The notes below the pieces were generated by a model. It was not told the origin of the DNA. It was given only the letters and a program-made list of their open reading frames with translations, and did not search any database. A program made the translations under genes and the position numbers. Shown here piece after piece: positions 1 to 64,000 of a stretch of 64,000 nt of DNA (positions within the stretch are counted from its first letter, which is position 1; each line of letters starts with the position of its first letter). The stretch is from Phycisphaerales bacterium (lineage in GTDB: Bacteria > Planctomycetota > Phycisphaerae > Phycisphaerales > UBA1924). Location: assembly GCA_007693785.1 (NCBI GenBank), contig RECY01000025.1, positions 1 through 64,000 of the forward strand, written 5' to 3'.

Positions 1-146
1 ACGGTCGGCCCGCCCCAGCTCTTGTCGATGATCGCGTTCCGCCCGCGCGGGCCGAGCGTGCTCTTGACAGCCTTGGCAAGCTTCTCCACGCCGGCAAGAA
101 GGGCCTGGCGTGCCTCGAGGTCGAAGGTCAGTTCTTTGGTGGCCAT
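1..146 (-). CDS. groEL: GroEL 60 kDa chaperonin, N-terminal fragment
   Basis: The first 48 codons of a minus-strand gene that leaves the window at its left edge. The translation opens [19 protein letters not shown] and continues into the [11 protein letters not shown] segment followed by WGGPT, which is diagnostic for the GroEL equatorial domain next to the nucleotide site. GroEL is the cytoplasmic ring-forming ATP-dependent folding chaperonin. The ATG is at 144-146, with a GGAG-like ribosome site about 10 bases upstream. No groES gene precedes it in this window, so either groES lies elsewhere or this is a stand-alone groEL copy. Confidence 0.93.
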
Positions 147-443
147 GGGCGTTTCTGCTCCGTCTCGCGAATGTCTGGATGGTGGATCTTCCGCAGCCGA
201 GGCCCCCCGAAGCCTGTCCTCAGACAGCCCGAAGGCAACCACGGCCGGTGCCGACGCACGCGGCTATCAGTACCTCATGGCAAACCCGATGCCACACCCC
301 CCCACACCCAACCCCAGACCCGTAAAGGCTCCCCAAAGCGAGCCTTGCGCCCAATCCACCCCGGCCACCATCCGCGCCAACCTGTCACCCGACCACGATC
401 ACCTCGCCCCACCTGCCAAGCTGGCAGGCGGCACGCTCCCGGC
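147..443. other. Intergenic region upstream of groEL
   Basis: About 300 bases between the groEL start and the end of the next minus-strand gene. It should contain the groEL promoter. I looked for a CIRCE element (TTAGCACTC, nine bases, GAGTGCTAA) and saw none. No convincing gene, repeat or terminator was seen. Confidence 0.4.
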
Positions 444-935
444 TCAGAGAAAGGACGGCATCGCGCCGGACGGGCTCCAGACCATCCCGTCGTGGTTCAC
501 CGCCGCGACGCGCGAGCCGTCCGCGTTCCCCATGACCCACCCCCACCCGAAACACGTCCACAGGAACGCCGACGCCCGAAGCAGCCCCAAATCTGCGGGC
601 TCCTCCACAACCACCAGAGCCGAGGTCGGTTCGTCGCCAGCGATCACCCCGCCGATCGCCGCATGCGCCAGACCCGCCAGGACTGGGTCCTCGCTCGATT
701 CCCAAATACCGGTCTCCGTCACCCGGGCAAACCCGATCGGCCCGCCGCTCGCCCCGGAGCCTTCGAACACCCATTTCACAACGCAACGCACGACGTGCAT
801 CTGTCGCGAGGCCGGCAGGCGTTCGATGCTTGACAATCTTGCCTTCGGGCGAGGGTGATCCATCGCCCACCGCGCGATCGTGCCCGCAAGCGGCTCGACC
901 AACGCTGCTCGTGACGCGATATCGATGCTGCGCAT
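444..935 (-). CDS. Hypothetical protein, 163 aa
   Basis: A 163-residue soluble protein of ordinary amino-acid composition, with no signal peptide and no domain I recognise. The core from about residue 45 contains VVRCVVKWVFEG, then an alanine/glycine-rich stretch AGLAHAAIGGVIAGDEPTS and a tryptophan-rich end (FLWTCFGWGWVMG, VNHDGMVWSP). It reads as a compact alpha/beta protein. It is divergent from nuoA, with only about 44 bases between the two starts. A second in-frame ATG 24 codons in (MDHPRPKARL) could be the real start. Function unknown. Confidence 0.6.
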   Translation of the reverse strand: MRSIDIASRAALVEPLAGTIARWAMDHPRPKARLSSIERLPASRQMHVVRCVVKWVFEGSGASGGPIGFARVTETGIWESSEDPVLAGLAHAAIGGVIAGDEPTSALVVVEEPADLGLLRASAFLWTCFGWGWVMGNADGSRVAAVNHDGMVWSPSGAMPSFL

Positions 936-979
936 GCTTAGGCCCTCCTACAAAGCGGATTCAGGCTATCATCCGCGCC

Positions 980-1381
980 ATGACGCCAACGACTCTCGCC
1001 AACGTTGATCTGGTCAGCTACCTCCCCCTCGGGCTCATCATCACGATGGCCGTCGGCTTCGCCGTCGCCAACGTCGTCCTCACCCTGATCATCGGCCCCA
1101 AGCGCGAGGGCAAGACCAAGGGCATCGCCTACGAGTCCGGCATGAATCCCGTCGGCACCGCCCGCAAGCGGTTCAACGTCCGGTTCTACCTCATCGCGAT
1201 GGTCTTCCTCGTCTTCGACGTCGAGGTCGTCTTCCTCTACCCCTGGGCCGCCACGTTCCCCAACATCGCCCCCGGCAGCCCCGACGGGCTCATGTGGCTC
1301 ATCCGGATCCTCTTCTTCCTCTTCACCACCGTCATCGCCTACATCTACGGCTACCGCAAAGGCGTCTTCAAATTCGACTGA
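980..1381 (+). CDS. nuoA: NADH-quinone oxidoreductase subunit A (NuoA)
   Basis: A 133-residue integral membrane subunit of respiratory complex I. It has three hydrophobic segments (about residues 12-35, 70-90 and 100-122). The family motifs are clear: YESGMNPVG followed by RFNVRFYLIAMVFLVFDVEV, with the conserved acidic FDVE in the second helix. Length is normal for the family. The ATG at 980 is chosen because upstream in-frame codons read as non-coding. nuoA normally heads a long nuo operon, but here an EAL gene follows it, so the other nuo genes must be elsewhere. A palindromic repeat lies just downstream. Confidence 0.93.
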   Translation: MTPTTLANVDLVSYLPLGLIITMAVGFAVANVVLTLIIGPKREGKTKGIAYESGMNPVGTARKRFNVRFYLIAMVFLVFDVEVVFLYPWAATFPNIAPGSPDGLMWLIRILFFLFTTVIAYIYGYRKGVFKFD

Positions 1382-1684
1382 GAGGCCCCCTCGCCGCTTC
1401 CCATGGTGGCACAGCTCTCTGAGCTGTGTCTCCCCCTCCCACGCCCCAAAACCTTCCATCCCAAGCGGTTATCCCCGTCTCCCGTCCGGGAACGCCCTGC
1501 CCCGATCGGCTCACCTCCCCCCGCCCGACCAGCCCGCAAGCTCTCCGCCGCCATCGGGGCGGACCGTTGGCCTCGCCATCAACCGGATGCCGGCGGACGC
1601 CGATGCTCGCCCCACGCAGGCCGGGCCATCTGGGATACGCCCCAGCCCCTCTCCTGCCCCTACCACGGTGAGGGAGAGACACGG
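1382..1684. other. Intergenic region between nuoA and the EAL gene
   Basis: About 300 bases without a gene. It holds one short palindromic repeat at 1410-1428 followed by a pyrimidine-rich stretch, then GC-rich sequence with no recognisable promoter. A run GGTGAGGGAGAGAC just before the EAL start gives a purine-rich ribosome-binding site. Confidence 0.5.
1410..1428 (+). repeat. Short palindromic repeat, family A copy 1
   Basis: CACAGCTC-TCT-GAGCTGTG: a perfect 8-bp inverted repeat with a 3-base loop, flanked 5' by GGTGG and 3' by a pyrimidine tract (TCTCCCCCTCCC). The same arrangement recurs at 11045-11063 and 41443-41461. It sits 29 bases past the nuoA stop, so it may also act on transcript ends. 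There is no T-run after it. Confidence 0.7.
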
Positions 1685-2545
1685 ATGACCCACCCCCAGC
1701 CCCTCGGCGGCCACCCGCCCGCGCTCACGCTCGTCGCGGCTTCTCCCGCCGAGCCCCCGCTGACCGAGCCAAAGCCCGACTGCCGCCGCCTCGGCGACCT
1801 CCTCGACCGCCAGGCGCTCCACCCCCGCTTCCAGGCCATCGTCTGCCTCCAGACCGGCCTCCCCGTCGCGTACGAGTGTCTGACGCGCCCGGAAGCCGCG
1901 AGCTTCGCCCACGCCGACGAGCTCTTCGACACCGCCGACCGCTGCGGGCAACTCTGGAACCTCGAGGCCCTCGCCCGGGCCGCCGCCCTGCGCGAGCTGG
2001 CCCACCTCCCCGCGAGCGCCCAAGTGTTCCTGAACTGCTCACCCGCCGTCTTCAGCGATCCCCGCTTCCCTGAAGCGATCGCCGAGAACATCCGCCAAAC
2101 CCCTGCCTTGGAGCCCTCGCGCCTCGTGCTGGAGATCACCGAGCGAGCCGACGACGCCGCCCCGGGCGACCTCGCCCGCAACGTCGAAGCCGTCCGCTCA
2201 CTCGGGTTCCGGGTCGCGTTGGACGACCTCGGGGCCCGGATGAACGGGCTCGAGCGCCTGGTCACGCTCCGCCCTGACTGGCTGAAGCTCGACCGCACCC
2301 TCGCCAGCGCCATCGACACCGACCCCGTCCGTCAGGGGCTGGTGCGTCACTTTGCCCGTTTTGCCGCCGAGATCGGCGTCGGGCTGGTCGCCGAAGGCGT
2401 GGAGACCGACGCCGAGCTACGCACGCTGATCGAGCTCGGGGCCCCACACGCCCAGGGGTACCGCCTGGGGCGTCCGGTGACGGCCATCGAAGCCGCTCGC
2501 GAGCACGCCCACGCCCGCCTCACCCCCGTCCCGCTCGCCGCCTAA
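1685..2545 (+). CDS. EAL-domain protein, putative cyclic-di-GMP phosphodiesterase
   Basis: A 286-residue stand-alone EAL domain without GGDEF, PAS or membrane segments. EAL domains hydrolyse cyclic di-GMP to pGpG. The signature is YECLTRP instead of EAL, with the metal-binding Glu kept (about E64). The other catalytic positions are recognisable: N117 (FLNCSP), E150 (LEITE), D180-D181 (ALDDLG), K201 (LKLDR), E237 (AEGVE) and Q257 (AQGYRLGRP). The loop after the Asp pair reads DDLGARMNG rather than the usual DDFGTG, which could lower activity or dimer-dependent activation. The ATG at 1685 follows a GAGGGAGAGA ribosome site. Confidence 0.85.
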   Translation: MTHPQPLGGHPPALTLVAASPAEPPLTEPKPDCRRLGDLLDRQALHPRFQAIVCLQTGLPVAYECLTRPEAASFAHADELFDTADRCGQLWNLEALARAAALRELAHLPASAQVFLNCSPAVFSDPRFPEAIAENIRQTPALEPSRLVLEITERADDAAPGDLARNVEAVRSLGFRVALDDLGARMNGLERLVTLRPDWLKLDRTLASAIDTDPVRQGLVRHFARFAAEIGVGLVAEGVETDAELRTLIELGAPHAQGYRLGRPVTAIEAAREHAHARLTPVPLAA

Positions 2546-2573
2546 GCCCCCGGACCACCACCTACCATCTCGG

Positions 2574-3062
2574 ATGCCCGCCGCTCCCTCGGCCCCGGAC
2601 CTCCCACGCCCACGCTCTCAGCCCATGACCCCGCGCCGGGCCGAGGCGGCCCATCGCGTCCTCGCCGCCCTGGTCGCCGCGGGATGCCTGGCCGTTTTGG
2701 GCGTAGCGGCCTTCCTGAGCCCAGCCGCCGAAGGCGTCGGCACCCACACGCAACTCGGGCTCCCCACGTGCGGATGGATCGCCAGGCACGGACGCCCGTG
2801 CCCGACCTGCGGGATGACCACGAGCTTCACCCACGCCGCGGGGGCGGACCTATTCCGAGCCGTCGTTGTGCAGCCGGCCGGGGCCCTGCTCGCGTTGACG
2901 ACCGCCGCGGTATTCTGGGGCACTCTCTACGTCGCGGCGACAGGCTCCACCCTCGCCCGCGCCCTTGGGAAGGCCGTGGGGCTGAAGGTGTTATGGATCG
3001 CCCTCGGGATCGGGGCCGCCGCCTGGGCGTATAAGCTTCTCACAACCCCGGTCGTGTACTGA
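2574..3062 (+). CDS. DUF2752 family membrane protein
   Basis: A 162-residue membrane protein with three predicted hydrophobic segments: AALVAAGCLAVLGVAAFLS, a middle one around GALLALTTAAVFWGTLYVA, and a last one LWIALGIGAAAWAYKLL. The DUF2752 hallmark CPTCGMTTSF is present (about residues 81-90), preceded by a second cysteine in PTCGWIARHGRP. The biochemical role of the family is unknown. An alternative ATG at 2625 (MTPRRAEAAHR) would remove 17 disordered residues and is perhaps the better start. It follows the EAL gene by 28 bases and may be co-transcribed with it. Confidence 0.8.
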   Translation: MPAAPSAPDLPRPRSQPMTPRRAEAAHRVLAALVAAGCLAVLGVAAFLSPAAEGVGTHTQLGLPTCGWIARHGRPCPTCGMTTSFTHAAGADLFRAVVVQPAGALLALTTAAVFWGTLYVAATGSTLARALGKAVGLKVLWIALGIGAAAWAYKLLTTPVVY

Positions 3063-3125
3063 GCCCGGCACGAGACCGCCCACCACCCGCAGACCGGCCC
3101 ACATGCAGATCGAAAGAGGCGACCG

Positions 3126-3833
3126 ATGCCCACCCCAACTCAAATCGGACACCAGACGCCAAGCCTCACACGCCGCACCACCCCGCGGCTGCTCGCGATC
3201 GCGGCGCTCGCGATCGCCAACGCAACGATGAGCGGGTGTGTGGTCGCCGCCGTCGTCGGCGGCATGGCCCAGAGCTACCGCGAGAGCTCCACCCGAAAAG
3301 TCGAAGCCGAGTACCGCGGGCTCGAGGGCAAGACCTACGCCGTCGTCGTCTCCGCCGACCGCGTCATCCAGGCGAACCACCCCGGCATCGTCCCCGCGAT
3401 CACCCAGCGTGTGAACGAACGCCTTTACGATCACAGCGGCGCGAGCGGATGGATCCCGACCAATCACACCATGTCCTGGCTCCTCAACCACCCGCAGTGG
3501 AAGAGCCGCCCCTTTGGTGAGCTCGCCGACGAGCTCGGCGTCGATCGCATCGTCTTCATCGATCTCACCGAGTACCGACTCAATGACCCCGGCAACCAGT
3601 ACGAGTGGGCCGGCGTCGCCGGGGGCACCATCGCCGTCATCGAAGCCGACGGCCCTCTCCCCGACGAGTTCACCTTCGAACGGTCCGTCCGCGTGAGCTT
3701 CCCCGATAGCAGAGGCTTCGGGCCCAACGACATCAACGCCCAGCAACTCGCCAGCGTCCTCCTCGCACGCTTTGTCGATCGCACCACATGGCTGTTCTAC
3801 GACCACGAAGAACCCTACTACCCCGACTATTGA
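3126..3833 (+). CDS. Hypothetical lipoprotein
   Basis: A 235-residue predicted lipoprotein. A basic N-terminus and hydrophobic stretch (LLAIAALAIANATMSGC) end in a lipobox with the acylated cysteine at about residue 38. The mature part contains a core KTYAVVVSADRVI and a segment LADELGVDRIVFIDLTEYRL, and ends FVDRTTWLFYDHEEPYYPDY. It resembles the next gene: both have a strand of the form VVxVxDR near the start of the mature protein, a region asking for a value by identity (VDRIVFID versus AEVIIYAT), and a terminal F-x-DHE. The two are probably old duplicates. Function unknown; likely anchored in a membrane facing the periplasm. Confidence 0.75.
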   Translation: MPTPTQIGHQTPSLTRRTTPRLLAIAALAIANATMSGCVVAAVVGGMAQSYRESSTRKVEAEYRGLEGKTYAVVVSADRVIQANHPGIVPAITQRVNERLYDHSGASGWIPTNHTMSWLLNHPQWKSRPFGELADELGVDRIVFIDLTEYRLNDPGNQYEWAGVAGGTIAVIEADGPLPDEFTFERSVRVSFPDSRGFGPNDINAQQLASVLLARFVDRTTWLFYDHEEPYYPDY

Positions 3834-3902
3834 TCCCCCGCCCCGCACGCGAGCCCCGTTATCCCCAGCCCCGCACCACCGAGCACACGAGCCACGCCCA
3901 CC

Positions 3903-4571
3903 ATGCGACACCACCGACGAACCCGACGAACACTCGCCGCGCCCCTCGCCGCGCTGACGCTCAGCGTGGGCGTGCTCGCGCTCGCCGGGTGCAACATCCT
4001 CGCCCCGGCCTTCTACGTCATCCACGGGCCCGAAAAGGTCCGCAAGCTCCACGAGCTTGACCCCAACCGACCCACCGTCGTCTTCGTCGATGACCGTGCC
4101 AACCGAGTCCCGCGCCGTGCCCTCCGCGGCACCATCGCACGCTCGGCCGAGGAAACGCTCCTCCAACGACGCGTCCTCCGCAACGTCATCGCCTCCAACT
4201 CCGCCGTTCAGGCGGTCAGCGCCGACCGCTACGGCTCGCCCATGCCCATCGACGAGATCGCCAGGGCCGTCGAAGCCGAAGTCATCATCTACGCCACCGT
4301 CGACGCCTTCACCCTCAGCCCCGACGGTTCCACCGTCGAGCCCGCGGCTCAGATCCGGGTCAAGGTCATCGATGCGGTCAGCGGGCAGCGCGTCTGGCCC
4401 GAAGACCGCAACGGGCAAGCCGTCACCATCCGCATCCCGCAGCGTCCCGGCTACGCGCCGAGCACGCGCAACGAGGCCGCCCAATTGGAAGACGAACTCG
4501 CCGCCCGCATCGGCGTCGGCATGGCCCAGATCTTCTTCGACCACGAGCGTCAGGCCAGCGCGCGACGCTGA
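3903..4571 (+). CDS. Hypothetical lipoprotein, related to the preceding gene
   Basis: A 222-residue predicted lipoprotein with lipobox LALAGC (Cys at about residue 30). The mature part has RPTVVFVDDRANRVPRRALR, IARAVEAEVIIYATVDAF, a beta-rich stretch AQIRVKVIDAVSGQRVWPED, and a C-terminal helix ending MAQIFFDHERQ. VDAVSGQRVWP-like strands suggest a TolB- or LpoB-like sensor or assembly lipoprotein, but I cannot assign a family. It lies 69 bases after its paralogue in the same direction, so the two probably share a transcript. Confidence 0.75.
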   Translation: MRHHRRTRRTLAAPLAALTLSVGVLALAGCNILAPAFYVIHGPEKVRKLHELDPNRPTVVFVDDRANRVPRRALRGTIARSAEETLLQRRVLRNVIASNSAVQAVSADRYGSPMPIDEIARAVEAEVIIYATVDAFTLSPDGSTVEPAAQIRVKVIDAVSGQRVWPEDRNGQAVTIRIPQRPGYAPSTRNEAAQLEDELAARIGVGMAQIFFDHERQASARR

Positions 4572-4672
4572 CCGCGGACGCTGACCACAGCACCGGGCCA
4601 CACCCCCCGAAAACACGCCTCAATCCGCCCGGGTTCGCAACGCGGGAAGCCCGCGGCGAGTACAGTCGGGCC

Positions 4673-5791
4673 TTGAGGCCAGCGCCAGAACAGCCCGTCC
4701 GCGTGCTTCACGTGGTCCGCCCCGCCGACGACGCCGCGTGCCCGCGACGCGCGGTCGCCAGCGATCGTGACGAAGGCTCCGACGCCCTCGCAGCGCTCTG
4801 CGCGCAGACCATCCGCCGGACCGCCCGCCTGGGGGTGACGCACCGCGTCGTCGCGCTCGGCGCGAGCGCCGAAGACCGCTGCCGCGCACTCGGGCTCCGC
4901 CCGGACTGGCGTCTGCCGACCCCCGCCGGCTCGCTGCGCCTCGCGTCGAGGTTCCTGCCCGATCTCGTGCGGCAACACGCCTTTGACGTTGTCCACGCCT
5001 GGGGCGCGGGCCCCGCGTCCGCGGCGGGGACGCTCCGCAAACGAACCGGCGTCCGCGTGCTCAGGACCAACGCCGCACGGGCCGACGACCCTCGCGCCCG
5101 CCTGGATCCGCCGGGCTCGGTCGCTCAGCCGGGCGCGCTCCTGCTCCCCCCGGGCCCGACCCGCGACGAAGCCGCCGAGGCCCTCGGGCTTGATCCCCGC
5201 GCGTTCACCGTCGCCCTGCTCAGCGACACGCCCGGGGACGGGCTGGCGTTCAGCGGGGTCTTCTCCGGCGGGCTCCTCCAATCCACCGCCGGCAGCTTCG
5301 CACTCATCCTCGCCCGTCACGCCGCCGCCCTGGAACGCGCCGCCGCCTTCAAGCGACGCACCGCGCTGGATTGGCCGCTGCTCGAGACCGACGCCCCGGT
5401 GCTGCTCGCGGCTCGTGCGGCTCACGTCGCCTGGGTCGCCCCCGGGCGACCGGGCCGCCCGCTCTCTCCGGGGCTCGCGCTCGCCGCCGGCGCGTGCCAC
5501 GCCGCGGGCATCCCCGTGGTCACCTCCACCGATCGCGCTCCGGGCGTTGGCGGGCTCGTGCCCGGGTGCGCCGCCAGCGGGGAGCACGCCGCCGCGATGT
5601 TCTGCGCGACCTACGAACTCGCCCGCTCCCCTCGCGCGCTCGCCGAAGCGCGAGCCGCCGCGGTGCGCCTCCGGGAGCCCGACGCGGAAGCCTTCACCAA
5701 CGCCGTCCTTGCACGATGGCGACCACCCGCCCAACCGGGCGCGACCGGCGATGCTGACGCCCGTCGCCCCGTCACGGAGACCACCGCATGA
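4673..5791 (+). CDS. Glycosyltransferase-like protein (GT4/GT-B fold suspected)
   Basis: A 372-residue cytoplasmic protein read from a TTG codon at 4673. No ATG is available near the start of homologous-looking sequence. The N-terminal part RVLHVVRP followed later by QHAFDVVHAWGAGPASAAGTLRK resembles the acceptor domain of GT-B glycosyltransferases (FDVVHAWG). The C-terminal half has SPGLALAAGACHAAGIPVVTS and SGEHAAAMFCATYELARSPRALAEAR, like the donor domain (EAMAAGxPVV and final helices). The sugar-nucleotide-binding residues are weak, so activity is uncertain. It overlaps the phosphatase gene by four bases (ATGA), implying translational coupling. Confidence 0.6.
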   Translation: MRPAPEQPVRVLHVVRPADDAACPRRAVASDRDEGSDALAALCAQTIRRTARLGVTHRVVALGASAEDRCRALGLRPDWRLPTPAGSLRLASRFLPDLVRQHAFDVVHAWGAGPASAAGTLRKRTGVRVLRTNAARADDPRARLDPPGSVAQPGALLLPPGPTRDEAAEALGLDPRAFTVALLSDTPGDGLAFSGVFSGGLLQSTAGSFALILARHAAALERAAAFKRRTALDWPLLETDAPVLLAARAAHVAWVAPGRPGRPLSPGLALAAGACHAAGIPVVTSTDRAPGVGGLVPGCAASGEHAAAMFCATYELARSPRALAEARAAAVRLREPDAEAFTNAVLARWRPPAQPGATGDADARRPVTETTA

Positions 5792-6303
5792 CCAGCGAGC
5801 ACAAGCTCGGCGTGCTGTTCATCTGCCTCGGGAACATCTGCCGATCGCCCATGGCCGAGGGCGTCTTCATCCACCTCGCCCAAAAACGCGGCCTGCTCGA
5901 CCGCTTCGACGTCGACTCCTGCGGCACCGGGCGCTGGCACGTCGGTAACCCGCCCGACCACCGCGCCGTCGCCGTCGCCTACCGACGCGGCATCCAGCTC
6001 CCCTCCGTCGCGCGCCAGCTCGACCCCAACGCCGACTTCAAGCGCTTCGACCTTCTCCTCGCGATGGACCGCGCCAACCGCGACGCCCTCCTCGCCGCCG
6101 GCGCGCCGCCCGAACAGGTCTATCTGCTCCGACAGTTCGACCGCATCACCGAAGGACACCAGGAAACCGGGCTCGAAGTCCCCGATCCCTACTTCGGCCC
6201 CGATGACGATGACGAGGGCTTCGAACGCGTCCTCGACATGCTCGAGAGCGCCTGCGAAGGCCTCCTCGATACACTCACCGAGAAACCCACCGAGCCCGAG
6301 TAG
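5788..6303 (+). CDS. Low-molecular-weight protein-tyrosine phosphatase
   Basis: A 171-residue cytoplasmic phosphatase. The P-loop CLGNICRSP near the N-terminus carries the nucleophile C13 and R19. The general-acid loop DPYFG lies at about residue 135, and the family segment LLLAMDRANRD is present. These enzymes dephosphorylate tyrosine or arginine residues and in exopolysaccharide loci counteract tyrosine autokinases. No kinase partner lies here. The start overlaps the stop of the glycosyltransferase-like gene by four bases, which hints at a shared role in surface polysaccharide. Confidence 0.9.
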   Translation: MTSEHKLGVLFICLGNICRSPMAEGVFIHLAQKRGLLDRFDVDSCGTGRWHVGNPPDHRAVAVAYRRGIQLPSVARQLDPNADFKRFDLLLAMDRANRDALLAAGAPPEQVYLLRQFDRITEGHQETGLEVPDPYFGPDDDDEGFERVLDMLESACEGLLDTLTEKPTEPE

Positions 6304-6339
6304 CCCCCGTGGCCCGGGCGCAAAGCCCCATCAAGACCA

Positions 6340-6368
6340 CAAACAAAAACACGGGCGAGACGCCCGTG
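6340..6368 (-). terminator. Intrinsic terminator of sucA-sucB; palindromic repeat family B copy 1
   Basis: On the minus strand the perfect stem CACGGGCG-TCT-CGCCCGTG is followed directly by TTTTTGTTTG, the classical layout of a rho-independent terminator. It lies 32 bases beyond the sucB stop and between convergent genes. The palindrome recurs, without the T-run, at 41392-41410, so it is also a dispersed repeat. Confidence 0.8.
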
Positions 6369-6399
6369 CCACGGCTTGCCGTTGAATGTGCGCGAGAAC

Positions 6400-7782
6400 T
6401 CAGAGCTCGAGCATCAGCCGCTGCGGGTCCTCGATCGCTTCCTTGATCTTCACCAGGAACTGCACCGCCTCGGCCCCGTCCACGATCCGGTGGTCGTAGC
6501 TCAGCGCCAAGTACATCATCGGGCGGATCGCCACCTCGCCGGGCTTGGAAGGGTGCTCCACCGCGCGGTTCTTGATCGCGTGCATCCCGAGGATCGCCGA
6601 CTGCGGCGGGTTCAGGATCGGCGTCGACATCAGGCTCCCGAAGATCCCGCCGTTGGTGATCGTGAACGTCCCGCCGGTCATGTCTTCCAGCGTGATCTTC
6701 CCGTCGCGGGCCTTGGTCGCCAGTTCCTTCACGCCGCGCTCGATCCCCGCGAACGAGAGCGTCTCGCAGTTCCGCAGCACCGGCACGACCAGCCCCTTCG
6801 GGCTCGCGACCGCGAGCGCGATGTCGCAGTAGTCGTGCTTCTGGATCGATGGCTTGCCCTGCTCGTCCTCGGTGATGTACGCGTTGACCAAGGGGAACGC
6901 CCGCAGGGCGTTGACGCACGCCTTGACGAAGAACGACATGAACCCGAGCCCGACGCCGTGCTGCTCGCCGAAGCGGTCCTTGTACTGCTTGCGCAGGCTC
7001 AGCACGGCGGACATATCGCACTCGTTGAACGTCGTGAGCATCGCGGCCGTGTGCTGCGCCTCGACCAGCCGAGACGCGATGCGCTGGCGCATCGGGCTCA
7101 TCCGCTCCACGCTCGTCGCACGGCTCGCGCCGCCCCCGGCACTCGCTGACCCGCCAGAGCCTCCGCCGCCGGAAGCTGTCCCTGCCTGTAAAGCCGCCAG
7201 CACGTCCTGCTCGCGGATCCGCCCGCCGGCCCCGGTCCCGACCACGCGCGAGAGATCCAGCCCCCGCTCGTCGGCCAGCTTCTTCGCCAGGGGCGTCGCG
7301 GAGAACGCGCCGCCGCCCGCGGACGCGCCGTTCGCCGTGCCGTTGGTGTTTGGGGCCGACGCGGACGGGGCCTGCTTCGCCGGAACTTGACTCTCGGAGG
7401 CCTTGGCTTCGCTCGCCTTGCTCTCCCCATGCGGCTTCGGCTCGGTCGCGACCGCCCCCTTGGCGCCGCCGCCGTCCGCGTCTGATCCGCCCTCTCGCTT
7501 GGCCGCGGGCTTTTGCTCGCTCGCCGAGCCGCCCGCCGGCTTTTCGGCCGACTCGTCGATCGTGCCGACGACCGCGCCGACCTCGACGTCGTCCCCCTCG
7601 CTCGCGCCGCGCTTGAGCACGCCGGCCGCCGGCGCGGGGATCTCCATCGTGACCTTGTCGGTCTCGAGTTCCATCACCGGCTCATCGCGTTCGACGTAGT
7701 CGCCGTCGCTCTTGAGCCACGCCGCCACCACGCCGCTGGTGACGCTCTCGCCCACGGTCGGGATCACGATGTCGGTCGCCAT
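6400..7782 (-). CDS. sucB: Dihydrolipoamide succinyltransferase, E2 of 2-oxoglutarate dehydrogenase
   Basis: A 460-residue E2 component that transfers the succinyl group to CoA in the TCA cycle. Domain order: an N-terminal lipoyl domain with the lipoylated lysine K43 in ETDKVTM; a long Ala/Ser/Lys-rich linker (about 80-160); a peripheral subunit-binding domain ([21 protein letters not shown] followed by [12 protein letters not shown]); and a catalytic domain of the acyltransferase family ending in the active-site motif SYDHRIVDG near the C-terminus. Length is normal. It lies 105 bases downstream of sucA in the same direction. No lpd (E3) gene is adjacent. Confidence 0.95.
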
Positions 7783-7887
7783 AAGCCGTCGTCCTGCCGC
7801 TCTTGGTTGCGGTGCGCTCGCTCGCGCACCGGTTTACACACACCCGCCCGTTTCCCGGGTCGCCCGTCGCCCTCTTCGAGAACGCGA

Positions 7888-10878
7888 TCAGAGCGACGCC
7901 ACGACCTTCCCGCTCACCCGGCGCACCGGCGTGCCGTCCTGGTCCGGCTTCGGCCCGATCGCGCCGGACACGATCGCCTCCTGCTCCTGCTTGTGGACCG
8001 TCTTGGAGCCCACCGCCGGCGAAGCGCTCGTCTCCCGCCCGATGTACCGCAGGTCCCCGATCCCCAGCTTCTCCCGGCAGATGTCATCGACGTGGTGGTA
8101 GGCCCCCATGTTGCGAGGCTCCTCCTGCACCCAGATCCGGCGCGACACGTTCTCGTACCGCCCGATGATCTCCTTCGCCAGCTCCGTGTGGAACGGGTAC
8201 AGCTGTTCGAACCGCACGATCGCCACGTCGTCGCGCCCCAGCTCGCTGCGGCGATCCGCCAGCTCGTGGTAGATCTTGCCGGTGCAGAACAGCAACCGCT
8301 CGACCTTGCCCCGCTCCCCGCCGCGCTCCTCGAACGCCGGGTCATCGATCACTTCACGGAAACGCCCTTCAACCAGCTCCTGCGGGCGGCTGGTCGGCAC
8401 GCGCAGCATGCTCTTGGGCGTCATCACGATCAGCGGCTTGCGGAAGTCTCGCTTCACCTGGCGGCGCAACGCGTGGAAGATCTGCGCCCCGGTGGACGGG
8501 TAGATCACCTGCAGGTTATTGTCGCCGCACAGCTCCAGGAACCGCTCCATGCGGGCCGAGCTGTGCTCGGGCCCCGCCCCCTCGTACCCGTGCGGCAGCA
8601 GCAGCACGAGCCCGTTCCAACGCTGCCACTTCATCTCCGCGCTCGCCAGGAACTGGTCGATGATCACCTGCGCGCCGTTGACAAAATCGCCGAACTGCGC
8701 CTCCCACATCACCAACATGCTCGGGTCGCTGAGCGCGTACCCGTAGTCAAACGCCATCACCCCGGCCTCGCTCAGCGGGCTGTCGTATACGCAGAACCGC
8801 CCCTGACGCGGGCGCCCGTCCGACCCCGGCGTCCCCGGCGCGTCCTCGGTCCCCACCACACCCATCTCGCGGATGTGGTTCAGCGGCACGTGCGCGTTCG
8901 CCTGATTCGCATCAAACAGCACCGCGTGCCGGTGGCTGAACGTCCCGCGACGCGAGTCCTGCCCGCTCAGACGGATCCCGTGCCCCTCCAGAAGCAGCGA
9001 ACCGAACGCCAGGCTCTCGCAGTCCGCGTAGCTGATCAGCTCCGTCTCCGGGATCGCCGCACGCTCGGTCATCAGCTTCTTCAGCTTCTTGTTGACCTCG
9101 AAGCCCTCCGGCACACGCCCCATCGCCTGAGCCACCTCGCGCAGCGTCTCCGACGAGATCGAGGTGTCCGTCGCCTCGTGGCTGAACCGCGTGCTCATCC
9201 CCGCCCAGCGAGCGCTGCCCGGATCGATCGTCGGGTCGTGCGGCTTCTGACGCGCCGACTCCTGCGCCAGCTCCAACGCCCGATCGAACCGGGTCCGGAT
9301 CGCCTCCATGTCCGAATCGTTCAGCACACCCTCGTCGCGGAGCTGGTGCGCGTAGCTCGTGAGCACGCCCTCTTTCTTCTTGATCAGCCCAGCCAGCACC
9401 GGCTGCGTGAACGACTGCTCGTCCTGCTCGTTGTGCCCGTACTTCCGGTAGCAGACCATGTCGATGAACACGTCTTTGCGGAACCGCTGGCGGTACTCGA
9501 TCGCCAGCTGCGCGCACGCCACCACCGCCTCCGGGTCCTCCCCGTTGACGTGCAGCACCGGCGCCTCGATCATCTTCGCCACGTCCGTGCAATACCGGCT
9601 CGAACGCGCGTCCCGGGGCAGCGTCGTGAACCCGATCTGATTGTTCACCACCACGTGCACGCAGCCGCCCGTGGTGTACCCCTCGAGCTGGCTCATGTTC
9701 AGCAGCTCGGGCACGATCCCCTGCCCGATCACCGCCGCGTCGCCGTGGACCAGGACCGGGATCACCCGCCGACGCTCCGTGTCCGCACGCAGACGCTGCT
9801 TGGCGCGTGTCCGCCCGTGCACCACCGGCCCCACGGCCTCCAAGTGGCTCGGGTTGCTCGCCATCGCCAGGTGCACCTTCCGCCCGTCGTCGTACGCCCG
9901 GGCCCCGGAATAGCCCCGGTGGTACTTCACATCCCCGCCGCCATCGACGAAATCCTCTTCCCAGTTGTCCTCAAACTCCGTGAAAATCTGCTCGTAGGTT
10001 TTGCCCAGGATGTTGTTGAGCACGTTCAGACGACCGCGGTGGGCCATGCCCAGCACGACCTCCTCCACGCCGAGCTCGCTCCCGCTCTCGATCAGGCGAT
10101 CCAGCAGCGGGATCAGGCTCTCGCCCCCCTCCAGGCTGAACCGCTTCTCCCCCGGGTACCGCTTGCCGAGGAACTTTTCGAATAGCTCCGCTCGAACCAG
10201 TTGCTCCAGGATGTGCGCCCGGACGCCCCGATCGAGCGACAGACGCCCGCCGCGGCTCTCGAACCACTCCAGCAGCCACTCCCGCTCGTCCCGGTCCTGC
10301 ACGTGCATGAACTCGACGCCGATCGTCCCGCAGTACACCCGCTCCAGGTACGACACGACCTCACGCAGCGGCGTCTCCACCGACAGCCCGATCGCCGTCG
10401 CGTCCACCGCTTGGTTCAGATCCGCGTCCGAGATCCCGTGATAGCTCAGGTGCAACGCCGGCGGACGCGGCTCGTCCCGACCGAACGGGTCCAGCTTCGA
10501 CCCCATGTGCCCCAAGCCGCGATAGACCGCGATCACCGCGTCCGCTCGGGCCTGCAACGGGCTCGCCGCCCCCGCCAGCCCGCGGCCGCCCGCCCCCGGG
10601 TAGGCCGAAGAGCCCACAGGCGACGCCTCGCGCTGAAACCCTGAAGCCGAGCCGTTCGAGCCCCCGCCGCCGCCCGAACCGCCCCCGATCGGGTTCGTCA
10701 GCCCAAGCTCGAAGCCCTGGAAGAAGCTGCGCAAGTCCGCCGGCACCGAGTCCGGGTCGCGGCGGAACCGCTCATACTCGGCTTCCAGGAACTCAGCGTT
10801 CCAGCTGTTCACACCAGGACGGACGGCACGCGGCGCCACGCTCATTGCAAACCTCGGCTGACGGCCACGAGAACTCAT
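7888..10878 (-). CDS. sucA: 2-oxoglutarate dehydrogenase E1 component
   Basis: A 996-residue thiamine-diphosphate enzyme that decarboxylates 2-oxoglutarate and passes the succinyl group to SucB. It begins with the E1o N-terminal peptide (NAEFLEAEYERFRRDPDSVP). It then has a glycine/serine-rich linker, GHMGSKLDPFG, TIGVEFMHVQD, MAHRGRLNVLNN, NPSHLEAVGPVV, VHGDAAVIGQGIVPE and VVNNQIGFTT (ThDP and metal site), and YRKYGHNEQDEQSF, finishing in the transketolase-like and C-terminal domains. A start 11 codons downstream at 10845 (MSVAPRAVRPG) would match most family members better. Upstream is a short intergenic region with a palindromic repeat. Confidence 0.96.
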   Translation of the reverse strand: MSSRGRQPRFAMSVAPRAVRPGVNSWNAEFLEAEYERFRRDPDSVPADLRSFFQGFELGLTNPIGGGSGGGGGSNGSASGFQREASPVGSSAYPGAGGRGLAGAASPLQARADAVIAVYRGLGHMGSKLDPFGRDEPRPPALHLSYHGISDADLNQAVDATAIGLSVETPLREVVSYLERVYCGTIGVEFMHVQDRDEREWLLEWFESRGGRLSLDRGVRAHILEQLVRAELFEKFLGKRYPGEKRFSLEGGESLIPLLDRLIESGSELGVEEVVLGMAHRGRLNVLNNILGKTYEQIFTEFEDNWEEDFVDGGGDVKYHRGYSGARAYDDGRKVHLAMASNPSHLEAVGPVVHGRTRAKQRLRADTERRRVIPVLVHGDAAVIGQGIVPELLNMSQLEGYTTGGCVHVVVNNQIGFTTLPRDARSSRYCTDVAKMIEAPVLHVNGEDPEAVVACAQLAIEYRQRFRKDVFIDMVCYRKYGHNEQDEQSFTQPVLAGLIKKKEGVLTSYAHQLRDEGVLNDSDMEAIRTRFDRALELAQESARQKPHDPTIDPGSARWAGMSTRFSHEATDTSISSETLREVAQAMGRVPEGFEVNKKLKKLMTERAAIPETELISYADCESLAFGSLLLEGHGIRLSGQDSRRGTFSHRHAVLFDANQANAHVPLNHIREMGVVGTEDAPGTPGSDGRPRQGRFCVYDSPLSEAGVMAFDYGYALSDPSMLVMWEAQFGDFVNGAQVIIDQFLASAEMKWQRWNGLVLLLPHGYEGAGPEHSSARMERFLELCGDNNLQVIYPSTGAQIFHALRRQVKRDFRKPLIVMTPKSMLRVPTSRPQELVEGRFREVIDDPAFEERGGERGKVERLLFCTGKIYHELADRRSELGRDDVAIVRFEQLYPFHTELAKEIIGRYENVSRRIWVQEEPRNMGAYHHVDDICREKLGIGDLRYIGRETSASPAVGSKTVHKQEQEAIVSGAIGPKPDQDGTPVRRVSGKVVASL

Positions 10879-11044
10879 TTCTGACCGGATAACCCGGACG
10901 AACGCTCCCGAATCGGATCCTAGTCAGCCCTATCGGCCCGCGACGCCGAACGATCCGCTATTTCACCCCAAAACACCAACACCCGCCTCCAACGCCTCCC
11001 CGGTGACACAGGCGTCCTGCCCGCGCATCCCACCTCCCCGGTGG

Positions 11045-11063
11045 CACAGCTCTCCGAGCTGCG
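11045..11063 (+). repeat. Short palindromic repeat, family A copy 2
   Basis: CACAGCTC-TCC-GAGCTGCG, one mismatch from a perfect 8-bp stem, with the same flanks as the other copies (GGTGG before, CCCCCTCCC after). It lies 20 bases past the pstB stop, in the gap between the convergent-side end of the pst operon and the sucA start. Confidence 0.65.
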
Positions 11064-11082
11064 TCCCCCTCCCCCACCACGA

Positions 11083-12018
11083 TCACCCGAACCGCCCCGT
11101 CACATACTCCTCCGTCTCCGGCAATCGCGGGTTCTGGAAGATGTCGCTCGTCCGCCCGTACTCCACCAGACGCCCCAGGTACATGAACGACGTGTAATCG
11201 CTCACCCGCGCCGCCTGCTGCATGTTGTGCGTCACGATCAGCACCGTGTACCGGGCCGAGATCTCGTGGATCAACTCCTCGATCCGCAGCGTCGCCACCG
11301 GGTCCAGCGCCGAGCACGGCTCATCCAGCAGCAGCACCTCGGGGTCCGCCACGATCGCCCGCGCGATGCACAGACGCTGCTGCTGACCGCCGCTGAGCCC
11401 CAGAGCCGAATCCCTGAGCCGGTCCTTCACCTCGTCCCAGATCGCCGCCCCGCGCAGCGCCCGCTCGCACGCCTCCTCCAGCACGCCCTTGCGCCGCTCC
11501 CCGTCGATCCGCAACGGGTACACCACGTTCTCAAAGATCGACATCGGAAAAGGGTTCGGCTTCTGGAACACCATCCCCAGGCGCTTGCGAAGGTCGATCA
11601 CGTCCACCTGCGGCGCATAGACCGGCTCGGTGTTCAGCAGCATGTCCCCGCCCACGCGGACGCCGTCGATCAGGTCGTTCAATCGGTTGACGGATCGCAG
11701 CAGCGTGCTCTTCCCGCACCCGCTGGGCCCGATGATCGCCGTCACCTTCCCCCGCGGCACCGCCTGCGTCACGTCCCAGAGCGCCCGCGCCTGCCCGTAC
11801 CACAGGCTGAAACCCTTGATCTCCAGCACCGGATCGATCGACCGCAGCGACTCGTGCACCGTCGGCTCGACGTCCTCGCCCCGACGGATCGCGTCGATCA
11901 CCTTGTATCCGGTTCGCGACGAAGCACCGACGAACTCGCCGGTCTCTCCATCCGCCCCCGGGTCCGGCTCACGATCCGGCTGCATCGGGTTCCGCCCTGT
12001 CGGCACGCTCATCCGCAT
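11083..12018 (-). CDS. pstB: Phosphate ABC transporter ATP-binding protein
   Basis: A 311-residue cytoplasmic ATPase that powers phosphate import through PstC-PstA. Walker A is GPSGCGKST, the Q-loop region is [15 protein letters not shown], the ABC signature is [14 protein letters not shown], Walker B is [14 protein letters not shown], and the switch histidine sits in [13 protein letters not shown]. It carries about 50 extra N-terminal residues. These include [24 protein letters not shown], which is not usual for PstB. It follows pstA with no spacer (one base between stop and ATG); a second ATG two codons on (12012) is equally possible. Confidence 0.95.
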
Positions 12019-12019
12019 C

Positions 12020-14308
12020 TCACACCCCGCTCGTCTTCAGCTTCGCCCGCAGGCGAGCACGGATCAGGATCGCCGCCAGGTTCAACGCCAGCACGATCAG
12101 AATCAGCAGCAGCGTCGTCGTCCACAGCAGCGGACGCGTCGCCTCCGAATCCGGGCTCTGGAAACCCAGATCGTACACGTGATACCCCAGATGCATGAAG
12201 CTCCGCTCCGGGTGCAGGAACGGGAACTGCCCGCTCACCGGAAGGTCCGGCGCAAACTTCACCGCCCCCACGATCATCAGCGGCGCCACCTCGCCCGCAC
12301 CCCGGGCCATCGCCAGGATCGACCCCGTCATCACCCCCGGCGCCGCACCCGGCAGCACGATCCGCTTGATCGTCTGCCACTTGCTCGCACCCGCGCCGTA
12401 GCTCCCCTGACGCATCGAGTTCGGCACCGCCGCGATCGCCTCTTCCGTCGCCACGATCACCACCGGCAGCGTCAAAAGCGCCAGCGTCAACGCCGCCCAC
12501 AGGATGCCCCGCGCCCCGAACGTCGGGCTCGGCAGACGCTCCCGGAAAAAACCGTCGAAGTACGGCGAACCCGTCACCAGCCACACCACGGCCCCCGCCG
12601 CCAGCAGCCAGCAGCACACCGCACCCGCACGCAGCCACACGTGACGACCCGTCCGCCCCTGCCCGGGCGTCGGGATCGAAAGCATCCCCAGTGACACCGC
12701 CGACGCCACGATCAGCATCCCGATCACCGCGATCGGCCACCAACCCAGCACACCCGCGAACGCCCCCTCGCCGAACGCCCGCGACATCGGCGACTCCGGC
12801 CCCGCGTCAATGAAACCGCCCACCGCGTAACAGAAGAAACCCAGCCCGAACACGCCGTACACGATGCTCGGCACACCCGCCAGGTTGTTCACGCCAATCC
12901 GGACCAGGCTCGTCACCAACCCCTGACGCGCATATTCGCGCAGATAGATCGCCGCCACCACCCCCAGCGGCACCACCATCACGCTCAGCATCAGCGTCAG
13001 CACCACCGTCCCGAAGATCACCGGCATCACACCGCCGGCCGTGTTCGCCTCGCGAGGCGGCGTCGATACGAACTCCCACCAGCGCGACAGGTACACGCCG
13101 AGCTTCTCGCCGAAACCGATGTCGTTCGCCGCCACAAACCGAACCACGCGGCTCAGCGGGATCGGGCTCCCGTCCCCGGACCGACGGTCGATCGACACGT
13201 TCCCCGCGCTGTCCACCAGTTCGACCCGGGTCGAAGCGTCGGCCTCGCTCAACGCCGTGATCCGGGCGTTGATCTCTTCCGCTTCGGCCGCGAGCCATGC
13301 ACGCTCCGAAGCCAGCGATGAACGGATCTCGCTCAACTCCGAAGCCGAAACCGTCCGCGACGCCCACGGGTGCTCCAGCACCGCGCCCAACCCGAGCACG
13401 AGCGCCCCCGACATCAGCAAAGCCGCCAGCCCGGCACGCGACGCGACCCGGGCGCGGCCCGCCCCGATCGCGTCCCCCGATCGCCGCGCCAGACGAACAC
13501 CGCCGAAAGCCGCACCGAGCGCCCCCGCCACGCACAAGCCCCACAGCGCCACCGGTAGGCCCGTCGCGACGCTCGGACGCTCGGCCCGCAGCTCCGCCGC
13601 CCGCTCCCGCAGACGCACGCGATCGATCCGATCGTTCACGCGTCCGAGTTCGTGCTCGGTCAGCCGCCGGATCTCCCGCCGACGCTCCACCGCCGACGCG
13701 TGCGCCGAAGCCAGCACACGCCCGAAGTCCGCGCGGCCCGATTCGTACACACGCAACTCGATCTCGCCCTCGCCCCCGGGGCCCGCGACACGCTCCACCC
13801 CGTCCGGCTCGAAACGCTCGGCCCCCTCCCGAACCAAAAGGCGACGCACCTCGCCGATCCACACCCCCCACTCCAGACGCTCGACCATCACCACGCCGCT
13901 CGGACGCTCGGCCGACACGACCTCGTGCAGCGGCACCCACTGGAACGTCGTGCGGCTCACGTCCCGGTTGCCCACCTGATACAGCCGACGCGTCACAAAA
14001 CCATCCAGCGCGCTCTCGACCTCCGACTCCGCGGCAGCCCCCCGCTCGGCCGCCGACAACGCCACGCGCTCCTCACGCGTCGGCACCCCCAACAAGCGCG
14101 TCCCATCCGCCAGCGTCACCCGCTCGATCGGGCGCGGCCAGAACGTTGCGAGCCCCTGATACGCGATCAGCCCAAGCAACCCCACCACCAGCACCAACGA
14201 CACCACCAGCGCCAGCGCCGTCATCCACACCATCGGCTCGCCGCGCGCCCCCATCGGCGTCCGACGCTTCTGATGTCCGCGATGTCCAACGCCGCTGCTC
14301 AAGAACAC
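12020..14308 (-). CDS. pstA: Phosphate ABC transporter permease PstA, enlarged
   Basis: A 762-residue permease, far longer than the roughly 300 residues of typical PstA. The C-terminal 310 residues are the normal transmembrane core, with [29 protein letters not shown] and the ATPase-coupling loop ([23 protein letters not shown]). Ahead of it are an N-terminal TM ([20 protein letters not shown]), a presumably periplasmic stretch (about residues 60-240), a second TM pair, and a coiled-coil region [20 protein letters not shown]. Long PstA forms of this kind occur in several Gram-negative groups. ATG at 14308; the ATG at 14254 ([10 protein letters not shown]) is an alternative. Confidence 0.92.
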
Positions 14309-14366
14309 GCTCCTCGCAAGCCGCCGCCAACCGCGTTCACCACACCAGCCACGGCCGCACGACCGA

Positions 14367-17270
14367 TCACAGCGCCGCGTTCCGCTTGCGGAACCGCTGA
14401 CGCACGATCTCCGCCGTCGTGTTGATGATGAACGTCATCACAAACAGCACGAACCCGCACAGGAACAGCGCCCGGTAGTGCGTGCTCCCCCGCGCCGCCT
14501 CGGGCATCTCCACCGCGATGTTCGCCGCAAGCGTCCGGAAGCCTGCAAAGATATTCGCCGTGATCTCCGGCGTGTTCCCCGTCGCCATCAGCACGATCAT
14601 CGTCTCGCCCACGGCGCGCCCGAGCCCGATCATGCACGCCGAGAAGATCCCGCTCCCCGCGACCGGCAGCACCACCCGGCGCACCGTCTGCCAGGGCGTC
14701 GCCCCCGCGCCCAGCGACGCGCTCCGCAGCCCCGCCGGCACGCTCCGCAGCGCGTCGTCCGAGATCGTATAAATGATCGGGATCACCGCGAAGCCCATGA
14801 TCAGCCCGACCACCAGCGTGTTCCGCACGCTGAACGGCCCGAAGATCGAGTCCCGCGTGTCGTACCCCGCGTTCGTCAGCGCCCACGCGCCCAGCGCCGC
14901 AAGCCCCATCGCCGCGAGCACCGTCGCGAGCGACCTCGCCGCGTAGCCCGCCGCCGCCGTCGGGCGGCCCACCGTCTCCGCCCAGTCGTCGAACCGCCGG
15001 CCCACCAGGCGCGCTTGCCCCACCCAGGCCGCGATCAACGCCAGCGGCACCAGAGCCGCGAACCACCCCGGCATCGCCCCGCCGATCGAACCATCGAGCC
15101 ATCGCCGGATCCCCGGCAGGCCTTGCCCCGTCGCGCGCACCTCCGCGAGCATCGACGCCTTCGCCGCCGCGTCTTCCGGCGCGACCGGGCGGACCACGCC
15201 GCCTTCGCGGAAAAAAAAGCCTTCTCGACGCAGGCGACGCTCCTCGTCCGGGCTCATCGTCGCACGCTCGCCGACCCACGCCGGCCACGCCTCGCGATCC
15301 ACCGACTCGTACGAACCCGCGAACACCAGCAGGTCCTGCGTCTGCGGCGCGAAGCCCACACGCTCGATCGTCCGCCCCAGCGGCACGCAAACGACCGCCA
15401 GCAACGCCGCCAGCGCACCCACCGCCGCCACCGCCCGCAAGCCCCGCAGACGGACCACAACCCGCGACGGCGCCGTCTGCCACACCGTCGCCACCAGCGC
15501 CACGCCCACCGGCACCACGATCAGCCCCACCAGCACCGCCGGCAGCCAGTCCCGCATGTAGGGCGCGACCACGAACGCCGCCACGAAGCCGAGCACCACC
15601 GAAGGCAGGCTCGCCATCAACTCCAGCGTCGGCTTGATCACCCGGTGCGTCTTCGGGTGCATGAACTCGCTGGTGTGGATCGCCGCCAGCACCCCGATCG
15701 GCACCGCGAACAGCATCGCCACCACCGTCGCCTTCAGCGTCCCCCAGATCAGCGGCGTCAGACTCAGCTTCACCTCGCTCGCGTCGTCCGCCGAGCTCGA
15801 CTGATAGACCCATCGCCCCGTGGTCTGCCCCTCGTACCGCACCCGCCCGAACAACGCCTTGAACCCCGCGTCGGAGTGTCCTGCCTCCACGTGCCAGCGC
15901 GAGACGCCGCCGTCCGCGTCGAGCGCGATCAGCGCCTCCCCGCTCCCGCTGAAGCCCATCACGCCGGCGACCGACGCCCGGTCGTGCTCATCAGCGCCGT
16001 CGGGCGCCCGATCCCCGACCCGCGCCACGCGTTTCTCGCTGGTCATGTGGCGGAGCGTGATCGAGCCGTCCGCGAACGACACCGCCGCCACGCGATCGCG
16101 CGGGCTCATCGCGAACCGGCGCACCCCGTCCGAGCCGCTCGCCCGCCCGATCTCGTGCGCCAGCACCAGTCGCCGCGTGTCGAACGTCCCCGCGACCGGA
16201 TCCCCGGCCGCGAACCACGCCCGGACCACACCCTCCGACGAGCCCACCAGCAGCGTCTTCGAGCCCAGGAGCATCGACGCCGCCGTCACACGCTCCCCCT
16301 CCCCGACCCCGCGCGAGCGCTCCGCGACCCGGTACACCCCGCCCTCGCCCACGCCCGCACGCCACAAACGCCCGTCGCGCCAGAGCGCGAACAGGTCCTC
16401 CCCGTCGCCGGTCACGAACACCCAGTCCGGCAGATCCGACGCATCGAAGCCCGGCTCCAGGCGCGACTCGGTCAGGCGCACCCGCGGCGGCCCCCCGCCC
16501 AGCGGACGCTGCACCCGAACCTGACTCACCGCCGCCGACCCGTCCTCGCGCACCGCAGCCACGAGACGACGCCCCGTCACGCCACGCTGATCGTCCAGGC
16601 GGACCACCGCGCCCTCGCCGGCCCGGAGCGCCGCCGGCTCCTCCAGCGAGACCGTCGGCGTCACCAGCCGATACTCCCGGTCCCCCGACCGCTCCACATA
16701 CCCAGTCCCGCCGGCGTCCATCCCAAGCGAAGCCGCCGACGCCCACGCTCCCACGCCCAAGCCGCGCGCCGCCTCGCTCAGTTCCGCGTCACGCAGCAGT
16801 CGCCAGGGGAAGGCCACCTCGCCAAGGCGCACCCGCCCGTCCCCGAGCCCGAACGCGATCGCCCCGCCCGCGGTCGGGCCGAAGCCCACCGACGTGACCG
16901 TCGTGCCCTCCACACCCCCCGACGCTTCGAGCAGAACCTCCACCGCCCCGCCGTCCGCCGCCAGCAGCCCGACACGGACCGATCCGTCCCGACCGATCAC
17001 CGCAAGCGAACGCCCGAAGTCGTCCACCAGCAGCCCGGCGACGCCGTCGTCACCCCCCTGCTCCACCAGCGCGCTCGCCGAGCCCTGCACCGTGAGCCGG
17101 GCATCACCCCCGCGGAACAGCGGCAGCACCGCCGCGACCAGGTACACACCGATCGCCAGCACCGTCGCGAGCACACCGATCCCGCCGACCGTGATGACCA
17201 CGCCGGCCGCGCGATCCCACAGATAGACCCCGGGACGGGTCCGGCGTCTGGCGTGTCGACCGTCCTGCAT
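14367..17270 (-). CDS. pstC: Phosphate ABC transporter permease PstC, enlarged
   Basis: A 967-residue permease, about three times the usual length. After an N-terminal TM (VVITVGGIGVLATVLAIGVYLVAAVLPLF) comes a large extracytoplasmic region (about residues 50-420) made of short beta-rich units such as VGFGPTAGGAIAFGLGDGRV and LLVGSSEGVVRAWFAAGDP, which look like beta-propeller blades. The transporter core starts near KATVVAMLFAVPIGVLAAIHT. It is interrupted by a second insert of roughly 130 residues before the last helices and the coupling loop SLGAGATPWQTVRRVVLPVAGSG. The ATG at 17270 (MQDGRHARRRT) is preferred to upstream codons, which would overlap the end of pstS. It lies 100 bases after pstS. 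Confidence 0.92.
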   Translation of the reverse strand: MQDGRHARRRTRPGVYLWDRAAGVVITVGGIGVLATVLAIGVYLVAAVLPLFRGGDARLTVQGSASALVEQGGDDGVAGLLVDDFGRSLAVIGRDGSVRVGLLAADGGAVEVLLEASGGVEGTTVTSVGFGPTAGGAIAFGLGDGRVRLGEVAFPWRLLRDAELSEAARGLGVGAWASAASLGMDAGGTGYVERSGDREYRLVTPTVSLEEPAALRAGEGAVVRLDDQRGVTGRRLVAAVREDGSAAVSQVRVQRPLGGGPPRVRLTESRLEPGFDASDLPDWVFVTGDGEDLFALWRDGRLWRAGVGEGGVYRVAERSRGVGEGERVTAASMLLGSKTLLVGSSEGVVRAWFAAGDPVAGTFDTRRLVLAHEIGRASGSDGVRRFAMSPRDRVAAVSFADGSITLRHMTSEKRVARVGDRAPDGADEHDRASVAGVMGFSGSGEALIALDADGGVSRWHVEAGHSDAGFKALFGRVRYEGQTTGRWVYQSSSADDASEVKLSLTPLIWGTLKATVVAMLFAVPIGVLAAIHTSEFMHPKTHRVIKPTLELMASLPSVVLGFVAAFVVAPYMRDWLPAVLVGLIVVPVGVALVATVWQTAPSRVVVRLRGLRAVAAVGALAALLAVVCVPLGRTIERVGFAPQTQDLLVFAGSYESVDREAWPAWVGERATMSPDEERRLRREGFFFREGGVVRPVAPEDAAAKASMLAEVRATGQGLPGIRRWLDGSIGGAMPGWFAALVPLALIAAWVGQARLVGRRFDDWAETVGRPTAAAGYAARSLATVLAAMGLAALGAWALTNAGYDTRDSIFGPFSVRNTLVVGLIMGFAVIPIIYTISDDALRSVPAGLRSASLGAGATPWQTVRRVVLPVAGSGIFSACMIGLGRAVGETMIVLMATGNTPEITANIFAGFRTLAANIAVEMPEAARGSTHYRALFLCGFVLFVMTFIINTTAEIVRQRFRKRNAAL

Positions 17271-17370
17271 CAACCTGACCCCACAACACGGCGCGTGAAC
17301 ACCACAGAACGCCAAACCGCCAGACGCCCGGGCCTGACTACCTGGCCGATGGAACCGACGCCGACCGTCC

Positions 17371-18348
17371 TCAGAACCCGGGCTCGATCCCCACGTTCTG
17401 AAGCTCCTCACGCGCCACGTCCGCCGGGAGCGGGAAGTAGCCGTGACGGATCACCGCGTCCTGGCCGTCGCGGCTGAAGATCAGCTTGATGAACTCCCGG
17501 CGGAGCGGGTCCATCTCCTCACGCGGATCCTTGTTCACATAGACGTACAGGAACCGGGCGATCGGATAATCCGCCGTCAGCGCGTTCTCGTACGTCGGCT
17601 CGAACGCCCCGTACCCCGCGTCGATGCTGAGCGCCTTCACGCCCGACGTCGTGTACCCCAGCCCCGAGTACCCCATCCCGTACAGGTCCGTCCCCACCGC
17701 CTGCACCACCGAGCTCGACCCCGGCTGCTCCTTTACCGTCGCCTTGAAATCGTGGTTCCCGAGCGCCACCTGCTTGAAGTAGCTGTACGTCCCGCTCGCG
17801 CTGTTCCGACCGTAGAGCGACACCGGACGCCCCGACCAGTCCGCGTCGGTCACGCCCAGGTCACCCCAGGTCATGCTCGGCCCGTTCACGCTGAACACAC
17901 GCTCCACCTGCTCCAGCGTGATCACGTCCAGCGGGCAGTCCTTGTGCACGAACACCGCCAGCGTGTCGATCCCCGTCCGCATCAGCGTCGGCTCGTACCC
18001 GTACACGCGACGGAACGCGTCGATCTCGCTCGGGCGCATCCGACGGCTCATCGGCCCGAACTGCGCCTGCCCCTGCGCCAGCGCCGGCGGCGCCGTCGCC
18101 GAGCCCTTCCCGTCGATCTCCACCCGCACGCCCGGGTAGACGCGCACGAACTCGTCGCCCCACGCCGCCATCAGGTTGTTCATCGTGTCCGAGCCGATGC
18201 TCATCACCGTCCCCGAGACGCCCGTCGAAGACCGGTACGCCGGCAGCGTTTCATCGACACGCGGCTCGCCCGCCGAAACCGACAACGCGAGCGCACACAC
18301 CACCGCGCCGCACACACCGAGCACTCGAGCCAGACCCAACCGCGCCAT
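17371..18348 (-). CDS. pstS: Phosphate-binding protein PstS
   Basis: A 325-residue periplasmic phosphate-binding protein. The signal peptide MARLGLARVLGVCGAVVCA continues LALSVSAGEP. Ligand-binding signatures are SIGSDTMNNLMAAWGDEF, DGKGSATAPPAL, FGPMSRRM and GRNSASGTYSYF. It captures phosphate and delivers it to PstC-PstA. The ATG at 18348 has a strong AAAGGGG ribosome site. An upstream extension of the frame is rejected because it would put 45 non-signal residues ahead of a good signal peptide. First gene of the pstSCAB operon; phoU and phoBR are not in the window. Confidence 0.95.
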   Translation of the reverse strand: MARLGLARVLGVCGAVVCALALSVSAGEPRVDETLPAYRSSTGVSGTVMSIGSDTMNNLMAAWGDEFVRVYPGVRVEIDGKGSATAPPALAQGQAQFGPMSRRMRPSEIDAFRRVYGYEPTLMRTGIDTLAVFVHKDCPLDVITLEQVERVFSVNGPSMTWGDLGVTDADWSGRPVSLYGRNSASGTYSYFKQVALGNHDFKATVKEQPGSSSVVQAVGTDLYGMGYSGLGYTTSGVKALSIDAGYGAFEPTYENALTADYPIARFLYVYVNKDPREEMDPLRREFIKLIFSRDGQDAVIRHGYFPLPADVAREELQNVGIEPGF

Positions 18349-18474
18349 GAGCGAGCCCCTTTCCAAACCAACCCCACAACCACTGGCGACCAAGGACAGA
18401 CCGACCGCGCCCCGGACACCCCAGCCGCCCGATCGCGAACGACAGATATCCGTACACACACGCCGCGGGCTCGT

Positions 18475-18491
18475 TGTTAACACCGCGTGAA
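18475..18491 (-). promoter_or_regulatory. Possible Pho-box-like half-sites upstream of pstS
   Basis: On the minus strand TTCACG and TTAACA are spaced exactly 11 bases apart about 130 bases before the pstS start. Eleven-base phasing of TT-x-AC half-sites is typical of PhoB/PhoP operators. Only two half-sites are visible and the match is loose, so this is a weak candidate. Confidence 0.25.
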
Positions 18492-18521
18492 GAATCCCGC
18501 CGACCGACTCAATTGGACCCT

Positions 18522-19136
18522 TTACCGGCCTCCCGACCCGCGCCCGGAGCCCCGGGCCTCCCCCGTTCCGCCCAGGCGGATCGGATGCGGGCGTCCCTCG
18601 ACCGGCAGCCCCGTCCGTTCCCCGTAGAAACGAACCACAAGCTCGAGCGATTGCGCCGGGAACACGTCCGCACCGGGCCCGCCCGCCTCGATCACGCTCA
18701 GGTCGAACATGTACGCCGGCCCGGGCTGCAGGAGCTGGCGCGCGGCGCGAGCCTCCGAAGCCGGAATCATCCAGCGCAGCTTTTCCTCTTCCGCCCCGGG
18801 CTCGCGCAGCAGAAACTCGAACGACCCCGTTTCCCAGAACGGCAGCGGGTACTGATCCATCGAGCCGAACAGGTAGACCACCACCGTGAAGCGGTCGCCG
18901 TGCCCGTTGCCCATCGTGTCCACCGGCACCGTCGAGCTCACCAGCACGCGGCTGGCCGTCGTCCCCGCCGGCGGCGGGCGCAGGCGGGTGCCCTCTCCCT
19001 CATCCACCGGCACGCTCGTCGCACACCCCCCCAGCACCGCAGCCGCCGCCAACCCCGCCAGCAAGCCGCGAGGCCACCCGGCGAACAAGCCGTTCCCTAA
19101 ACACCCGCGCCGAACGCTCTGGAGCCGGTTCATCAT
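18522..19136 (-). CDS. Lipoprotein encoded directly after the giant secretin
   Basis: A 204-residue predicted lipoprotein. The hydrophobic segment GLLAGLAAAAVLGGC ends in a lipobox with the acylated Cys at about residue 38. The mature domain contains VPVDTMGNGHGDRFTVVVYLFG, a beta-sandwich-like stretch GSFEFLLREPG followed by LRWMIP, and AYMFDLSVIE. The C-terminus is low-complexity Gly/Arg. Its ATG overlaps the stop of the giant secretin by four bases, so it is translationally coupled to it. Lipoproteins in that position of T2SS operons can be pilotins that bring the secretin to the outer membrane. That role is an inference from position only; the sequence resembles no pilotin I know. Confidence 0.75.
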   Translation of the reverse strand: MMNRLQSVRRGCLGNGLFAGWPRGLLAGLAAAAVLGGCATSVPVDEGEGTRLRPPPAGTTASRVLVSSTVPVDTMGNGHGDRFTVVVYLFGSMDQYPLPFWETGSFEFLLREPGAEEEKLRWMIPASEARAARQLLQPGPAYMFDLSVIEAGGPGADVFPAQSLELVVRFYGERTGLPVEGRPHPIRLGGTGEARGSGRGSGGR

Positions 19137-22100
19137 TCAAAGCTCCGGTTCCGACGGATCCGCAGACCTTCCGGCTTGATCATCCCCTTGTCCAGATCCT
19201 CCCGGACCGCTTCCTCGACGTCGATCCCCAACTCCTTCAGCGTGCGGTACACCGGGCTCTCCTCGAGCGCCCGACGCACCGCGACCGGGTTCTCCACCTG
19301 ATCGATCGCCGCGGCCGTCAGACGCTCCACCAGGCGGTCCGCCTCCGAGCCCTCGCCCGGGATGATCCGCGGCGTCAGGATCACCAACAGCTCCGTCTTG
19401 ATCTTCGCCGCCTTCGTCGAGCGGAACAGATTCCCCACAAACGGCAGGTCCCCCAGCAGCGGCGTCTTCGTCCGGCGTTCCTCCATCTGCGTCTGGATCA
19501 GCCCGCCGATCACGATCGTCTGCCCGTCGCGGATCGTCACCGTCGTGTCCACCTGACGCGTCGTGATGATCGGGCTCTCGAAGTCGTCAGAGATCTGCGT
19601 CGTCCGCGCGCTGACCGTCGAGATCTCCGGCTGAATATTGATCTGCACGTACCCGTTCGGGTTGATCGTCGGCGTCACCTCCAGGATGATGCCCACGTCC
19701 CTGCGCTCCACGTTCGCACGCGTCAGCCCCGACTCGAACCGGTCGATGTTGCTCACGATCGCCACGTCTTCACCGACCTGGATCCGCGCTCGCTCGTTGT
19801 TCTTCACCGTCACCTGCGGGCGGCTCAGCACCTCCAGCTTGCCCTGCGCCTCGAGCGCCCGAACCAGCAGCGAGAAGTCCGCGCTCTCCACCGTCAGGTT
19901 CGGCACGCCGAGGGCCGTCGCGACCGTCGCGCCCGCGCTCAGCGCCCCGAAGATGTAATCATCCCCGCCGATCGGCCCGCCCGTGACGTCCAGCCCCCAC
20001 TCGCGGCTTGAGTCCAGCGTCACCTCCGCCAGCAGCACCTGGATCATCACCTGCGGCGGCGAGGCGTCCAACTCGTCGATGATCGCCGCCACCGTCTCGA
20101 TGTACCGGGGCGACGCCGAGACCACGAGCATGTTGCTCTTCTCATCCCCGACGACCGTCACCTCCTGCTCGAGGCGGCGCAGCACGCTCCCGGCGACTTC
20201 GGGCCCGAGCGTCGCGCGCAGCCGCTCCGCCTCACCGGAGAAGTACCGCGTCAACGTCTGCTCGATCTCCGCCGCCTTCGCGTTCTTTAAGTGGTAGACC
20301 AACCGCTCCCGCTCGGCCGCCTCGATCGTGTCCAGTTCGTCCACGACGGCCGCGACCAGCTCGAGATACTCCTGCGTCCCGCTCACCAGCAGCGTGTTCG
20401 TCCGCGGGTCGATCGTGATCGACAGCTCCTGGCGGTCGTCCGGCACCGCCGTCAGCGACGTGCCGAAGCCGAACAACCCCTCCCCGCCCTCGAGCCCGGC
20501 GCCGTTCGCCCCGCCGGGCGCCAGCCCCTCGCTCATCTCCGCGTCGAGCCCGCGCCGCGTCGGGATCAGCACGTACCGATCCCCCTGACGGCGCAGGTTA
20601 AAGAGGTCCCGCAGCACCTCCGCCATCTGGCGCGCGTCGGCGTTGGTCAGCCGGAACGTGCGGATCCGGCGCTCCCCCGCGTCGGTCGTGTCGAGGTCGC
20701 TCACGATCGCCGCGATGAACGTCAGGATGTCCGGCGGCGCCGCCACCACCACCGAGTTCGTCCGAAGCTCCGGGCTCACCCGCACCTGGCTGCGGATCTG
20801 CGCATCGATCTCCGCCTCCGTCGGCGGCAGGCCCCGCGCGTCCTCGATCCCCTCCGCCAGACGCTGTCGCACGAACCGCAGGCGCGTCGCCTGCGCCGAC
20901 GTCCGCCCGTCCACCGCGCGCCCGCTCAGGATCTGCTGGAGCATGTTGACCACTTCGAGCGCGTTCGCGTTCCGAAGCTCGATCCGGCGAACCTCCTGCA
21001 CGCTCGCCGAGCGGGTCTGGTCGAACTGCCCCGCCAGTCGGCGCACCGCCTCGACGTCCGCCGACGTCCCGCTCACGATCAGCGCGTTCAGACGCTCGTT
21101 CGCGACCACCGTCACCGACCCCGCCCCACGCTTGCGGTTCTCAGGGGTCACGTACAGGTCCTGCACCGCCCGAGCGACCTCGTCCGCGGAGCCGGCCGTC
21201 AGCTGCACCAGCTCCGTCTGCTCGTCCTGCCCGAACGCGAGCGCGTCGCCGCTGAGCGCCTCGATCAGCTCCCGCACGATCGCCAGGTTCTCGTCGCTCG
21301 CCGCGATCACCAGCGAGTTCGAGCTCTCCACCGCCTCCACGCTGAACGTGTCGGCCGGGCTCGACACCCCGCCCGCACGACGCGCACCCTCGATCCGGTC
21401 CCGCATCAGGCTCGCGATCTTCGGCGCCAGCGTCCGCACATCACCGTCCGGCACCTGCACCACGTGCAGCTTGACCGAGTAGTTCGCGTCCGCCTGATCC
21501 AGCGTCTCGATCAGGCTCTCGATCACCTCAAAGCTGCGCGGGCTCGTCGAGGCGATCAGCGCGTTCGTCCGTCCGTCCGCGGTGATCACCAGCCGGTCCT
21601 CGGGGCGCAGCGCCCCGGCCGTGTCCCGCTGGCGGAACACGTCGCGCACGATCTCCGCCGCACGCCCGGCCGCCGCGTGACGCAGCGGGTACACACGCAC
21701 ACGGTTGCCCGCGAACGCCTGCTCCACGTCCAGCATCTCCGCAAGCTCACGCACCACCGCGATGTTGTTCGGCGTCCCCACGACGATCAGCGCGTTCAGG
21801 TCGCTCTCCGGCACGATCGTCAGCCCGCTCATCGGCACGAACAGGTCGCTCTCGATCACACGCGACAACGCCGCGGGCTCTTCGCCCTTCACCGACGAAC
21901 GCACCGCGCGCAGGCGCCCCACCTGGCGGCGCAGCGCCCGCGTCTCCGGCGTGTCCGCCAGCCCGCCCACCAGCACCTCGCGCAGCGTCCGCGCCAGCGT
22001 CTCGGCCGACGCGTGCTCGAGCTGGATCAGCGTCGGCTCCACCCACCGGGCCGAGGACGCGCTGTCCAGGTCCTTCACCAGCACCTCGACCAGCGCCACC

Positions 22101-25100
22101 GCCTCCTCGCGACCCGCGACCACCAGCGCGTTCGTCCGCTCGTCGATCGAAACCGCGATCTCGCCCGCCAGCGCACGCCCCGTCGTTGTCGTCGGCAGCC
22201 CCTGGCGGTTCGTCCCCGGCACGCGACGCAGCGCGTCGCCGGTCCGGAACAGCTCCAGCACCACGCCCCGCACGCGCTCGGCCGCCGCCTGCTCCAGCGG
22301 GAAGATCCGCACCACCACCGCGTCCCCGATCGGCAGCGTGTCCAGCATGTGGATCACCGCCGACACCGCGCGCACGTTTGCGGCGCTCGACGCGATCGCC
22401 ACCGAGTTCGTCTGCGCGTCCGGGATCAACCGGATCGGCGTCGAAAGATCCAGCGAGACCTCCGGGTCCTTCGCCCCGCTCGCGAGCAGCTGGATCCGGC
22501 GCACCTGCTCCGCGAGCGCCCGCGACGGCGACGCGCCCTGGCCCGAGCCGTCCGCGTTCAGCATCTCCCGCAGCGTGCGCACCACACCGTCGGCCGACGC
22601 CAGACGCAGCGGGACCACCGCCATCTCCTGACCCGCCCCCGCCGGCTCCGCGTCGATCGCACGCACCAGGGCCGTCAGCGACGTGCCGTCCGCCGGGTTC
22701 GCCACGATCGCCAGCGCACGACGGCTCACCAGCGGCACGATCCGCACCGGCTCGGCCACCACACCCGGGCGATCCGCTGGCTGCGGCTGCGTCACGCCCA
22801 TCTGCTCCAGCAGCTGACGCACCGTCGCCGGGTCGTTGTGCTCCACGTCGATGATGAACACGCCCTGCCCGGGCCCGAGCATCGCCCCGCCCGGCGCACC
22901 GCCCTCGCCCGGAGCCGCCGCGACCGCGCCATCCAGCTCCCGCGCCACCCGCTCGACCTGCTCGAACAACTCCGAAGACGCGGCGATCACCAGGCTGTTC
23001 GTCCCGCGATCGACCTCGATCGCCAAGGGGCTCCCCACGCGATCCGCCTCGGCGCTGAACGTCCGCACCAGCGTGTCGCGAAGACGAGCCGCCGGCGTCC
23101 GCTCCAGACGCACCACGCGCGTCCGTACCGCGGTGTCGCCGCCCACGCGTTGCAGGCTCTCCGCGAGCGCGCGGATCTGCGCCAGCTCGCTCTCATCGGC
23201 GCGCACGATCAGCGTCCGCGTCGCGTCATCGCCCACGATCACCGGCGACCGCGCGTTCATCCCCGGACGCCCCTGCACGAACAGCTCGCGCACGCGAACC
23301 GCGAGCTGACTCGCACGCATCCCCGACACCGAAATGATCGTCGGCTCCCGCAGACGCACCACCTCCGGCACGTCCAGCTGCTCCACGATTCGGCGGATCC
23401 GCGACAGGTCCTCACGCCCCGCGAACACCACCAGCGCGTTCGTCTGCACCTCCGCCGAGACGGTCGGCGTCCCCGACGCGTCCACCAGCACCGGCGGCGG
23501 CAGCAGCCCCTGATCCCGCCCGCCCCGCGCCCGCAGCTCACGCTCTACACGCAGCTGCTCCTGACGGAACTGCTCCTCCAGCGGCGCGCGCAGCCCCTCG
23601 TTCAACGCCCGCGCCACGCTCGACGCGTCCGCGTGGCGCAGCGGGATCACCACGAGCTGCTGGCTCGTGTCGTACAGCTCGTTATCCAGCGTGCTCAGCA
23701 GCGCGCGGATGCTCGCCCACTCCTGCTCGGCCGCCGAGATCACCAGGCTGCGGCTCGCCGGGTCCGGCACGATCGTCACGTCGCGAGCCGCCGGCGTCGC
23801 GGCCTCCGGCGCCATCCGCCCGTAGAACACACGCAGCGCCCGCGCCGCCTGCTCCGAATCCGCGAACTCCAGCTTCACAAACTCCGTCCGACGATCCGTC
23901 CCGTCCTCCACGTCCAGCTGCGCGACGATCGCCGCGATCTCCGCGATCTCGTCCGCCGCCGCCGACAGCAGCAGCGTGTTGCCCTGCAAAGTCGACTCCA
24001 CCCGGGGCTCCGGCGTCCCCTGCGCCCGCGGGCGACCCCGCAGCATCTGACCCAGCGTGAACACCACGTCGTCGGCCATCGCGTTCTGCAGCGGGATCCG
24101 ACGGAACTCGGTCAGGCTCCGCACCGGCTCGGTGTCCAGACGCTCGATCTGCGCCATCACCAGCTCGATCGACTCGGCCTGACCCGTCAGCAGGATCGTG
24201 TTGCTCCGCGGCACCGGCGTGATCCGCACCTTCACCGTCTCCGGCAACGCCGAACGCAACGCCGTCGCCACCTCCTGCGCGCGCGCCGAGCTCAGCGACA
24301 CCGTCACCATGCTGCTCGCGCCCTCACCAGGAGGAGCGTCAAGCTGGCTGATCAACGCCTCCACACGCGGCAGCACCGTCTCCGGCGCCGAAACCACCAG
24401 CGTCGCGCTCGAGCCCTGCGGCGTCACGATCACACGCTCCTCGGCCGAGCCCGTCGACGGGAACATCGCCCGAAGCGTCGCCGCCGTCTCGTTCGCGAGC
24501 GCGTGACGAAGCAGGTAGACCTCCACCCGCCGATCCTGCCCGAGCTCCGGCTGGTCGATCTGCGCGACCATCTCACGCAGCAGCGCGACCTCTTCCTCCG
24601 CACCGCTCACCAGCAGCAGGTTCCCGTCCAGCGAGCCGACGACCGAGATCAGGTCCGCCGCCAGCCCCTCGGCCTGCGCACGCTCGGCGAAAAACCGGCG
24701 CAGGCTGTTCGCCGCACGGTCCGCACGCGCGTGACGAAGCGTGATCGACGTGAACGTCACGCCCTCGCGCTCGGCCGCCGTCGCCAGCTCATCAATAAAT
24801 CCCGCCGCCTGCTCCACCCGCTGCGGCGGCCCGATCAGCACCAGCAGACGCCGGCGACGATCGACCTCGATCTTCACGCTGTTCGGATCCTCACCCCGCC
24901 ACCAGGGCCAGTTCGGGTCCGAGAGCGCACGCTGGATCACGTTCCGGAGCGCGTCCAGGTCGGCCGCGTCCACGCGCACGGCACGCACCACCTGCTGGTT
25001 CAGATCGCTCGGCTTGCGGTCGAGCTCGCGGATGATCGCCTCGATCGTCCCGAACGACTCGCCCTGCCCGATCAGCACCAGCGCGTTGAGCGCCTCGTTG

Positions 25101-28100
25101 CTCTGCACAAAGACCGTGTCCTGCTCGATCCCGCCCGCGGCTCGCTCGCGGTTGCCCCACTGACGCTCGTACTGCAACTCGTTCGTGAACGACTGCACCG
25201 TCGGCAGCAGCTCGCTCACCCGCGCGTGCTCGAGCCCGATGATCTTGAACTGCAGCTGGCGAGCCTCGGCCGGTGCGTCGAACGTCGCCGCCATCGCGCT
25301 GAGCTGCTCGAAATCCTCATCGCTCGCCGCGATCACCAGCGTCCCGCTCCGCCGATCGCCCGTGATCGCGACGCCCGCCGCCGCGCGACCGCCGCGCCGA
25401 CCCGCCGCCGCACGCTCGCGGTCCTGAAAGAACGCCCGCAGCGTGCTCGCGACCTGCGCCGCGTCGGCGCGTTCCAGCTTTACCGTCCGCACCGGCAGCC
25501 CGCTCGCGCCCGAGATGTCCACGTCCGCCACGACGCGACGGATCTCCTCCAGTTCCCCCTCCGGCGCGCGCACCACGAGCAGGTTCCCGCTCTCGGGCGT
25601 CGAGATCGCGATCTTCGCCCGCCGGGCCTCGTCGCGACCGATCACAACCTCCTGAATCACCCGTGCCACGCCCTGCGCCGACGCCTCGCGGACCTGGATG
25701 ACCTCGAGCACCGTGTCGGCGTCGGTCGTCGCCGTGTCGGCCGCCGCGATCAGGTCGATCGCCTGCGCGTGCTGCGCCTCAGTCGCCGTCAGCAGCAGCG
25801 TGTTGGTCCGTTCGTCGGGCACAAAAATCGCCCGCGGCGGGCGCTCGCCTTGGCTCGCGTCCCGCTGCGCATCGAACAGGCGCTGCATCGTCCGCGACAT
25901 CTCGCCTGCGCCCGCGTGCTCCAGCGTGTAGCGCTTGATCGCCGCCTGCTCGCCGCCCGAGCTCTGGTCGATCAGTTCCACGAACCGGTCGATCACCCGC
26001 ATCGTCGCATCGGGCGCGCTCACGATCAGAGCCGTCCGCGAGGGGTCCAGCGAGATGCTGACGGTTGAAGGATCGATCACGCCGCGGACAACCTCGCCGT
26101 CTTCATTGGCAAACGCCACGTCCAGCCCGCGGACACGCCGCGCCTGCCGCCCGACCGGCTGCGCGCTCAAGAGGTCCCGCACCGACGCGAGCGCTCGGTC
26201 CGCCCGCACGTTCCGAAGGCGGTAGATCTTGACCGTGACCGACTCGGCCGCCCCCGGCTGCGCCAGCGCCGCGATCAAACCACGCAGCGACTCAAAATCC
26301 GCGTCGTTCGCCCACACGATCAGCCCGGCCTGCTCCGGGTCCGGCTGCACCGCGACCGCGCCCGTGAACCCGCCCGGGTTCGCGTCGCTCGCCCGACCGA
26401 TCCGCCCCGCCGTCTGCTGCACGATCCCCGCGATCGCCCGCGCGTCCGCCCCGCTCGGCAGGCCGACCAGCCGCACCGCGACCGGCTCGGCCGGCATCTG
26501 CGATTCGAGCTCCCGCGCCAGCGCCGCGACCCGCTCGGTCGCACGCGGCGAGCCGATCACCAGCAGCGTGTTCGTCGCCTTGTCCACCGCGATCGTCACG
26601 TCCGCCTCGTCGTCGCCGTCATCATCCTCAACGCTCGCCACGCTCAGGCCGAGCAACGCCTCCATCCACGACGACGGCACTGCGCCAGGCAGCACGTGGC
26701 GCTCGCGACCCGACGGCACGCGCGAGCCGCGCTCGTCGCGCTCCGGCCGCGCGCCGCGCTCCATCAACTCCTCGGCCCCAATCACCTCGACGCGTACCCC
26801 GCCGCGCTGCTCCATCAGCCGGCGAAGCTGCTCGGCCAGCTGCCCCGCGTCGGCGCGCGAGCGGTCGATCCGCACCGCCCGCATCTGGCGGCTGCTCGTC
26901 AGCGTCGCTTCGTCGAGCTGCGACACCAGCCGCTCGACCTCTTCCATCTGCGCGCGATCGGCGCGCACGATCAGCGCGTTGCTCGCCGAGTCCACGCGCA
27001 CCACCGGCGGGCGGACGCCCCCTGCGTCATCCTCAAACACAGCCGCGATCGTCGACGCCAGCTCGCCCGCGTCCGCGTTCTTCAGCGTCAGCACACGCAC
27101 CGACCGCGGCCCGCCCGAGCCGTCCGGACCGCCCTCGGGCGCGTCCAGCTCCGCCACGACCTGCTCCGCCAGCTCCAGCACGCCCGCCGGCCCGGAGACC
27201 ACGATCGCGTTCAGCCGGGGCTCCGCCTCGACGCGCACCGATCCCGCCGAGTCGTCCCCGAATCGCTCGATGTACCCCACCCGCGCCCACGCCGGGAGCG
27301 TGTCCACCGTCCGCTCCTTGCTCAGCACGCGCTGCACGACCGGCGCGAGCGCCTCGGCCCGCGCGTGCTTCAGCACCAGCGTCCGCACCGCGACGCCGTC
27401 GGGCGAACTCGCGCGGTCCATCTCGCGCACCAGTTCCGCTGCTTTCGCCACCTGCTCCGGCGTGCCCGCGACCACCACCGCGTTGCTCCCGGGCTCCGGC
27501 GTCACGGTCGGGCGCGGGTCGCCCGGGCGGGCCGAGCCTGTCAACGCCGCACGAACGGCTTCCGCCACGCCCGCCGCCGAGCCTTCCCGCAGCGTGAACA
27601 CGCGGCTCTCCCGCACCGACCCGCTCGCGGGCTCATCCAGTGTCGCGATCAGCTCGGCCGCACGGGCGGCCAGCTCGCTCGGCGCGCTCACCAGCAGACG
27701 GTTCCCCTCCGTGTCCGCGTTCACACGCGGCGCCTGCACATTCAATCCGGCGCGAACCGCCGCCTGCAACGACTTCGGCCACGACGCCCGGTCGCTCAGC
27801 ACCTGCTGCACCGTCCCCGCGACCGCCGACGCCGACGCGTGCGACAGCTCGAACACGCGCAGCGTCACCGCCGGCATCGAGGGCGTCCGCTCGTCGAACT
27901 CCGCCAGCAGGCGCAGCGCCTCGCCGAGGCGACCCTCCGGGCCGATCGCGACCACCGCGTTGATCGACGACTGCGCGACGAGTTCCACGCGACGCCCCTC
28001 GCCGGCCGTTGCCGCGAGCACGCGCGAGACCGTCTCGGCAAGGTTCGACGCGTCCGCGTTCGCGGGCGTGTAGCTCGCGAAGCTGCGGCCGCCCGCGCCG

Positions 28101-31100
28101 GCGGGCTTGTCGAGCGTCTCCACGACAGCCTTCGCGAGCGCGAGCTTTGCGCTCGGCGCGCTGACGATCACCGTGTTCGTGCGCTCGTCCGCCTCCACGC
28201 GCACCGCGGGCATCTGACCGGGGTTCTGACGCTGCCACCACTGCGCCTGGCGGGGATCGTCGTCGAGCAGCAGGCGCTCCAGGCTCGGCGCGAGCTCCGT
28301 CGCCCGAGCGTGCTCGAGCGTGAACGACTCCACCGCGGGCGTCTGCGCGTCACTCGGCGGGCGGTCCAGCGGCTCCACCAACGCCGTCACCGCCTCCACG
28401 TCCGAGGGCAGGCCCGTGACGAGCACCGCGCCCGCGCCCGCCGCGACGACCGAGACCGGCCCGCCCGCGGGCAGGTCCATCCCGGCAACGGCCGAGGTCA
28501 ACGCCCGCGCGACGTCCTGCCCGCTCACGAACGAGAGCGGCACCACGCGCACCGTCGCGCTCGCCGCCCCGGGCCCGTCGGTGTCGAGCGCCTCGATCAG
28601 CTCCGTCGCGATCGCCTGAATCGCCTCGGGCGCGGAGATGATCAGCGTGTTGCTCCCGCGATCCGCGGAAACATCTAGCAGGCTCTCGACCGTCCGCTGC
28701 GGGTCGATCTCGCCCAGCTCGCGCCGCTCGCGCAGACGCTCACTCAGCACGCGATCGAGCAGCGGCGCGATCCGCTCGGCCCGCGCGTGGCGCAGCGCGT
28801 ACAGGCGCACCACGCCCGCGTCGCCCGAAGGCTTCTCGTCCAGTTCCGTCAGCACGCGATCGACGGCGCCGAAGATCCCCACCGGCCCGGAGACCACGAC
28901 CGAACGCGACGCCGGCTCGACGTCGACCGTGATCGCGATCGCCGCGGCCGAGGCGCCGGCCGTGCCGTGGAGCGCGCCAGTGCGCGCGAGATTGTTCAGC
29001 GTGCGCGCCACGGCCGCCGGATCCGCACGAGCGACGCGGTAGGTCCGGACCTCGACATCCTCGGCCAAGCGAGCCGTGTCCAGGCTCTCGACGATCCGCT
29101 CGAACCCGCTGAGCCGCTGCGCCGGCGCGTCCACGATCAGCGAGTTCGTCGCCGGGTCGGCGCGCACCACAACTTCCTTCGGCGGCTGCAGGTCCGGGCG
29201 CGCCTGACGCGTCCGCGGGTCCACCGGCACCGGCGGCTGCGGGAACATCTCGTCGATCGTCCGAGCCAGATCCTCCGCCCGCGCCACGCGCAATGGGAAA
29301 ATGCGGATCTCCCGCCCGCTCGCATCGAACGCCTGCGCGTCGTTCAGGCTCTGCACGATCGACTCGATCTCGGGCAGGAGGTCCGGGTGCGCGCTCACGA
29401 TCAGCGTGTTCGTGCTCGGGTCGGCCTCGACGCTCACCGGGCGGGCCGTGCGGTCCTCCGTGCGACGCCCGTCGTAGCTCCGGCGCAGCACCTGCGCCAG
29501 GTTCGACGCGTCGGTCGAGCGCAGGCGCAGGATCCTCAGCGGCGGGCGGTCGGCCGAACGCTGCGCATCCAGCGAGCGGACGAGCTCTTCAATAATTGGG
29601 AACTGGTCCGGGCGGGCCGCGACGAGGATGGAGTTGGTCTGCTCGACCGCCTCGAACACCGGCTCCGGCCCCCCCTGAGCGGTCATCGACCGGTTGGTCG
29701 CGCTCAGCTCGCGCAGGAACGCGACGACCTCGACGGCCTGCGCGTGGCGTACCTCGAGCATCCGCAGGTCGCGCCCCGGGCCGACGCCGCGCTCGAGTTC
29801 CTCCAGCACGCGCGAGAACCGCGCCATCCCCTCCGCGTCCGCAACCACCAGCAGCGCATTCGCCGACTGGTCCACCGTCACGTCGATCGGCTCGGCCCCC
29901 GGCACGCCCGAAACCTGCGCCTCGTACAGCGTCATCGCCAGGTCGCGCACCTCGCCCGCGTCCGTGCTCGCGATCGGGAAGACCCGCAGCCCGCGCTCGA
30001 CCGGCACGGCCGACAGGTCCCGCAGGATCTCCTCCACGCGCGCAAACGTCGTGTCGTCGCCAGCGACGATCAGCGTGCCCGAACGCGGCTCGCTCTCCAC
30101 CACGACCTGCACCGGCTGGCGACCGGGCTCGCCAGGCGCCGCCAGGTTCCCCTGTCGCGCCAGTGCCGTCAGCGTGCGCACGATCGCGTTCAGGTCGCCC
30201 CCGGTCACGCGGTAGGTCCGCAGCTCCGCGACGGGCGGGAGCTGCACAACGTCAAGCTTCGCGGCCAGCTCGCGCAGGCTCTCGATCCGCTCGGCCGGCG
30301 CGTCGATGATCAGGCTGTTGCTCGACGGGTCTGCCGAGACCGTCACCTCCTTCGGCTCGCGTAGCCACGGCATCGGGCGACCGAAACGGTCCATCGGGAT
30401 CGGGGGCTCGGCGTACAGGCGGTCCATCGCCGTCGCGACCGCCTCCGCGCGCGCCACCTTCAGCGGGAAGAGCACCGTCTCGCGCGCCGGCCCGTCGCGG
30501 TCGCCCCGGTTCAGGTCCTCCACGAACGTGCGGATCTCGTCGAACAGGTCCGCGTGCGCGCTCACGATCAGCGTGTTCGTCCCCGCGTCAGCTCGCACGT
30601 CGACGGGCTTCGCGGCCCGCTCGGCCTGCGGGCGACGGCTGTACTGCTCGCTCAGCATCCGAGCGATCGCCGCAGAATCGGCCGTGCGCAGCTGCAGCAT
30701 CCGCAAAGGCGGCTGCGTCGCCGGCTCGATCGTGTCCAGGCGGCGCACGAAGTCCGCGATCAGGCGGTGCTGCGCTTCCTCGGCCGTCACCAGCAGGCCG
30801 TTGGTCCGCTCGATCACGCGGATCGTCGGCTCCGGCACGGCCCGGGCCGGGTCGATCGGGTCCGCCTCCGACAGCAACTCCCGCAAGGGGCCCGCGATGT
30901 CACCCGCGTTCGCCTGCGAGATATCCAGCAAACGTGTCGTCCGGTCCGGCGGCATCAGGCGCTGCGACGCCTCGAGCGCTTCCTGGAACATCCCCAGCCC
31001 GCGGGCCGTCCCGCGGAGCAGCAGCGACCCGCTCGCCGGGTCGATCGTCGCCTCCACCTCGCCCGCCTCGCCCTCGGGCACGCCCGCGGCCCTCGCCCGG

Positions 31101-32959
31101 TACAGCTCCTGCGCGCGCGCCACCGTCCGCGCGGGGTCGCCCGTCGTCAGACGCACCACGCGGAACTCCCGCGCCACACGCTCGGAGGCGTCCAGACGCT
31201 CGATCAGCTCTTCAAGAATCGCGAACTGTTCCGGCTGCGCGCGCACGATCAGCACGCCGAGGTCGTCGACCGCGTCCATCTCCGGCGCGCGATACGCCAC
31301 GCCCTCGGGCCCGTCGAGGAGCGGCTTCGCGAGGCGCGCGAGCTGCTCGGCGAGCACGCTGGGGCGCAGGCGCTCCGGCTCGTACCGGCGCGTCTCGCGC
31401 TCCACGATCACCGCGTCCCCGGCCGAGCGGATCAGCCGCTCGAACCGCTCCAGCCCGGCGCGCGAGGCGACGAGCGTGAGCGAGCCGGAGTCTTCATCGA
31501 GCTGGGCCGTCACCGGATCACGCTCGGCGTCGCCGGCGAGCGTGTCAAGCTCTCTTGCACGCTCGAGCAACCGGGCCGCCCGGGCGGGATCGAGGCGGAG
31601 CGTGCGGACCTCGCGGTCGACGTCCGCGGGCACGTCGAGCCCGCGGAGCAGGTCCGCGAGCGCGTCCACGTCGCGAGAGGGGCCGGCGACGATGAGCCCG
31701 CGGCCGTCCGGCGCGACCGCCGTTCGGAGCGCCTGGGTCTGACGCGGCGTCAGCAGTCGGCGCGCGATCTGCTCGGCGCGCCCCGCCTCCACGTGCGACA
31801 GACGCAGCGTCTGCGCGACCGTCTCGGCCGAAGCCTGACGAGGCTCGCCGCCTGTGGTCGGGTCGATCTCCCCGATCAACGCCGCGGCCTGCGCGAGCAT
31901 CGGCGCCGGGCCGACGACCGTCACTTTGTTCACGTCCGCCAGCGGCAGCACGGTCGGGCGTCGCCCCGATGCCACCGCGCCGAAGAGCCCGTTCAACGCC
32001 TCCGCCGCCCGGTCGGCAGTGATGGTCTCGAGCGCGAAGGTCATCATCTGATGCTCGCCGCCCAGGCCGCCCTCGGGGCGGTCGAGCAATGCGACCAGCT
32101 CGGCAACGGTGTCGATGCGGCTCTTGGGCCCCACCGCGATCACGCTGTTGGTCCGCCGGTCCGGCTGGATGCTGATCCCGCCGATGTCGACCTCTTCCAC
32201 CGTCCGCTGCTGCCCGTCGCGGTCGATGATGATCCGCTGGATCCGCTGCCCCACCAACCCGCGCAGCGCCTCGACCACCGCCCGCGCGTCGGCGTGCTCC
32301 AGCGGGAAGAGCTTGAACTCGCTGTCCACCGGACGCACCGCGTCCACCGCCTGCACGATGTCGCGGATCCGGCGCGCCTGGGCCGCCGTCTCGACCACGA
32401 GCACCATGTTCTGCACCGGGAGCGGCGTCACCCGCCCGTGCTCGCCCACCAGCGGCTGGATCCGCTCGGCGACCTGCTCGGCCGTCGCGTTGCTCAGCGG
32501 GATCGTCACCGTCACCATCTCGTCGGGCGGGAGCCCATCGAGCGCGTCGAGCTCCGCGACCCGCGTCGGCTTGCGCGCCGCGTCCTTGAGGTTCGCCAGA
32601 TAAAGGAAGCCGCCGTCGTGGCGGAGGCGCCGGTCGAAGGCCGCCAGGTTCAGGTTCAGGATCGTCATCGCCTCGTCGAAGGCGTAGTCCTGCCCGCTGA
32701 CGAAACTCATCCGCCCGTTGGGCGCTGGGGCCTCGCGGATGATGGGCAGGCCCGTCCTGCGGCTGAAGAAATCCAGCACCTGCTCGAACGTCGCGTCCTG
32801 AAAATTGAACCGCAGACGCACCGAATCGATCGCGGGCGCGTCACCGCCCTCGACACGCTCGGCTGCCGGTTCGGGCTCGGCTTCCACCGAGACCGCGAAC
32901 CCCGAGGCTGCGATCAATGCCGCAGCCACGACCCCCGACGACAACTTCCTGTGTCGCAT
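19133..32959 (-). CDS. gspD: Giant type II secretion secretin (GspD-like) with about 50 N-domain repeats
   Basis: A 4,608-residue secretin, roughly seven times the usual 650-750. The signal peptide MRHRKLSSGVVAAALIAASG continues FAVSVEA, with cleavage likely before EPEP. An N0/STN-like domain follows (about residues 45-130, RFNFQDATFEQVLDFFSRRT). Residues 148-4303 are an unbroken array of about 50 units of 65-120 residues. Each unit has an opening strand, a helix of the type ADAxxVAxxL, a strand ending TNxLIVxA, and a helix ending in a pattern like IxxLIxxLD. The last 305 residues are an ordinary secretin pore (MIQVLLAEVTLDSSREWGLD, EVLSRPQVTVKNNERARIQ, TIVIGGLIQTQ, KTPLLGDLPFVGNLFRS, LLVILTPRII). 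The ATG at 32959 has a perfect AAGGAG. Last but one gene of the gsp operon. Confidence 0.93.
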   Translation of the reverse strand: MRHRKLSSGVVAAALIAASGFAVSVEAEPEPAAERVEGGDAPAIDSVRLRFNFQDATFEQVLDFFSRRTGLPIIREAPAPNGRMSFVSGQDYAFDEAMTILNLNLAAFDRRLRHDGGFLYLANLKDAARKPTRVAELDALDGLPPDEMVTVTIPLSNATAEQVAERIQPLVGEHGRVTPLPVQNMVLVVETAAQARRIRDIVQAVDAVRPVDSEFKLFPLEHADARAVVEALRGLVGQRIQRIIIDRDGQQRTVEEVDIGGISIQPDRRTNSVIAVGPKSRIDTVAELVALLDRPEGGLGGEHQMMTFALETITADRAAEALNGLFGAVASGRRPTVLPLADVNKVTVVGPAPMLAQAAALIGEIDPTTGGEPRQASAETVAQTLRLSHVEAGRAEQIARRLLTPRQTQALRTAVAPDGRGLIVAGPSRDVDALADLLRGLDVPADVDREVRTLRLDPARAARLLERARELDTLAGDAERDPVTAQLDEDSGSLTLVASRAGLERFERLIRSAGDAVIVERETRRYEPERLRPSVLAEQLARLAKPLLDGPEGVAYRAPEMDAVDDLGVLIVRAQPEQFAILEELIERLDASERVAREFRVVRLTTGDPARTVARAQELYRARAAGVPEGEAGEVEATIDPASGSLLLRGTARGLGMFQEALEASQRLMPPDRTTRLLDISQANAGDIAGPLRELLSEADPIDPARAVPEPTIRVIERTNGLLVTAEEAQHRLIADFVRRLDTIEPATQPPLRMLQLRTADSAAIARMLSEQYSRRPQAERAAKPVDVRADAGTNTLIVSAHADLFDEIRTFVEDLNRGDRDGPARETVLFPLKVARAEAVATAMDRLYAEPPIPMDRFGRPMPWLREPKEVTVSADPSSNSLIIDAPAERIESLRELAAKLDVVQLPPVAELRTYRVTGGDLNAIVRTLTALARQGNLAAPGEPGRQPVQVVVESEPRSGTLIVAGDDTTFARVEEILRDLSAVPVERGLRVFPIASTDAGEVRDLAMTLYEAQVSGVPGAEPIDVTVDQSANALLVVADAEGMARFSRVLEELERGVGPGRDLRMLEVRHAQAVEVVAFLRELSATNRSMTAQGGPEPVFEAVEQTNSILVAARPDQFPIIEELVRSLDAQRSADRPPLRILRLRSTDASNLAQVLRRSYDGRRTEDRTARPVSVEADPSTNTLIVSAHPDLLPEIESIVQSLNDAQAFDASGREIRIFPLRVARAEDLARTIDEMFPQPPVPVDPRTRQARPDLQPPKEVVVRADPATNSLIVDAPAQRLSGFERIVESLDTARLAEDVEVRTYRVARADPAAVARTLNNLARTGALHGTAGASAAAIAITVDVEPASRSVVVSGPVGIFGAVDRVLTELDEKPSGDAGVVRLYALRHARAERIAPLLDRVLSERLRERRELGEIDPQRTVESLLDVSADRGSNTLIISAPEAIQAIATELIEALDTDGPGAASATVRVVPLSFVSGQDVARALTSAVAGMDLPAGGPVSVVAAGAGAVLVTGLPSDVEAVTALVEPLDRPPSDAQTPAVESFTLEHARATELAPSLERLLLDDDPRQAQWWQRQNPGQMPAVRVEADERTNTVIVSAPSAKLALAKAVVETLDKPAGAGGRSFASYTPANADASNLAETVSRVLAATAGEGRRVELVAQSSINAVVAIGPEGRLGEALRLLAEFDERTPSMPAVTLRVFELSHASASAVAGTVQQVLSDRASWPKSLQAAVRAGLNVQAPRVNADTEGNRLLVSAPSELAARAAELIATLDEPASGSVRESRVFTLREGSAAGVAEAVRAALTGSARPGDPRPTVTPEPGSNAVVVAGTPEQVAKAAELVREMDRASSPDGVAVRTLVLKHARAEALAPVVQRVLSKERTVDTLPAWARVGYIERFGDDSAGSVRVEAEPRLNAIVVSGPAGVLELAEQVVAELDAPEGGPDGSGGPRSVRVLTLKNADAGELASTIAAVFEDDAGGVRPPVVRVDSASNALIVRADRAQMEEVERLVSQLDEATLTSSRQMRAVRIDRSRADAGQLAEQLRRLMEQRGGVRVEVIGAEELMERGARPERDERGSRVPSGRERHVLPGAVPSSWMEALLGLSVASVEDDDGDDEADVTIAVDKATNTLLVIGSPRATERVAALARELESQMPAEPVAVRLVGLPSGADARAIAGIVQQTAGRIGRASDANPGGFTGAVAVQPDPEQAGLIVWANDADFESLRGLIAALAQPGAAESVTVKIYRLRNVRADRALASVRDLLSAQPVGRQARRVRGLDVAFANEDGEVVRGVIDPSTVSISLDPSRTALIVSAPDATMRVIDRFVELIDQSSGGEQAAIKRYTLEHAGAGEMSRTMQRLFDAQRDASQGERPPRAIFVPDERTNTLLLTATEAQHAQAIDLIAAADTATTDADTVLEVIQVREASAQGVARVIQEVVIGRDEARRAKIAISTPESGNLLVVRAPEGELEEIRRVVADVDISGASGLPVRTVKLERADAAQVASTLRAFFQDRERAAAGRRGGRAAAGVAITGDRRSGTLVIAASDEDFEQLSAMAATFDAPAEARQLQFKIIGLEHARVSELLPTVQSFTNELQYERQWGNRERAAGGIEQDTVFVQSNEALNALVLIGQGESFGTIEAIIRELDRKPSDLNQQVVRAVRVDAADLDALRNVIQRALSDPNWPWWRGEDPNSVKIEVDRRRRLLVLIGPPQRVEQAAGFIDELATAAEREGVTFTSITLRHARADRAANSLRRFFAERAQAEGLAADLISVVGSLDGNLLLVSGAEEEVALLREMVAQIDQPELGQDRRVEVYLLRHALANETAATLRAMFPSTGSAEERVIVTPQGSSATLVVSAPETVLPRVEALISQLDAPPGEGASSMVTVSLSSARAQEVATALRSALPETVKVRITPVPRSNTILLTGQAESIELVMAQIERLDTEPVRSLTEFRRIPLQNAMADDVVFTLGQMLRGRPRAQGTPEPRVESTLQGNTLLLSAAADEIAEIAAIVAQLDVEDGTDRRTEFVKLEFADSEQAARALRVFYGRMAPEAATPAARDVTIVPDPASRSLVISAAEQEWASIRALLSTLDNELYDTSQQLVVIPLRHADASSVARALNEGLRAPLEEQFRQEQLRVERELRARGGRDQGLLPPPVLVDASGTPTVSAEVQTNALVVFAGREDLSRIRRIVEQLDVPEVVRLREPTIISVSGMRASQLAVRVRELFVQGRPGMNARSPVIVGDDATRTLIVRADESELAQIRALAESLQRVGGDTAVRTRVVRLERTPAARLRDTLVRTFSAEADRVGSPLAIEVDRGTNSLVIAASSELFEQVERVARELDGAVAAAPGEGGAPGGAMLGPGQGVFIIDVEHNDPATVRQLLEQMGVTQPQPADRPGVVAEPVRIVPLVSRRALAIVANPADGTSLTALVRAIDAEPAGAGQEMAVVPLRLASADGVVRTLREMLNADGSGQGASPSRALAEQVRRIQLLASGAKDPEVSLDLSTPIRLIPDAQTNSVAIASSAANVRAVSAVIHMLDTLPIGDAVVVRIFPLEQAAAERVRGVVLELFRTGDALRRVPGTNRQGLPTTTTGRALAGEIAVSIDERTNALVVAGREEAVALVEVLVKDLDSASSARWVEPTLIQLEHASAETLARTLREVLVGGLADTPETRALRRQVGRLRAVRSSVKGEEPAALSRVIESDLFVPMSGLTIVPESDLNALIVVGTPNNIAVVRELAEMLDVEQAFAGNRVRVYPLRHAAAGRAAEIVRDVFRQRDTAGALRPEDRLVITADGRTNALIASTSPRSFEVIESLIETLDQADANYSVKLHVVQVPDGDVRTLAPKIASLMRDRIEGARRAGGVSSPADTFSVEAVESSNSLVIAASDENLAIVRELIEALSGDALAFGQDEQTELVQLTAGSADEVARAVQDLYVTPENRKRGAGSVTVVANERLNALIVSGTSADVEAVRRLAGQFDQTRSASVQEVRRIELRNANALEVVNMLQQILSGRAVDGRTSAQATRLRFVRQRLAEGIEDARGLPPTEAEIDAQIRSQVRVSPELRTNSVVVAAPPDILTFIAAIVSDLDTTDAGERRIRTFRLTNADARQMAEVLRDLFNLRRQGDRYVLIPTRRGLDAEMSEGLAPGGANGAGLEGGEGLFGFGTSLTAVPDDRQELSITIDPRTNTLLVSGTQEYLELVAAVVDELDTIEAAERERLVYHLKNAKAAEIEQTLTRYFSGEAERLRATLGPEVAGSVLRRLEQEVTVVGDEKSNMLVVSASPRYIETVAAIIDELDASPPQVMIQVLLAEVTLDSSREWGLDVTGGPIGGDDYIFGALSAGATVATALGVPNLTVESADFSLLVRALEAQGKLEVLSRPQVTVKNNERARIQVGEDVAIVSNIDRFESGLTRANVERRDVGIILEVTPTINPNGYVQINIQPEISTVSARTTQISDDFESPIITTRQVDTTVTIRDGQTIVIGGLIQTQMEERRTKTPLLGDLPFVGNLFRSTKAAKIKTELLVILTPRIIPGEGSEADRLVERLTAAAIDQVENPVAVRRALEESPVYRTLKELGIDVEEAVREDLDKGMIKPEGLRIRRNRSFE
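26891..28816 (-). repeat. Two-domain superunit repeated four times (repeats 17-24)
   Basis: Long domains (17, 19, 21, 23; about 83-95 residues, with an insertion before the second strand that in 19, 21 and 23 contains Trp) alternate with short domains (18, 20, 22, 24; about 72 residues). The region is about 642 residues, or four units of about 160. Confidence 0.65.
28817..29995 (-). repeat. Five-domain superunit, copy 2 (repeats 12-16)
   Basis: The second copy, about 393 residues, only one residue different in length from the first. The same domain order and the same domain-specific insertions are kept, indicating that a block of five domains was duplicated as a whole. Confidence 0.75.
29996..31171 (-). 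repeat. Five-domain superunit, copy 1 (repeats 7-11)
   Basis: Repeats 7 to 11 of the secretin array (about 392 residues) match repeats 12 to 16 one for one. The fourth domain in each copy has an insert with PPIP or PPVP, then D and a KEV strand (EPKEVTVSADPSSNSLIIDAP against PPKEVVVRADPATNSLIVDAP). The third shares TNTLIVSAH. Confidence 0.75.
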
Positions 32960-32964
32960 GTACG

Positions 32965-32970
32965 CTCCTT
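32965..32970 (-). promoter_or_regulatory. Ribosome-binding site of the giant secretin gene
   Basis: AAGGAG on the minus strand, five bases before the ATG at 32959. This decides the start against an in-frame ATG eight codons upstream (32983), which would overlap the preceding gene and spoil the signal peptide. Confidence 0.75.
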
Positions 32971-32979
32971 CCAGAACCG

Positions 32980-34017
32980 TCACCGCGAGTCTACACGCCC
33001 GAGCGATCGTCGATCGGCCAGGGTCTGCCCGGCAGAAAGCTCGTACCGAACGCCGCCCGCTTCGAAGACCGCCCGCTCGCCCGAAGCCGAGACCAGCGCG
33101 AACCCCAGAAGCCCGTCACCCACCGCCAGCACGCGGGTTTGTCGGTTGCCCGTGTGCTCGAACCACACCTCCACACCGTCTTCCCCTTCCGAGGGCGACC
33201 GGTGGCCCGCGGGCGGGACCGTTTCGATGATCCCAACCACCCGCCATCGGTCGTACGCCGGGGGCGGAGGGGGTGGCGGCGGAGGAGGCGGGGGCGGCGG
33301 AGCCTCGGCGACCCGTATCGGCTCGGGCTCCGGCTCCGGCGGGGGCGGGAGGAACGGGTTCGGGCGCGCAAACGCTTGCCAACGCTCGCCCGCGGCCTCT
33401 GACGCCGCGACCGGAGGCGGGGCCTCGGGCCCGGCGAGATCCGGCATGAACGCTGAGGCGACTTGAACTGTCAGCGTGTAGACCGACCGGTCACGACCTT
33501 CCGGACGGATCGAAAACCGATCGACCCGGTGGGCCCAGGCTTGCGCCTGGACGCCGGCGAGGGCCGCCAGGCAGGCGTCCAGCGTGCCCTTGGCGCTGAG
33601 CTGGCCCTGGATGACCACAAAGTCCGGGCGTTCGCGCAGGATCCGCTGCATCCCGCGCCCCACGCGCTGGCGGGCCGCGGGGTTCTCCATCCCGCGAGGC
33701 GAGCTCGTGGTCACGACAATGTCGGTCAGGGACGCATCGGCGGCGAGCTCGCTCAGGCGCGTTCGGAAGCGGTGGACCGCCGCGTCCCCGTCGCGTGCGA
33801 GGGTCGTCTTGCCGATCTCGTCGAGCCGAGCGCGGACGCGAGCGGCGGTCGCGACGATCTGCTGGCGTTCCTGGACCGCGGCGAGCTCGGATTGCAGCTC
33901 CGCCCGGAGCGCGGCCGCGGGACGCGCGTAGACGAACAGCCACCCCGCGCCGAGAAGCCCAATCAGGACCGCCGCACCGGCGAGGAGAACCAAACGGGTT
34001 CGGATCGCGGGACTCAT
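32980..34017 (-). CDS. T2SS inner-membrane protein: GspM/PilO-like part fused to a GspC/PilP-like domain
   Basis: A 345-residue bitopic protein. TM near the N-terminus (LVLLAGAAVLIGLLGAGWLF), coiled coil (LRAELQSELAAVQERQQIV), then a PilO/GspM-like ferredoxin-type domain to about residue 210. Next comes a proline-rich linker containing 14 consecutive prolines (33259-33300). The last 90 residues (RWRVVGIIE, VEVWFEHTGNRQTRVLAVGD, YELSAGQTL) look like the HR/PilP domain that contacts the secretin N0 domain. No separate gspC is present, so this fusion probably supplies that function. It overlaps gspL by four bases and ends 20 bases before the secretin ATG. The fold assignments are by pattern, not by search. 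Confidence 0.75.
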   Translation of the reverse strand: MSPAIRTRLVLLAGAAVLIGLLGAGWLFVYARPAAALRAELQSELAAVQERQQIVATAARVRARLDEIGKTTLARDGDAAVHRFRTRLSELAADASLTDIVVTTSSPRGMENPAARQRVGRGMQRILRERPDFVVIQGQLSAKGTLDACLAALAGVQAQAWAHRVDRFSIRPEGRDRSVYTLTVQVASAFMPDLAGPEAPPPVAASEAAGERWQAFARPNPFLPPPPEPEPEPIRVAEAPPPPPPPPPPPPPPAYDRWRVVGIIETVPPAGHRSPSEGEDGVEVWFEHTGNRQTRVLAVGDGLLGFALVSASGERAVFEAGGVRYELSAGQTLADRRSLGRVDSR

Positions 34018-35546
34018 CGCGTGCCCACCTCGCTGGCCGTCGCCGGCGGGGCGGCGGCGGGCGTTGAAAGGACGAACGAGAACCGATCGGGCACGTCCGC
34101 GCCCTGCGTGGTCACGCGGTAGACCCCCGCATCGATGAGGCGCTGACGGAGCGCGTTGGCGACCGAACGCTCGCGGACGCGCCCTTCCAGATCGAGCCGC
34201 ACAGCACGGTCGACCGTCCAACGCCCCTCGTAATAGGTGTCCCGTCGTGTCGGTCGGTAGACCGGCGACGCCTCGACGCTCCCGCCGATCGAGTCCAGGA
34301 CCGCTTGGTCCCCGGGCGGGAGCTTTTCGCGGAGGCTCGCGAGGTGGGCGATCCAGTCCGGATCGCCCTCGGCCCACCGCTCGACGTGGTTGAGGCGCGC
34401 GTCGGTCCGGAAGAACTCGACGACCTGACCGGAAAGATCGTCCTTCTGCGCGCGGACCGTTGCGACGCGGGCCGACAACGCGTCCAGCTCGCGCTGCGCG
34501 AGCAGCCACCCGCCGGCGGCAAGGATCCCGACCAGCGCCACGACCATCATCGCGCGCACACGGACCGCGGCGTTCGGATCCGGCGGCTTGCTCGGGTGCA
34601 GGAAGTCCAGTCCCTGACGCCCGACGCTCTGCGCCAACGCGAGCCCGACGAGCGGGGCGAGGCGGGCGATCGTGCCCGGGTCGCACGACTCGGGCCAGAC
34701 CGCGTCCGCCGGATCGAGCACCACCGACGGACGCTCGGTCGTTTCGGCACACCGCTCGGCGATCTCCGCGACCGCTCGCTCGGCCCCCACCACCGCGACC
34801 GTCACCGACGCGCCGCCCGCGGCCTGGAGCAACGCCGTCCGCGCCGCCTCCACCGCGACCGTGCGCTCCAGTGTCGCGCCCGGCGCCAGCTCGGTCTCGC
34901 GCGCCAGCAGCAGCTCGCCGCGGTCCACCGTGACAAACTCCGCCCAGCCCGGGCCTGTCGCGACCGCGAGCGTCGGCCCGTCGATCGACGCGCGACGCAC
35001 GAGCTCGCCCGTGCCCTCGGCCCGCAGACGCACGCCCGCCAGACGCAGACCCGCCGACGACGCCACCTCACGCACGAACGAGAGGCGGTCCTCCGGGAGC
35101 GCCGCCGCGAGGATGGTCCGCTCGGCGTTTGCTGGCGTGTTCGCGTCGTCCTCATGATCGGTCTCGTGACGGGCCTCGCCCTGGTCGCGCGGGATCACGC
35201 AGTCAAAGACGACGTCTTGCACGGGCACCGCCTGGGCGCGGAGCAGGGCCAGGCGAGCCGCGCCCGGCGTCTCGTTCGGGAGCAGCGCCGCCGGCACCGG
35301 CACGCGCTTGAGCACAACGTTCCCACGCGGGAGCGCGAGCACGGTGCGCTTCGTCCGCACGCCCGCGTCGTCGAGCGCCACGCGCACCCATCGCCCGAGC
35401 TCGCCGGACTCGGCGGGATCGACGTCGCCCGGCCTCTGGACCGCGACAGTGCGCGCGACCCGCGCGACGCCGGCACGGACCGAGAGCTCCACGGCGCTCA
35501 GCCCCGTCGGTTCCAGGCACAACACCAGCACGCTGCTTCCGCTCAA
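34014..35546 (-). CDS. gspL: T2SS assembly protein GspL (PilM-PilN-like)
   Basis: A 510-residue protein of the inner-membrane platform. The N-terminal 310 residues resemble the actin-like PilM/GspL cytoplasmic domain (VLVLCLEPTGLSAVELSV, KRTVLALPRGNVVLKRVPVP, LSFVREVASSAGL). A single TM follows (AMMVVALVGILAAGGWLLA). It is followed by a coiled coil and a periplasmic ferredoxin-like domain with YYEGRWTVDRAVRLDLEGRV. In known systems the cytoplasmic part binds the GspE ATPase and the periplasmic part binds GspM. It overlaps both neighbours by four bases. Confidence 0.85.
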   Translation of the reverse strand: MSGSSVLVLCLEPTGLSAVELSVRAGVARVARTVAVQRPGDVDPAESGELGRWVRVALDDAGVRTKRTVLALPRGNVVLKRVPVPAALLPNETPGAARLALLRAQAVPVQDVVFDCVIPRDQGEARHETDHEDDANTPANAERTILAAALPEDRLSFVREVASSAGLRLAGVRLRAEGTGELVRRASIDGPTLAVATGPGWAEFVTVDRGELLLARETELAPGATLERTVAVEAARTALLQAAGGASVTVAVVGAERAVAEIAERCAETTERPSVVLDPADAVWPESCDPGTIARLAPLVGLALAQSVGRQGLDFLHPSKPPDPNAAVRVRAMMVVALVGILAAGGWLLAQRELDALSARVATVRAQKDDLSGQVVEFFRTDARLNHVERWAEGDPDWIAHLASLREKLPPGDQAVLDSIGGSVEASPVYRPTRRDTYYEGRWTVDRAVRLDLEGRVRERSVANALRQRLIDAGVYRVTTQGADVPDRFSFVLSTPAAAPPATASEVGTR

Positions 35547-37057
35547 CGCTCGCCCTCCGGTCTTTCGCCCGATCGTTCATCGTTGCGTTGTGGTGCGGCC
35601 CATCGACCGTGGCGAGCGCCGCGAGCCGCGCCGGCGGCCTGGGGCTCCGGCGCCGTCGCCTGCGCGGGTGCGGGCGACGCGAACGGCGCGGGGCCCGGCG
35701 CGGGCGGGGTTTCGAACCGGGTCTCGACGTCGGGCTCACGCTCGCTTGAGATCGCGCGGAGCGTGCGCGCCAGAGCGAGCTCGGTGAGATCCGTGATGGT
35801 CGCGAGGCGCGGGCGCGGGCCGCTGAGATCGATGACGGCTTCGAGCACGACGCGCGGGCGGAGCGTCCCGTCTGGAACGCCGCCTTCACCGACGGCCCCG
35901 GCGATCCGAGCGGCGGCGCTGTCCATGGCACCGGGCCCGCCGATGATGTCGTCGAAGCGGTCGTCCTCCCCGGGCACGATGCCGCCCTCGACACGCACGC
36001 GCCACTGCATGGAGCGGACGGCGAGCCAATCGGTCGCGCGCGGGTACGCGTCCGCACCGACGAGCCCCTGGCGGACGGGCCAGAACAGGTCGAGGCGGGT
36101 TTGCTCGTCGAGCCCGTCGCGTGCGGCGACGATCGCCTCGGCCTCGGCGGCCCCGAGGCCCGGGATCGACGCGAGCACAGACGCCGGCGCGCGGTTCAGA
36201 TCCACGCGACCGGTCTCGATCGCCTCGGGCTGCGTCGTGAGGACGTCGGCGAGCGCGCGCAGGCGGTCGTCCGGGGCGTTGGCGATCCCGAGGCGTTCGA
36301 CCAGTTCTCGCATCGTCGGGGGGCGCGCGTCCGCGAGGCGCTCGAGCACGAACTCGACCACGTCCGGCTCGCACCGCTCGGCGAGCGCGCTGCGGAGCGC
36401 GTCGGGATCCTGATGGATGCTGATGCGTTCGAGCCCCGCGTGGGCCTCGCCGCCCGGGCCCGCGCCCACCTGGGTGTTCGGATCGAACGCGGTGGTCGTC
36501 AGCAAACGGGCGAGTGAGCCGCCGGAGGCGCGTTCGCCGGGGAGGATCAGGTCATCGAGCGGGAGGCCGGCGATCGAGGCGAGGTCGGCGACGTCCTCGA
36601 TCGGGGCGCGCCCGCGGGCGCTGAGGATTGCGTCGGCGGCTTCAGGCGAGAGGTCCGCGATCGTGCTCAGGATCTCGCGCGTGACGCTGTTCACGTCGAG
36701 GCGTGCGTTCTCGCTCGCGAGGCGTGTCGGCTCGTCGGGGTTGAGATCGACGACGCGGAAGACCAGGCGGGAGCCGTCGGGCAGGACGCGGAGCGTGAGC
36801 CCGCGCCCGACCTCGGGCGTCTGCCCGCGGAGCACGGCTTCACGCTGGGTGGCGAGCTCGGCGAGGACGGCGTCGATGCCGCTCTCGGCGGCGGCGCGGG
36901 CGAGCTGCGCCCGGTGGGCGTGGGCCGCCCTGGCTCGCTCGGCGCCGGAGACGACCAGCGCAGTTGTGCCCGCGAGCGCGCCGATCGTGACGACCACGAG
37001 CACCGCAAAGAGCGCGAGCCCTGAGCGGGCGTGTGGTGTGCGCGGAGTACGCGTCAT
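35543..37057 (-). CDS. gspK: T2SS minor pseudopilin GspK
   Basis: A 504-residue large minor pseudopilin that caps the pseudopilus tip. The N-terminus is a class III-type helix with a diverged processing site (HARSGLALFAVLVVVTIGALAGTTAL), without Glu at +5, as is usual for GspK. The globular part contains two helix-hairpin-helix-like regions, RLDVNSVTREILSTIADLSP with DAILSARG, and later VDLNRAPASVLASIPGLGAAEAEAIVAARDG. Longer than the common 320 residues. The C-terminal Pro/Ala-rich tail (about residues 455-504) is low complexity. It overlaps gspJ and gspL by four bases each. Confidence 0.87.
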   Translation of the reverse strand: MTRTPRTPHARSGLALFAVLVVVTIGALAGTTALVVSGAERARAAHAHRAQLARAAAESGIDAVLAELATQREAVLRGQTPEVGRGLTLRVLPDGSRLVFRVVDLNPDEPTRLASENARLDVNSVTREILSTIADLSPEAADAILSARGRAPIEDVADLASIAGLPLDDLILPGERASGGSLARLLTTTAFDPNTQVGAGPGGEAHAGLERISIHQDPDALRSALAERCEPDVVEFVLERLADARPPTMRELVERLGIANAPDDRLRALADVLTTQPEAIETGRVDLNRAPASVLASIPGLGAAEAEAIVAARDGLDEQTRLDLFWPVRQGLVGADAYPRATDWLAVRSMQWRVRVEGGIVPGEDDRFDDIIGGPGAMDSAAARIAGAVGEGGVPDGTLRPRVVLEAVIDLSGPRPRLATITDLTELALARTLRAISSEREPDVETRFETPPAPGPAPFASPAPAQATAPEPQAAGAARGARHGRWAAPQRNDERSGERPEGER

Positions 37058-37854
37058 GGTGCGCCCCCGGGAGCGGGCTCGGACAAGCCGGGCTCGGACA
37101 AGCCGGACTCGGACAAGCCGGACTCGGGCGAACCGGGGTCGAGCAGGGCGAAGACGCGCACCCGGTCGGGCGGGCGCGTCACCCCCGCGCCGAGTTCGTC
37201 CATCGGAACACGGACGGCGGCGGCGACGCCGAACGGGTCGTCCTCGAATCGAGATTCTTCGGGGTCGCGGTTTTGCGGGTTCATTTCCAGACCGGGGCGT
37301 GCCCCGTTTTGCGCGCGCGCGGCGTCACGCGGGGAGGGGGCGTACCAGAGCGCGACCTCGACGGCGGCCGGGAGGCGGTCGAGCTCGGCGGCATCGAAGC
37401 GGTCGAGCCACTCGCGCCCGTCGAAGCAGCGGATCCGGAGGCGCTCGAAGGCCGCGGGGAGGTGGTCGGCCTCGCGCCCGAGGGTCAGCGTGAGCTGCTG
37501 ATCGGGCTCGTTGAAGCGGAGTTCGAACGCTCGTCGGGCGAGTTCGGGGAGCCCGTCGTCGAGCCCGGCGCGCGTGTCGCGCATCGCGAGGCGGATGGAC
37601 GCGGTCTCGGCGGTAAAGCCTTCGCCCGCGAGCGTCGCGACGGCGAGGGCACGCTCGAGCGCCTCGAACACCGCGCCGGCGGCGCGCTCGCGGTCCGCGG
37701 CGTGCAGGACGCGGGCGCGGGCGTCGATGATGTTCCAGGCGAAGGCCGCGACGCCGCCGGAGAGGATCACCAGCAGCGCGATCGCGAGCATGACCTCGAG
37801 CAACGTGAAGGCGCGGCGTGGGTTGCGCGTGCTGGTGACGGCGGGTGTGCTCAC
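37054..37854 (-). CDS. gspJ: T2SS minor pseudopilin GspJ-like
   Basis: A 266-residue pseudopilin started at a GTG (37852-37854) that overlaps the gspI stop by four bases. The prepilin signature is RRAFTLLEVMLAIALLVILSG, with Ala instead of Gly at -1 and the conserved Glu at +5. The globular domain includes RIRCFDGREWLDRFD and LPAAVEVALWYAP, typical of GspJ strands. The C-terminus holds a near-perfect short repeat (SGLSES-, PGLSEP-type) encoded by a 15-base tandem repeat at about 37080-37130. Upstream in-frame codons were rejected as Arg/His-rich read-through. Confidence 0.82.
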   Translation of the reverse strand: MSTPAVTSTRNPRRAFTLLEVMLAIALLVILSGGVAAFAWNIIDARARVLHAADRERAAGAVFEALERALAVATLAGEGFTAETASIRLAMRDTRAGLDDGLPELARRAFELRFNEPDQQLTLTLGREADHLPAAFERLRIRCFDGREWLDRFDAAELDRLPAAVEVALWYAPSPRDAARAQNGARPGLEMNPQNRDPEESRFEDDPFGVAAAVRVPMDELGAGVTRPPDRVRVFALLDPGSPESGLSESGLSEPGLSEPAPGGAP

Positions 37855-38315
37855 GGCGCGCCCTCCGGCCCGGCGAGGCGGAAGAGCCCGGCGGCGGTCG
37901 CCTCGGCGAGGGTGCGCCCTTGCGGATCGGCGCGTCGGGCGGTGATGCGCGCGAGCGTGAGCCCGCCGAAGGCGGTCGGCTCGGTGTCGATCTCGATTTC
38001 CCACCCGGTCTCTTCGGGCGGGGCGTTGTCGAAGGCGGCCCCGGCGGCGTCGTCGCCCGCGGCGAGGGCCCTCGGGTCGGCCGGGCCGATCAGCGATTCG
38101 GGAGAGGCGATCCCGGCGCGGAGCTTGGCGAGCGTGGACGCCGCGAGGTCGGTCGCGACCGCGGCTTCACGCGTGCGCACGGCGGTGTCGAGCGCCCGAC
38201 GCGTCGACGCGAGGATCGCGAGCCCGGCGGCGACGAAGATCGTGATCGCGGCGATCAGTTCCAGGAGCGCGGCCGCTCGGCGCGCGCGGGACGGTCGCGG
38301 CGTGCGCACGTTCAC
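37851..38315 (-). CDS. gspI: T2SS minor pseudopilin GspI-like
   Basis: A 154-residue pseudopilin. Its processing region RRAAALLELIAAITIFVAAG keeps Glu at +5 relative to a cleavage between two alanines, but the Gly normally at -1 is missing and Phe/Met at +1 is Ala. The remainder (TREAAVATDLAASTLAKLRAG, GWEIEIDTEP, LTLARITARR) fits the GspI pattern of a helix followed by three strands. It overlaps gspH upstream and gspJ downstream by four bases. Assigned as GspI mainly by position and length. Confidence 0.78.
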   Translation of the reverse strand: MNVRTPRPSRARRAAALLELIAAITIFVAAGLAILASTRRALDTAVRTREAAVATDLAASTLAKLRAGIASPESLIGPADPRALAAGDDAAGAAFDNAPPEETGWEIEIDTEPTAFGGLTLARITARRADPQGRTLAEATAAGLFRLAGPEGAP

Positions 38316-39235
38316 GGCGCACCGCCCGGGGCGGGCGCGAAACGGGGGTCGTCGACACTCCTCGGGTCGAGCGTCGGCGGGCTCGGCTCATCGGGCGGCG
38401 AGGGCGTGCCGGCCCACGCGAGGCGGATGGCGCCGGGCCAGCGGGCGACCCGGATCTCCGCTTCGCGCCCGCCCGGGCCGCGGGCGACCGCGGGCGTGAG
38501 AGCGCGGAACGAGCCGTCGGGCATGACGACCGCGATCGGGAGCCCGCCGGGCGGCAGGGGCTCGCGCGGGCGGGGGCGGGCGGCGTCGGCGCGGTCACCG
38601 CGCGGGAGCGGAGCGTCGGTGCCGAGGAGGTCGGCTCGTGGGTCATCGCCGGGGCCCGGAGCCGTGCTCATGCCGCTGCCCGGCGGTGCGGATCGCCGGT
38701 CGTCGGTTTCGCCCGGGGCGAAAGACACATCGCGTGGGAGGGTCAGCAGGACGCGCCCGACCTGGGCGAGGGCGGCCTGGGTGTCCGGCTCGGCGTTCTG
38801 CGGAGCGCTCGACCGGGGGTCGGGACGGGTGCTGGCGAGCGGTTCGAAATCGGGCTGAAGGCCGGGGTCGTCGCGGCCCTCGTCGGTCTCGAGAGGAATC
38901 GCAACGAGTTGCTGGAGGCGGTTGTGGGTTTCGCGGATGACCAGGAGCACCGGTCGCCCGGTGCGCTGCGCGTCGAGCCGGGCGTGGGTCGCGGCGGCCT
39001 GGAACTGGGCGGCGCTTTCGTCGGCGGCCCGCTGGCGCGCCAGCGCGAGCATGGGGGGGAGGGCGGCGGCCGAGAGCGCCGCGAGGAGCGCGACGGCAAC
39101 GAGCACCTCGAGAAGGGTGAAGCCTGTGCGCCGGGGTGTGGCAGGGCGTCCGGGCATTTGGGAAATCGCGGCCCTCTCTTGGACGGCGGCACGCCCGCCC
39201 GGGGTCGCTTTAGGGGCGGTCGGGCGAGCGTGCAT
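38312..39235 (-). CDS. gspH: T2SS minor pseudopilin GspH-like
   Basis: A 307-residue pseudopilin with the canonical signature RRTGFTLLEVLVAVALLAAL (Gly at -1, Phe +1, Glu +5). GspH is usually about 170 residues. The extra length comes from an acidic/proline-rich insert (about residues 125-235: GPGDDPRADLLGTDAPLPRGD and similar). It resumes with LPIAVVMPDGSFRALTPA, a GspH-like strand pair. Start uncertain: the ATG at 39157 (MPGRPATPRRTG) would give a short leader of 11 residues, more normal for a prepilin. Confidence 0.82.
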   Translation of the reverse strand: MHARPTAPKATPGGRAAVQERAAISQMPGRPATPRRTGFTLLEVLVAVALLAALSAAALPPMLALARQRAADESAAQFQAAATHARLDAQRTGRPVLLVIRETHNRLQQLVAIPLETDEGRDDPGLQPDFEPLASTRPDPRSSAPQNAEPDTQAALAQVGRVLLTLPRDVSFAPGETDDRRSAPPGSGMSTAPGPGDDPRADLLGTDAPLPRGDRADAARPRPREPLPPGGLPIAVVMPDGSFRALTPAVARGPGGREAEIRVARWPGAIRLAWAGTPSPPDEPSPPTLDPRSVDDPRFAPAPGGAP

Positions 39236-39285
39236 CGGGTGGTCCGGGTTTTGGGGCGAGCGAGGGTCAGCGTCGGCGTGCGGGG

Positions 39286-39825
39286 TCAGTTGCCGCCGAG
39301 CACATCGCCGAACCCGCCGCCGCCCATGCCGTTCTGCTCGTCGGACCAGTTGGTGATGTCGTCCTCGGTGCCTTCCTGACCGTCGGGGCCGTTGGACCAG
39401 AGGTCGTAACGGGATTCATCGGCGAACTCGGAGACTTCGCGGTAGCCCCATTCGTTGCCCCAGCGGTCGGTGGGCATGGGGTCGTTGAGGTAGGCGCGCC
39501 AGCGGTTTTCCTGCGCCTCGTCGTCGACCTGGAGAGCGTTGCGGTCCCAGAGGACGGCGAGGCCCTCCTCGTCGGTGGGCCAACGGTCCATGTCGAAGCG
39601 GAACTGGTCGAGGGCCTGGCGGAGGGTGTTCATATCGACGCGGGTGAGGTCGACCTTGGCGTCGTCTCGCCGCCCGAGAAGGGCGATGCCCACGAGCCCG
39701 GTGAGAGCGACGACCAGGGCGATGACGATCATGACCTCGATGAGGGTGAAGCCCCGTCGCCCGCGGAGGGCGACGCGGGGCGCGATGCGGCGTGTGCGGC
39801 AGGCGGTCTGCTGGGTCGGGTCCAT
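39286..39825 (-). CDS. gspG: T2SS major pseudopilin GspG
   Basis: A 179-residue major pseudopilin, the building block of the periplasmic pseudopilus. The processing site is RRGFTLIEVMIVIALVVAL (Gly/Phe, Glu +5). The globular domain shows the GspG landmarks: QFRFDMDRWPTDEEGLAVL, LNDPMPTDRWGNEWGY, and the calcium-binding loop YDLWSNGPDGQEGTEDDITNW, followed by a Gly-rich tail. The leader of about 24 residues is longer than usual. The ATG at 39825 has GGAG ten bases upstream. About 250 bases separate it from gspF, so it may have its own promoter for high expression. Confidence 0.92.
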   Translation of the reverse strand: MDPTQQTACRTRRIAPRVALRGRRGFTLIEVMIVIALVVALTGLVGIALLGRRDDAKVDLTRVDMNTLRQALDQFRFDMDRWPTDEEGLAVLWDRNALQVDDEAQENRWRAYLNDPMPTDRWGNEWGYREVSEFADESRYDLWSNGPDGQEGTEDDITNWSDEQNGMGGGGFGDVLGGN

Positions 39826-40071
39826 CGGGTGTGCTCTCCGTGACGGGTCTGGTCTTCCGTGACTCGTGGTGGCTCGGGCGGCGGGCCGCGAAGACAGAGG
39901 CGGTCGCCGGCCTGCTCGAACTGGCAAAGGCTAGTTCACACTAGCAAAAGACGCGAACGGGCACAACCCCGCGATTCGGGAAGCCCGGTTTTTCTCCGAA
40001 CATCGATGCAGAAGGCTCGCTGCTCGGCTCTCCGGGGCTACCACTCGGTCTCGCGGCGGGTTGCGTATGGG
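39826..40071. other. Intergenic region gspF-gspG with a perfect inverted repeat
   Basis: Roughly 245 bases with one notable element: GCTAGT-TCAC-ACTAGC at 39930-39945, a perfect 6-bp inverted repeat in a locally AT-richer patch. It lies about 105 bases before the gspG ATG and could be an operator for gspG. No clear -35/-10 pair could be assigned. Confidence 0.35.
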
Positions 40072-41253
40072 TCAGGCCTGCAGTTGGGTCATCGGCAGGA
40101 TGAGCCCGATTGCGACAACGGCGACCACCCCGGCGATCGCGAGGAGCATCGCCGGCTCGATCAGCTTGACCGCGGTGGAGAGCAGGCGGTCGACGCGGCG
40201 TTCGATCGTCTCGGCGATGGTGACCAAGACCTGGTCGAGCGTGTTGGCGTCCTCGGCGACGCTGATCATCTCGACGATCTCGGCCTCGAAAAGCCCGCTC
40301 TCGGCGAGGGGGACGGCGAGGCGGTCGCCCTGGCGGACGGCTTCGGTCGCGGCGTCGATCGCGTCTTCCATCAGCAGGTTGCCGGCGGCCTGCTTGGCGA
40401 TCTTCATCGCCTGGAGCATGGGGACGCCGTTGGCGAGGAGGGTTCCGAGCATGCGGCAGAAGCGGGCGGCGGCGAGGGAGCGGGTGATCGGGCCGACGAT
40501 GGGGGCGCGGGTGCGGGCGATCGCGAGGGCGCGCCGGACGTCCGCACGCTTGCGGAGGCGCCACCAGGCGATCGCGAGGAGGGCGACGACGGTGATGGTG
40601 ACGGGGCCGTAGGCGCCGAAGGCGTCGGAGAGGCCGAAGACGAAGCTGGTGATGGGCGGGATGCGGTCGAGGGACTCGAAGAGAGGCCGGAACATGGGGA
40701 CGAAGAACCAGAAGACGCCCATGAGGATGAGCCCGCCGAAGACGATGAGGATCGCGGGGTAGAAAAGGTTGCCGACGATTTTGGCGCGCATCTCGGCCTG
40801 CTGCTCGACGAAGGTGCCGAGGCGGGCGAGGACCTGCTCGAGGAAGCCCCCCTTCTCGCCGGCGCGGACCATCGCGACATGGATCGCGGGGAAGACCTCC
40901 GGGCGTCGCTCCATCGCGACGGCGAGTTCTTCGCCCTCGGCGACGCGGTCGGCGAGCTCTCGGAAGACCTCGGCCTCGCGCGGGCGGCTGGTTTTGCCGC
41001 CGAGGAGCTTGAGGGAGCGGAGGATGGGGACGCCGACGCGGATGAGGTCGGCGAGTTGGGTGTAGTTCATCGCGAGGCGTCGGGCGGGGAGGCCGGAGCG
41101 AAGACGCGGGCGCTCTTTTTTGAGCCGGACGGTGATGGGCGAGAGCTTGCGGGCTTCGAGTTCGGCGAGGGCGACGGCCTCGGAGGGGGCGGCGATCGCG
41201 CCGGTGTCCCGGGTACCGGCGGGGTTGATGGCGACGTACTCGAAGTTGGGCAT
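40072..41253 (-). CDS. gspF: T2SS inner-membrane platform protein GspF
   Basis: A 393-residue polytopic protein, normal GspF length. It has two homologous T2SSF domains. The first is in MNYTQLADLIRVGVPILRSL, with VAMVRAGEKGGFLEQVLARLG. The second is in FCRMLGTLLANGVPMLQAM, with EMISVAEDANTLDQVLVTIAE. TMs are near FYPAILIVFGGLILMGVFWFFVP, VTITVVALLAIAWW and LLAIAGVVAVVAIGLILPM. GspF organises the platform and interacts with GspE, which is not in this window. The ATG at 41253 (MPNFEYVAINPAG) is chosen because it matches the family N-terminus; the upstream frame is low complexity. It is the first gene of the gsp run. Confidence 0.92.
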   Translation of the reverse strand: MPNFEYVAINPAGTRDTGAIAAPSEAVALAELEARKLSPITVRLKKERPRLRSGLPARRLAMNYTQLADLIRVGVPILRSLKLLGGKTSRPREAEVFRELADRVAEGEELAVAMERRPEVFPAIHVAMVRAGEKGGFLEQVLARLGTFVEQQAEMRAKIVGNLFYPAILIVFGGLILMGVFWFFVPMFRPLFESLDRIPPITSFVFGLSDAFGAYGPVTITVVALLAIAWWRLRKRADVRRALAIARTRAPIVGPITRSLAAARFCRMLGTLLANGVPMLQAMKIAKQAAGNLLMEDAIDAATEAVRQGDRLAVPLAESGLFEAEIVEMISVAEDANTLDQVLVTIAETIERRVDRLLSTAVKLIEPAMLLAIAGVVAVVAIGLILPMTQLQA

Positions 41254-41346
41254 GCTTTGGAGAGTGTATCGGAAGGGGGAGGGAGGATGGGGAGCCCGGA
41301 AAAGCTGCGCCGGGGCGGCTTCGCGTTTCCGGGGCACCGGAGATTT

Positions 41347-41365
41347 GAGAGAGAGAGAGAGAGAG
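41347..41365. repeat. (GA)n microsatellite
   Basis: Nineteen bases of uninterrupted GA dinucleotide (nine and a half units) about 95 bases upstream of the gspF start. Unusual in this GC-rich genome; such tracts can slip in length. Confidence 0.7.
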
Positions 41366-41391
41366 GAAAAGGAAATAAGGAGCTTTGGAGA

Positions 41392-41410
41392 GACGGGCGG
41401 GACGCCCGTC
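41392..41410 (-). repeat. Short palindromic repeat, family B copy 2
   Basis: GACGGGCG-GGA-CGCCCGTC, a perfect 8-bp stem with 3-base loop. Read on the minus strand it shares the frame CGTGG-x-ACGGGCGTC-x-CGCCCGT with the terminator at 6340-6368, but lacks the following T-run. Confidence 0.65.
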
Positions 41411-41442
41411 CCACGAGGATGGGGAGGGGGGGAAGAGGGCAA

Positions 41443-41461
41443 CACAACTCGGAGAGCTGTG
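41443..41461 (-). repeat. Short palindromic repeat, family A copy 3
   Basis: On the minus strand CACAGCTC-TCC-GAGTTGTG with GGTGG before it and a pyrimidine-rich tail after it, as in the two other copies. It lies 21 bases beyond the glutathione peroxidase stop, and a family B palindrome follows 32 bases further on, so the two families are found together here. Confidence 0.65.
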
Positions 41462-41481
41462 CCACCTTTGGGGAGGGAGCG

Positions 41482-42126
41482 TTACTCGGCGAGGAGGGCT
41501 TCGAGTTTTTCGATCAGTTCGGGGGCGTCGGGGCGGGTGCGGGGTTCGTAGCGGGCGACGGCGTGCCCTTGGCGGTTGACGAGGAACTTGGTGAAGTTCC
41601 AGCGGGGCTGGCCGCCGAGTGGTTCGTCGAGGGCGGCGAGCTGCTTGTAGAGCGGGTGGGCGTCGTCGCCGGTAACGGTGATCTTGGTGAAGAGGGGGAA
41701 CTCGACGCCGTAGGTGGTTTCGCAGAACTCGGCGATCTGGCGGTTGGAGCCGGGCTCCTGGTTGCCGAAGTCGTTGGCGGGGAAGGCGAGGATTTCGAAG
41801 CCGACCTCGTGGTATTTCTCGCGGAGGGCCTGGAGCTGGGCGTACTGCGGCGTGAGCCCGCACCGGCTGGCGACGTTGACGATCATGACGACGCGCCCGC
41901 GGAAGCGTTCAAGCTGGACGGGTTCGCCTTCGATGTTGTCGATGGTGTAGTGCAGGACGTCGGCGGGGTGACGATCGCCGACGGGTTGGAGGGCGGCCGG
42001 CTGCTCGGCGGCGCGGGCGCCGGGGGTGGAAGCGGTGAGGTGAAGCGTCGCGGCGATCGCGCCGGTCGCGAGCAGGGCGGCGGCGAGGGCGGCCGGGGCC
42101 CGGGTGTCGATTGAGCAGCATGGCAT
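41482..42126 (-). CDS. Glutathione peroxidase family protein, exported, cysteine type
   Basis: A 214-residue thiol peroxidase that reduces hydroperoxides. The catalytic site NVASRCGLTPQY carries Cys (about C89), not selenocysteine. The partner residues Gln in FPANDFGNQEPGS and Trp-Asn in RWNFTKFL are present. An N-terminal hydrophobic segment (ALAAALLATGAIAATLHLTA) ending near ARAAEQ suggests export to the periplasm; in that compartment thioredoxin-like donors are more likely than glutathione. The ATG at 42126 is preferred; the frame continues upstream only as Arg/Pro-rich antisense. Divergent from the pterin synthase gene. Confidence 0.9.
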   Translation of the reverse strand: MPCCSIDTRAPAALAAALLATGAIAATLHLTASTPGARAAEQPAALQPVGDRHPADVLHYTIDNIEGEPVQLERFRGRVVMIVNVASRCGLTPQYAQLQALREKYHEVGFEILAFPANDFGNQEPGSNRQIAEFCETTYGVEFPLFTKITVTGDDAHPLYKQLAALDEPLGGQPRWNFTKFLVNRQGHAVARYEPRTRPDAPELIEKLEALLAE

Positions 42127-42255
42127 GGCGTGGTCTCCGGCTCCGGGTGGTGTGGGCGATGCGGCAGGTGCATCCTTGGGTTCACGGTACGCGAAACGGG
42201 CGGCTTGCGAGGCGGGGGACGTGTTCGTCGGTTTGGGTTCGGTAGGATTCGTGGC

Positions 42256-43095
42256 ATGATCGAGCTTCGACGTTGCGTCCGACTCGTGATCAACCCGCCG
42301 GGGGCGGGCGGTGATGCGGGTGCGCCGGATTTTTCGGGGTCGAACGGGTTCGGGGGGACGCCGCCGGCGCGGGGGCTGGCCCGGTATTACGAGTTTGAGG
42401 TGACGTGCCGGGGCGAAGCGGACGCGGCGACGGGGTATCTGATCAATATTAAGGACGTGGACCGGGCGGTGCGTGCGACGGTCGGGCCGCGGGTGTTCGA
42501 GGCGTGCCGGGACGAGCCCTGGACGGAGCCGGCGTCGATGCTGCCGGGGCTGGCCGAGTCGCTGGCGTCGGCGCTGCCGGTGCGGCTGGCGCGGCTGCGG
42601 TGGCGGGTGACACCGACCTATAGCGTGGAGATCGAGATGGACAGCGATCGCGAGACGGGCGATGTGGTGGTGCTGCGGCAGCGGTTCGATTTCGCGGCCG
42701 CACACCGCCTGCACGACCCGGCGCAGAGCGACGAGGCAAACCGGGCCCTCTTCGGCAAGTGCAACAACCCGAGCGGGCACGGTCACAACTATCAGGTGGA
42801 GCCGGCGGTTGAGGTGTCGGTCCGGGAGACGGGCGAGGGGGTGGGGTTTACGCTGGCGAACCTGGAGCGGCTGACCGAGGCGGCTGTGATCGAGCCGTTC
42901 GACCACACGCACCTTAATCGGGACACCGAGGATTTTGGGCCCGGGGGTGTGAACCCGTCGGTGGAGCACATGGCGCGGGTGTTCTTCGAGCGGCTGCGGT
43001 CGGCGATGGCGTCGGACGAGGGCGGGCGGGGGGCTCGCCTGCGGTCGGTTCGGGTCTGGGAGACGGACCGGACGAGCGCAACGTATCCGGGCTGA
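42256..43095 (+). CDS. 6-pyruvoyl-tetrahydropterin synthase / QueD family protein with two related halves
   Basis: A 279-residue protein. The C-terminal half is a complete PTPS/QueD domain: RFDFAAAHRLHD (zinc His), GKCNNPSGHGHNYQVEP (catalytic Cys and two zinc His), FDHTHLN, and a final Glu in VRVWETDRTSATY. The N-terminal half (LARYYEFEVTCRGEADAATGYLINIKDVDRAV) is also PTPS-like (GYLINIKDVD corresponds to the GMVxDFxxLK segment) but lacks the zinc histidines. QueD makes 6-carboxy-tetrahydropterin for queuosine/7-deazaguanine; PTPS acts in tetrahydrobiopterin synthesis. Cys and the spacing favour a 6-carboxytetrahydropterin synthase. No other que genes are adjacent. Confidence 0.85.
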   Translation: MIELRRCVRLVINPPGAGGDAGAPDFSGSNGFGGTPPARGLARYYEFEVTCRGEADAATGYLINIKDVDRAVRATVGPRVFEACRDEPWTEPASMLPGLAESLASALPVRLARLRWRVTPTYSVEIEMDSDRETGDVVVLRQRFDFAAAHRLHDPAQSDEANRALFGKCNNPSGHGHNYQVEPAVEVSVRETGEGVGFTLANLERLTEAAVIEPFDHTHLNRDTEDFGPGGVNPSVEHMARVFFERLRSAMASDEGGRGARLRSVRVWETDRTSATYPG

Positions 43096-43151
43096 GCCCG
43101 GGCTGAGCGGCCTGGATGGGGCTGGGATGAGCCGAGGATGCGGCGGGCGGG

Positions 43152-43179
43152 TTGACTTCTGGATCGGGCGGGGCACAAT
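43152..43179 (+). promoter_or_regulatory. Candidate sigma-70-type promoter of the metal ABC operon
   Basis: TTGACT (43152-43157) then 16 bases and CACAAT (43174-43179), close to TTGACA/TATAAT. It ends only seven bases before the troA ATG, so the transcript would be nearly leaderless or start within the palindrome. There is no Shine-Dalgarno sequence before the ATG. Confidence 0.45.
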
Positions 43180-43194
43180 GTAGCCATGGCTACA
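43179..43194. promoter_or_regulatory. Perfect 16-bp palindrome over the troA start codon; candidate metalloregulator operator
   Basis: TGTAGCCATGGCTACA, a perfect palindrome whose centre is the ATG start codon and whose left edge touches the putative -10 box. Its form (TAGCC/GGCTA arms) is like operators of DtxR/MntR-family metal sensors. The operon it controls encodes two DtxR-like domains. Binding is an inference. Confidence 0.5.
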
Positions 43195-44202
43195 AAATCG
43201 CGCACGGGACGGGTCGGCACGTGGATCGCGGCGGCGCTTGCGCTGGTCGGGTGTCTCGGCGCTTCGGCGTCGGGCTCGGGGCGCGATGATGCGCGCGAGC
43301 CGATCCGGGTGCTGGCGACGACGGGCATCATCGCGGACGCAGCATCGGCGATCGGGGGCGATCGGGTGCGGGTGACGACGCTGATGGGCCCGGGCGTGGA
43401 CCCCCACCTCTACCGCCCGACACGGGAGGACGCGCGGGCGATCGTGCGGGCGGATGTGATCCTGAAGAACGGCTTCATGCTCGAGGGACGGATGGGGGAG
43501 TCGTTCGAGCGAGCGGCCCGGGCCGGGCGGCGCGTGGTGGCTGTGGCGGAGGGGCTCCCTGCGGAGGCGCTCTTGCTTGAGGACGAGGGGGCGGCGACGG
43601 ACCCGCACGTGTGGATGTCGCCGCGGGTGTGGGCGCACGCCGTGGAACGCGTGGCGAGCGTGCTGATCGAGGCGGAGCCGAGTTCGCGGGAGGTGTTCGA
43701 GGCGAACGCGGGCGAGTACCTCGAGCGGCTGCGTGCGCTCGACGCGTACGCGAGCGAGGTGCTGGGGACGATCCCGGAGAAGCGGCGCGTGCTGGTGACG
43801 GCGCACGACGCGTTCGGGTATCTCGGGGCGGCGTACGGGCTCGAGGTCGTCGGGATCCAGGGCCTGAGCACCGAGAGCGAGGCGGGCGTGCGCCGGATCG
43901 AGCGGATGGTGTCGCTGATCGTGGAGCGTGAGGTGCCGGCGGTGTTTATTGAGACCACGGTGACGGACCGGAACGTGCGCGCGCTGGTGGCGGGCGTGGA
44001 GCGTCGCGGGCGGACGCTGACGATCGGCGGGGAGCTCTACAGCGACGCGTTGGGCGAGGTCGGCTCGCCCGGGGAGACGTATTTCGGGATGTTCGAGCAC
44101 AACATCGAGACGATCGCACGCGGTCTGGGTGGTTCGTCGCCGAGCGGCGGGTTTGCGCGTTGGGTGCGCGATCGTGCGGGCTCGGGGGGTGGTGGGCGTT
44201 GA
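43186..44202 (+). CDS. Metal ABC transporter substrate-binding lipoprotein (TroA/MntC/YtgA type)
   Basis: A 338-residue cluster A-I (cluster 9) metal-binding protein. A signal segment [12 protein letters not shown] ends in a lipobox with Cys at about residue 23. Metal ligands typical of TroA/YtgA are visible: H74 (VDPHLYRP), H141 (DPHVWMSP), H207 ([10 protein letters not shown]) and D287 (LYSDALGE). It lacks the His-rich loop of zinc-specific ZnuA, which favours manganese or iron. First gene of a four-gene operon, overlapping the ATPase gene by four bases (TTGA). Confidence 0.92.
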
Positions 44203-45020
44203 GCCGCGTGGATCGGAAACACGCGTCGATGCTGGACGAGCGCCCGGAGCACTCGGCGGAGAACCCGCTGAGCGTGCACGCGGTGACGGTCGCGTACGAG
44301 CGGAAGCCGGTGCTGTGGGACGTGGATTACGACGCGGCGCCGGGGCGCCTGGTGGCGATCGTCGGCCCCAACGGGGCGGGGAAGAGCACGCTGATCAAGG
44401 CGTGCCTCGGCTTGCTGCCGGTCTCGAGCGGGCGGGTGGAGTTCTGGGGCGAGTCGTTCCGTCGTGTGCGGTCGCGTGTGGGGTATGTCCCGCAGCGGGA
44501 GAGCGTGGACTGGGAGTTCCCGGTGTCGGCGCTGGACGTGGTGTGCATGGGTCGGTACCGGCGGATCGGGTGGTGCCGCCCGGTGACGCGTTCGCACAAG
44601 CGAGCGGCGATGGCGATGCTGGACCGTGTCGGGCTGGCGGCTTATGCGCACCGGCAGATCAGCCGGCTCTCCGGCGGGCAGCAGCAGAGAGTGTTTCTGG
44701 CGCGAGCGCTGGCGCAGGAGGCGGACCTGTACTTCATGGACGAGCCGTTCGCGGGGGTGGACGCCGCGACGGAGCGGGCGATCGTGGAAGTGCTTCGGGA
44801 GCTGCGTTCGGCTGGAAAGACCGTGATCTGCGTGCACCACGACTTGCAAACGGTGCCGGAGTATTTTGACGATGCGCTGCTGCTGAACATGCGGGTGGTC
44901 GCGGCGGGGCCGGTGGGCGAGGTGTTCACGGATGCGAACCTGCACGCGACTTATGGCGGGCGTCTGACGCTGCTGGCGGAGGCCGCGGAGGCGGTGGCGC
45001 GTCTGGAGCGGGGCGGATGA
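44199..45020 (+). CDS. Metal ABC transporter ATP-binding protein
   Basis: A 273-residue ATPase of the metal importer. Walker [11 protein letters not shown]-loop [15 protein letters not shown] (a sequence characteristic of Mn/Zn/Fe ABC ATPases), signature [15 protein letters not shown], Walker [13 protein letters not shown], and switch His in VCVHHDL-like [17 protein letters not shown] at 44199 overlapping the troA stop by four bases is the likely start, as every later junction in the operon has the same type of overlap. The ATG at 44229 is the alternative. It energises the two downstream permeases. Confidence 0.9.
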
Positions 45021-46390
45021 GGACGCCGGCGCCCGGGAGCGAGGGGGCGTTCGCGCCGGTCGTGACCGAGGGCGGGGTGTGGTCGCGCGCGGCGGAGGTG
45101 CTGCTGTGGCAGGCGCCGTACAACACGCGGGTCGTGCTGCTGGGCACGGCGCTGCTGGGCGCGGCGGCCGGGATCGTGGGGTTGTTCGCGTTGCTTCGTC
45201 GGCGGTCGCTGACGGCCGACGCGTTGAGCCACGCGACGCTGCCGGGGATCGCGGCGGCGTTCCTGCTCGCTTCGGCCTTTGGGAGCGACGGGCGGTCGCG
45301 CGTCCTGCTGCTCATCGGGGCGGCGGTGACCGGCGTGCTCGGCGTGGCGGGGATCCAGTTGCTGAGCAAGCACCCCCGGATTAAAGAGGACGCGGCGATC
45401 GGGATCGTGCTCAGCGTGTTCTTCGGCGTCGGCGTCGTGCTGATGAGCGTGGTGCAGCAGGGCGAAGGGGGCAACCGGGCCGGGCTGGGCGGGCTGATCT
45501 ACGGGCAGGCGGCCGCGATGCGCGGCGAGGACGCGGCGCTCATGGGCGTGCTCGCGATCGCGAGCGTGATCGCCGCGTTGCTTTTGGCAAAGGAGATGTC
45601 GCTCGCGGCGTTCGACGCGCCGTTTGCGCGGGCTACGGGGTGGGCGACCAATCTGATCGACGGTGTGCTGCTCGGGCTGATCGTGCTGGTCACCGTCGCG
45701 GGGTTGCAGGCGGTCGGGCTGATCCTGGTAGTCGCGATGCTGGTGGTGCCGGCGGCGGCGGCGCGGCTGTGGAGCGACCGCGTGCGCACGCTCGTGCCGG
45801 TCGCGGGCGCGTTCGGCGCGTTGGCGGGGTATCTCGGGGCCGGGGCGTCGGCGGTCTTTGAGGACACGCCGACGGGGGCGACGATCGTGCTGACCAGCGG
45901 CGTGCTGTTCGGCGTCGGGCTGCTGGTCGCGCCGCGGCGCGGGGTGATCGCGGTGCTGATCCGACGGGCCCGGGCGCGGGCTCGGTACGCGGCGGACCAC
46001 TTGCTCGAAACGCTGCACGAGCTCGGCGGCTCGGCGGGCGCGCTGGAACTGGCGCGTCTGCGGCGCGAGCGCGGGTGGTCGCCCGCGGGCGCGTGGATTG
46101 TCGAGCGGAGCGCCCGCGGCGCGGGGCTGGTGCGACGCGAGGGCGAGTCGCTCGTCGCGACCGAGCGCGGGGCGGCCCGCGGGCGGCGGGTGCGGCGGAA
46201 CCACCTGTTGTGGGCCGAGTATCTCGTCCACGCGGCGGACGTGGCGCCGACGCACGTGGACTGGTCGGTGGATCGCGTGGAGCACGTGCTGAGCCCCGAG
46301 TTGCGGGAGCGGCTGGAGGCGTCGCTGGCGCGCCGCGGGGTCGCGCTGCCGACGGAAGACAGCGCGACCACAACGGGGGCGAACGCGTGA
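45017..46390 (+). CDS. Metal ABC permease with C-terminal DtxR-like domain (YtgCR-like fusion)
   Basis: A 457-residue protein. Residues 1-312 are an ABC-3 family permease with about eight TMs ([52 protein letters not shown]). From about residue 315 the chain becomes soluble: a winged-helix segment ([46 protein letters not shown]). A DtxR-type metal-binding and dimerisation domain follows ([40 protein letters not shown]). H396, D415, D419, E422 and H423 fall at or near DtxR ligand positions; the H-x3-E pattern is disturbed (E401 one residue late). Chlamydia has the same fusion (YtgCR), from which the repressor is released. Overlaps both neighbours by four bases. Confidence 0.9.
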
Positions 46391-47748
46391 GCCCGGGCGT
46401 CCACGAGTTTGTTTCGATCGACGCGTTGCCGCTGCTCGCGGGTGTGCTGGCGGCGGTGACGTGCGCGCTGCTGGGCAATTTTCTCGTGCTGCGCCGGATG
46501 AGCCTGATGGGCGACGCGATCTCGCACGCGGTGCTGCCGGGGCTGGTGGTCGCGTTTCTGTTGGCGGGGACGCGGTCGGCGTCGGCGATGTTTCTCGGTG
46601 CGGCGGTTGCCGGGCTGGTGACGGTCGGGCTGGTGGAACTGGTCCGTCGGCTCGGGCGGGTGGAGCCGGGGGCGGCGATGGGCGTGGTGTTCAGCGTGCT
46701 CTTTGCGCTCGGGGTGCTTTTGATTGAGCGGGCCGCGACGCAGCAGGTGGACCTGGACCCGGACTGCGTGCTGCACGGCTCGCTGGAGACGCTGTACTGG
46801 TTCCCGCCGGAGACGTGGGGCGAGTTCTGGAGCGTGCGGACGTTTTTTGAGGATCCCGGCGTGCCGCGTCAGGTGTGGACGCTCGTCGCGGCGTGCGCGG
46901 CGACGGCGCTCTTTGTCGTGCTGTGCTTTAAAGAGCTCCGGATCTCGTCGTTCGACCCGGGGCTCGCGACGAGCCAGGGCGTGCACGCGGGCGTGATGCA
47001 CGCGGTGCTGATGACGTTTGTCGCGATCGCGGCGGTGGCGAGTTTTGAAGCCGTCGGCTCGATCCTGGTGATCGCGATGCTGATCTGTCCCGCGGCGACG
47101 GCTCGGGTGCTGACCGATCGCCTGGCGTCGCAGGTCTGGGTGAGCGTGGGGCTGGCGGTGCTCGCGGGCGCGGGCGGGTATGCGCTCGCGGCGTGGGGTG
47201 TGCAGGCGATGGGGCTGCGGGGGCCTGTGAACGCGGCGGGGATGATGACAGTCGTGAGCGGCGGGCTGCTTGTGGTGGCGTGCGTGCTGGGGCCGGGCCA
47301 GGGCGTGGTGGCACGGGCGGCGCGACGCCGGCGTTTGTCGCGGACGGTGCAGAGTGAGGACCTGCTCGGGCTGCTCTACCGCCTGCACGAGCGGGGCGAG
47401 TACGAGGCGAGCGCGTCCCGGATCGGCGAGGTTTGGGGCGAGGCCGCGGGCTCGTTGCGCGCGGCGATCCGCGGTGCGGAACGCGCCGGGTCCATTGTCG
47501 TGGAGTCGTCTGGCGCGCTGCGTCTGACCCGCCCGGGGCTGGAACGCGCGGCGGAGTTGATCGGGCGTCACCGGCGCTGGGAAGCGTGGCTCGTGCGGTC
47601 GGCGCAAGCGCGGGCGGACCACGTCCACGCGACGGCCGAGCGGCTCGAGCACCTGGATCAGCCGAGCCCGCCGGAGGTCGCGGGCGGGGCGGACCCGCAC
47701 GGGAGCCCGATCCCGGCACGCCGACCAGAGGGGGATCGTGAGCGCTGA
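46387..47748 (+). CDS. Second metal ABC permease, also with C-terminal DtxR-like domain
   Basis: A 453-residue protein started at a GTG that overlaps the previous stop by four bases. Residues 1-305 are an ABC-3 permease (LLGNFLVLRRMSLMGDAISHAVLPG, ASFEAVGSILVIAMLICPAATAR). From about residue 318 there is a winged helix (SEDLLGLLYRLHERGEYEA, LRAAIRGAERAGSIVVESSGALRLT). A short DtxR metal-binding segment follows, RHRRWEAWLV with DHVHATAERLEHL. Its ligands match DtxR better than those of the first permease: H395, E399, H414, E418 (Cys102 position), E421, H422. The C-terminus after LEHL is low complexity and shorter than DtxR. In Chlamydia the corresponding YtgD has no such tail. Confidence 0.88.
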   Translation: MSPGVHEFVSIDALPLLAGVLAAVTCALLGNFLVLRRMSLMGDAISHAVLPGLVVAFLLAGTRSASAMFLGAAVAGLVTVGLVELVRRLGRVEPGAAMGVVFSVLFALGVLLIERAATQQVDLDPDCVLHGSLETLYWFPPETWGEFWSVRTFFEDPGVPRQVWTLVAACAATALFVVLCFKELRISSFDPGLATSQGVHAGVMHAVLMTFVAIAAVASFEAVGSILVIAMLICPAATARVLTDRLASQVWVSVGLAVLAGAGGYALAAWGVQAMGLRGPVNAAGMMTVVSGGLLVVACVLGPGQGVVARAARRRRLSRTVQSEDLLGLLYRLHERGEYEASASRIGEVWGEAAGSLRAAIRGAERAGSIVVESSGALRLTRPGLERAAELIGRHRRWEAWLVRSAQARADHVHATAERLEHLDQPSPPEVAGGADPHGSPIPARRPEGDRER

Positions 47749-47759
47749 GCCGGGTCTGT

Positions 47760-50700
47760 TCAGGCGGCGTCGCGAGCGGCGTTGGCGGGGCTGTAGCGGG
47801 CGACGGTCTCGACGAGCGTGCGTCGATCGACGGGTTTGGTGAGGTAGTCGTCGCACCCCGCGGCGAGGCACCGCTCGCGGTCGCCGGCCATCGCGTGGGC
47901 GGTGAGCGCGATGATGGGGCCGAGGCGTCCGGCGAGGCGGAGCGCGTTGGTCGCGGCGTAGCCGTCCATCTCGGGCATCTGCATGTCCATGAGGATGACG
48001 TGGGGCTCGGCGTGCTCGTCGCGCGCGCGTTCGAAGGCCTCGAGCGCGTCGGCGCCGTGGTTGGCGACTTCGACCGTTGCGCCGGCTTTGCGGAGCAGGT
48101 GTCCGATGAGGCGTTGGTTGTCGATGCCGTCTTCGGCGAGGAGGACGCGGACGCCGTCGAGGGGAGGGAGCGCAGGCTTGGGTTTCGGGGCTTCGTGCTC
48201 GGGCTGGTCGTCCATGACGCCGCCTTCGCCCGGTTGAACAACGTGCTCGAGGTCCTGCTCGGTGATAGGGATGGTGAGCTCGAAGGTGCTGCCGAGGTCG
48301 AGCCGGCTGGCGACGGTGATGTCGCCGCCGATCATGGCGGCGAGCCGCTTGGAGATGTGCAGGCCCATGCCGGAGCCGCCGTAGCGGCGGGTGACCGAGT
48401 CGTCGGCCTGCGAGAAGGCGTTGAACAGCCGTCCGATCTGTTCCTCGCTCATGCCGACGCCCGTATCCACGACGGCGATGCAGAGCCTGGGCTGCGCGTC
48501 CGGCGTGCCCTTGCCGAGGTGTTCCACACCGATGCGGACGGTGACCGAACCGATCTCGGTGAACTTGATCGCGTTGCCGATCAGGTTCATCAGGATCTGT
48601 CTGAGGCGGACCGGGTCGGTGCGGACGGTCGCGGGGACCGGCGTCACGTAGTCGAGGCGGAAATCGATGGACTTGCCGATGGAGCGGACGCGGAGCAGTG
48701 AGGCGACCTGCTGGAGGATCTGCGGGAGGTTGGTCTCGATGCGCTCGACGCGCATCTGCCCGGCCTCGATCTTGGAGATGTCCAGGACGTCGTTGATGAT
48801 CGCCAGGAGGTGCTCGCCGTTGCGACGGATCGTTTCGATGTGCTCGCGGAGCTGCCGGTGCTGGCGGGCTTCTTCGGAGAGAACATCGGCGTAGCCGAGG
48901 ATCGCGGTCATCGGGGTTCGGATCTCATGGCTCATGTTGGCGAGGAAAGCGCTCTTGGCTCGGTTGGCTTCCTCGGCGGCGTCGTGGGCCTGTGCGAGCG
49001 CTTTCTGCGTGCGCTTCTGCTCGTCGATGTCGATATGGACGCCGAGCATTCGTCGCGGCTTGGCCTCTTCGCTCCGCTCGATGACCTTGCCAATCGAGAG
49101 CACCCACATCCATCGCCCGGTGCTGGTCCGCATCCGGAACTCGACGTGATAGGCCTCGGCGGGGTTTCGGAAGTGTCGTTCGAGCGTGGCGACCGCGCCG
49201 GGGAGGTCGTCGGGGTGAATGAGGTCGCGCCACTGCTCGTAGCTGCCGATCGATCTGTTCCGCCCGGTGAAGCCGAGCATGCCGAAGTAGTTCTCGTTGA
49301 GGAAGATCTCGCCGTTGTCGATGTTCCAGTCCCACAGACCGAGGTTGGCGGCGGAGAGGGCCATCTCGAGGCGGGCCTGGGTGTCGAGCTGCTCGGTGAT
49401 GTCGCTGCAGACCGCGACGAGCGCGGTGACGCGCCCCTGCTCGTCGCAGAGCGGGATCTTGTCGGTGCGGATGACGCGCCGCTCACCTGGCCGGAACTCG
49501 TACGGCTCGGTGATGCCCAGACGCGGCTTGCCGGAACGGATGACCTCCAGGTCGTCGGCGAGGTAGCCCGCGGCGTGATCGGGCGGGAAGAACTCATCGG
49601 TCGATCGGCCCTCGATCTCCTCGATCGGTTTCCCGATCGAGTCGGCGGCCGCCTTGTTCAGGCGGAGGATGTTGTTCTTGTCGTCCTTGTAGAAGACCAG
49701 CGCCGGCAGGGCGTCGAGGATGCGCTGCAGTTCGGCCTGGTGCCGGCTGGTGATCTCCGCGGCGAGTTGGCGCTCCGTGTTGTCGATGTTGACGCCGATG
49801 ACGCGCCGGGCCTTGCCGTCGTAGCTGCGCTCGATGGTCGCCCGGGCGTCAATGTAGCGTTCCTCGCCGGTGGCGGTGTTGCGGATGCGGAACGTGTTCT
49901 GGAAGTCGCCGCCGACGCGGAGGGCGTTGTCGAAGGTTTCTCGCACGCGGGGCGCGTCGTCGGGGTGGATCGCCGACTGCCAGGCCTCGACGGGGTTCTC
50001 GCACTCAGCGGGGTCGAACCCGTAGAACTCGCGCATCGGGCGGTTCCAGGTCAGCGCATTCCGTTCGAGATCGAGCTCCCAGATGCCGATCGAGGCGGCC
50101 TCGGCGGCGATCTCCAGGCGCCACGCCAGGTCCCGGAGCTCACGCTCGAGATTCTGACGCTCGGCGACGTCGCGCACGATCGCGACGAAGTGCCCCTCGC
50201 CGCCCGCTTCAGCGACGTGCTGGAACAGGATCTCGACCGGCACGTCCTCGCCCTTCGAGGTCCGGTGGATGGTCTCGTAGGTGGTCCACTCGCGCTCGCC
50301 GCGAACAAGATCCTCTAGCAGCACGCGGAGCATGTCCTCGGTGATGAAGGGCATGATGTCCGTCGGGGTGCGCCCGAGCAGGTCCTCGCGTCGGACGCGG
50401 ATCTGGTCGGCGGCGCCCTGGTTGACATAGGTGTAGCGGAGGGTCTCGGCGTCGAAGATGAAGACGCAGTCGCGGGCCGCGTCGAGGATGCGCTGAAATC
50501 GCGCGAGCTCGCGTGTGCGGGTCGCCATCTCGTCGGTGTAGCGGCGGACCTGCGCCCAGACGCGTCCGTTCTCCTCGCGCAGCGCCGTCTCGCCCGAGCG
50601 GGCGCGGCAGGCGAGGCTCAGCATCAGCCCCGCGAGCAGCGTCGATGAGAGCAGAACCAGCCCGCCCAGCAGCCCGGGCGTCCCGAAGTAGGCGACCGGC

Positions 50701-51395
50701 GCCTCGGCTTCGACGGCGACGTTCTTCCGCCCCTGCCCGACACGCGAGCGCCAGAGGTGGCTCGCGAGCATCGTTGAGGTTTGTCCCGCGTCGGGCGGCG
50801 CGAAGCCCGCGGCGGGGCGCCGGAAGCGGATCGTCCGCGTGTTGTGGTCGTTCAAAAGCCGCGGGAGGAAATCCTCGGTCGCGATGACGACGCTGACGAA
50901 CTCGTTTCGGTCCGGGCGGCGCGGGTCGGCGACGCGGGCGAGGGCGACCAACTCGCTCGCCCGCCCGTCGTGCTTGATGACGTCGACGACGGCCGCTCGC
51001 TCCCCGGCGCGGAGGGCGGCGAGCAGGTCGGGATCGACACCCATCGCGTCGATCTCGCGTTTCGGGCGCATCGCGATGCGGAGGTCGAGGGCGGAGCCGT
51101 CGCAGATCGCGGCTGCGAAGCTGCTGAACTCCGCGGGGGTGACCCACTCGCTGGCGTCGACGAAGCCGGCGGTGGTCCGCGCCGCCAGGTCGAGCATGTG
51201 GACCTCGCGGGCGATGTCGGCGGTGATGTTCGCCGCCTCTTGACGGAACGCGAGACGAGAGGCGACGAGCGTGGTGGACAGGGCGGCGACAAATCCCAGC
51301 ACGATCACGAGCGCCGACGCGACGACCGCGCGGGGCACGCCCCCTTCGCTGATGCGCATCGCGTGGATTGCCTTCGGCGAGATGCTCACAGCCAC
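47760..51395 (-). CDS. Hybrid sensor histidine kinase/response regulator with several PAS domains
   Basis: A 1,211-residue membrane sensor. TM1 (AVVASALVIVLGFVAALSTTL) and TM2 (GLLGGLVLLSSTLLAGLMLSLAC) frame an extracytoplasmic sensor of about 190 residues. Then come four PAS/PAC units (DCVFIFDAETLRYTYVN; GIWELDLERNALTWN; PALVFYKDDKNNILRLN; LGLWDWNIDNGEIFLN). HisKA has the phosphorylated H823 in MSHEIRTPM. The HATPase has N, G1 and G2 boxes (LMNLIGNAIKFTE, VVDTGVGM, GGSGMGLHISKRL). A C-terminal receiver has D1137 (ILMDMQMPEMDG) and K in LTKPVD. No separate output regulator is nearby. An ATG at codon 13 is an alternative start. It converges with the metal operon, 11 bases apart. Confidence 0.93.
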   Translation of the reverse strand: MAVSISPKAIHAMRISEGGVPRAVVASALVIVLGFVAALSTTLVASRLAFRQEAANITADIAREVHMLDLAARTTAGFVDASEWVTPAEFSSFAAAICDGSALDLRIAMRPKREIDAMGVDPDLLAALRAGERAAVVDVIKHDGRASELVALARVADPRRPDRNEFVSVVIATEDFLPRLLNDHNTRTIRFRRPAAGFAPPDAGQTSTMLASHLWRSRVGQGRKNVAVEAEAPVAYFGTPGLLGGLVLLSSTLLAGLMLSLACRARSGETALREENGRVWAQVRRYTDEMATRTRELARFQRILDAARDCVFIFDAETLRYTYVNQGAADQIRVRREDLLGRTPTDIMPFITEDMLRVLLEDLVRGEREWTTYETIHRTSKGEDVPVEILFQHVAEAGGEGHFVAIVRDVAERQNLERELRDLAWRLEIAAEAASIGIWELDLERNALTWNRPMREFYGFDPAECENPVEAWQSAIHPDDAPRVRETFDNALRVGGDFQNTFRIRNTATGEERYIDARATIERSYDGKARRVIGVNIDNTERQLAAEITSRHQAELQRILDALPALVFYKDDKNNILRLNKAAADSIGKPIEEIEGRSTDEFFPPDHAAGYLADDLEVIRSGKPRLGITEPYEFRPGERRVIRTDKIPLCDEQGRVTALVAVCSDITEQLDTQARLEMALSAANLGLWDWNIDNGEIFLNENYFGMLGFTGRNRSIGSYEQWRDLIHPDDLPGAVATLERHFRNPAEAYHVEFRMRTSTGRWMWVLSIGKVIERSEEAKPRRMLGVHIDIDEQKRTQKALAQAHDAAEEANRAKSAFLANMSHEIRTPMTAILGYADVLSEEARQHRQLREHIETIRRNGEHLLAIINDVLDISKIEAGQMRVERIETNLPQILQQVASLLRVRSIGKSIDFRLDYVTPVPATVRTDPVRLRQILMNLIGNAIKFTEIGSVTVRIGVEHLGKGTPDAQPRLCIAVVDTGVGMSEEQIGRLFNAFSQADDSVTRRYGGSGMGLHISKRLAAMIGGDITVASRLDLGSTFELTIPITEQDLEHVVQPGEGGVMDDQPEHEAPKPKPALPPLDGVRVLLAEDGIDNQRLIGHLLRKAGATVEVANHGADALEAFERARDEHAEPHVILMDMQMPEMDGYAATNALRLAGRLGPIIALTAHAMAGDRERCLAAGCDDYLTKPVDRRTLVETVARYSPANAARDAA

Positions 51396-51520
51396 GCCCC
51401 CCGCGGCGCGCCAAGAGGCCGCGCACTCGTCCCACGGGCCAGACCCCGGCCCGCACCCGGATATCGGTCGAACTCGGACGGGGCTTCACCCGCTCTGTCG
51501 GGGCGTCGGGCGGGCTTGAT

Positions 51521-53209
51521 TCACCCTTGCCCGAAACGGGCGGTGAACTTGTCGCGGGACTCCCACGTGCCGACGAGCACAAGCTCGTTGCCGGACTCGA
51601 GTTTCGTATCGGCGGGCGGGTTGATGAGGCTCTGCGACGCCGTCCGATAAGCGACGACGGTGCAGCCGGTGTGCTCGCGGATGCCGCTCCCGCCGAGCGT
51701 CTTGCCGCTGAGCGTCTGCGAGACCTTGACGCGGAAGACGTCGAGCCCCTCGGCGACGGTGACGACGCGGCTGCCGCGGATCATTGTCAGGAGCGCGCCG
51801 GAGGCGATCGAGGCGTGGGACTGCACGAAGTCGGCCCCGGCGTGGTGCAACGCGGGGACGTGGCGCTCCAGTGTCGAGCGGCAGATGATCTCCATGTTCG
51901 GGCGGAGTTTCCGGCAGAGCAGAGTCAGGTAGAGGTTCACGTTGTCGTCGTGGGTCGTGATGATGACCGTGGGCGCGCGCTCGATGCCGGCCTGTTCGAG
52001 CACGTCGGGCTCGGCGGCGTTGCCGACGATCGTGCGTTCTGCATCGAAGACGCGTTCGGGGCGGAGCTCGACCATGCGCCACTGGACGCCGCGTTCGGTG
52101 AGCGCGACGGCGGTGGCGCGCCCGATGCGTCCACCGCCGAGGATGAGCACGGGCTCGGTGGAGACGTTGTAGATCGCGAAGTGCTCGTCGTAGTTCTGGA
52201 GCTGGGCGGCCGAGCCGACCAGGAGCAGGACGGTGTTCTGCCCGACGATGGTGTCGGGTGTGGCGTGCTGGAAGTCGCCCCGGTCCCAGACGCCGATGAC
52301 GCTGACGTCGAGGTCGCTGAGACGGTTCTCGCGGAGGGTCTTGCCGACCAGGGGGGTGCCGCCGGCGTTGGCCTCGGCGATGAGCAGCTCGTCGAACTCC
52401 CCCACCACGTGGGTGACGGCGTCGCTCCCGGTGATGCACCGGGCGAGGGCCTGGCCCATGACCTGGGTGAAGCTCACGACGGTGGTCGCGCCCGCGCTCT
52501 CGAGGATCCGGGCCGAGGCGGGGTCCTCGGCCGTCGCGACGACCGGCGTGCTCTTGGACACCTCCCCCACGGTAAAGGCGATCATCGTGTTCTCGGCGTC
52601 GGATCGCGTCGCGACGACCATCGCCGCACGGCTGACCCCGGCGCGGGAGTACGTCTCCGGGTCGTCCAGCTCGCCGACCATGATGTGGACGTCGCGGTCG
52701 CTGAGGCGCTGGGCTTCTTCGATGTCCGGCGTCAGCACCGTGTAAGGAATATCGAAACGCTTCAGACGACGGATCATCGAGTCCGCGACCGCGTCGTACC
52801 TGGTCAACAGCACGTGCCCGGCAAGGTCCTTTGGCAACGACCGCGGCGTGCGGGCGGCGGCCTGGGCCTCGATCCACGGCGCGTAGAAGAACTGGATGAA
52901 CGTGAACGGGAGCAGGACCAGGAGAAAGAGCGTGCCGGAGAGGATGACGAGGATGGAGAAGACGCGCCCGAGGTCGCTGTGGAAGGTGATGTCGCCGTAG
53001 CCAAGGGTGGACATGGTGGTGAGCGTCCAGTAGAGGCCGCTCACCCAGGAATGCTCCTGACCTTCCCACCCCATAATGACATGGAAGAGGACGCTGTAGA
53101 AAGCGATCATCCCGACGAGGAACATGAAGAACCGCGCGAGGACGACGAGGTTTCGCTTGGTGCTCCGCTCGCGGGTGAGCGTTAGGATCTGCGTGTAGAC
53201 GGATCGCAT
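51521..53209 (-). CDS. Potassium channel with two RCK/TrkA domain pairs
   Basis: A 562-residue 2-TM potassium channel with cytoplasmic regulation. TM1 is FFMFLVGMIAFYSVLF, the pore helix and filter are YWTLTTMSTLGYGD, and TM2 is FSILVILSGTLFLLVLLPFTF. Then come an RCK domain lacking the nucleotide glycine motif (HVLLTRYDAVADSM), a TrkA-C domain (GTPLVGKTLRENRL), a second RCK with an intact dinucleotide motif (LILGGGRIGRATAVAL) and a second TrkA-C domain (TLSGKTLGGSGIREH). Tandem RCK pairs form gating rings in BK-like and GsuK-like channels. The ATG at 53209 (MRSVYTQILTL) is chosen; the frame continues upstream into 15-base repeat DNA. Confidence 0.92.
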   Translation of the reverse strand: MRSVYTQILTLTRERSTKRNLVVLARFFMFLVGMIAFYSVLFHVIMGWEGQEHSWVSGLYWTLTTMSTLGYGDITFHSDLGRVFSILVILSGTLFLLVLLPFTFIQFFYAPWIEAQAAARTPRSLPKDLAGHVLLTRYDAVADSMIRRLKRFDIPYTVLTPDIEEAQRLSDRDVHIMVGELDDPETYSRAGVSRAAMVVATRSDAENTMIAFTVGEVSKSTPVVATAEDPASARILESAGATTVVSFTQVMGQALARCITGSDAVTHVVGEFDELLIAEANAGGTPLVGKTLRENRLSDLDVSVIGVWDRGDFQHATPDTIVGQNTVLLLVGSAAQLQNYDEHFAIYNVSTEPVLILGGGRIGRATAVALTERGVQWRMVELRPERVFDAERTIVGNAAEPDVLEQAGIERAPTVIITTHDDNVNLYLTLLCRKLRPNMEIICRSTLERHVPALHHAGADFVQSHASIASGALLTMIRGSRVVTVAEGLDVFRVKVSQTLSGKTLGGSGIREHTGCTVVAYRTASQSLINPPADTKLESGNELVLVGTWESRDKFTARFGQG

Positions 53210-53270
53210 AAGCCCCCACTGCCACGCCGGACGGGTCCGCCCGGGTCCGCATGGTACAAGCCCCGGCATC

Positions 53271-53330
53271 GCCCCGTTGCCCTTCGCCCCGTTGCCCTTC
53301 GCCCCGTCGCCCTTCGCCCGGCGTCCTTTG
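53271..53330. repeat. 15-bp tandem repeat, three close copies and one degenerate
   Basis: GCCCCGTTGCCCTTC at 53271 and 53286 are identical, GCCCCGTCGCCCTTC at 53301 differs by one base, and 53316-53330 is degenerate. It lies between the two divergent channel genes. A 10-base direct repeat (CGGGTCCGCC-like) precedes it at about 53231-53250. Confidence 0.8.
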
Positions 53331-53418
53331 CCCGGTGCGCTGGCGTGCGGGGTGAGGGGGTATCGGAGCCATACCATCGGCCCGATCCCACCCTCGCACC
53401 AGACTGGAGGCCGAGCCC

Positions 53419-54348
53419 GTGCCCGAGAGCAAGCACCGCCCGCCCGAATCCGAGCTCGGCCCGCTGGCCGCCCGAGCCCTGGCGATCGTCCGCCTCCGCC
53501 TCTTCCGGCGCGCCGTGCTCGTGCTGATTCTCCTCGCGAGCGTGATCGTCGGCCTCGAGACCTATCCGGCGGTGGACGACCGGATCGGCGGCCTCCTGCG
53601 GACGCTCGATACGGTCATCATCGGGCTCTTCGTCGTCGAGATCGTGCTCCGCATGGTCGCCTACGGACGCCGATGGCCCCGATTCTTTCTCGACCCATGG
53701 AACGTCTTCGACTTTGTCATCGTCGCGGTCTGCCTGATCCCGGTCGGCAGCCAGGCGGCGGCGGCGTTCCGCCTCGTTCGCGTCCTCCGGGCGCTCCGCC
53801 TTCTGACGTCGATCCCGCAGCTCCAGATCGTGATCGGGGCGTTGCTCCGGAGCCTGCCGAGCATCGGATATGTCGGGATGCTGCTCGTCCTGCTGTTTTA
53901 CGTGTACGCGGTGATCGGGACGACGCTGTTCGGACGGAACGACCCGGCCCATTTCGGGACGCTGCACGACGCGGCGATCAGCCTCCTGCGAGCCGTCACA
54001 CTCGAGGACTGGACCGACCTGATGTACACGCAGATGGTCGGCTCGGAGGCGTACCCGGGGCACCTCCCGCCACCGACCGAGCCGGAGCCCAGGGCGATGC
54101 CGATCCTGGCGGTGCTGTACTTCGGCAGCTTCGTGCTGGTCGGGACGATGGTGGTCCTGAACCTGTTCATCGGCGTGGTGATCGGCGCGTTGACCGAAGA
54201 GCAGAAGGCCGCGGCTGACCGGGCGCTCGCCTCGGCCGCCCCCACCGACGCCGACGCCCAGCTCGAGCGGATCGAACGCCAGCTCGAGCACGTCCGCGAG
54301 CAGATGCAGGGGCTCCGGGGGGCGCTCCGGAACCGTCCGAGGCCCTGA
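53419..54348 (+). CDS. Voltage-gated ion channel of the NaChBac family, with filter TLEDWTD
   Basis: A 309-residue single-repeat six-TM channel, tetrameric in the family. S1 is VLVLILLASVIVGLETYP, S3 is NVFDFVIVAVCLIP, and S4 is FRLVRVLRALRLL with four arginines at every third position (R118-R127). S5 is MLLVLLFYVYAVIGTTLF, the selectivity filter is TLEDWTD at about 194-200, and S6 is VLVGTMVVLNLFIGVVIGAL. The C-terminus is a coiled coil (LERIERQLEHVREQMQGLR), as in other bacterial channels. Sodium-selective relatives read TLESWxM. The Asp at positions 4 and 7 here resembles the calcium-selective CavAb design TLDDWSD. Divergent from the potassium channel gene. Confidence 0.92.
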   Translation: MPESKHRPPESELGPLAARALAIVRLRLFRRAVLVLILLASVIVGLETYPAVDDRIGGLLRTLDTVIIGLFVVEIVLRMVAYGRRWPRFFLDPWNVFDFVIVAVCLIPVGSQAAAAFRLVRVLRALRLLTSIPQLQIVIGALLRSLPSIGYVGMLLVLLFYVYAVIGTTLFGRNDPAHFGTLHDAAISLLRAVTLEDWTDLMYTQMVGSEAYPGHLPPPTEPEPRAMPILAVLYFGSFVLVGTMVVLNLFIGVVIGALTEEQKAAADRALASAAPTDADAQLERIERQLEHVREQMQGLRGALRNRPRP

Positions 54349-54352
54349 CGCC

Positions 54353-54401
54353 AAGGGGGCGAGCCCGGGCAGCAGCCCCGCCGGATGGCGGGGGCCCCCT
54401 T
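54353..54401 (+). terminator. Nested stem-loop after the voltage-gated channel gene
   Basis: AAGGGGGC (54353-54360) pairs perfectly with GCCCCCTT (54394-54401), enclosing CCCCGCC-GGAT-GGCGGGG. It begins four bases past the channel stop. No T-run follows, so it may be a rho-assisted or mRNA-stabilising structure rather than an intrinsic terminator. Confidence 0.4.
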
Positions 54402-54496
54402 GCACGCGGCCCGGGTTCGAGTGATGATCATCTTGTTGGCAAGCGGGCGTGGCGTCGGCCGGTCGTGCGGACGCTTACCCGGCGAGAGACCTTGCG

Positions 54497-57183
54497 ATGA
54501 CCCTTGGTGACAACCGATCCGTGGTGCTCCGTGCGCTGCAGCATTCCGGTGCGGAGCGTTCGCGCTTGCTCGCCGAGGCTGCGGGCGGGGATCCCGACAC
54601 GCGGGCGCGTCTGGAAACCCTCGCTCAGGCGTTCGACGACGCCTCGACCGGCTCGTGGCGCCCGAGCGAATCGCGGGAAGGATCGGCGGAGTCGCCGACG
54701 CCGTCCCCGGAGGGCCCGGGGGATCGGCTCGGCCCCTACACACTCGGCCCGTGTCTTGGCGAGGGGGGTTCGGGCGTGTGTACCGCGCGACGCAAGCCTC
54801 GCCGGTGCGCCGGGAGCTGGCGATCAAGCTGCTGAAGCCGGGGATGGATTCCGAGGCCGTGCTGCGCCGGTTCGACGCCGAGCGTCAGGCGTTGGCGCGT
54901 CTGAACCACCCGGCGGTGGCGCGGATCCATGACGCCGGGACGACGCCGGGCGGGCGCCCGTATTTCGCGATGGAGCTTGTGGACGGCGTGCCGATCACGG
55001 CCGAGTGCGACCGCCTGAAGCTGCCGGTCGCGGCGCGTCTGGAGCTGTTTCGCGCGGTCTGCCTGGGCGTGCAGCACGCGCATCAGAAGGGCGTGGTGCA
55101 CCGGGATCTGAAGCCGTCGAACGTGCTGGTGACCACGGTGGACGGGAAGCCGCAGCCGAAGATCATCGACTTCGGGATCGCGAAGGCGCTGGACGAGCCG
55201 CTGACGTCCGACGGCGCGATCACGCTGGCGCGCCAGGTGATCGGGACGCCGCGGTACATGTCGCCCGAGCAGGCGGAGGTGGGCAACGCGGACGTGGACA
55301 GCCGTTCGGACGTGTACAGCCTGGGCGTGCTGCTGTACGAGTTGCTGACCGGGACCACGCCGCTGACGGACGCGGACCTGCCGGGGTCGGACTGGACGGG
55401 CCTCGCGGAGCGGCTCCGCCACACCGTGTTTCCGCCCCCTTCCTCGCGTCTGCGTGGGGCGGCGCGGGCGCGGGCCGAGCAGATCGCCGAGCGTCGCGGG
55501 ACGACCGCGGAGCGGCTCCGGCGCGCGATCAGCGGCGACCTGGACTGCATCGCGCTGCGCGCGCTCGAGCCCGACCCGTCCCGTCGCTACCCGACGGCGT
55601 TCGCGTTGGCGCGTGATGTGGAGCGCTCGCTCGCGCACGAGACGATCGACGCCCGCCCGCCGGACCGGCTCTACCGCGCTCAGAAGTTTGTACGCCGAAA
55701 CCGCGTGAGCGTGGGCGTGGCGTGCGTGATCGCGCTCTCAGTACTGGCAGTCGCGGGGACGGAGTTCCGGACGCTGCGCCGGGTGCAGGCGGAGGGGCGG
55801 GCGACGCGGGCCGCCCTTGCCGAGGCGCAGGCGGTGACGGATTTTCTCGCGCAGACGTTCACATCGATCGACGCCGAGGGGGCGGGGGCGGAGCTGCGCC
55901 TCGCCGACGTCCTGCGTCAGGCCTCGTCGCAGCTCGACCGGGGGGACGCGTTCGGGGCGTCGGTCTCTCTGGCGGCCCAGGCTCGCTTGCACGGCGTGCT
56001 CGGGATCTCGTACTGGGAGCTCGGCGATTGGCGCAGCGCCGAGCACCACCTGCGCCGCTCGGCCTCGATCGCCGAGCAGCTCGGACGCGAGCTGACGCCG
56101 CTGCAGCTCCAGACGATGATGAACCTCGCGAGCCTGGTGTACGAGCGTGGCGACCCGTCGGCGGCGCTGCGGCTGATGCGAGAGGCCGAGCCGGGGTTCC
56201 GACGCGTCTTCGGCCCGGAGAGCGACCGCACGCTCGGCTTTCTCGGCAACCTGGCGTTGATGACGGGCGCCGCGGGCGAGCCGGAACGCGCGCTCGATAT
56301 CGAGCGGCGCGTGCTGAGCGCGCGCGAGCGGGTGGACGGGCCCGACGCGGCGCGCACGATCGGGGCGATGCACAACCTGGCCGTCCGCCTCGACGCGGCT
56401 GGACGTCACGACGAGGCCCGCGAGCTGCTGCTGGAGGCGGTCGCGCGGGCCGAGCGGGCCCTCGCGCCCGAATCGCCCGAGCGGGTGCTGGTGGTGGGCG
56501 AGCTCGGCTCGCTGGAGCTGGTCCGCGACCCGGCGTCGGCGAAGCACCTGCTTCGCCAGACGCTCGCCAGCCGCGAGGCGACGCTCGGGCCCGAACACCC
56601 GCGCTCGCTCCACACCGCGTACAACCTCGCGTTAGCGCACTACAGGCTCGGGGAGCACGCCGAGGCGGCGGGCCTGCTCGCCCGTGTGCTCGCGTGCGTC
56701 CCGGGGCGGCTCCCGCACGAGCACCCGGTCTCGCTCGGCGCGATGAACATGCTCGGCGTCGTCGGGATGCACGCCGGGTGGGCGTTGCTCGGCGAGGCGA
56801 CCGCCGAGCGGCTGGTCGCGACCGTGCGGGACGCGCCGCTGCACGCACTCGCGCCCTCGCACCGCAACGACCTCGCGCTGGTGCTCTGCACCGTCGAGCC
56901 GGCGAGGCTGCGGGACATGGACCTCGCCGAGCTGCTGCTGGTCGCGCTCGTATCCGATGCGGAAGCGCACGCTGACCCGGATCTCTATTTTTTCCTCGAT
57001 TCACTCGGGCAGCTTCGGCACGCGCAGGCCCGCTACGCCGAGGCGATCACCGCCTACCAGCGCGCAATCAACCTCACGCCGCCGGAACGCCCGGACCACA
57101 GGCGCGAGATCGAGGCGCACCTCGCGCTCACGCTCGCGGCCCACCGCGTCAACCCCATCGACGCGAACGCCGAGCCCGAGTAA
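54497..57183 (+). CDS. Serine/threonine protein kinase with TPR region, frameshifted in the glycine loop
   Basis: A PknB-type kinase gene split by a one-base shift. From the ATG at 54497 the frame gives an N-terminal segment and YTLGPCLGEGG, then leaves register. The downstream frame resumes FGRVYRATQASPVRRELAIKLLKP and runs to 57183. The junction is a run of six G at 54763-54768. The kinase is otherwise intact: Lys in LAIKLLKPG, HRDLKPSNVL, DFGIAKAL, SPEQAEVGN. A TM follows (SVGVACVIALSVLAVAG), then an extracytoplasmic TPR-like region (LHGVLGISYWELGDW, RTIGAMHNLAVRLDAAGRHDEA, SLHTAYNLALAHYRLGEHAEA). Read on its own, the downstream frame could start at a GTG (54655) but would lack a proper glycine loop. 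Confidence 0.82.
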
Positions 57184-57191
57184 CGCCCGGA

Positions 57192-58799
57192 TCAGGGCTG
57201 GACCGGCGAACGCCCCCGCACCCGCCGGCGGGCACCAGTCGGGGTGGAAGCCTCGCCCGCGACGCTGGCCAGGGCGCGGCCGAGCTCCACCACCAGCGTG
57301 TCGTCGGCGATCGGGCCGAAGCGGTGCGACTCGACCGCCCCCCGGATCCGCTCGGGCCACGAGCCCGATTCGGCGTCCACCGTCGCGACGAGGCGCTGGA
57401 TCCCCGCGACGTTGAACATCCGCCCCGACTCGTCGCGGCACTCGGTCGCGCCGTCGGTGTAGGCGATCAGTGTGTCGCCCGCGCCGAAGCGCAGCGTCCG
57501 CGGCTCCGGGTCAAACCCGCTGTCCGGCACCGCCCCGAGCACGAACGTCGTCGAATCGAGCTGCTCGATGCTCCCGTCCACCGCGCGGAGGAACGCCGGC
57601 GGGTGCCCGCCCGAGGCGTACACGAGTTCGTCTCGCGCCGGGTCGGCCCGGAGGCAGATCGCTGTGACATAGACCGAGTGAGAGCTGAGCGTAAGGTGGA
57701 CGTAGCGGTTGAGAAGCTTGAGAACCTCGCCCGGCGTGGCGTCGGGGTTCTCGCCGAAAACGCGTTCGAGCTCGCCGTGGAGGCGGTTCACGGTGAGGGC
57801 GGCGGGGATGCCGTGCCCGGTGACATCGATGAGCACCACGGAGGTGCGCCCCGAGTCGGACTGGTGGGTGTAGAGGAAGTCGCCGCCGATCTGACGCATC
57901 GGCTCGTAGGCATACGCGACCCGGACGGGCCCGGATTCGATCGGCGGCGGGAAGAGGGACTCGTGCAGTCGGCGAGCGTCGACCAACTCGCGGCGCATCT
58001 CGCCGTAGCGGTCACGGAAGTAGCGGAGCGAGTACCGCTGAAAACGCCTGGACTGCCGGATCCAGCAGAAGGCGATGCCGGGGAGCCCGACGATCGGGCT
58101 CAGCAGGATCCAGACGTGGTCGAAATCGCGGGTGAACGTCAGGGCGTGCCCGCCGTTGAAGAGCGTGTGCCCTTCCAGCATCAAGCGGCTGAGCGCGCTC
58201 GCGGTGAGCACGATGACCACGGGGATGATCGCCTGACGAGCCGACCAGGGCAGGAACAGGCTCGCGAGAAAGTGACTGATCAGGAACTGCCCGAGGCCGA
58301 TCTGATTGGGCACGCCTTGCTGGCGGAAAAAGATCGCGATAAAGCCGTCGACAATGACCACCGCCATCGTGATGCGGAGCAGGACGCCGCTGGTCGGTTT
58401 TCGGAACCAGACGTAAGCGAAGCTCGCGATGTAGACCAGGGTTGAGGTCATCGCCCCAGTCAGCAACACGATCTCGCTCGCCGCGTCGTGCCCTTGCCGG
58501 GCCAGGAACCGCGAGAAGGCCTGCCCGATGTGGATCGCCTCGTCATCGCTCGCGAGCAGACCGCCGCGCCACATCAAGAGCATCGCGATAAGGATGATGC
58601 CATAGCTGACGATCGAGAAGAGGAGCAGGACGCCGGCGAACCACAAAAAACGTCGTCGCAAGAGGTGCCCGGTCTCGACCTCGAAGCCCGCGCGAAAGTC
58701 GGCCGTGAACGGGCTGGACTCCGGGCGAAGGCTTCTGGCTGGCTTGGGTTTCCGCGGCACGCCCCGATCCTCCGCCGACGCCTCGGCGCGTCGGCTCAT
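57192..58799 (-). CDS. Membrane-bound SpoIIE/RsbU-type PP2C serine phosphatase
   Basis: A 535-residue protein. About six TMs lie in residues 50-270 (FLWFAGVLLLFSIVSYGIILIAMLL, IVLLTGAMTSTLVYIASFAYVWF, IIPVVIVLTASALS). A short linker helix leads to a C-terminal SpoIIE phosphatase domain. Metal-binding signatures are present: MRQIGGDFLY, VVLIDVTGHGIPAAL, LVYASGGHPPAFL, DTLIAYTDGATEC and IADDTLVVEL. Such enzymes dephosphorylate serine on anti-sigma antagonists. The gene converges with the Ser/Thr kinase gene, the stops only eight bases apart. That makes an opposing kinase/phosphatase pair plausible but unproven. Confidence 0.9.
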   Translation of the reverse strand: MSRRAEASAEDRGVPRKPKPARSLRPESSPFTADFRAGFEVETGHLLRRRFLWFAGVLLLFSIVSYGIILIAMLLMWRGGLLASDDEAIHIGQAFSRFLARQGHDAASEIVLLTGAMTSTLVYIASFAYVWFRKPTSGVLLRITMAVVIVDGFIAIFFRQQGVPNQIGLGQFLISHFLASLFLPWSARQAIIPVVIVLTASALSRLMLEGHTLFNGGHALTFTRDFDHVWILLSPIVGLPGIAFCWIRQSRRFQRYSLRYFRDRYGEMRRELVDARRLHESLFPPPIESGPVRVAYAYEPMRQIGGDFLYTHQSDSGRTSVVLIDVTGHGIPAALTVNRLHGELERVFGENPDATPGEVLKLLNRYVHLTLSSHSVYVTAICLRADPARDELVYASGGHPPAFLRAVDGSIEQLDSTTFVLGAVPDSGFDPEPRTLRFGAGDTLIAYTDGATECRDESGRMFNVAGIQRLVATVDAESGSWPERIRGAVESHRFGPIADDTLVVELGRALASVAGEASTPTGARRRVRGRSPVQP

Positions 58800-58842
58800 C
58801 CGTCCCGTTCCCGCCCCGGCGAGGGGCCGATCTTTGCGGAGC

Positions 58843-59430
58843 CTATCGGTTGGCGCCGGGTTTCCACAGCACGTCTTGCCGCCCGTCGTCGTTCGCCGCC
58901 CGCCCGAGCACGAACAGCAGGTCGCTCAGGCGGTTCAGATACCGAACGGTCTCCGGGCTCGTTGCCGCGGGCTCAGCCTCCATGAGAGAGACCGTTCGAC
59001 GCTCGGCGCGTCGCACGGTGGTCCGCGCCACGTGGAGAGCCGCCGCGAGCGGAGAGCCCCCGGGCAGCACAAAGCTCGTCAGCGGTTCCTGGCGCTCGTT
59101 GTAGCGATCGATCGCGTGTTCGAGGTGCTCGGTCTGCGAGGGTTGCACGCGGAGAGGCGGGTGCTCGCCCCGGTCGGCCTCGCCCACGGGCACGCAGAGA
59201 TCCGCGCCGACGTCGAAAAGGTCGTTCTGGATGCGTCGGAGCAGGTTCCCGACCTCGGCGTTCGGCACTCGATCGGATTCGATGACGGCCAGGCCGAGCG
59301 TGGCGTTCGCCTCATCGACGGTGCCGTAGGCCTCGACGCGGGGGCTGGTCTTGCTGGTGCGTCCGCCGAAGCCGAGCGCGGTGGTGCCGTCGTCGCCGGA
59401 TTTTGTGTATACCTTGTTGATCTTGACCAT
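58843..59430 (-). CDS. PduO-type cob(I)alamin adenosyltransferase
   Basis: A 195-residue enzyme that transfers the adenosyl group of ATP to cob(I)alamin or its precursor. The PduO-family ATP-binding N-terminus TKSGDDGTTALGFGGR is present. So are RVEAYGTVDEANATLGLA, the trimer motif LPGGSPLAAALHVARTTVRRAER and the terminal YLNRLSDLLFVLGR. The ATG at 59430 is preceded by AGGAGG, a strong ribosome site that settles the start. It is divergent from recJ. Confidence 0.93.
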   Translation of the reverse strand: MVKINKVYTKSGDDGTTALGFGGRTSKTSPRVEAYGTVDEANATLGLAVIESDRVPNAEVGNLLRRIQNDLFDVGADLCVPVGEADRGEHPPLRVQPSQTEHLEHAIDRYNERQEPLTSFVLPGGSPLAAALHVARTTVRRAERRTVSLMEAEPAATSPETVRYLNRLSDLLFVLGRAANDDGRQDVLWKPGANR

Positions 59431-59434
59431 CGGG

Positions 59435-59440
59435 CCTCCT
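59435..59440 (-). promoter_or_regulatory. Ribosome-binding site of the adenosyltransferase gene
   Basis: AGGAGG on the minus strand, four bases before the ATG at 59430. It shows that the long in-frame extension upstream is not translated as part of this protein. Confidence 0.7.
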
Positions 59441-59556
59441 CGGCGTTGTGCCGCCGGATTGTGCCCCGCCCGGGGGATCGGGACCACCCCGAGCCCGGGC
59501 GATCCGCCCGCGACCGACTCGCCCGGAGGCGGGCCGACAAACCAGACGAGGCACGG

Positions 59557-61404
59557 ATGCCCGACACCGCTCCCCCTGTCGCCGCTTCGGACGCGCCCCA
59601 TGCGAGCACGACGGCGGTGCGCCAGCTTGGAGCGCAGGGGTCGCAGGAGCCACACGAAACCCTCGGCCTGACGCGCCGGTGGCGGGCCCGGTGCGAGGCG
59701 GGATTGAGCGAGCGTTCGCACCGTCTGCTCGACCGCGTGCTTGCGGCGCGCGGGCTCGGGGTGGCGAGCGAGGCCGACGCGTTTCTGGAGCCCACGCTGC
59801 GCGACCTGCACGATCCGGGGCTCCTCCCGGGGCTGGAGCGGGCCGCCGAGCGCCTGCTCGCGGCTTTAGACGCGGGCGAGCCGATCGTGATCTACGGCGA
59901 CTACGACGTCGACGGGATCACGGCTTCGGCGATCCTCTACCACACGCTCACCGCGCTGGCGCGTGATCGGGCCGCCCAGGTGCGCACATACGTGCCCCAT
60001 CGCATCGACGAGGGATACGGGCTGAACGCCGAGGCGCTCGGGCAGCTCGCACGCGAGGGTGCCCGCGTGGTGGTGAGCGTGGACTGCGGGGTGACGGCGG
60101 TCGCCGAAGCCGCCGCCGCACGCGAACAAGGCCTCGACCTGATCATCACCGACCATCACAACCCGCCCCCGCCCGGGAGCCCCTGGCCCGACGCGTTCAG
60201 CGTGGTCCACCCGCGGGCGCCCGGGAGCGTCTACCCGTTCGCGGAGCTCTGCGGCGCGGGCGTTGCGTACAAGCTCGCGTGGCGGCTGTGCACCATGCGA
60301 ACCGGCGAGCGGCGCGTGTCCCCCGAGCTTCGGGCCCTCCTGCTGGACGCGCTCGCCCTCGCGGCACTCGGCACGATCGCCGACATCGTCCCGCTTGTCG
60401 GCGAAAACCGCGTCATCGCCCGCCACGGGCTGCGACGGGTGCGCTCGACGCGGCTCATCGGGCTCAACGCGCTGATCGAGGCGAGCTCGCTCGCCTCGGA
60501 CAAGATCAACGAAGAGGACGTCGGCTTCCGCCTGGCGCCGCGGCTCAACGCGGCCGGTCGGCTCGGTCACGCCGACGAGGCCGTCGAGCTGCTCACGACC
60601 GCGAGCGCCGCCCGCGCGCACGAGATCGCCGCACGCCTGAGCCACCAGAACGACGAGCGTCGTCGCGTCGAGCGGTCGATCGCCGAGCGGGCGAGCGAGC
60701 TCGCGAGCGACGCGGGCATGACCGGGACCGACCGACGCGCGATCGTGCTCGCCGACGCGTCCTGGCACCCCGGGGTGGTCGGGATCGTCTGCTCACGCCT
60801 GGTCGAGCGGTTCTCGCGCCCGACGATCCTGCTCCAGAGGCGGGAGGACGGGCTCGCCTCGGGCTCGGCCCGCTCCGTTCCCGGGCTCAGCGTGCACGAG
60901 GCGCTGTGCGAGTGCGCGGACCTGCTCGAGACGTTTGGAGGGCACGACATGGCCGCGGGGCTCAAGCTCCGCCTCGACCGGCTCGACGCCTTCACCGAAC
61001 GGTTCACCGAGGCGTGCAACCGGCGCCTCACGCCGGAGCGTCTCGTGCCGAGCCTGACCTACGACTGCGTGGCGCGCGTGGAGGAGCTCTCGCCCGGGGA
61101 AGTCGGAGACCTGGCGCGTCTCGCGCCGTTCGGGCGCGAAAACCCGCCGGTGCGCCTCCGCCTCGCGCCCGCGCGTCTCATCGCCCCGGCGAAGACCTTC
61201 GGGCAGCGCGGCGACCACCTGGACCTCCGCCTCGGGACGTCCGACCGGGCGGTCCGCGTCGTCGGGTGGCGGTGGGCCGAGAAACTCGCGTCGCTCCCGC
61301 GCAGCGGGCTGGTCGAGGCGGTCGTGGAGCCCAAGCTCAGCACGTGGACGGGTCGCCCGGCCGTCGAGCCGGTGCTGGTCGATCTCCGCCTCTGCGAGGG
61401 ATGA
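59557..61404 (+). CDS. recJ: Single-stranded-DNA-specific exonuclease RecJ
   Basis: A 615-residue DHH-family 5'-3' exonuclease used in recombination and mismatch/base-excision repair. Motif I is YGDYDVDGITASAILYHTL, the second Asp motif is VVSVDCGVTAVAEA, and the DHH motif is LIITDHHNPPP. DHHA1 features include GSARSVPGLSVHEAL and FGGHDMAAGLKL. The C-terminal OB-fold domain includes LAPFGRENPPVRL and FGQRGDHLDLRLG. The first 45 residues are variable. The ATG at 59557 (MPDTAPPVAASD) is the most sensible start. It is convergent with the RND pump gene, 24 bases between stops. Confidence 0.95.
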   Translation: MPDTAPPVAASDAPHASTTAVRQLGAQGSQEPHETLGLTRRWRARCEAGLSERSHRLLDRVLAARGLGVASEADAFLEPTLRDLHDPGLLPGLERAAERLLAALDAGEPIVIYGDYDVDGITASAILYHTLTALARDRAAQVRTYVPHRIDEGYGLNAEALGQLAREGARVVVSVDCGVTAVAEAAAAREQGLDLIITDHHNPPPPGSPWPDAFSVVHPRAPGSVYPFAELCGAGVAYKLAWRLCTMRTGERRVSPELRALLLDALALAALGTIADIVPLVGENRVIARHGLRRVRSTRLIGLNALIEASSLASDKINEEDVGFRLAPRLNAAGRLGHADEAVELLTTASAARAHEIAARLSHQNDERRRVERSIAERASELASDAGMTGTDRRAIVLADASWHPGVVGIVCSRLVERFSRPTILLQRREDGLASGSARSVPGLSVHEALCECADLLETFGGHDMAAGLKLRLDRLDAFTERFTEACNRRLTPERLVPSLTYDCVARVEELSPGEVGDLARLAPFGRENPPVRLRLAPARLIAPAKTFGQRGDHLDLRLGTSDRAVRVVGWRWAEKLASLPRSGLVEAVVEPKLSTWTGRPAVEPVLVDLRLCEG

Positions 61405-61428
61405 GCCCGCCTGCGGCAAGGGGCGTCG

Positions 61429-64000
61429 TTACGACGTCGCGAGCCCGGCGGGGACGCTCTTGTCGTCGGCGTGCCCCTCTATCGCGAGCTGCTCGCGCAG
61501 CTTGCGCTCGGTCGCGCCCGTCGGCTGGGTGAGCATCCCGAGCAGCGTGTAGAGCGAGGGGATCAGGAAGAGCGTCAGCAGCGTCGCGAAGCTCATGCCC
61601 CCGACGATGACCAGCCCGATCGCACGCCGCCCCTCGGCTCCAGCGCCGCTCGCCAGCACAAGCGGGATCGCGCCCAGCACGGTCGAGATGACCGTCATCA
61701 TGATCGGGCGGAAGCGGAGCATGGCGGCCTCTCTCGCTGCTTCCTGCAAGCTCCGCCCGCGCCCGCGGAGCTGATTGGCGAACTCGACCATCAGGATGCC
61801 GTTCTTCGCCATCAGCCCGATGAGCAGGATCAGCCCGATCTGGCTGTAGATGTTCAGGCTGTTGCCCGTGATCCAGAGCGTCGCGAGCCCGCCCGTGACC
61901 GCGAGCGGCACGGCGACGAGGATCGTGAACGGGTGGACGAGGCTCTCGAACTGAGCCGCGAGCGCGAGATACACCAGCAGGAGCGCGAGCCCAAAGGTGA
62001 TGAACAGCTGCATCGACGCGTCGCGATACTCCAGAGACTCTCCGAGGTAGTTGACCGACGCGCCCGGGGGCAGGTCATCGCGGACGATCTCGTCGAGCCG
62101 GTCGAGAGCCGCGCCGAGGGAGGAGCCGGGGGCGACCGAGCCGGTGAGCACGACCGAGGGGACGCGGTTGATGCGTGTCAGGTCGCGGACGGTGCCGGAC
62201 TCTTCGAGTCGGACCAGCGTAGAGAGGAGGATGAGCGATCCGGAATCCGAGCGGATGTAGATGTTGGAAAGATCCGTCGGGCCGACGCGGGCCTCGGGGC
62301 GTGCCTGGAGCAGGACTTTGTAAAGTTCGCCGCGATCGAAGAACTCGGTGACCTCGCGCCCGCCGAGGAAGGTCTGGAGCGTGCGCCCGATGGTGCGGAC
62401 ATCGATGCCGAGGTCGATAGCGCGTTCGCGGTCGATCTTGATGGACAGTTGGGGCTGCGTCTGCGCAAAGTCGAGGCGTAGACCCTCGAAGATGGGGTCC
62501 GCACCGGCGCGATCGGCGACGATCTGGGCCCACTGGAGCGCGGACTCGAAGTCGGGGCCGCCGATCGCGTAGTTGATCGGCTCGCCCGCGCCGCGGATCC
62601 CGAAGCCGGCGGGGTTGATGGGAATGATGCGGGCGCCCGGGATGGCGCGGAGGCGGGGCCCAACCTTGGCGACCAGATCCTGCTGCGTGATATCGCGTTC
62701 GGACCAGTCGACGAGGCGCACGATGATGCGTGCGGTATTGACCTGGTTCGCGCCGCCGAAGCCGGGGGCGACGATCGAGATGACACGATCGATCGGCTGA
62801 CCTTCGCCTCGGAATTCGGCGAGGATCTCTTCCACGCGCTCGGTTTGTCGTTTCGTGTACTGCAGCGAGGACCCCTCGGGCGCTTCGAGGGCGACGATGA
62901 ACCGCCCCTGGTCCTCGACGGGGGTGAGCTCGCGTGGGAGGCGGTTGTAGAAGAACGAGGCCGCGAGGGTGATCGCGATCGCGACGATGACGCTCGCCCA
63001 CCGGAACCGGATCGCGACGCCGACGGCCGCGCCGTAGAGATCCAGTGCGGTGCGCCGGGGGCGCGCGGGCACTCGGGCCTCGGGCTTGCCTTTGTGCCCC
63101 TTGCGCTGCTTGACAGGCTTCGCGGGCTTTGGGGCCTTCTTTCTACGGGGGCGGATGACCTGGCTGCTGAGCATGACGCCGAGCGTGAGCGCGGTGAAGC
63201 TGGAGATCACCACCGCGCCGGCGAGCGTGAGCCCGAACTCGGTGAACAGCCGCCCGACGCGCCCGGTCAGGAACGCGAGGGGGACGAACACCGCGACCAG
63301 CACGATCGTCGTCGCGATGACCGCAAAGCCGACCTCGCTCGCCCCGCGGGCGGCCGCCGCCAGTCGCGGCTCACCGTTGCTGATCCGGCGCTCGATGTTC
63401 TCCAGCACCACGATCGAGTCGTCGACCACCAGCCCGATCGCGAGCACCGCCGCGAGGAGCGTGAGCACGTTGATCGAGAACCCGGCGGCGTAGAGCATCG
63501 TCACCGTGCCGAGCACCGAAACCGGGATCGCCAGCGCCGGGACCAGCGTCGCCCGCACCGACCGCAGGAACCCGATGATCACCAGCACGACCAGGCCCAT
63601 CGCGATCGCCAGCGTCTTGCCCACCTCGCGGATCGAGGCGCGGATGAAGATCGAGTCGTCCGAGGCGATGCGGATATCGACCCCGTCCGGGAGCGTCGCC
63701 CGCACGACCTCCACTTCCGCGCGCACCGCGCGGGTCACGTCCACCGTGTTCGCGTTGGACTGGCGGATGATGCCGAGCGAGACTGACGTCTGGCTGTTGA
63801 CGCTGAACGCGCTCCGGTCGTCCTCGGCCTCGATGTCGACCCGCGCCACGTCGCCCAGGCGGATCGGGCCCGTCGGCGTCCGACGGATAATCAACTGGCG
63901 GAACTCGTCCGCGTCCTGCAGACGCGTCACCGAACGCACCGAAAGCTCCCGGAGACGCGACTCCAGACGCCCCGAGGGCAGCTCGATATTCTCGGCCTCC
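61429..64000 (-). CDS. RND-family efflux transporter, inner-membrane pump (5' end outside the window)
   Basis: The C-terminal 856 residues of an AcrB/MexB-like hydrophobe/amphiphile efflux pump; the full family length is about 1,050. Visible are the porter domain end (FRQLIIRRTPTGPIRLGDVA), TM segments, the proton-relay Asp pair in LAIGLVVDDSIVVLENIE, the lysine in GLMAKNGILMVEFANQLR, and the last TMs (ALGAIPLVLASGAG-like LGAIPLVLASGAGAEGRRAIG). An unusual lysine-rich cytoplasmic loop (about 63055-63150; RPRRKKAPKPAKPVKQRKGH) sits between the two halves. The frame is open to the right edge, so the start is not in the window. The periplasmic adaptor and outer-membrane channel genes are expected upstream, beyond 64000. 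Confidence 0.93.
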   Translation of the reverse strand, partial: EAENIELPSGRLESRLRELSVRSVTRLQDADEFRQLIIRRTPTGPIRLGDVARVDIEAEDDRSAFSVNSQTSVSLGIIRQSNANTVDVTRAVRAEVEVVRATLPDGVDIRIASDDSIFIRASIREVGKTLAIAMGLVVLVIIGFLRSVRATLVPALAIPVSVLGTVTMLYAAGFSINVLTLLAAVLAIGLVVDDSIVVLENIERRISNGEPRLAAAARGASEVGFAVIATTIVLVAVFVPLAFLTGRVGRLFTEFGLTLAGAVVISSFTALTLGVMLSSQVIRPRRKKAPKPAKPVKQRKGHKGKPEARVPARPRRTALDLYGAAVGVAIRFRWASVIVAIAITLAASFFYNRLPRELTPVEDQGRFIVALEAPEGSSLQYTKRQTERVEEILAEFRGEGQPIDRVISIVAPGFGGANQVNTARIIVRLVDWSERDITQQDLVAKVGPRLRAIPGARIIPINPAGFGIRGAGEPINYAIGGPDFESALQWAQIVADRAGADPIFEGLRLDFAQTQPQLSIKIDRERAIDLGIDVRTIGRTLQTFLGGREVTEFFDRGELYKVLLQARPEARVGPTDLSNIYIRSDSGSLILLSTLVRLEESGTVRDLTRINRVPSVVLTGSVAPGSSLGAALDRLDEIVRDDLPPGASVNYLGESLEYRDASMQLFITFGLALLLVYLALAAQFESLVHPFTILVAVPLAVTGGLATLWITGNSLNIYSQIGLILLIGLMAKNGILMVEFANQLRGRGRSLQEAAREAAMLRFRPIMMTVISTVLGAIPLVLASGAGAEGRRAIGLVIVGGMSFATLLTLFLIPSLYTLLGMLTQPTGATERKLREQLAIEGHADDKSVPAGLATS

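Follow-up and report, generated by a model that had tools for sequence, protein, structure and literature searches.

A Phycisphaerales type II secretion secretin with fifty N-type units, a candidate for a very long periplasmic conduit

Secretins are usually viewed as stacks of only two to six rings. The window analysed here, the first 64,000 nucleotides of contig RECY01000025.1 from a Phycisphaerales bacterium (GCA_007693785.1), encodes on its minus strand a protein of 4,608 aa (19133–32959; 494 kDa, pI 5.0, no cysteine) in which an earlier note had seen about 50 N-type domains ahead of a single pore. Is this a genuine secretin, and what could a secretin of such length build in the periplasm?

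The gene is one continuous frame, as that note had described it, running from an ATG at 32959 to a TGA at 19135–19133 with no internal stop in 4,608 codons; the strand is our addition. The ribosome site called good in the note is also there, with GGAAGGAG directly 5' of the ATG. GC3 stays at 0.90–0.95 along the whole length, indicating that the frame is coding throughout, and the long frames on the opposite strand are by-products of high GC. The other genes of the window hold 39 cysteines in 5,969 residues, against zero in the 4,608 of this protein; most giant secretins carry 0–5 per 3,500–4,500 residues.

The domain architecture is that of a secretin with an outsized middle. A signal peptide read from the sequence (residues 1 to ~34, MRHRKLSSGVVAAALIAASGFAVSVEA; 32858–32959) precedes an N0 domain (residues 45–129; 32573–32827) recognized by a profile match to GspD N0-N1-N2 and by its predicted fold. 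Profile search matches the protein to 5wq7 from N0 on, and the predicted N0 fold superposes on 4jtm_A at 2.4 Å over 79 of 81 residues and on 6hcg_A with a Z of 14.4; the Pfam N0 model found no match in the protein at E 10. With a profile derived from the array's own repeats, 50 contiguous units are detected over residues 152–4298 (20066–32506; median spacing 77 residues), with the pore directly after. As a control, E. coli GspD (650 aa) yields exactly 3 hits with the same profile, the N1–N3 that a standard GspD carries beyond N0. The Secretin_N search that the note had proposed returned 49 Pfam stretches, together with one Secretin domain (PF00263, 162 bits, cut-off 27.5) at residues 4368–4533 (19361–19858). 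Signal peptide, N0-like domain and one normal pore were thus all recovered, and "about 50" repeats became exactly 50. The last 75 residues (19136–19360) are, by position, a candidate pilotin-binding S domain.

We regard it as near certain that this protein is the type II secretion system (T2SS) secretin GspD, comprising N0, 50 N-type units and a pore. That identification rests on PF00263, on the GspD equivalog TIGR02517 (1244.9 bits, cut-off 351.35, a sum over 27 stretches of which the best spans profile positions 147–594) and on GspG, GspF and GspK in the same operon. The operon is a single run of mostly overlapping minus-strand genes in the order gspF-G-H-I-J-K-L-M-D. It begins with GspF (40072–41253; PF00482 9e-50, TIGR02120 1e-88) and the major pseudopilin GspG (39286–39825; TIGR01710 107.6 bits, cut-off 88.85). 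There follow pseudopilins like GspH (38312–39235) and GspJ (37054–37854), and between them a weakly matched GspI-like one (37851–38315), then GspK (35543–37057; T2SSK 8.8e-11). A 510-aa protein in the GspL position (34014–35546) matches PilM_2 weakly, and a 345-aa protein in the GspM position (32980–34017), with one transmembrane segment, a proline linker and a small C-terminal beta domain, matches no family model. Family models thus hardly recognize these last two proteins (32980–35546), whose places in the operon are conserved. The gene order is kept in other genera, and that of K, L, G and F also in Verrucomicrobiota. We rejected an identity as PilQ: TIGR02515 does exceed its cut-off at 412 bits, as the repeats add up, against 1244.9 for the GspD model, Pfam finds no AMIN domain in the protein at E 10, and the operon carries GspG and other T2SS genes.

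On its downstream side gspD overlaps, at an ATGA, a gene for a 204-aa lipoprotein (18522–19136, minus strand) that matches neither Pfam nor NCBIfam. Most relatives within the order retain this gene, and we consider its product a candidate pilotin. Directly behind the T2SS operon lies pstS-pstC-pstA-pstB for phosphate uptake (11083–18483, minus strand). Many genera of the family preserve a linkage of pstS or pstC to the giant gspD, which may reflect a tie between secretion and phosphate supply. Control through a Pho box was considered and dropped, as no convincing motif of that kind occurs near pstS or gspF. The gspE gene lies outside the giant-gspD operon, and several gspE-like genes elsewhere all score below the curated cut-off. 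In the T2SS, the HR domain of GspC binds N0 of GspD. No gspC was identified, so docking of N0 at the inner membrane is assumed here. By eye, the GspM-position protein ends in a domain with an HR-like pattern; that domain matched no PDB entry, nor E. coli GspC by profile, and we did not adopt that identity.

We asked where the extra units sit relative to the canonical ones by making a separate profile for each of the 50 unit positions and scoring canonical N1, N2 and N3 against them. Unit 1 (residues 152–206; 32342–32506) gives the top-scoring profile for N1 from all three canonical proteins tested, E. coli GspD and two ordinary-sized GspDs belonging to the same order. The N2 and N3 of the two order-mates score best with unit 48 and unit 50, the latter closing the array together with unit 49 (residues 4100–4298; 20066–20660); E. 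coli N2 and N3 prefer unit 37, so the placing of N2 and N3 depends on the order-mates. Most simply, a canonical stack would have been lengthened between N1 and N3 with both ends intact.

The spacing within the array is equally regular. Linkers measure 7–14 residues in 47 of 49 cases (median 9), the exceptions being one of 15 and one of 23, the latter after unit 40 and not common to all families. Corresponding linkers are 6 and 8 residues in E. coli GspD and 6–8 in ordinary GspDs generally, and in the other giant families tested (37–62 units) 95–98% fall within 7–12. Unit length varies almost wholly at one loop, and some units of the window protein, such as 25, 38, 42, 44, 48 and 49, bear large insertions.

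Comparison with relatives reveals an array that has been held in place. Against five 50-unit relatives, from other genera in the same family, the best match of 47–50 of the 50 units lies at the identical position, and the position-matched unit always outscores any other unit of the own protein; mean unit identity is 47–52% to the ortholog versus 36% to the best paralog. Units 7–11 and 12–16 are a tandem duplication of a five-unit block (28838–31162; copies up to 51% identical), both copies mapping onto the same five units in a 45-unit relative. Together with a four-unit step in verrucomicrobial arrays, this duplication indicates that arrays expand several units at a time and are retained for long periods thereafter. 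Across seven species pairs, pN/pS is below 0.6 for every compared unit, with medians of 0.10–0.32 (0.08–0.13 for the pore), implying that selection keeps the whole array length. Because close relatives maintain an almost identical set of 50 domains in unchanged order, the conserved length of about 50 units seems to matter for how the secretion machine works.

How might 50 such units be arranged? The explanation we favor, at a probability of roughly one half, is a GspD whose N0-N1-N2-N3-pore stack, lengthened in the middle by block duplications, forms a very long conduit of about 51 rings. N0 and N1 would remain at the inner-membrane platform and N3 and the pore in the outer membrane, with each inserted unit forming a ring with its counterparts in neighboring subunits. 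At a rise of 2.5–4 nm per ring, about 51 rings would give a tube of roughly 130–200 nm, with a predicted mass of ~7.4 MDa for 15 subunits, through which a long pseudopilus would drive folded enzymes across a locally widened periplasm. The canonical ends, the constraint on every compared unit and the position-by-position match to relatives all speak for it. The short, constant linkers and the confinement of insertions to one loop would likewise favor a regular stack over loose beads. Three consecutive units, as predicted, fit the XcpQ N0-N1-N2 crystal structure at 3.4 Å over 160 residues; AlphaFold2 places units relative to each other with low confidence (pTM 0.34 and 0.47). The earlier note's stack of more than 100 nm follows if the units pack as in known secretins, which the constant 9-residue linkers and the canonical end units favor; we infer the stacking itself. 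The fullest version of the proposal, in which all 50 units form rings and make a continuous tube of at least 130 nm and ~7 MDa, the longest secretion conduit known, with a matching pseudopilus and local widening of the periplasm, falls a little short of even odds.

The organism's own genome speaks against a periplasm that is this wide throughout. Its three other secretins have 0–3 detectable N units, and it has a flagellar L-ring gene, which together point to a periplasm that is, at least locally, of ordinary width. A periplasm of 130 nm throughout is thus unlikely, and either widening is local or the array is packed differently. One of those secretins, on contig 2, is encoded by a frame of 1,307 codons; its pore is MshL/PilQ-like, and no recognizable N units precede it.

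Different packing is the strongest competitor, although we consider it unlikely: rings would form only near both ends, with the middle units folded back, coiled, or wrapped around the channel as a cage or lattice in a periplasm of ordinary or moderately increased width. The ordinary-length secretins and the L-ring gene fit this arrangement, as does the low confidence of inter-unit placement, and the insertions in units such as 25, 38, 42, 44, 48 and 49 could face outward. However, linkers as short and constant as those of ring-forming N1-N2-N3 leave little room to turn, and the window protein offers a single possible hinge, the 23-residue linker after unit 40, which some families lack.

Bead strings could instead serve as a flexible tether or spring coupling the outer-membrane pore to the inner-membrane platform across a periplasm of variable width. 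The planctomycete periplasm is indeed variable and strongly enlarged by invaginations, as seen in another class than Phycisphaerae (PMC5394234), and the low pTM values would suit such flexibility. Position-specific conservation of all units and constant linkers would be unexpected in a mere spacer, which makes this improbable. More improbable still is a polyprotein cut into separate periplasmic array products and a normal C-terminal secretin, given the uniform linkers, the lack of long disordered junctions and the canonical identity that N0 and N1 retain at the far end.

An assembly or gene-prediction artefact, conceivable for a window from a draft genome of 45 contigs, has next to no probability, as the units are under purifying selection, the array DNA lacks near-identical repeats and frames of the same type occur in independent genomes. 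The longest DNA self-match inside the array is 66% identical over 447 bases and identity does not exceed 83% in the remaining matches longer than 50 bases, so weak that collapse or expansion during assembly, which the earlier note had named as grounds for doubt, is implausible. Eight one-contig genomes encode giant frames of 3,776 to 4,933 aa, and CP070772.1 encodes one of 4,808 aa.

The length survey that the note had suggested places the window protein in a family instead of leaving it a one-off. Sampling of 298 Phycisphaerae genomes gave at least 78, from many families, with a matching secretin frame of 2,000 aa or longer; this is a lower bound among the matches listed, and contig breaks also reduce it. 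Unit number ranges from 24 to 62 across the giant loci read, and some clades have 24–39 units with the same operon, so that no single length is required. The longest secretin seen is a 6,169-codon frame with 62 units (locus L189, 551–19058). Six giants from two other families (L185–L188, L195 and L196; f8 and f22) have 7–11 cysteines and array stretches of 200–450 residues that the unit profile does not match, possibly strongly diverged units or else domains inserted into the array. Two records titled Cyanobacteria bacterium and Leptolyngbya (L080, L082) also carry giants and look like mislabelled Phycisphaerales. Among ~270 sampled genomes of other Planctomycetota classes, we found no matching frame above ~1,500 aa. 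This leaves a scaffold around crateriform pores, an alternative raised in the earlier note, unsupported, since those pits were studied in Planctopirus limnophila, a member of the class Planctomycetia (PMC5394234).

Beyond the phylum, Verrucomicrobiota MAGs encode giant secretins of 2,600–4,300 aa, often with 42 units, and frames above 3,000 aa are listed for 9 of 188 genomes of the verrucomicrobial class. In a pore-domain tree the giants cluster, with verrucomicrobial ones grouping with some Phycisphaerae families, and one 42-unit verrucomicrobial array (L216) aligns along a large part of its length with the array of L042, a Phycisphaerales locus. Tree and parallel units suggest gene transfer between the phyla or shared descent. 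A one-to-one unit match between verrucomicrobial arrays and that of the window did not hold up: only part of the C-terminal third aligns, mainly with family f2, and most of the two arrays therefore grew separately. Giant GspDs are an old, coherent subfamily.

Its closest described counterparts are the T2SS GspDs (PulD, XcpQ/XcpD, EpsD; TIGR02517), which share the signal peptide, N0, N rings, pore and T2SS operon, and whose N1, N2 and N3 resemble the end units of the window protein. They have three N units and ~650 aa, whereas the window protein has 50 units and 4,608 aa, about seven times the usual size. Ordinary GspDs also occur within the same order: loci L206 (818 codons) and L207 (873 codons), from families f5 and f6, encode N0, N1–N3 and a pore but have only three N units and occupy a separate branch of the pore tree. 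The giant is missing in most sampled f5 and f6 genomes. Frames of 1,300–1,500 codons from other Planctomycetota (L203–L205) have 5–9 detectable N units, a mild lengthening elsewhere in the phylum; they lack a large array and form a distinct branch.

In the open-access papers searched, we found no described secretin of giant multi-unit design, in agreement with the earlier note. The largest described relative that we found has six N rings. This is PilQ of Thermus thermophilus, among the largest characterized secretins, whose six stacked rings measure 35 nm in a periplasm of ~70 nm (PMC5745081, PMC4463427). Here too, additional N rings have lengthened a secretin in a bacterium with a wide periplasm, but this one serves a type IV pilus and DNA uptake, not a T2SS, and has six rings compared to the 51 predicted for the window protein. 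On the PilQ scale, 51 rings would give at least 130 nm.

A widespread family with 24–62 ring-type units, each retained over very long periods, shows that secretion machines can have a periplasmic section on quite another scale. One of two things is predicted: at secretion sites the periplasm exceeds 100 nm in depth, or ring domains pack in a new way. The length series from 24 to 62 units offers a natural test of whether ring number sets the distance spanned. Either outcome would inform views of envelope organization in planctomycetes and Verrucomicrobiota and of enzyme export by these polysaccharide degraders.
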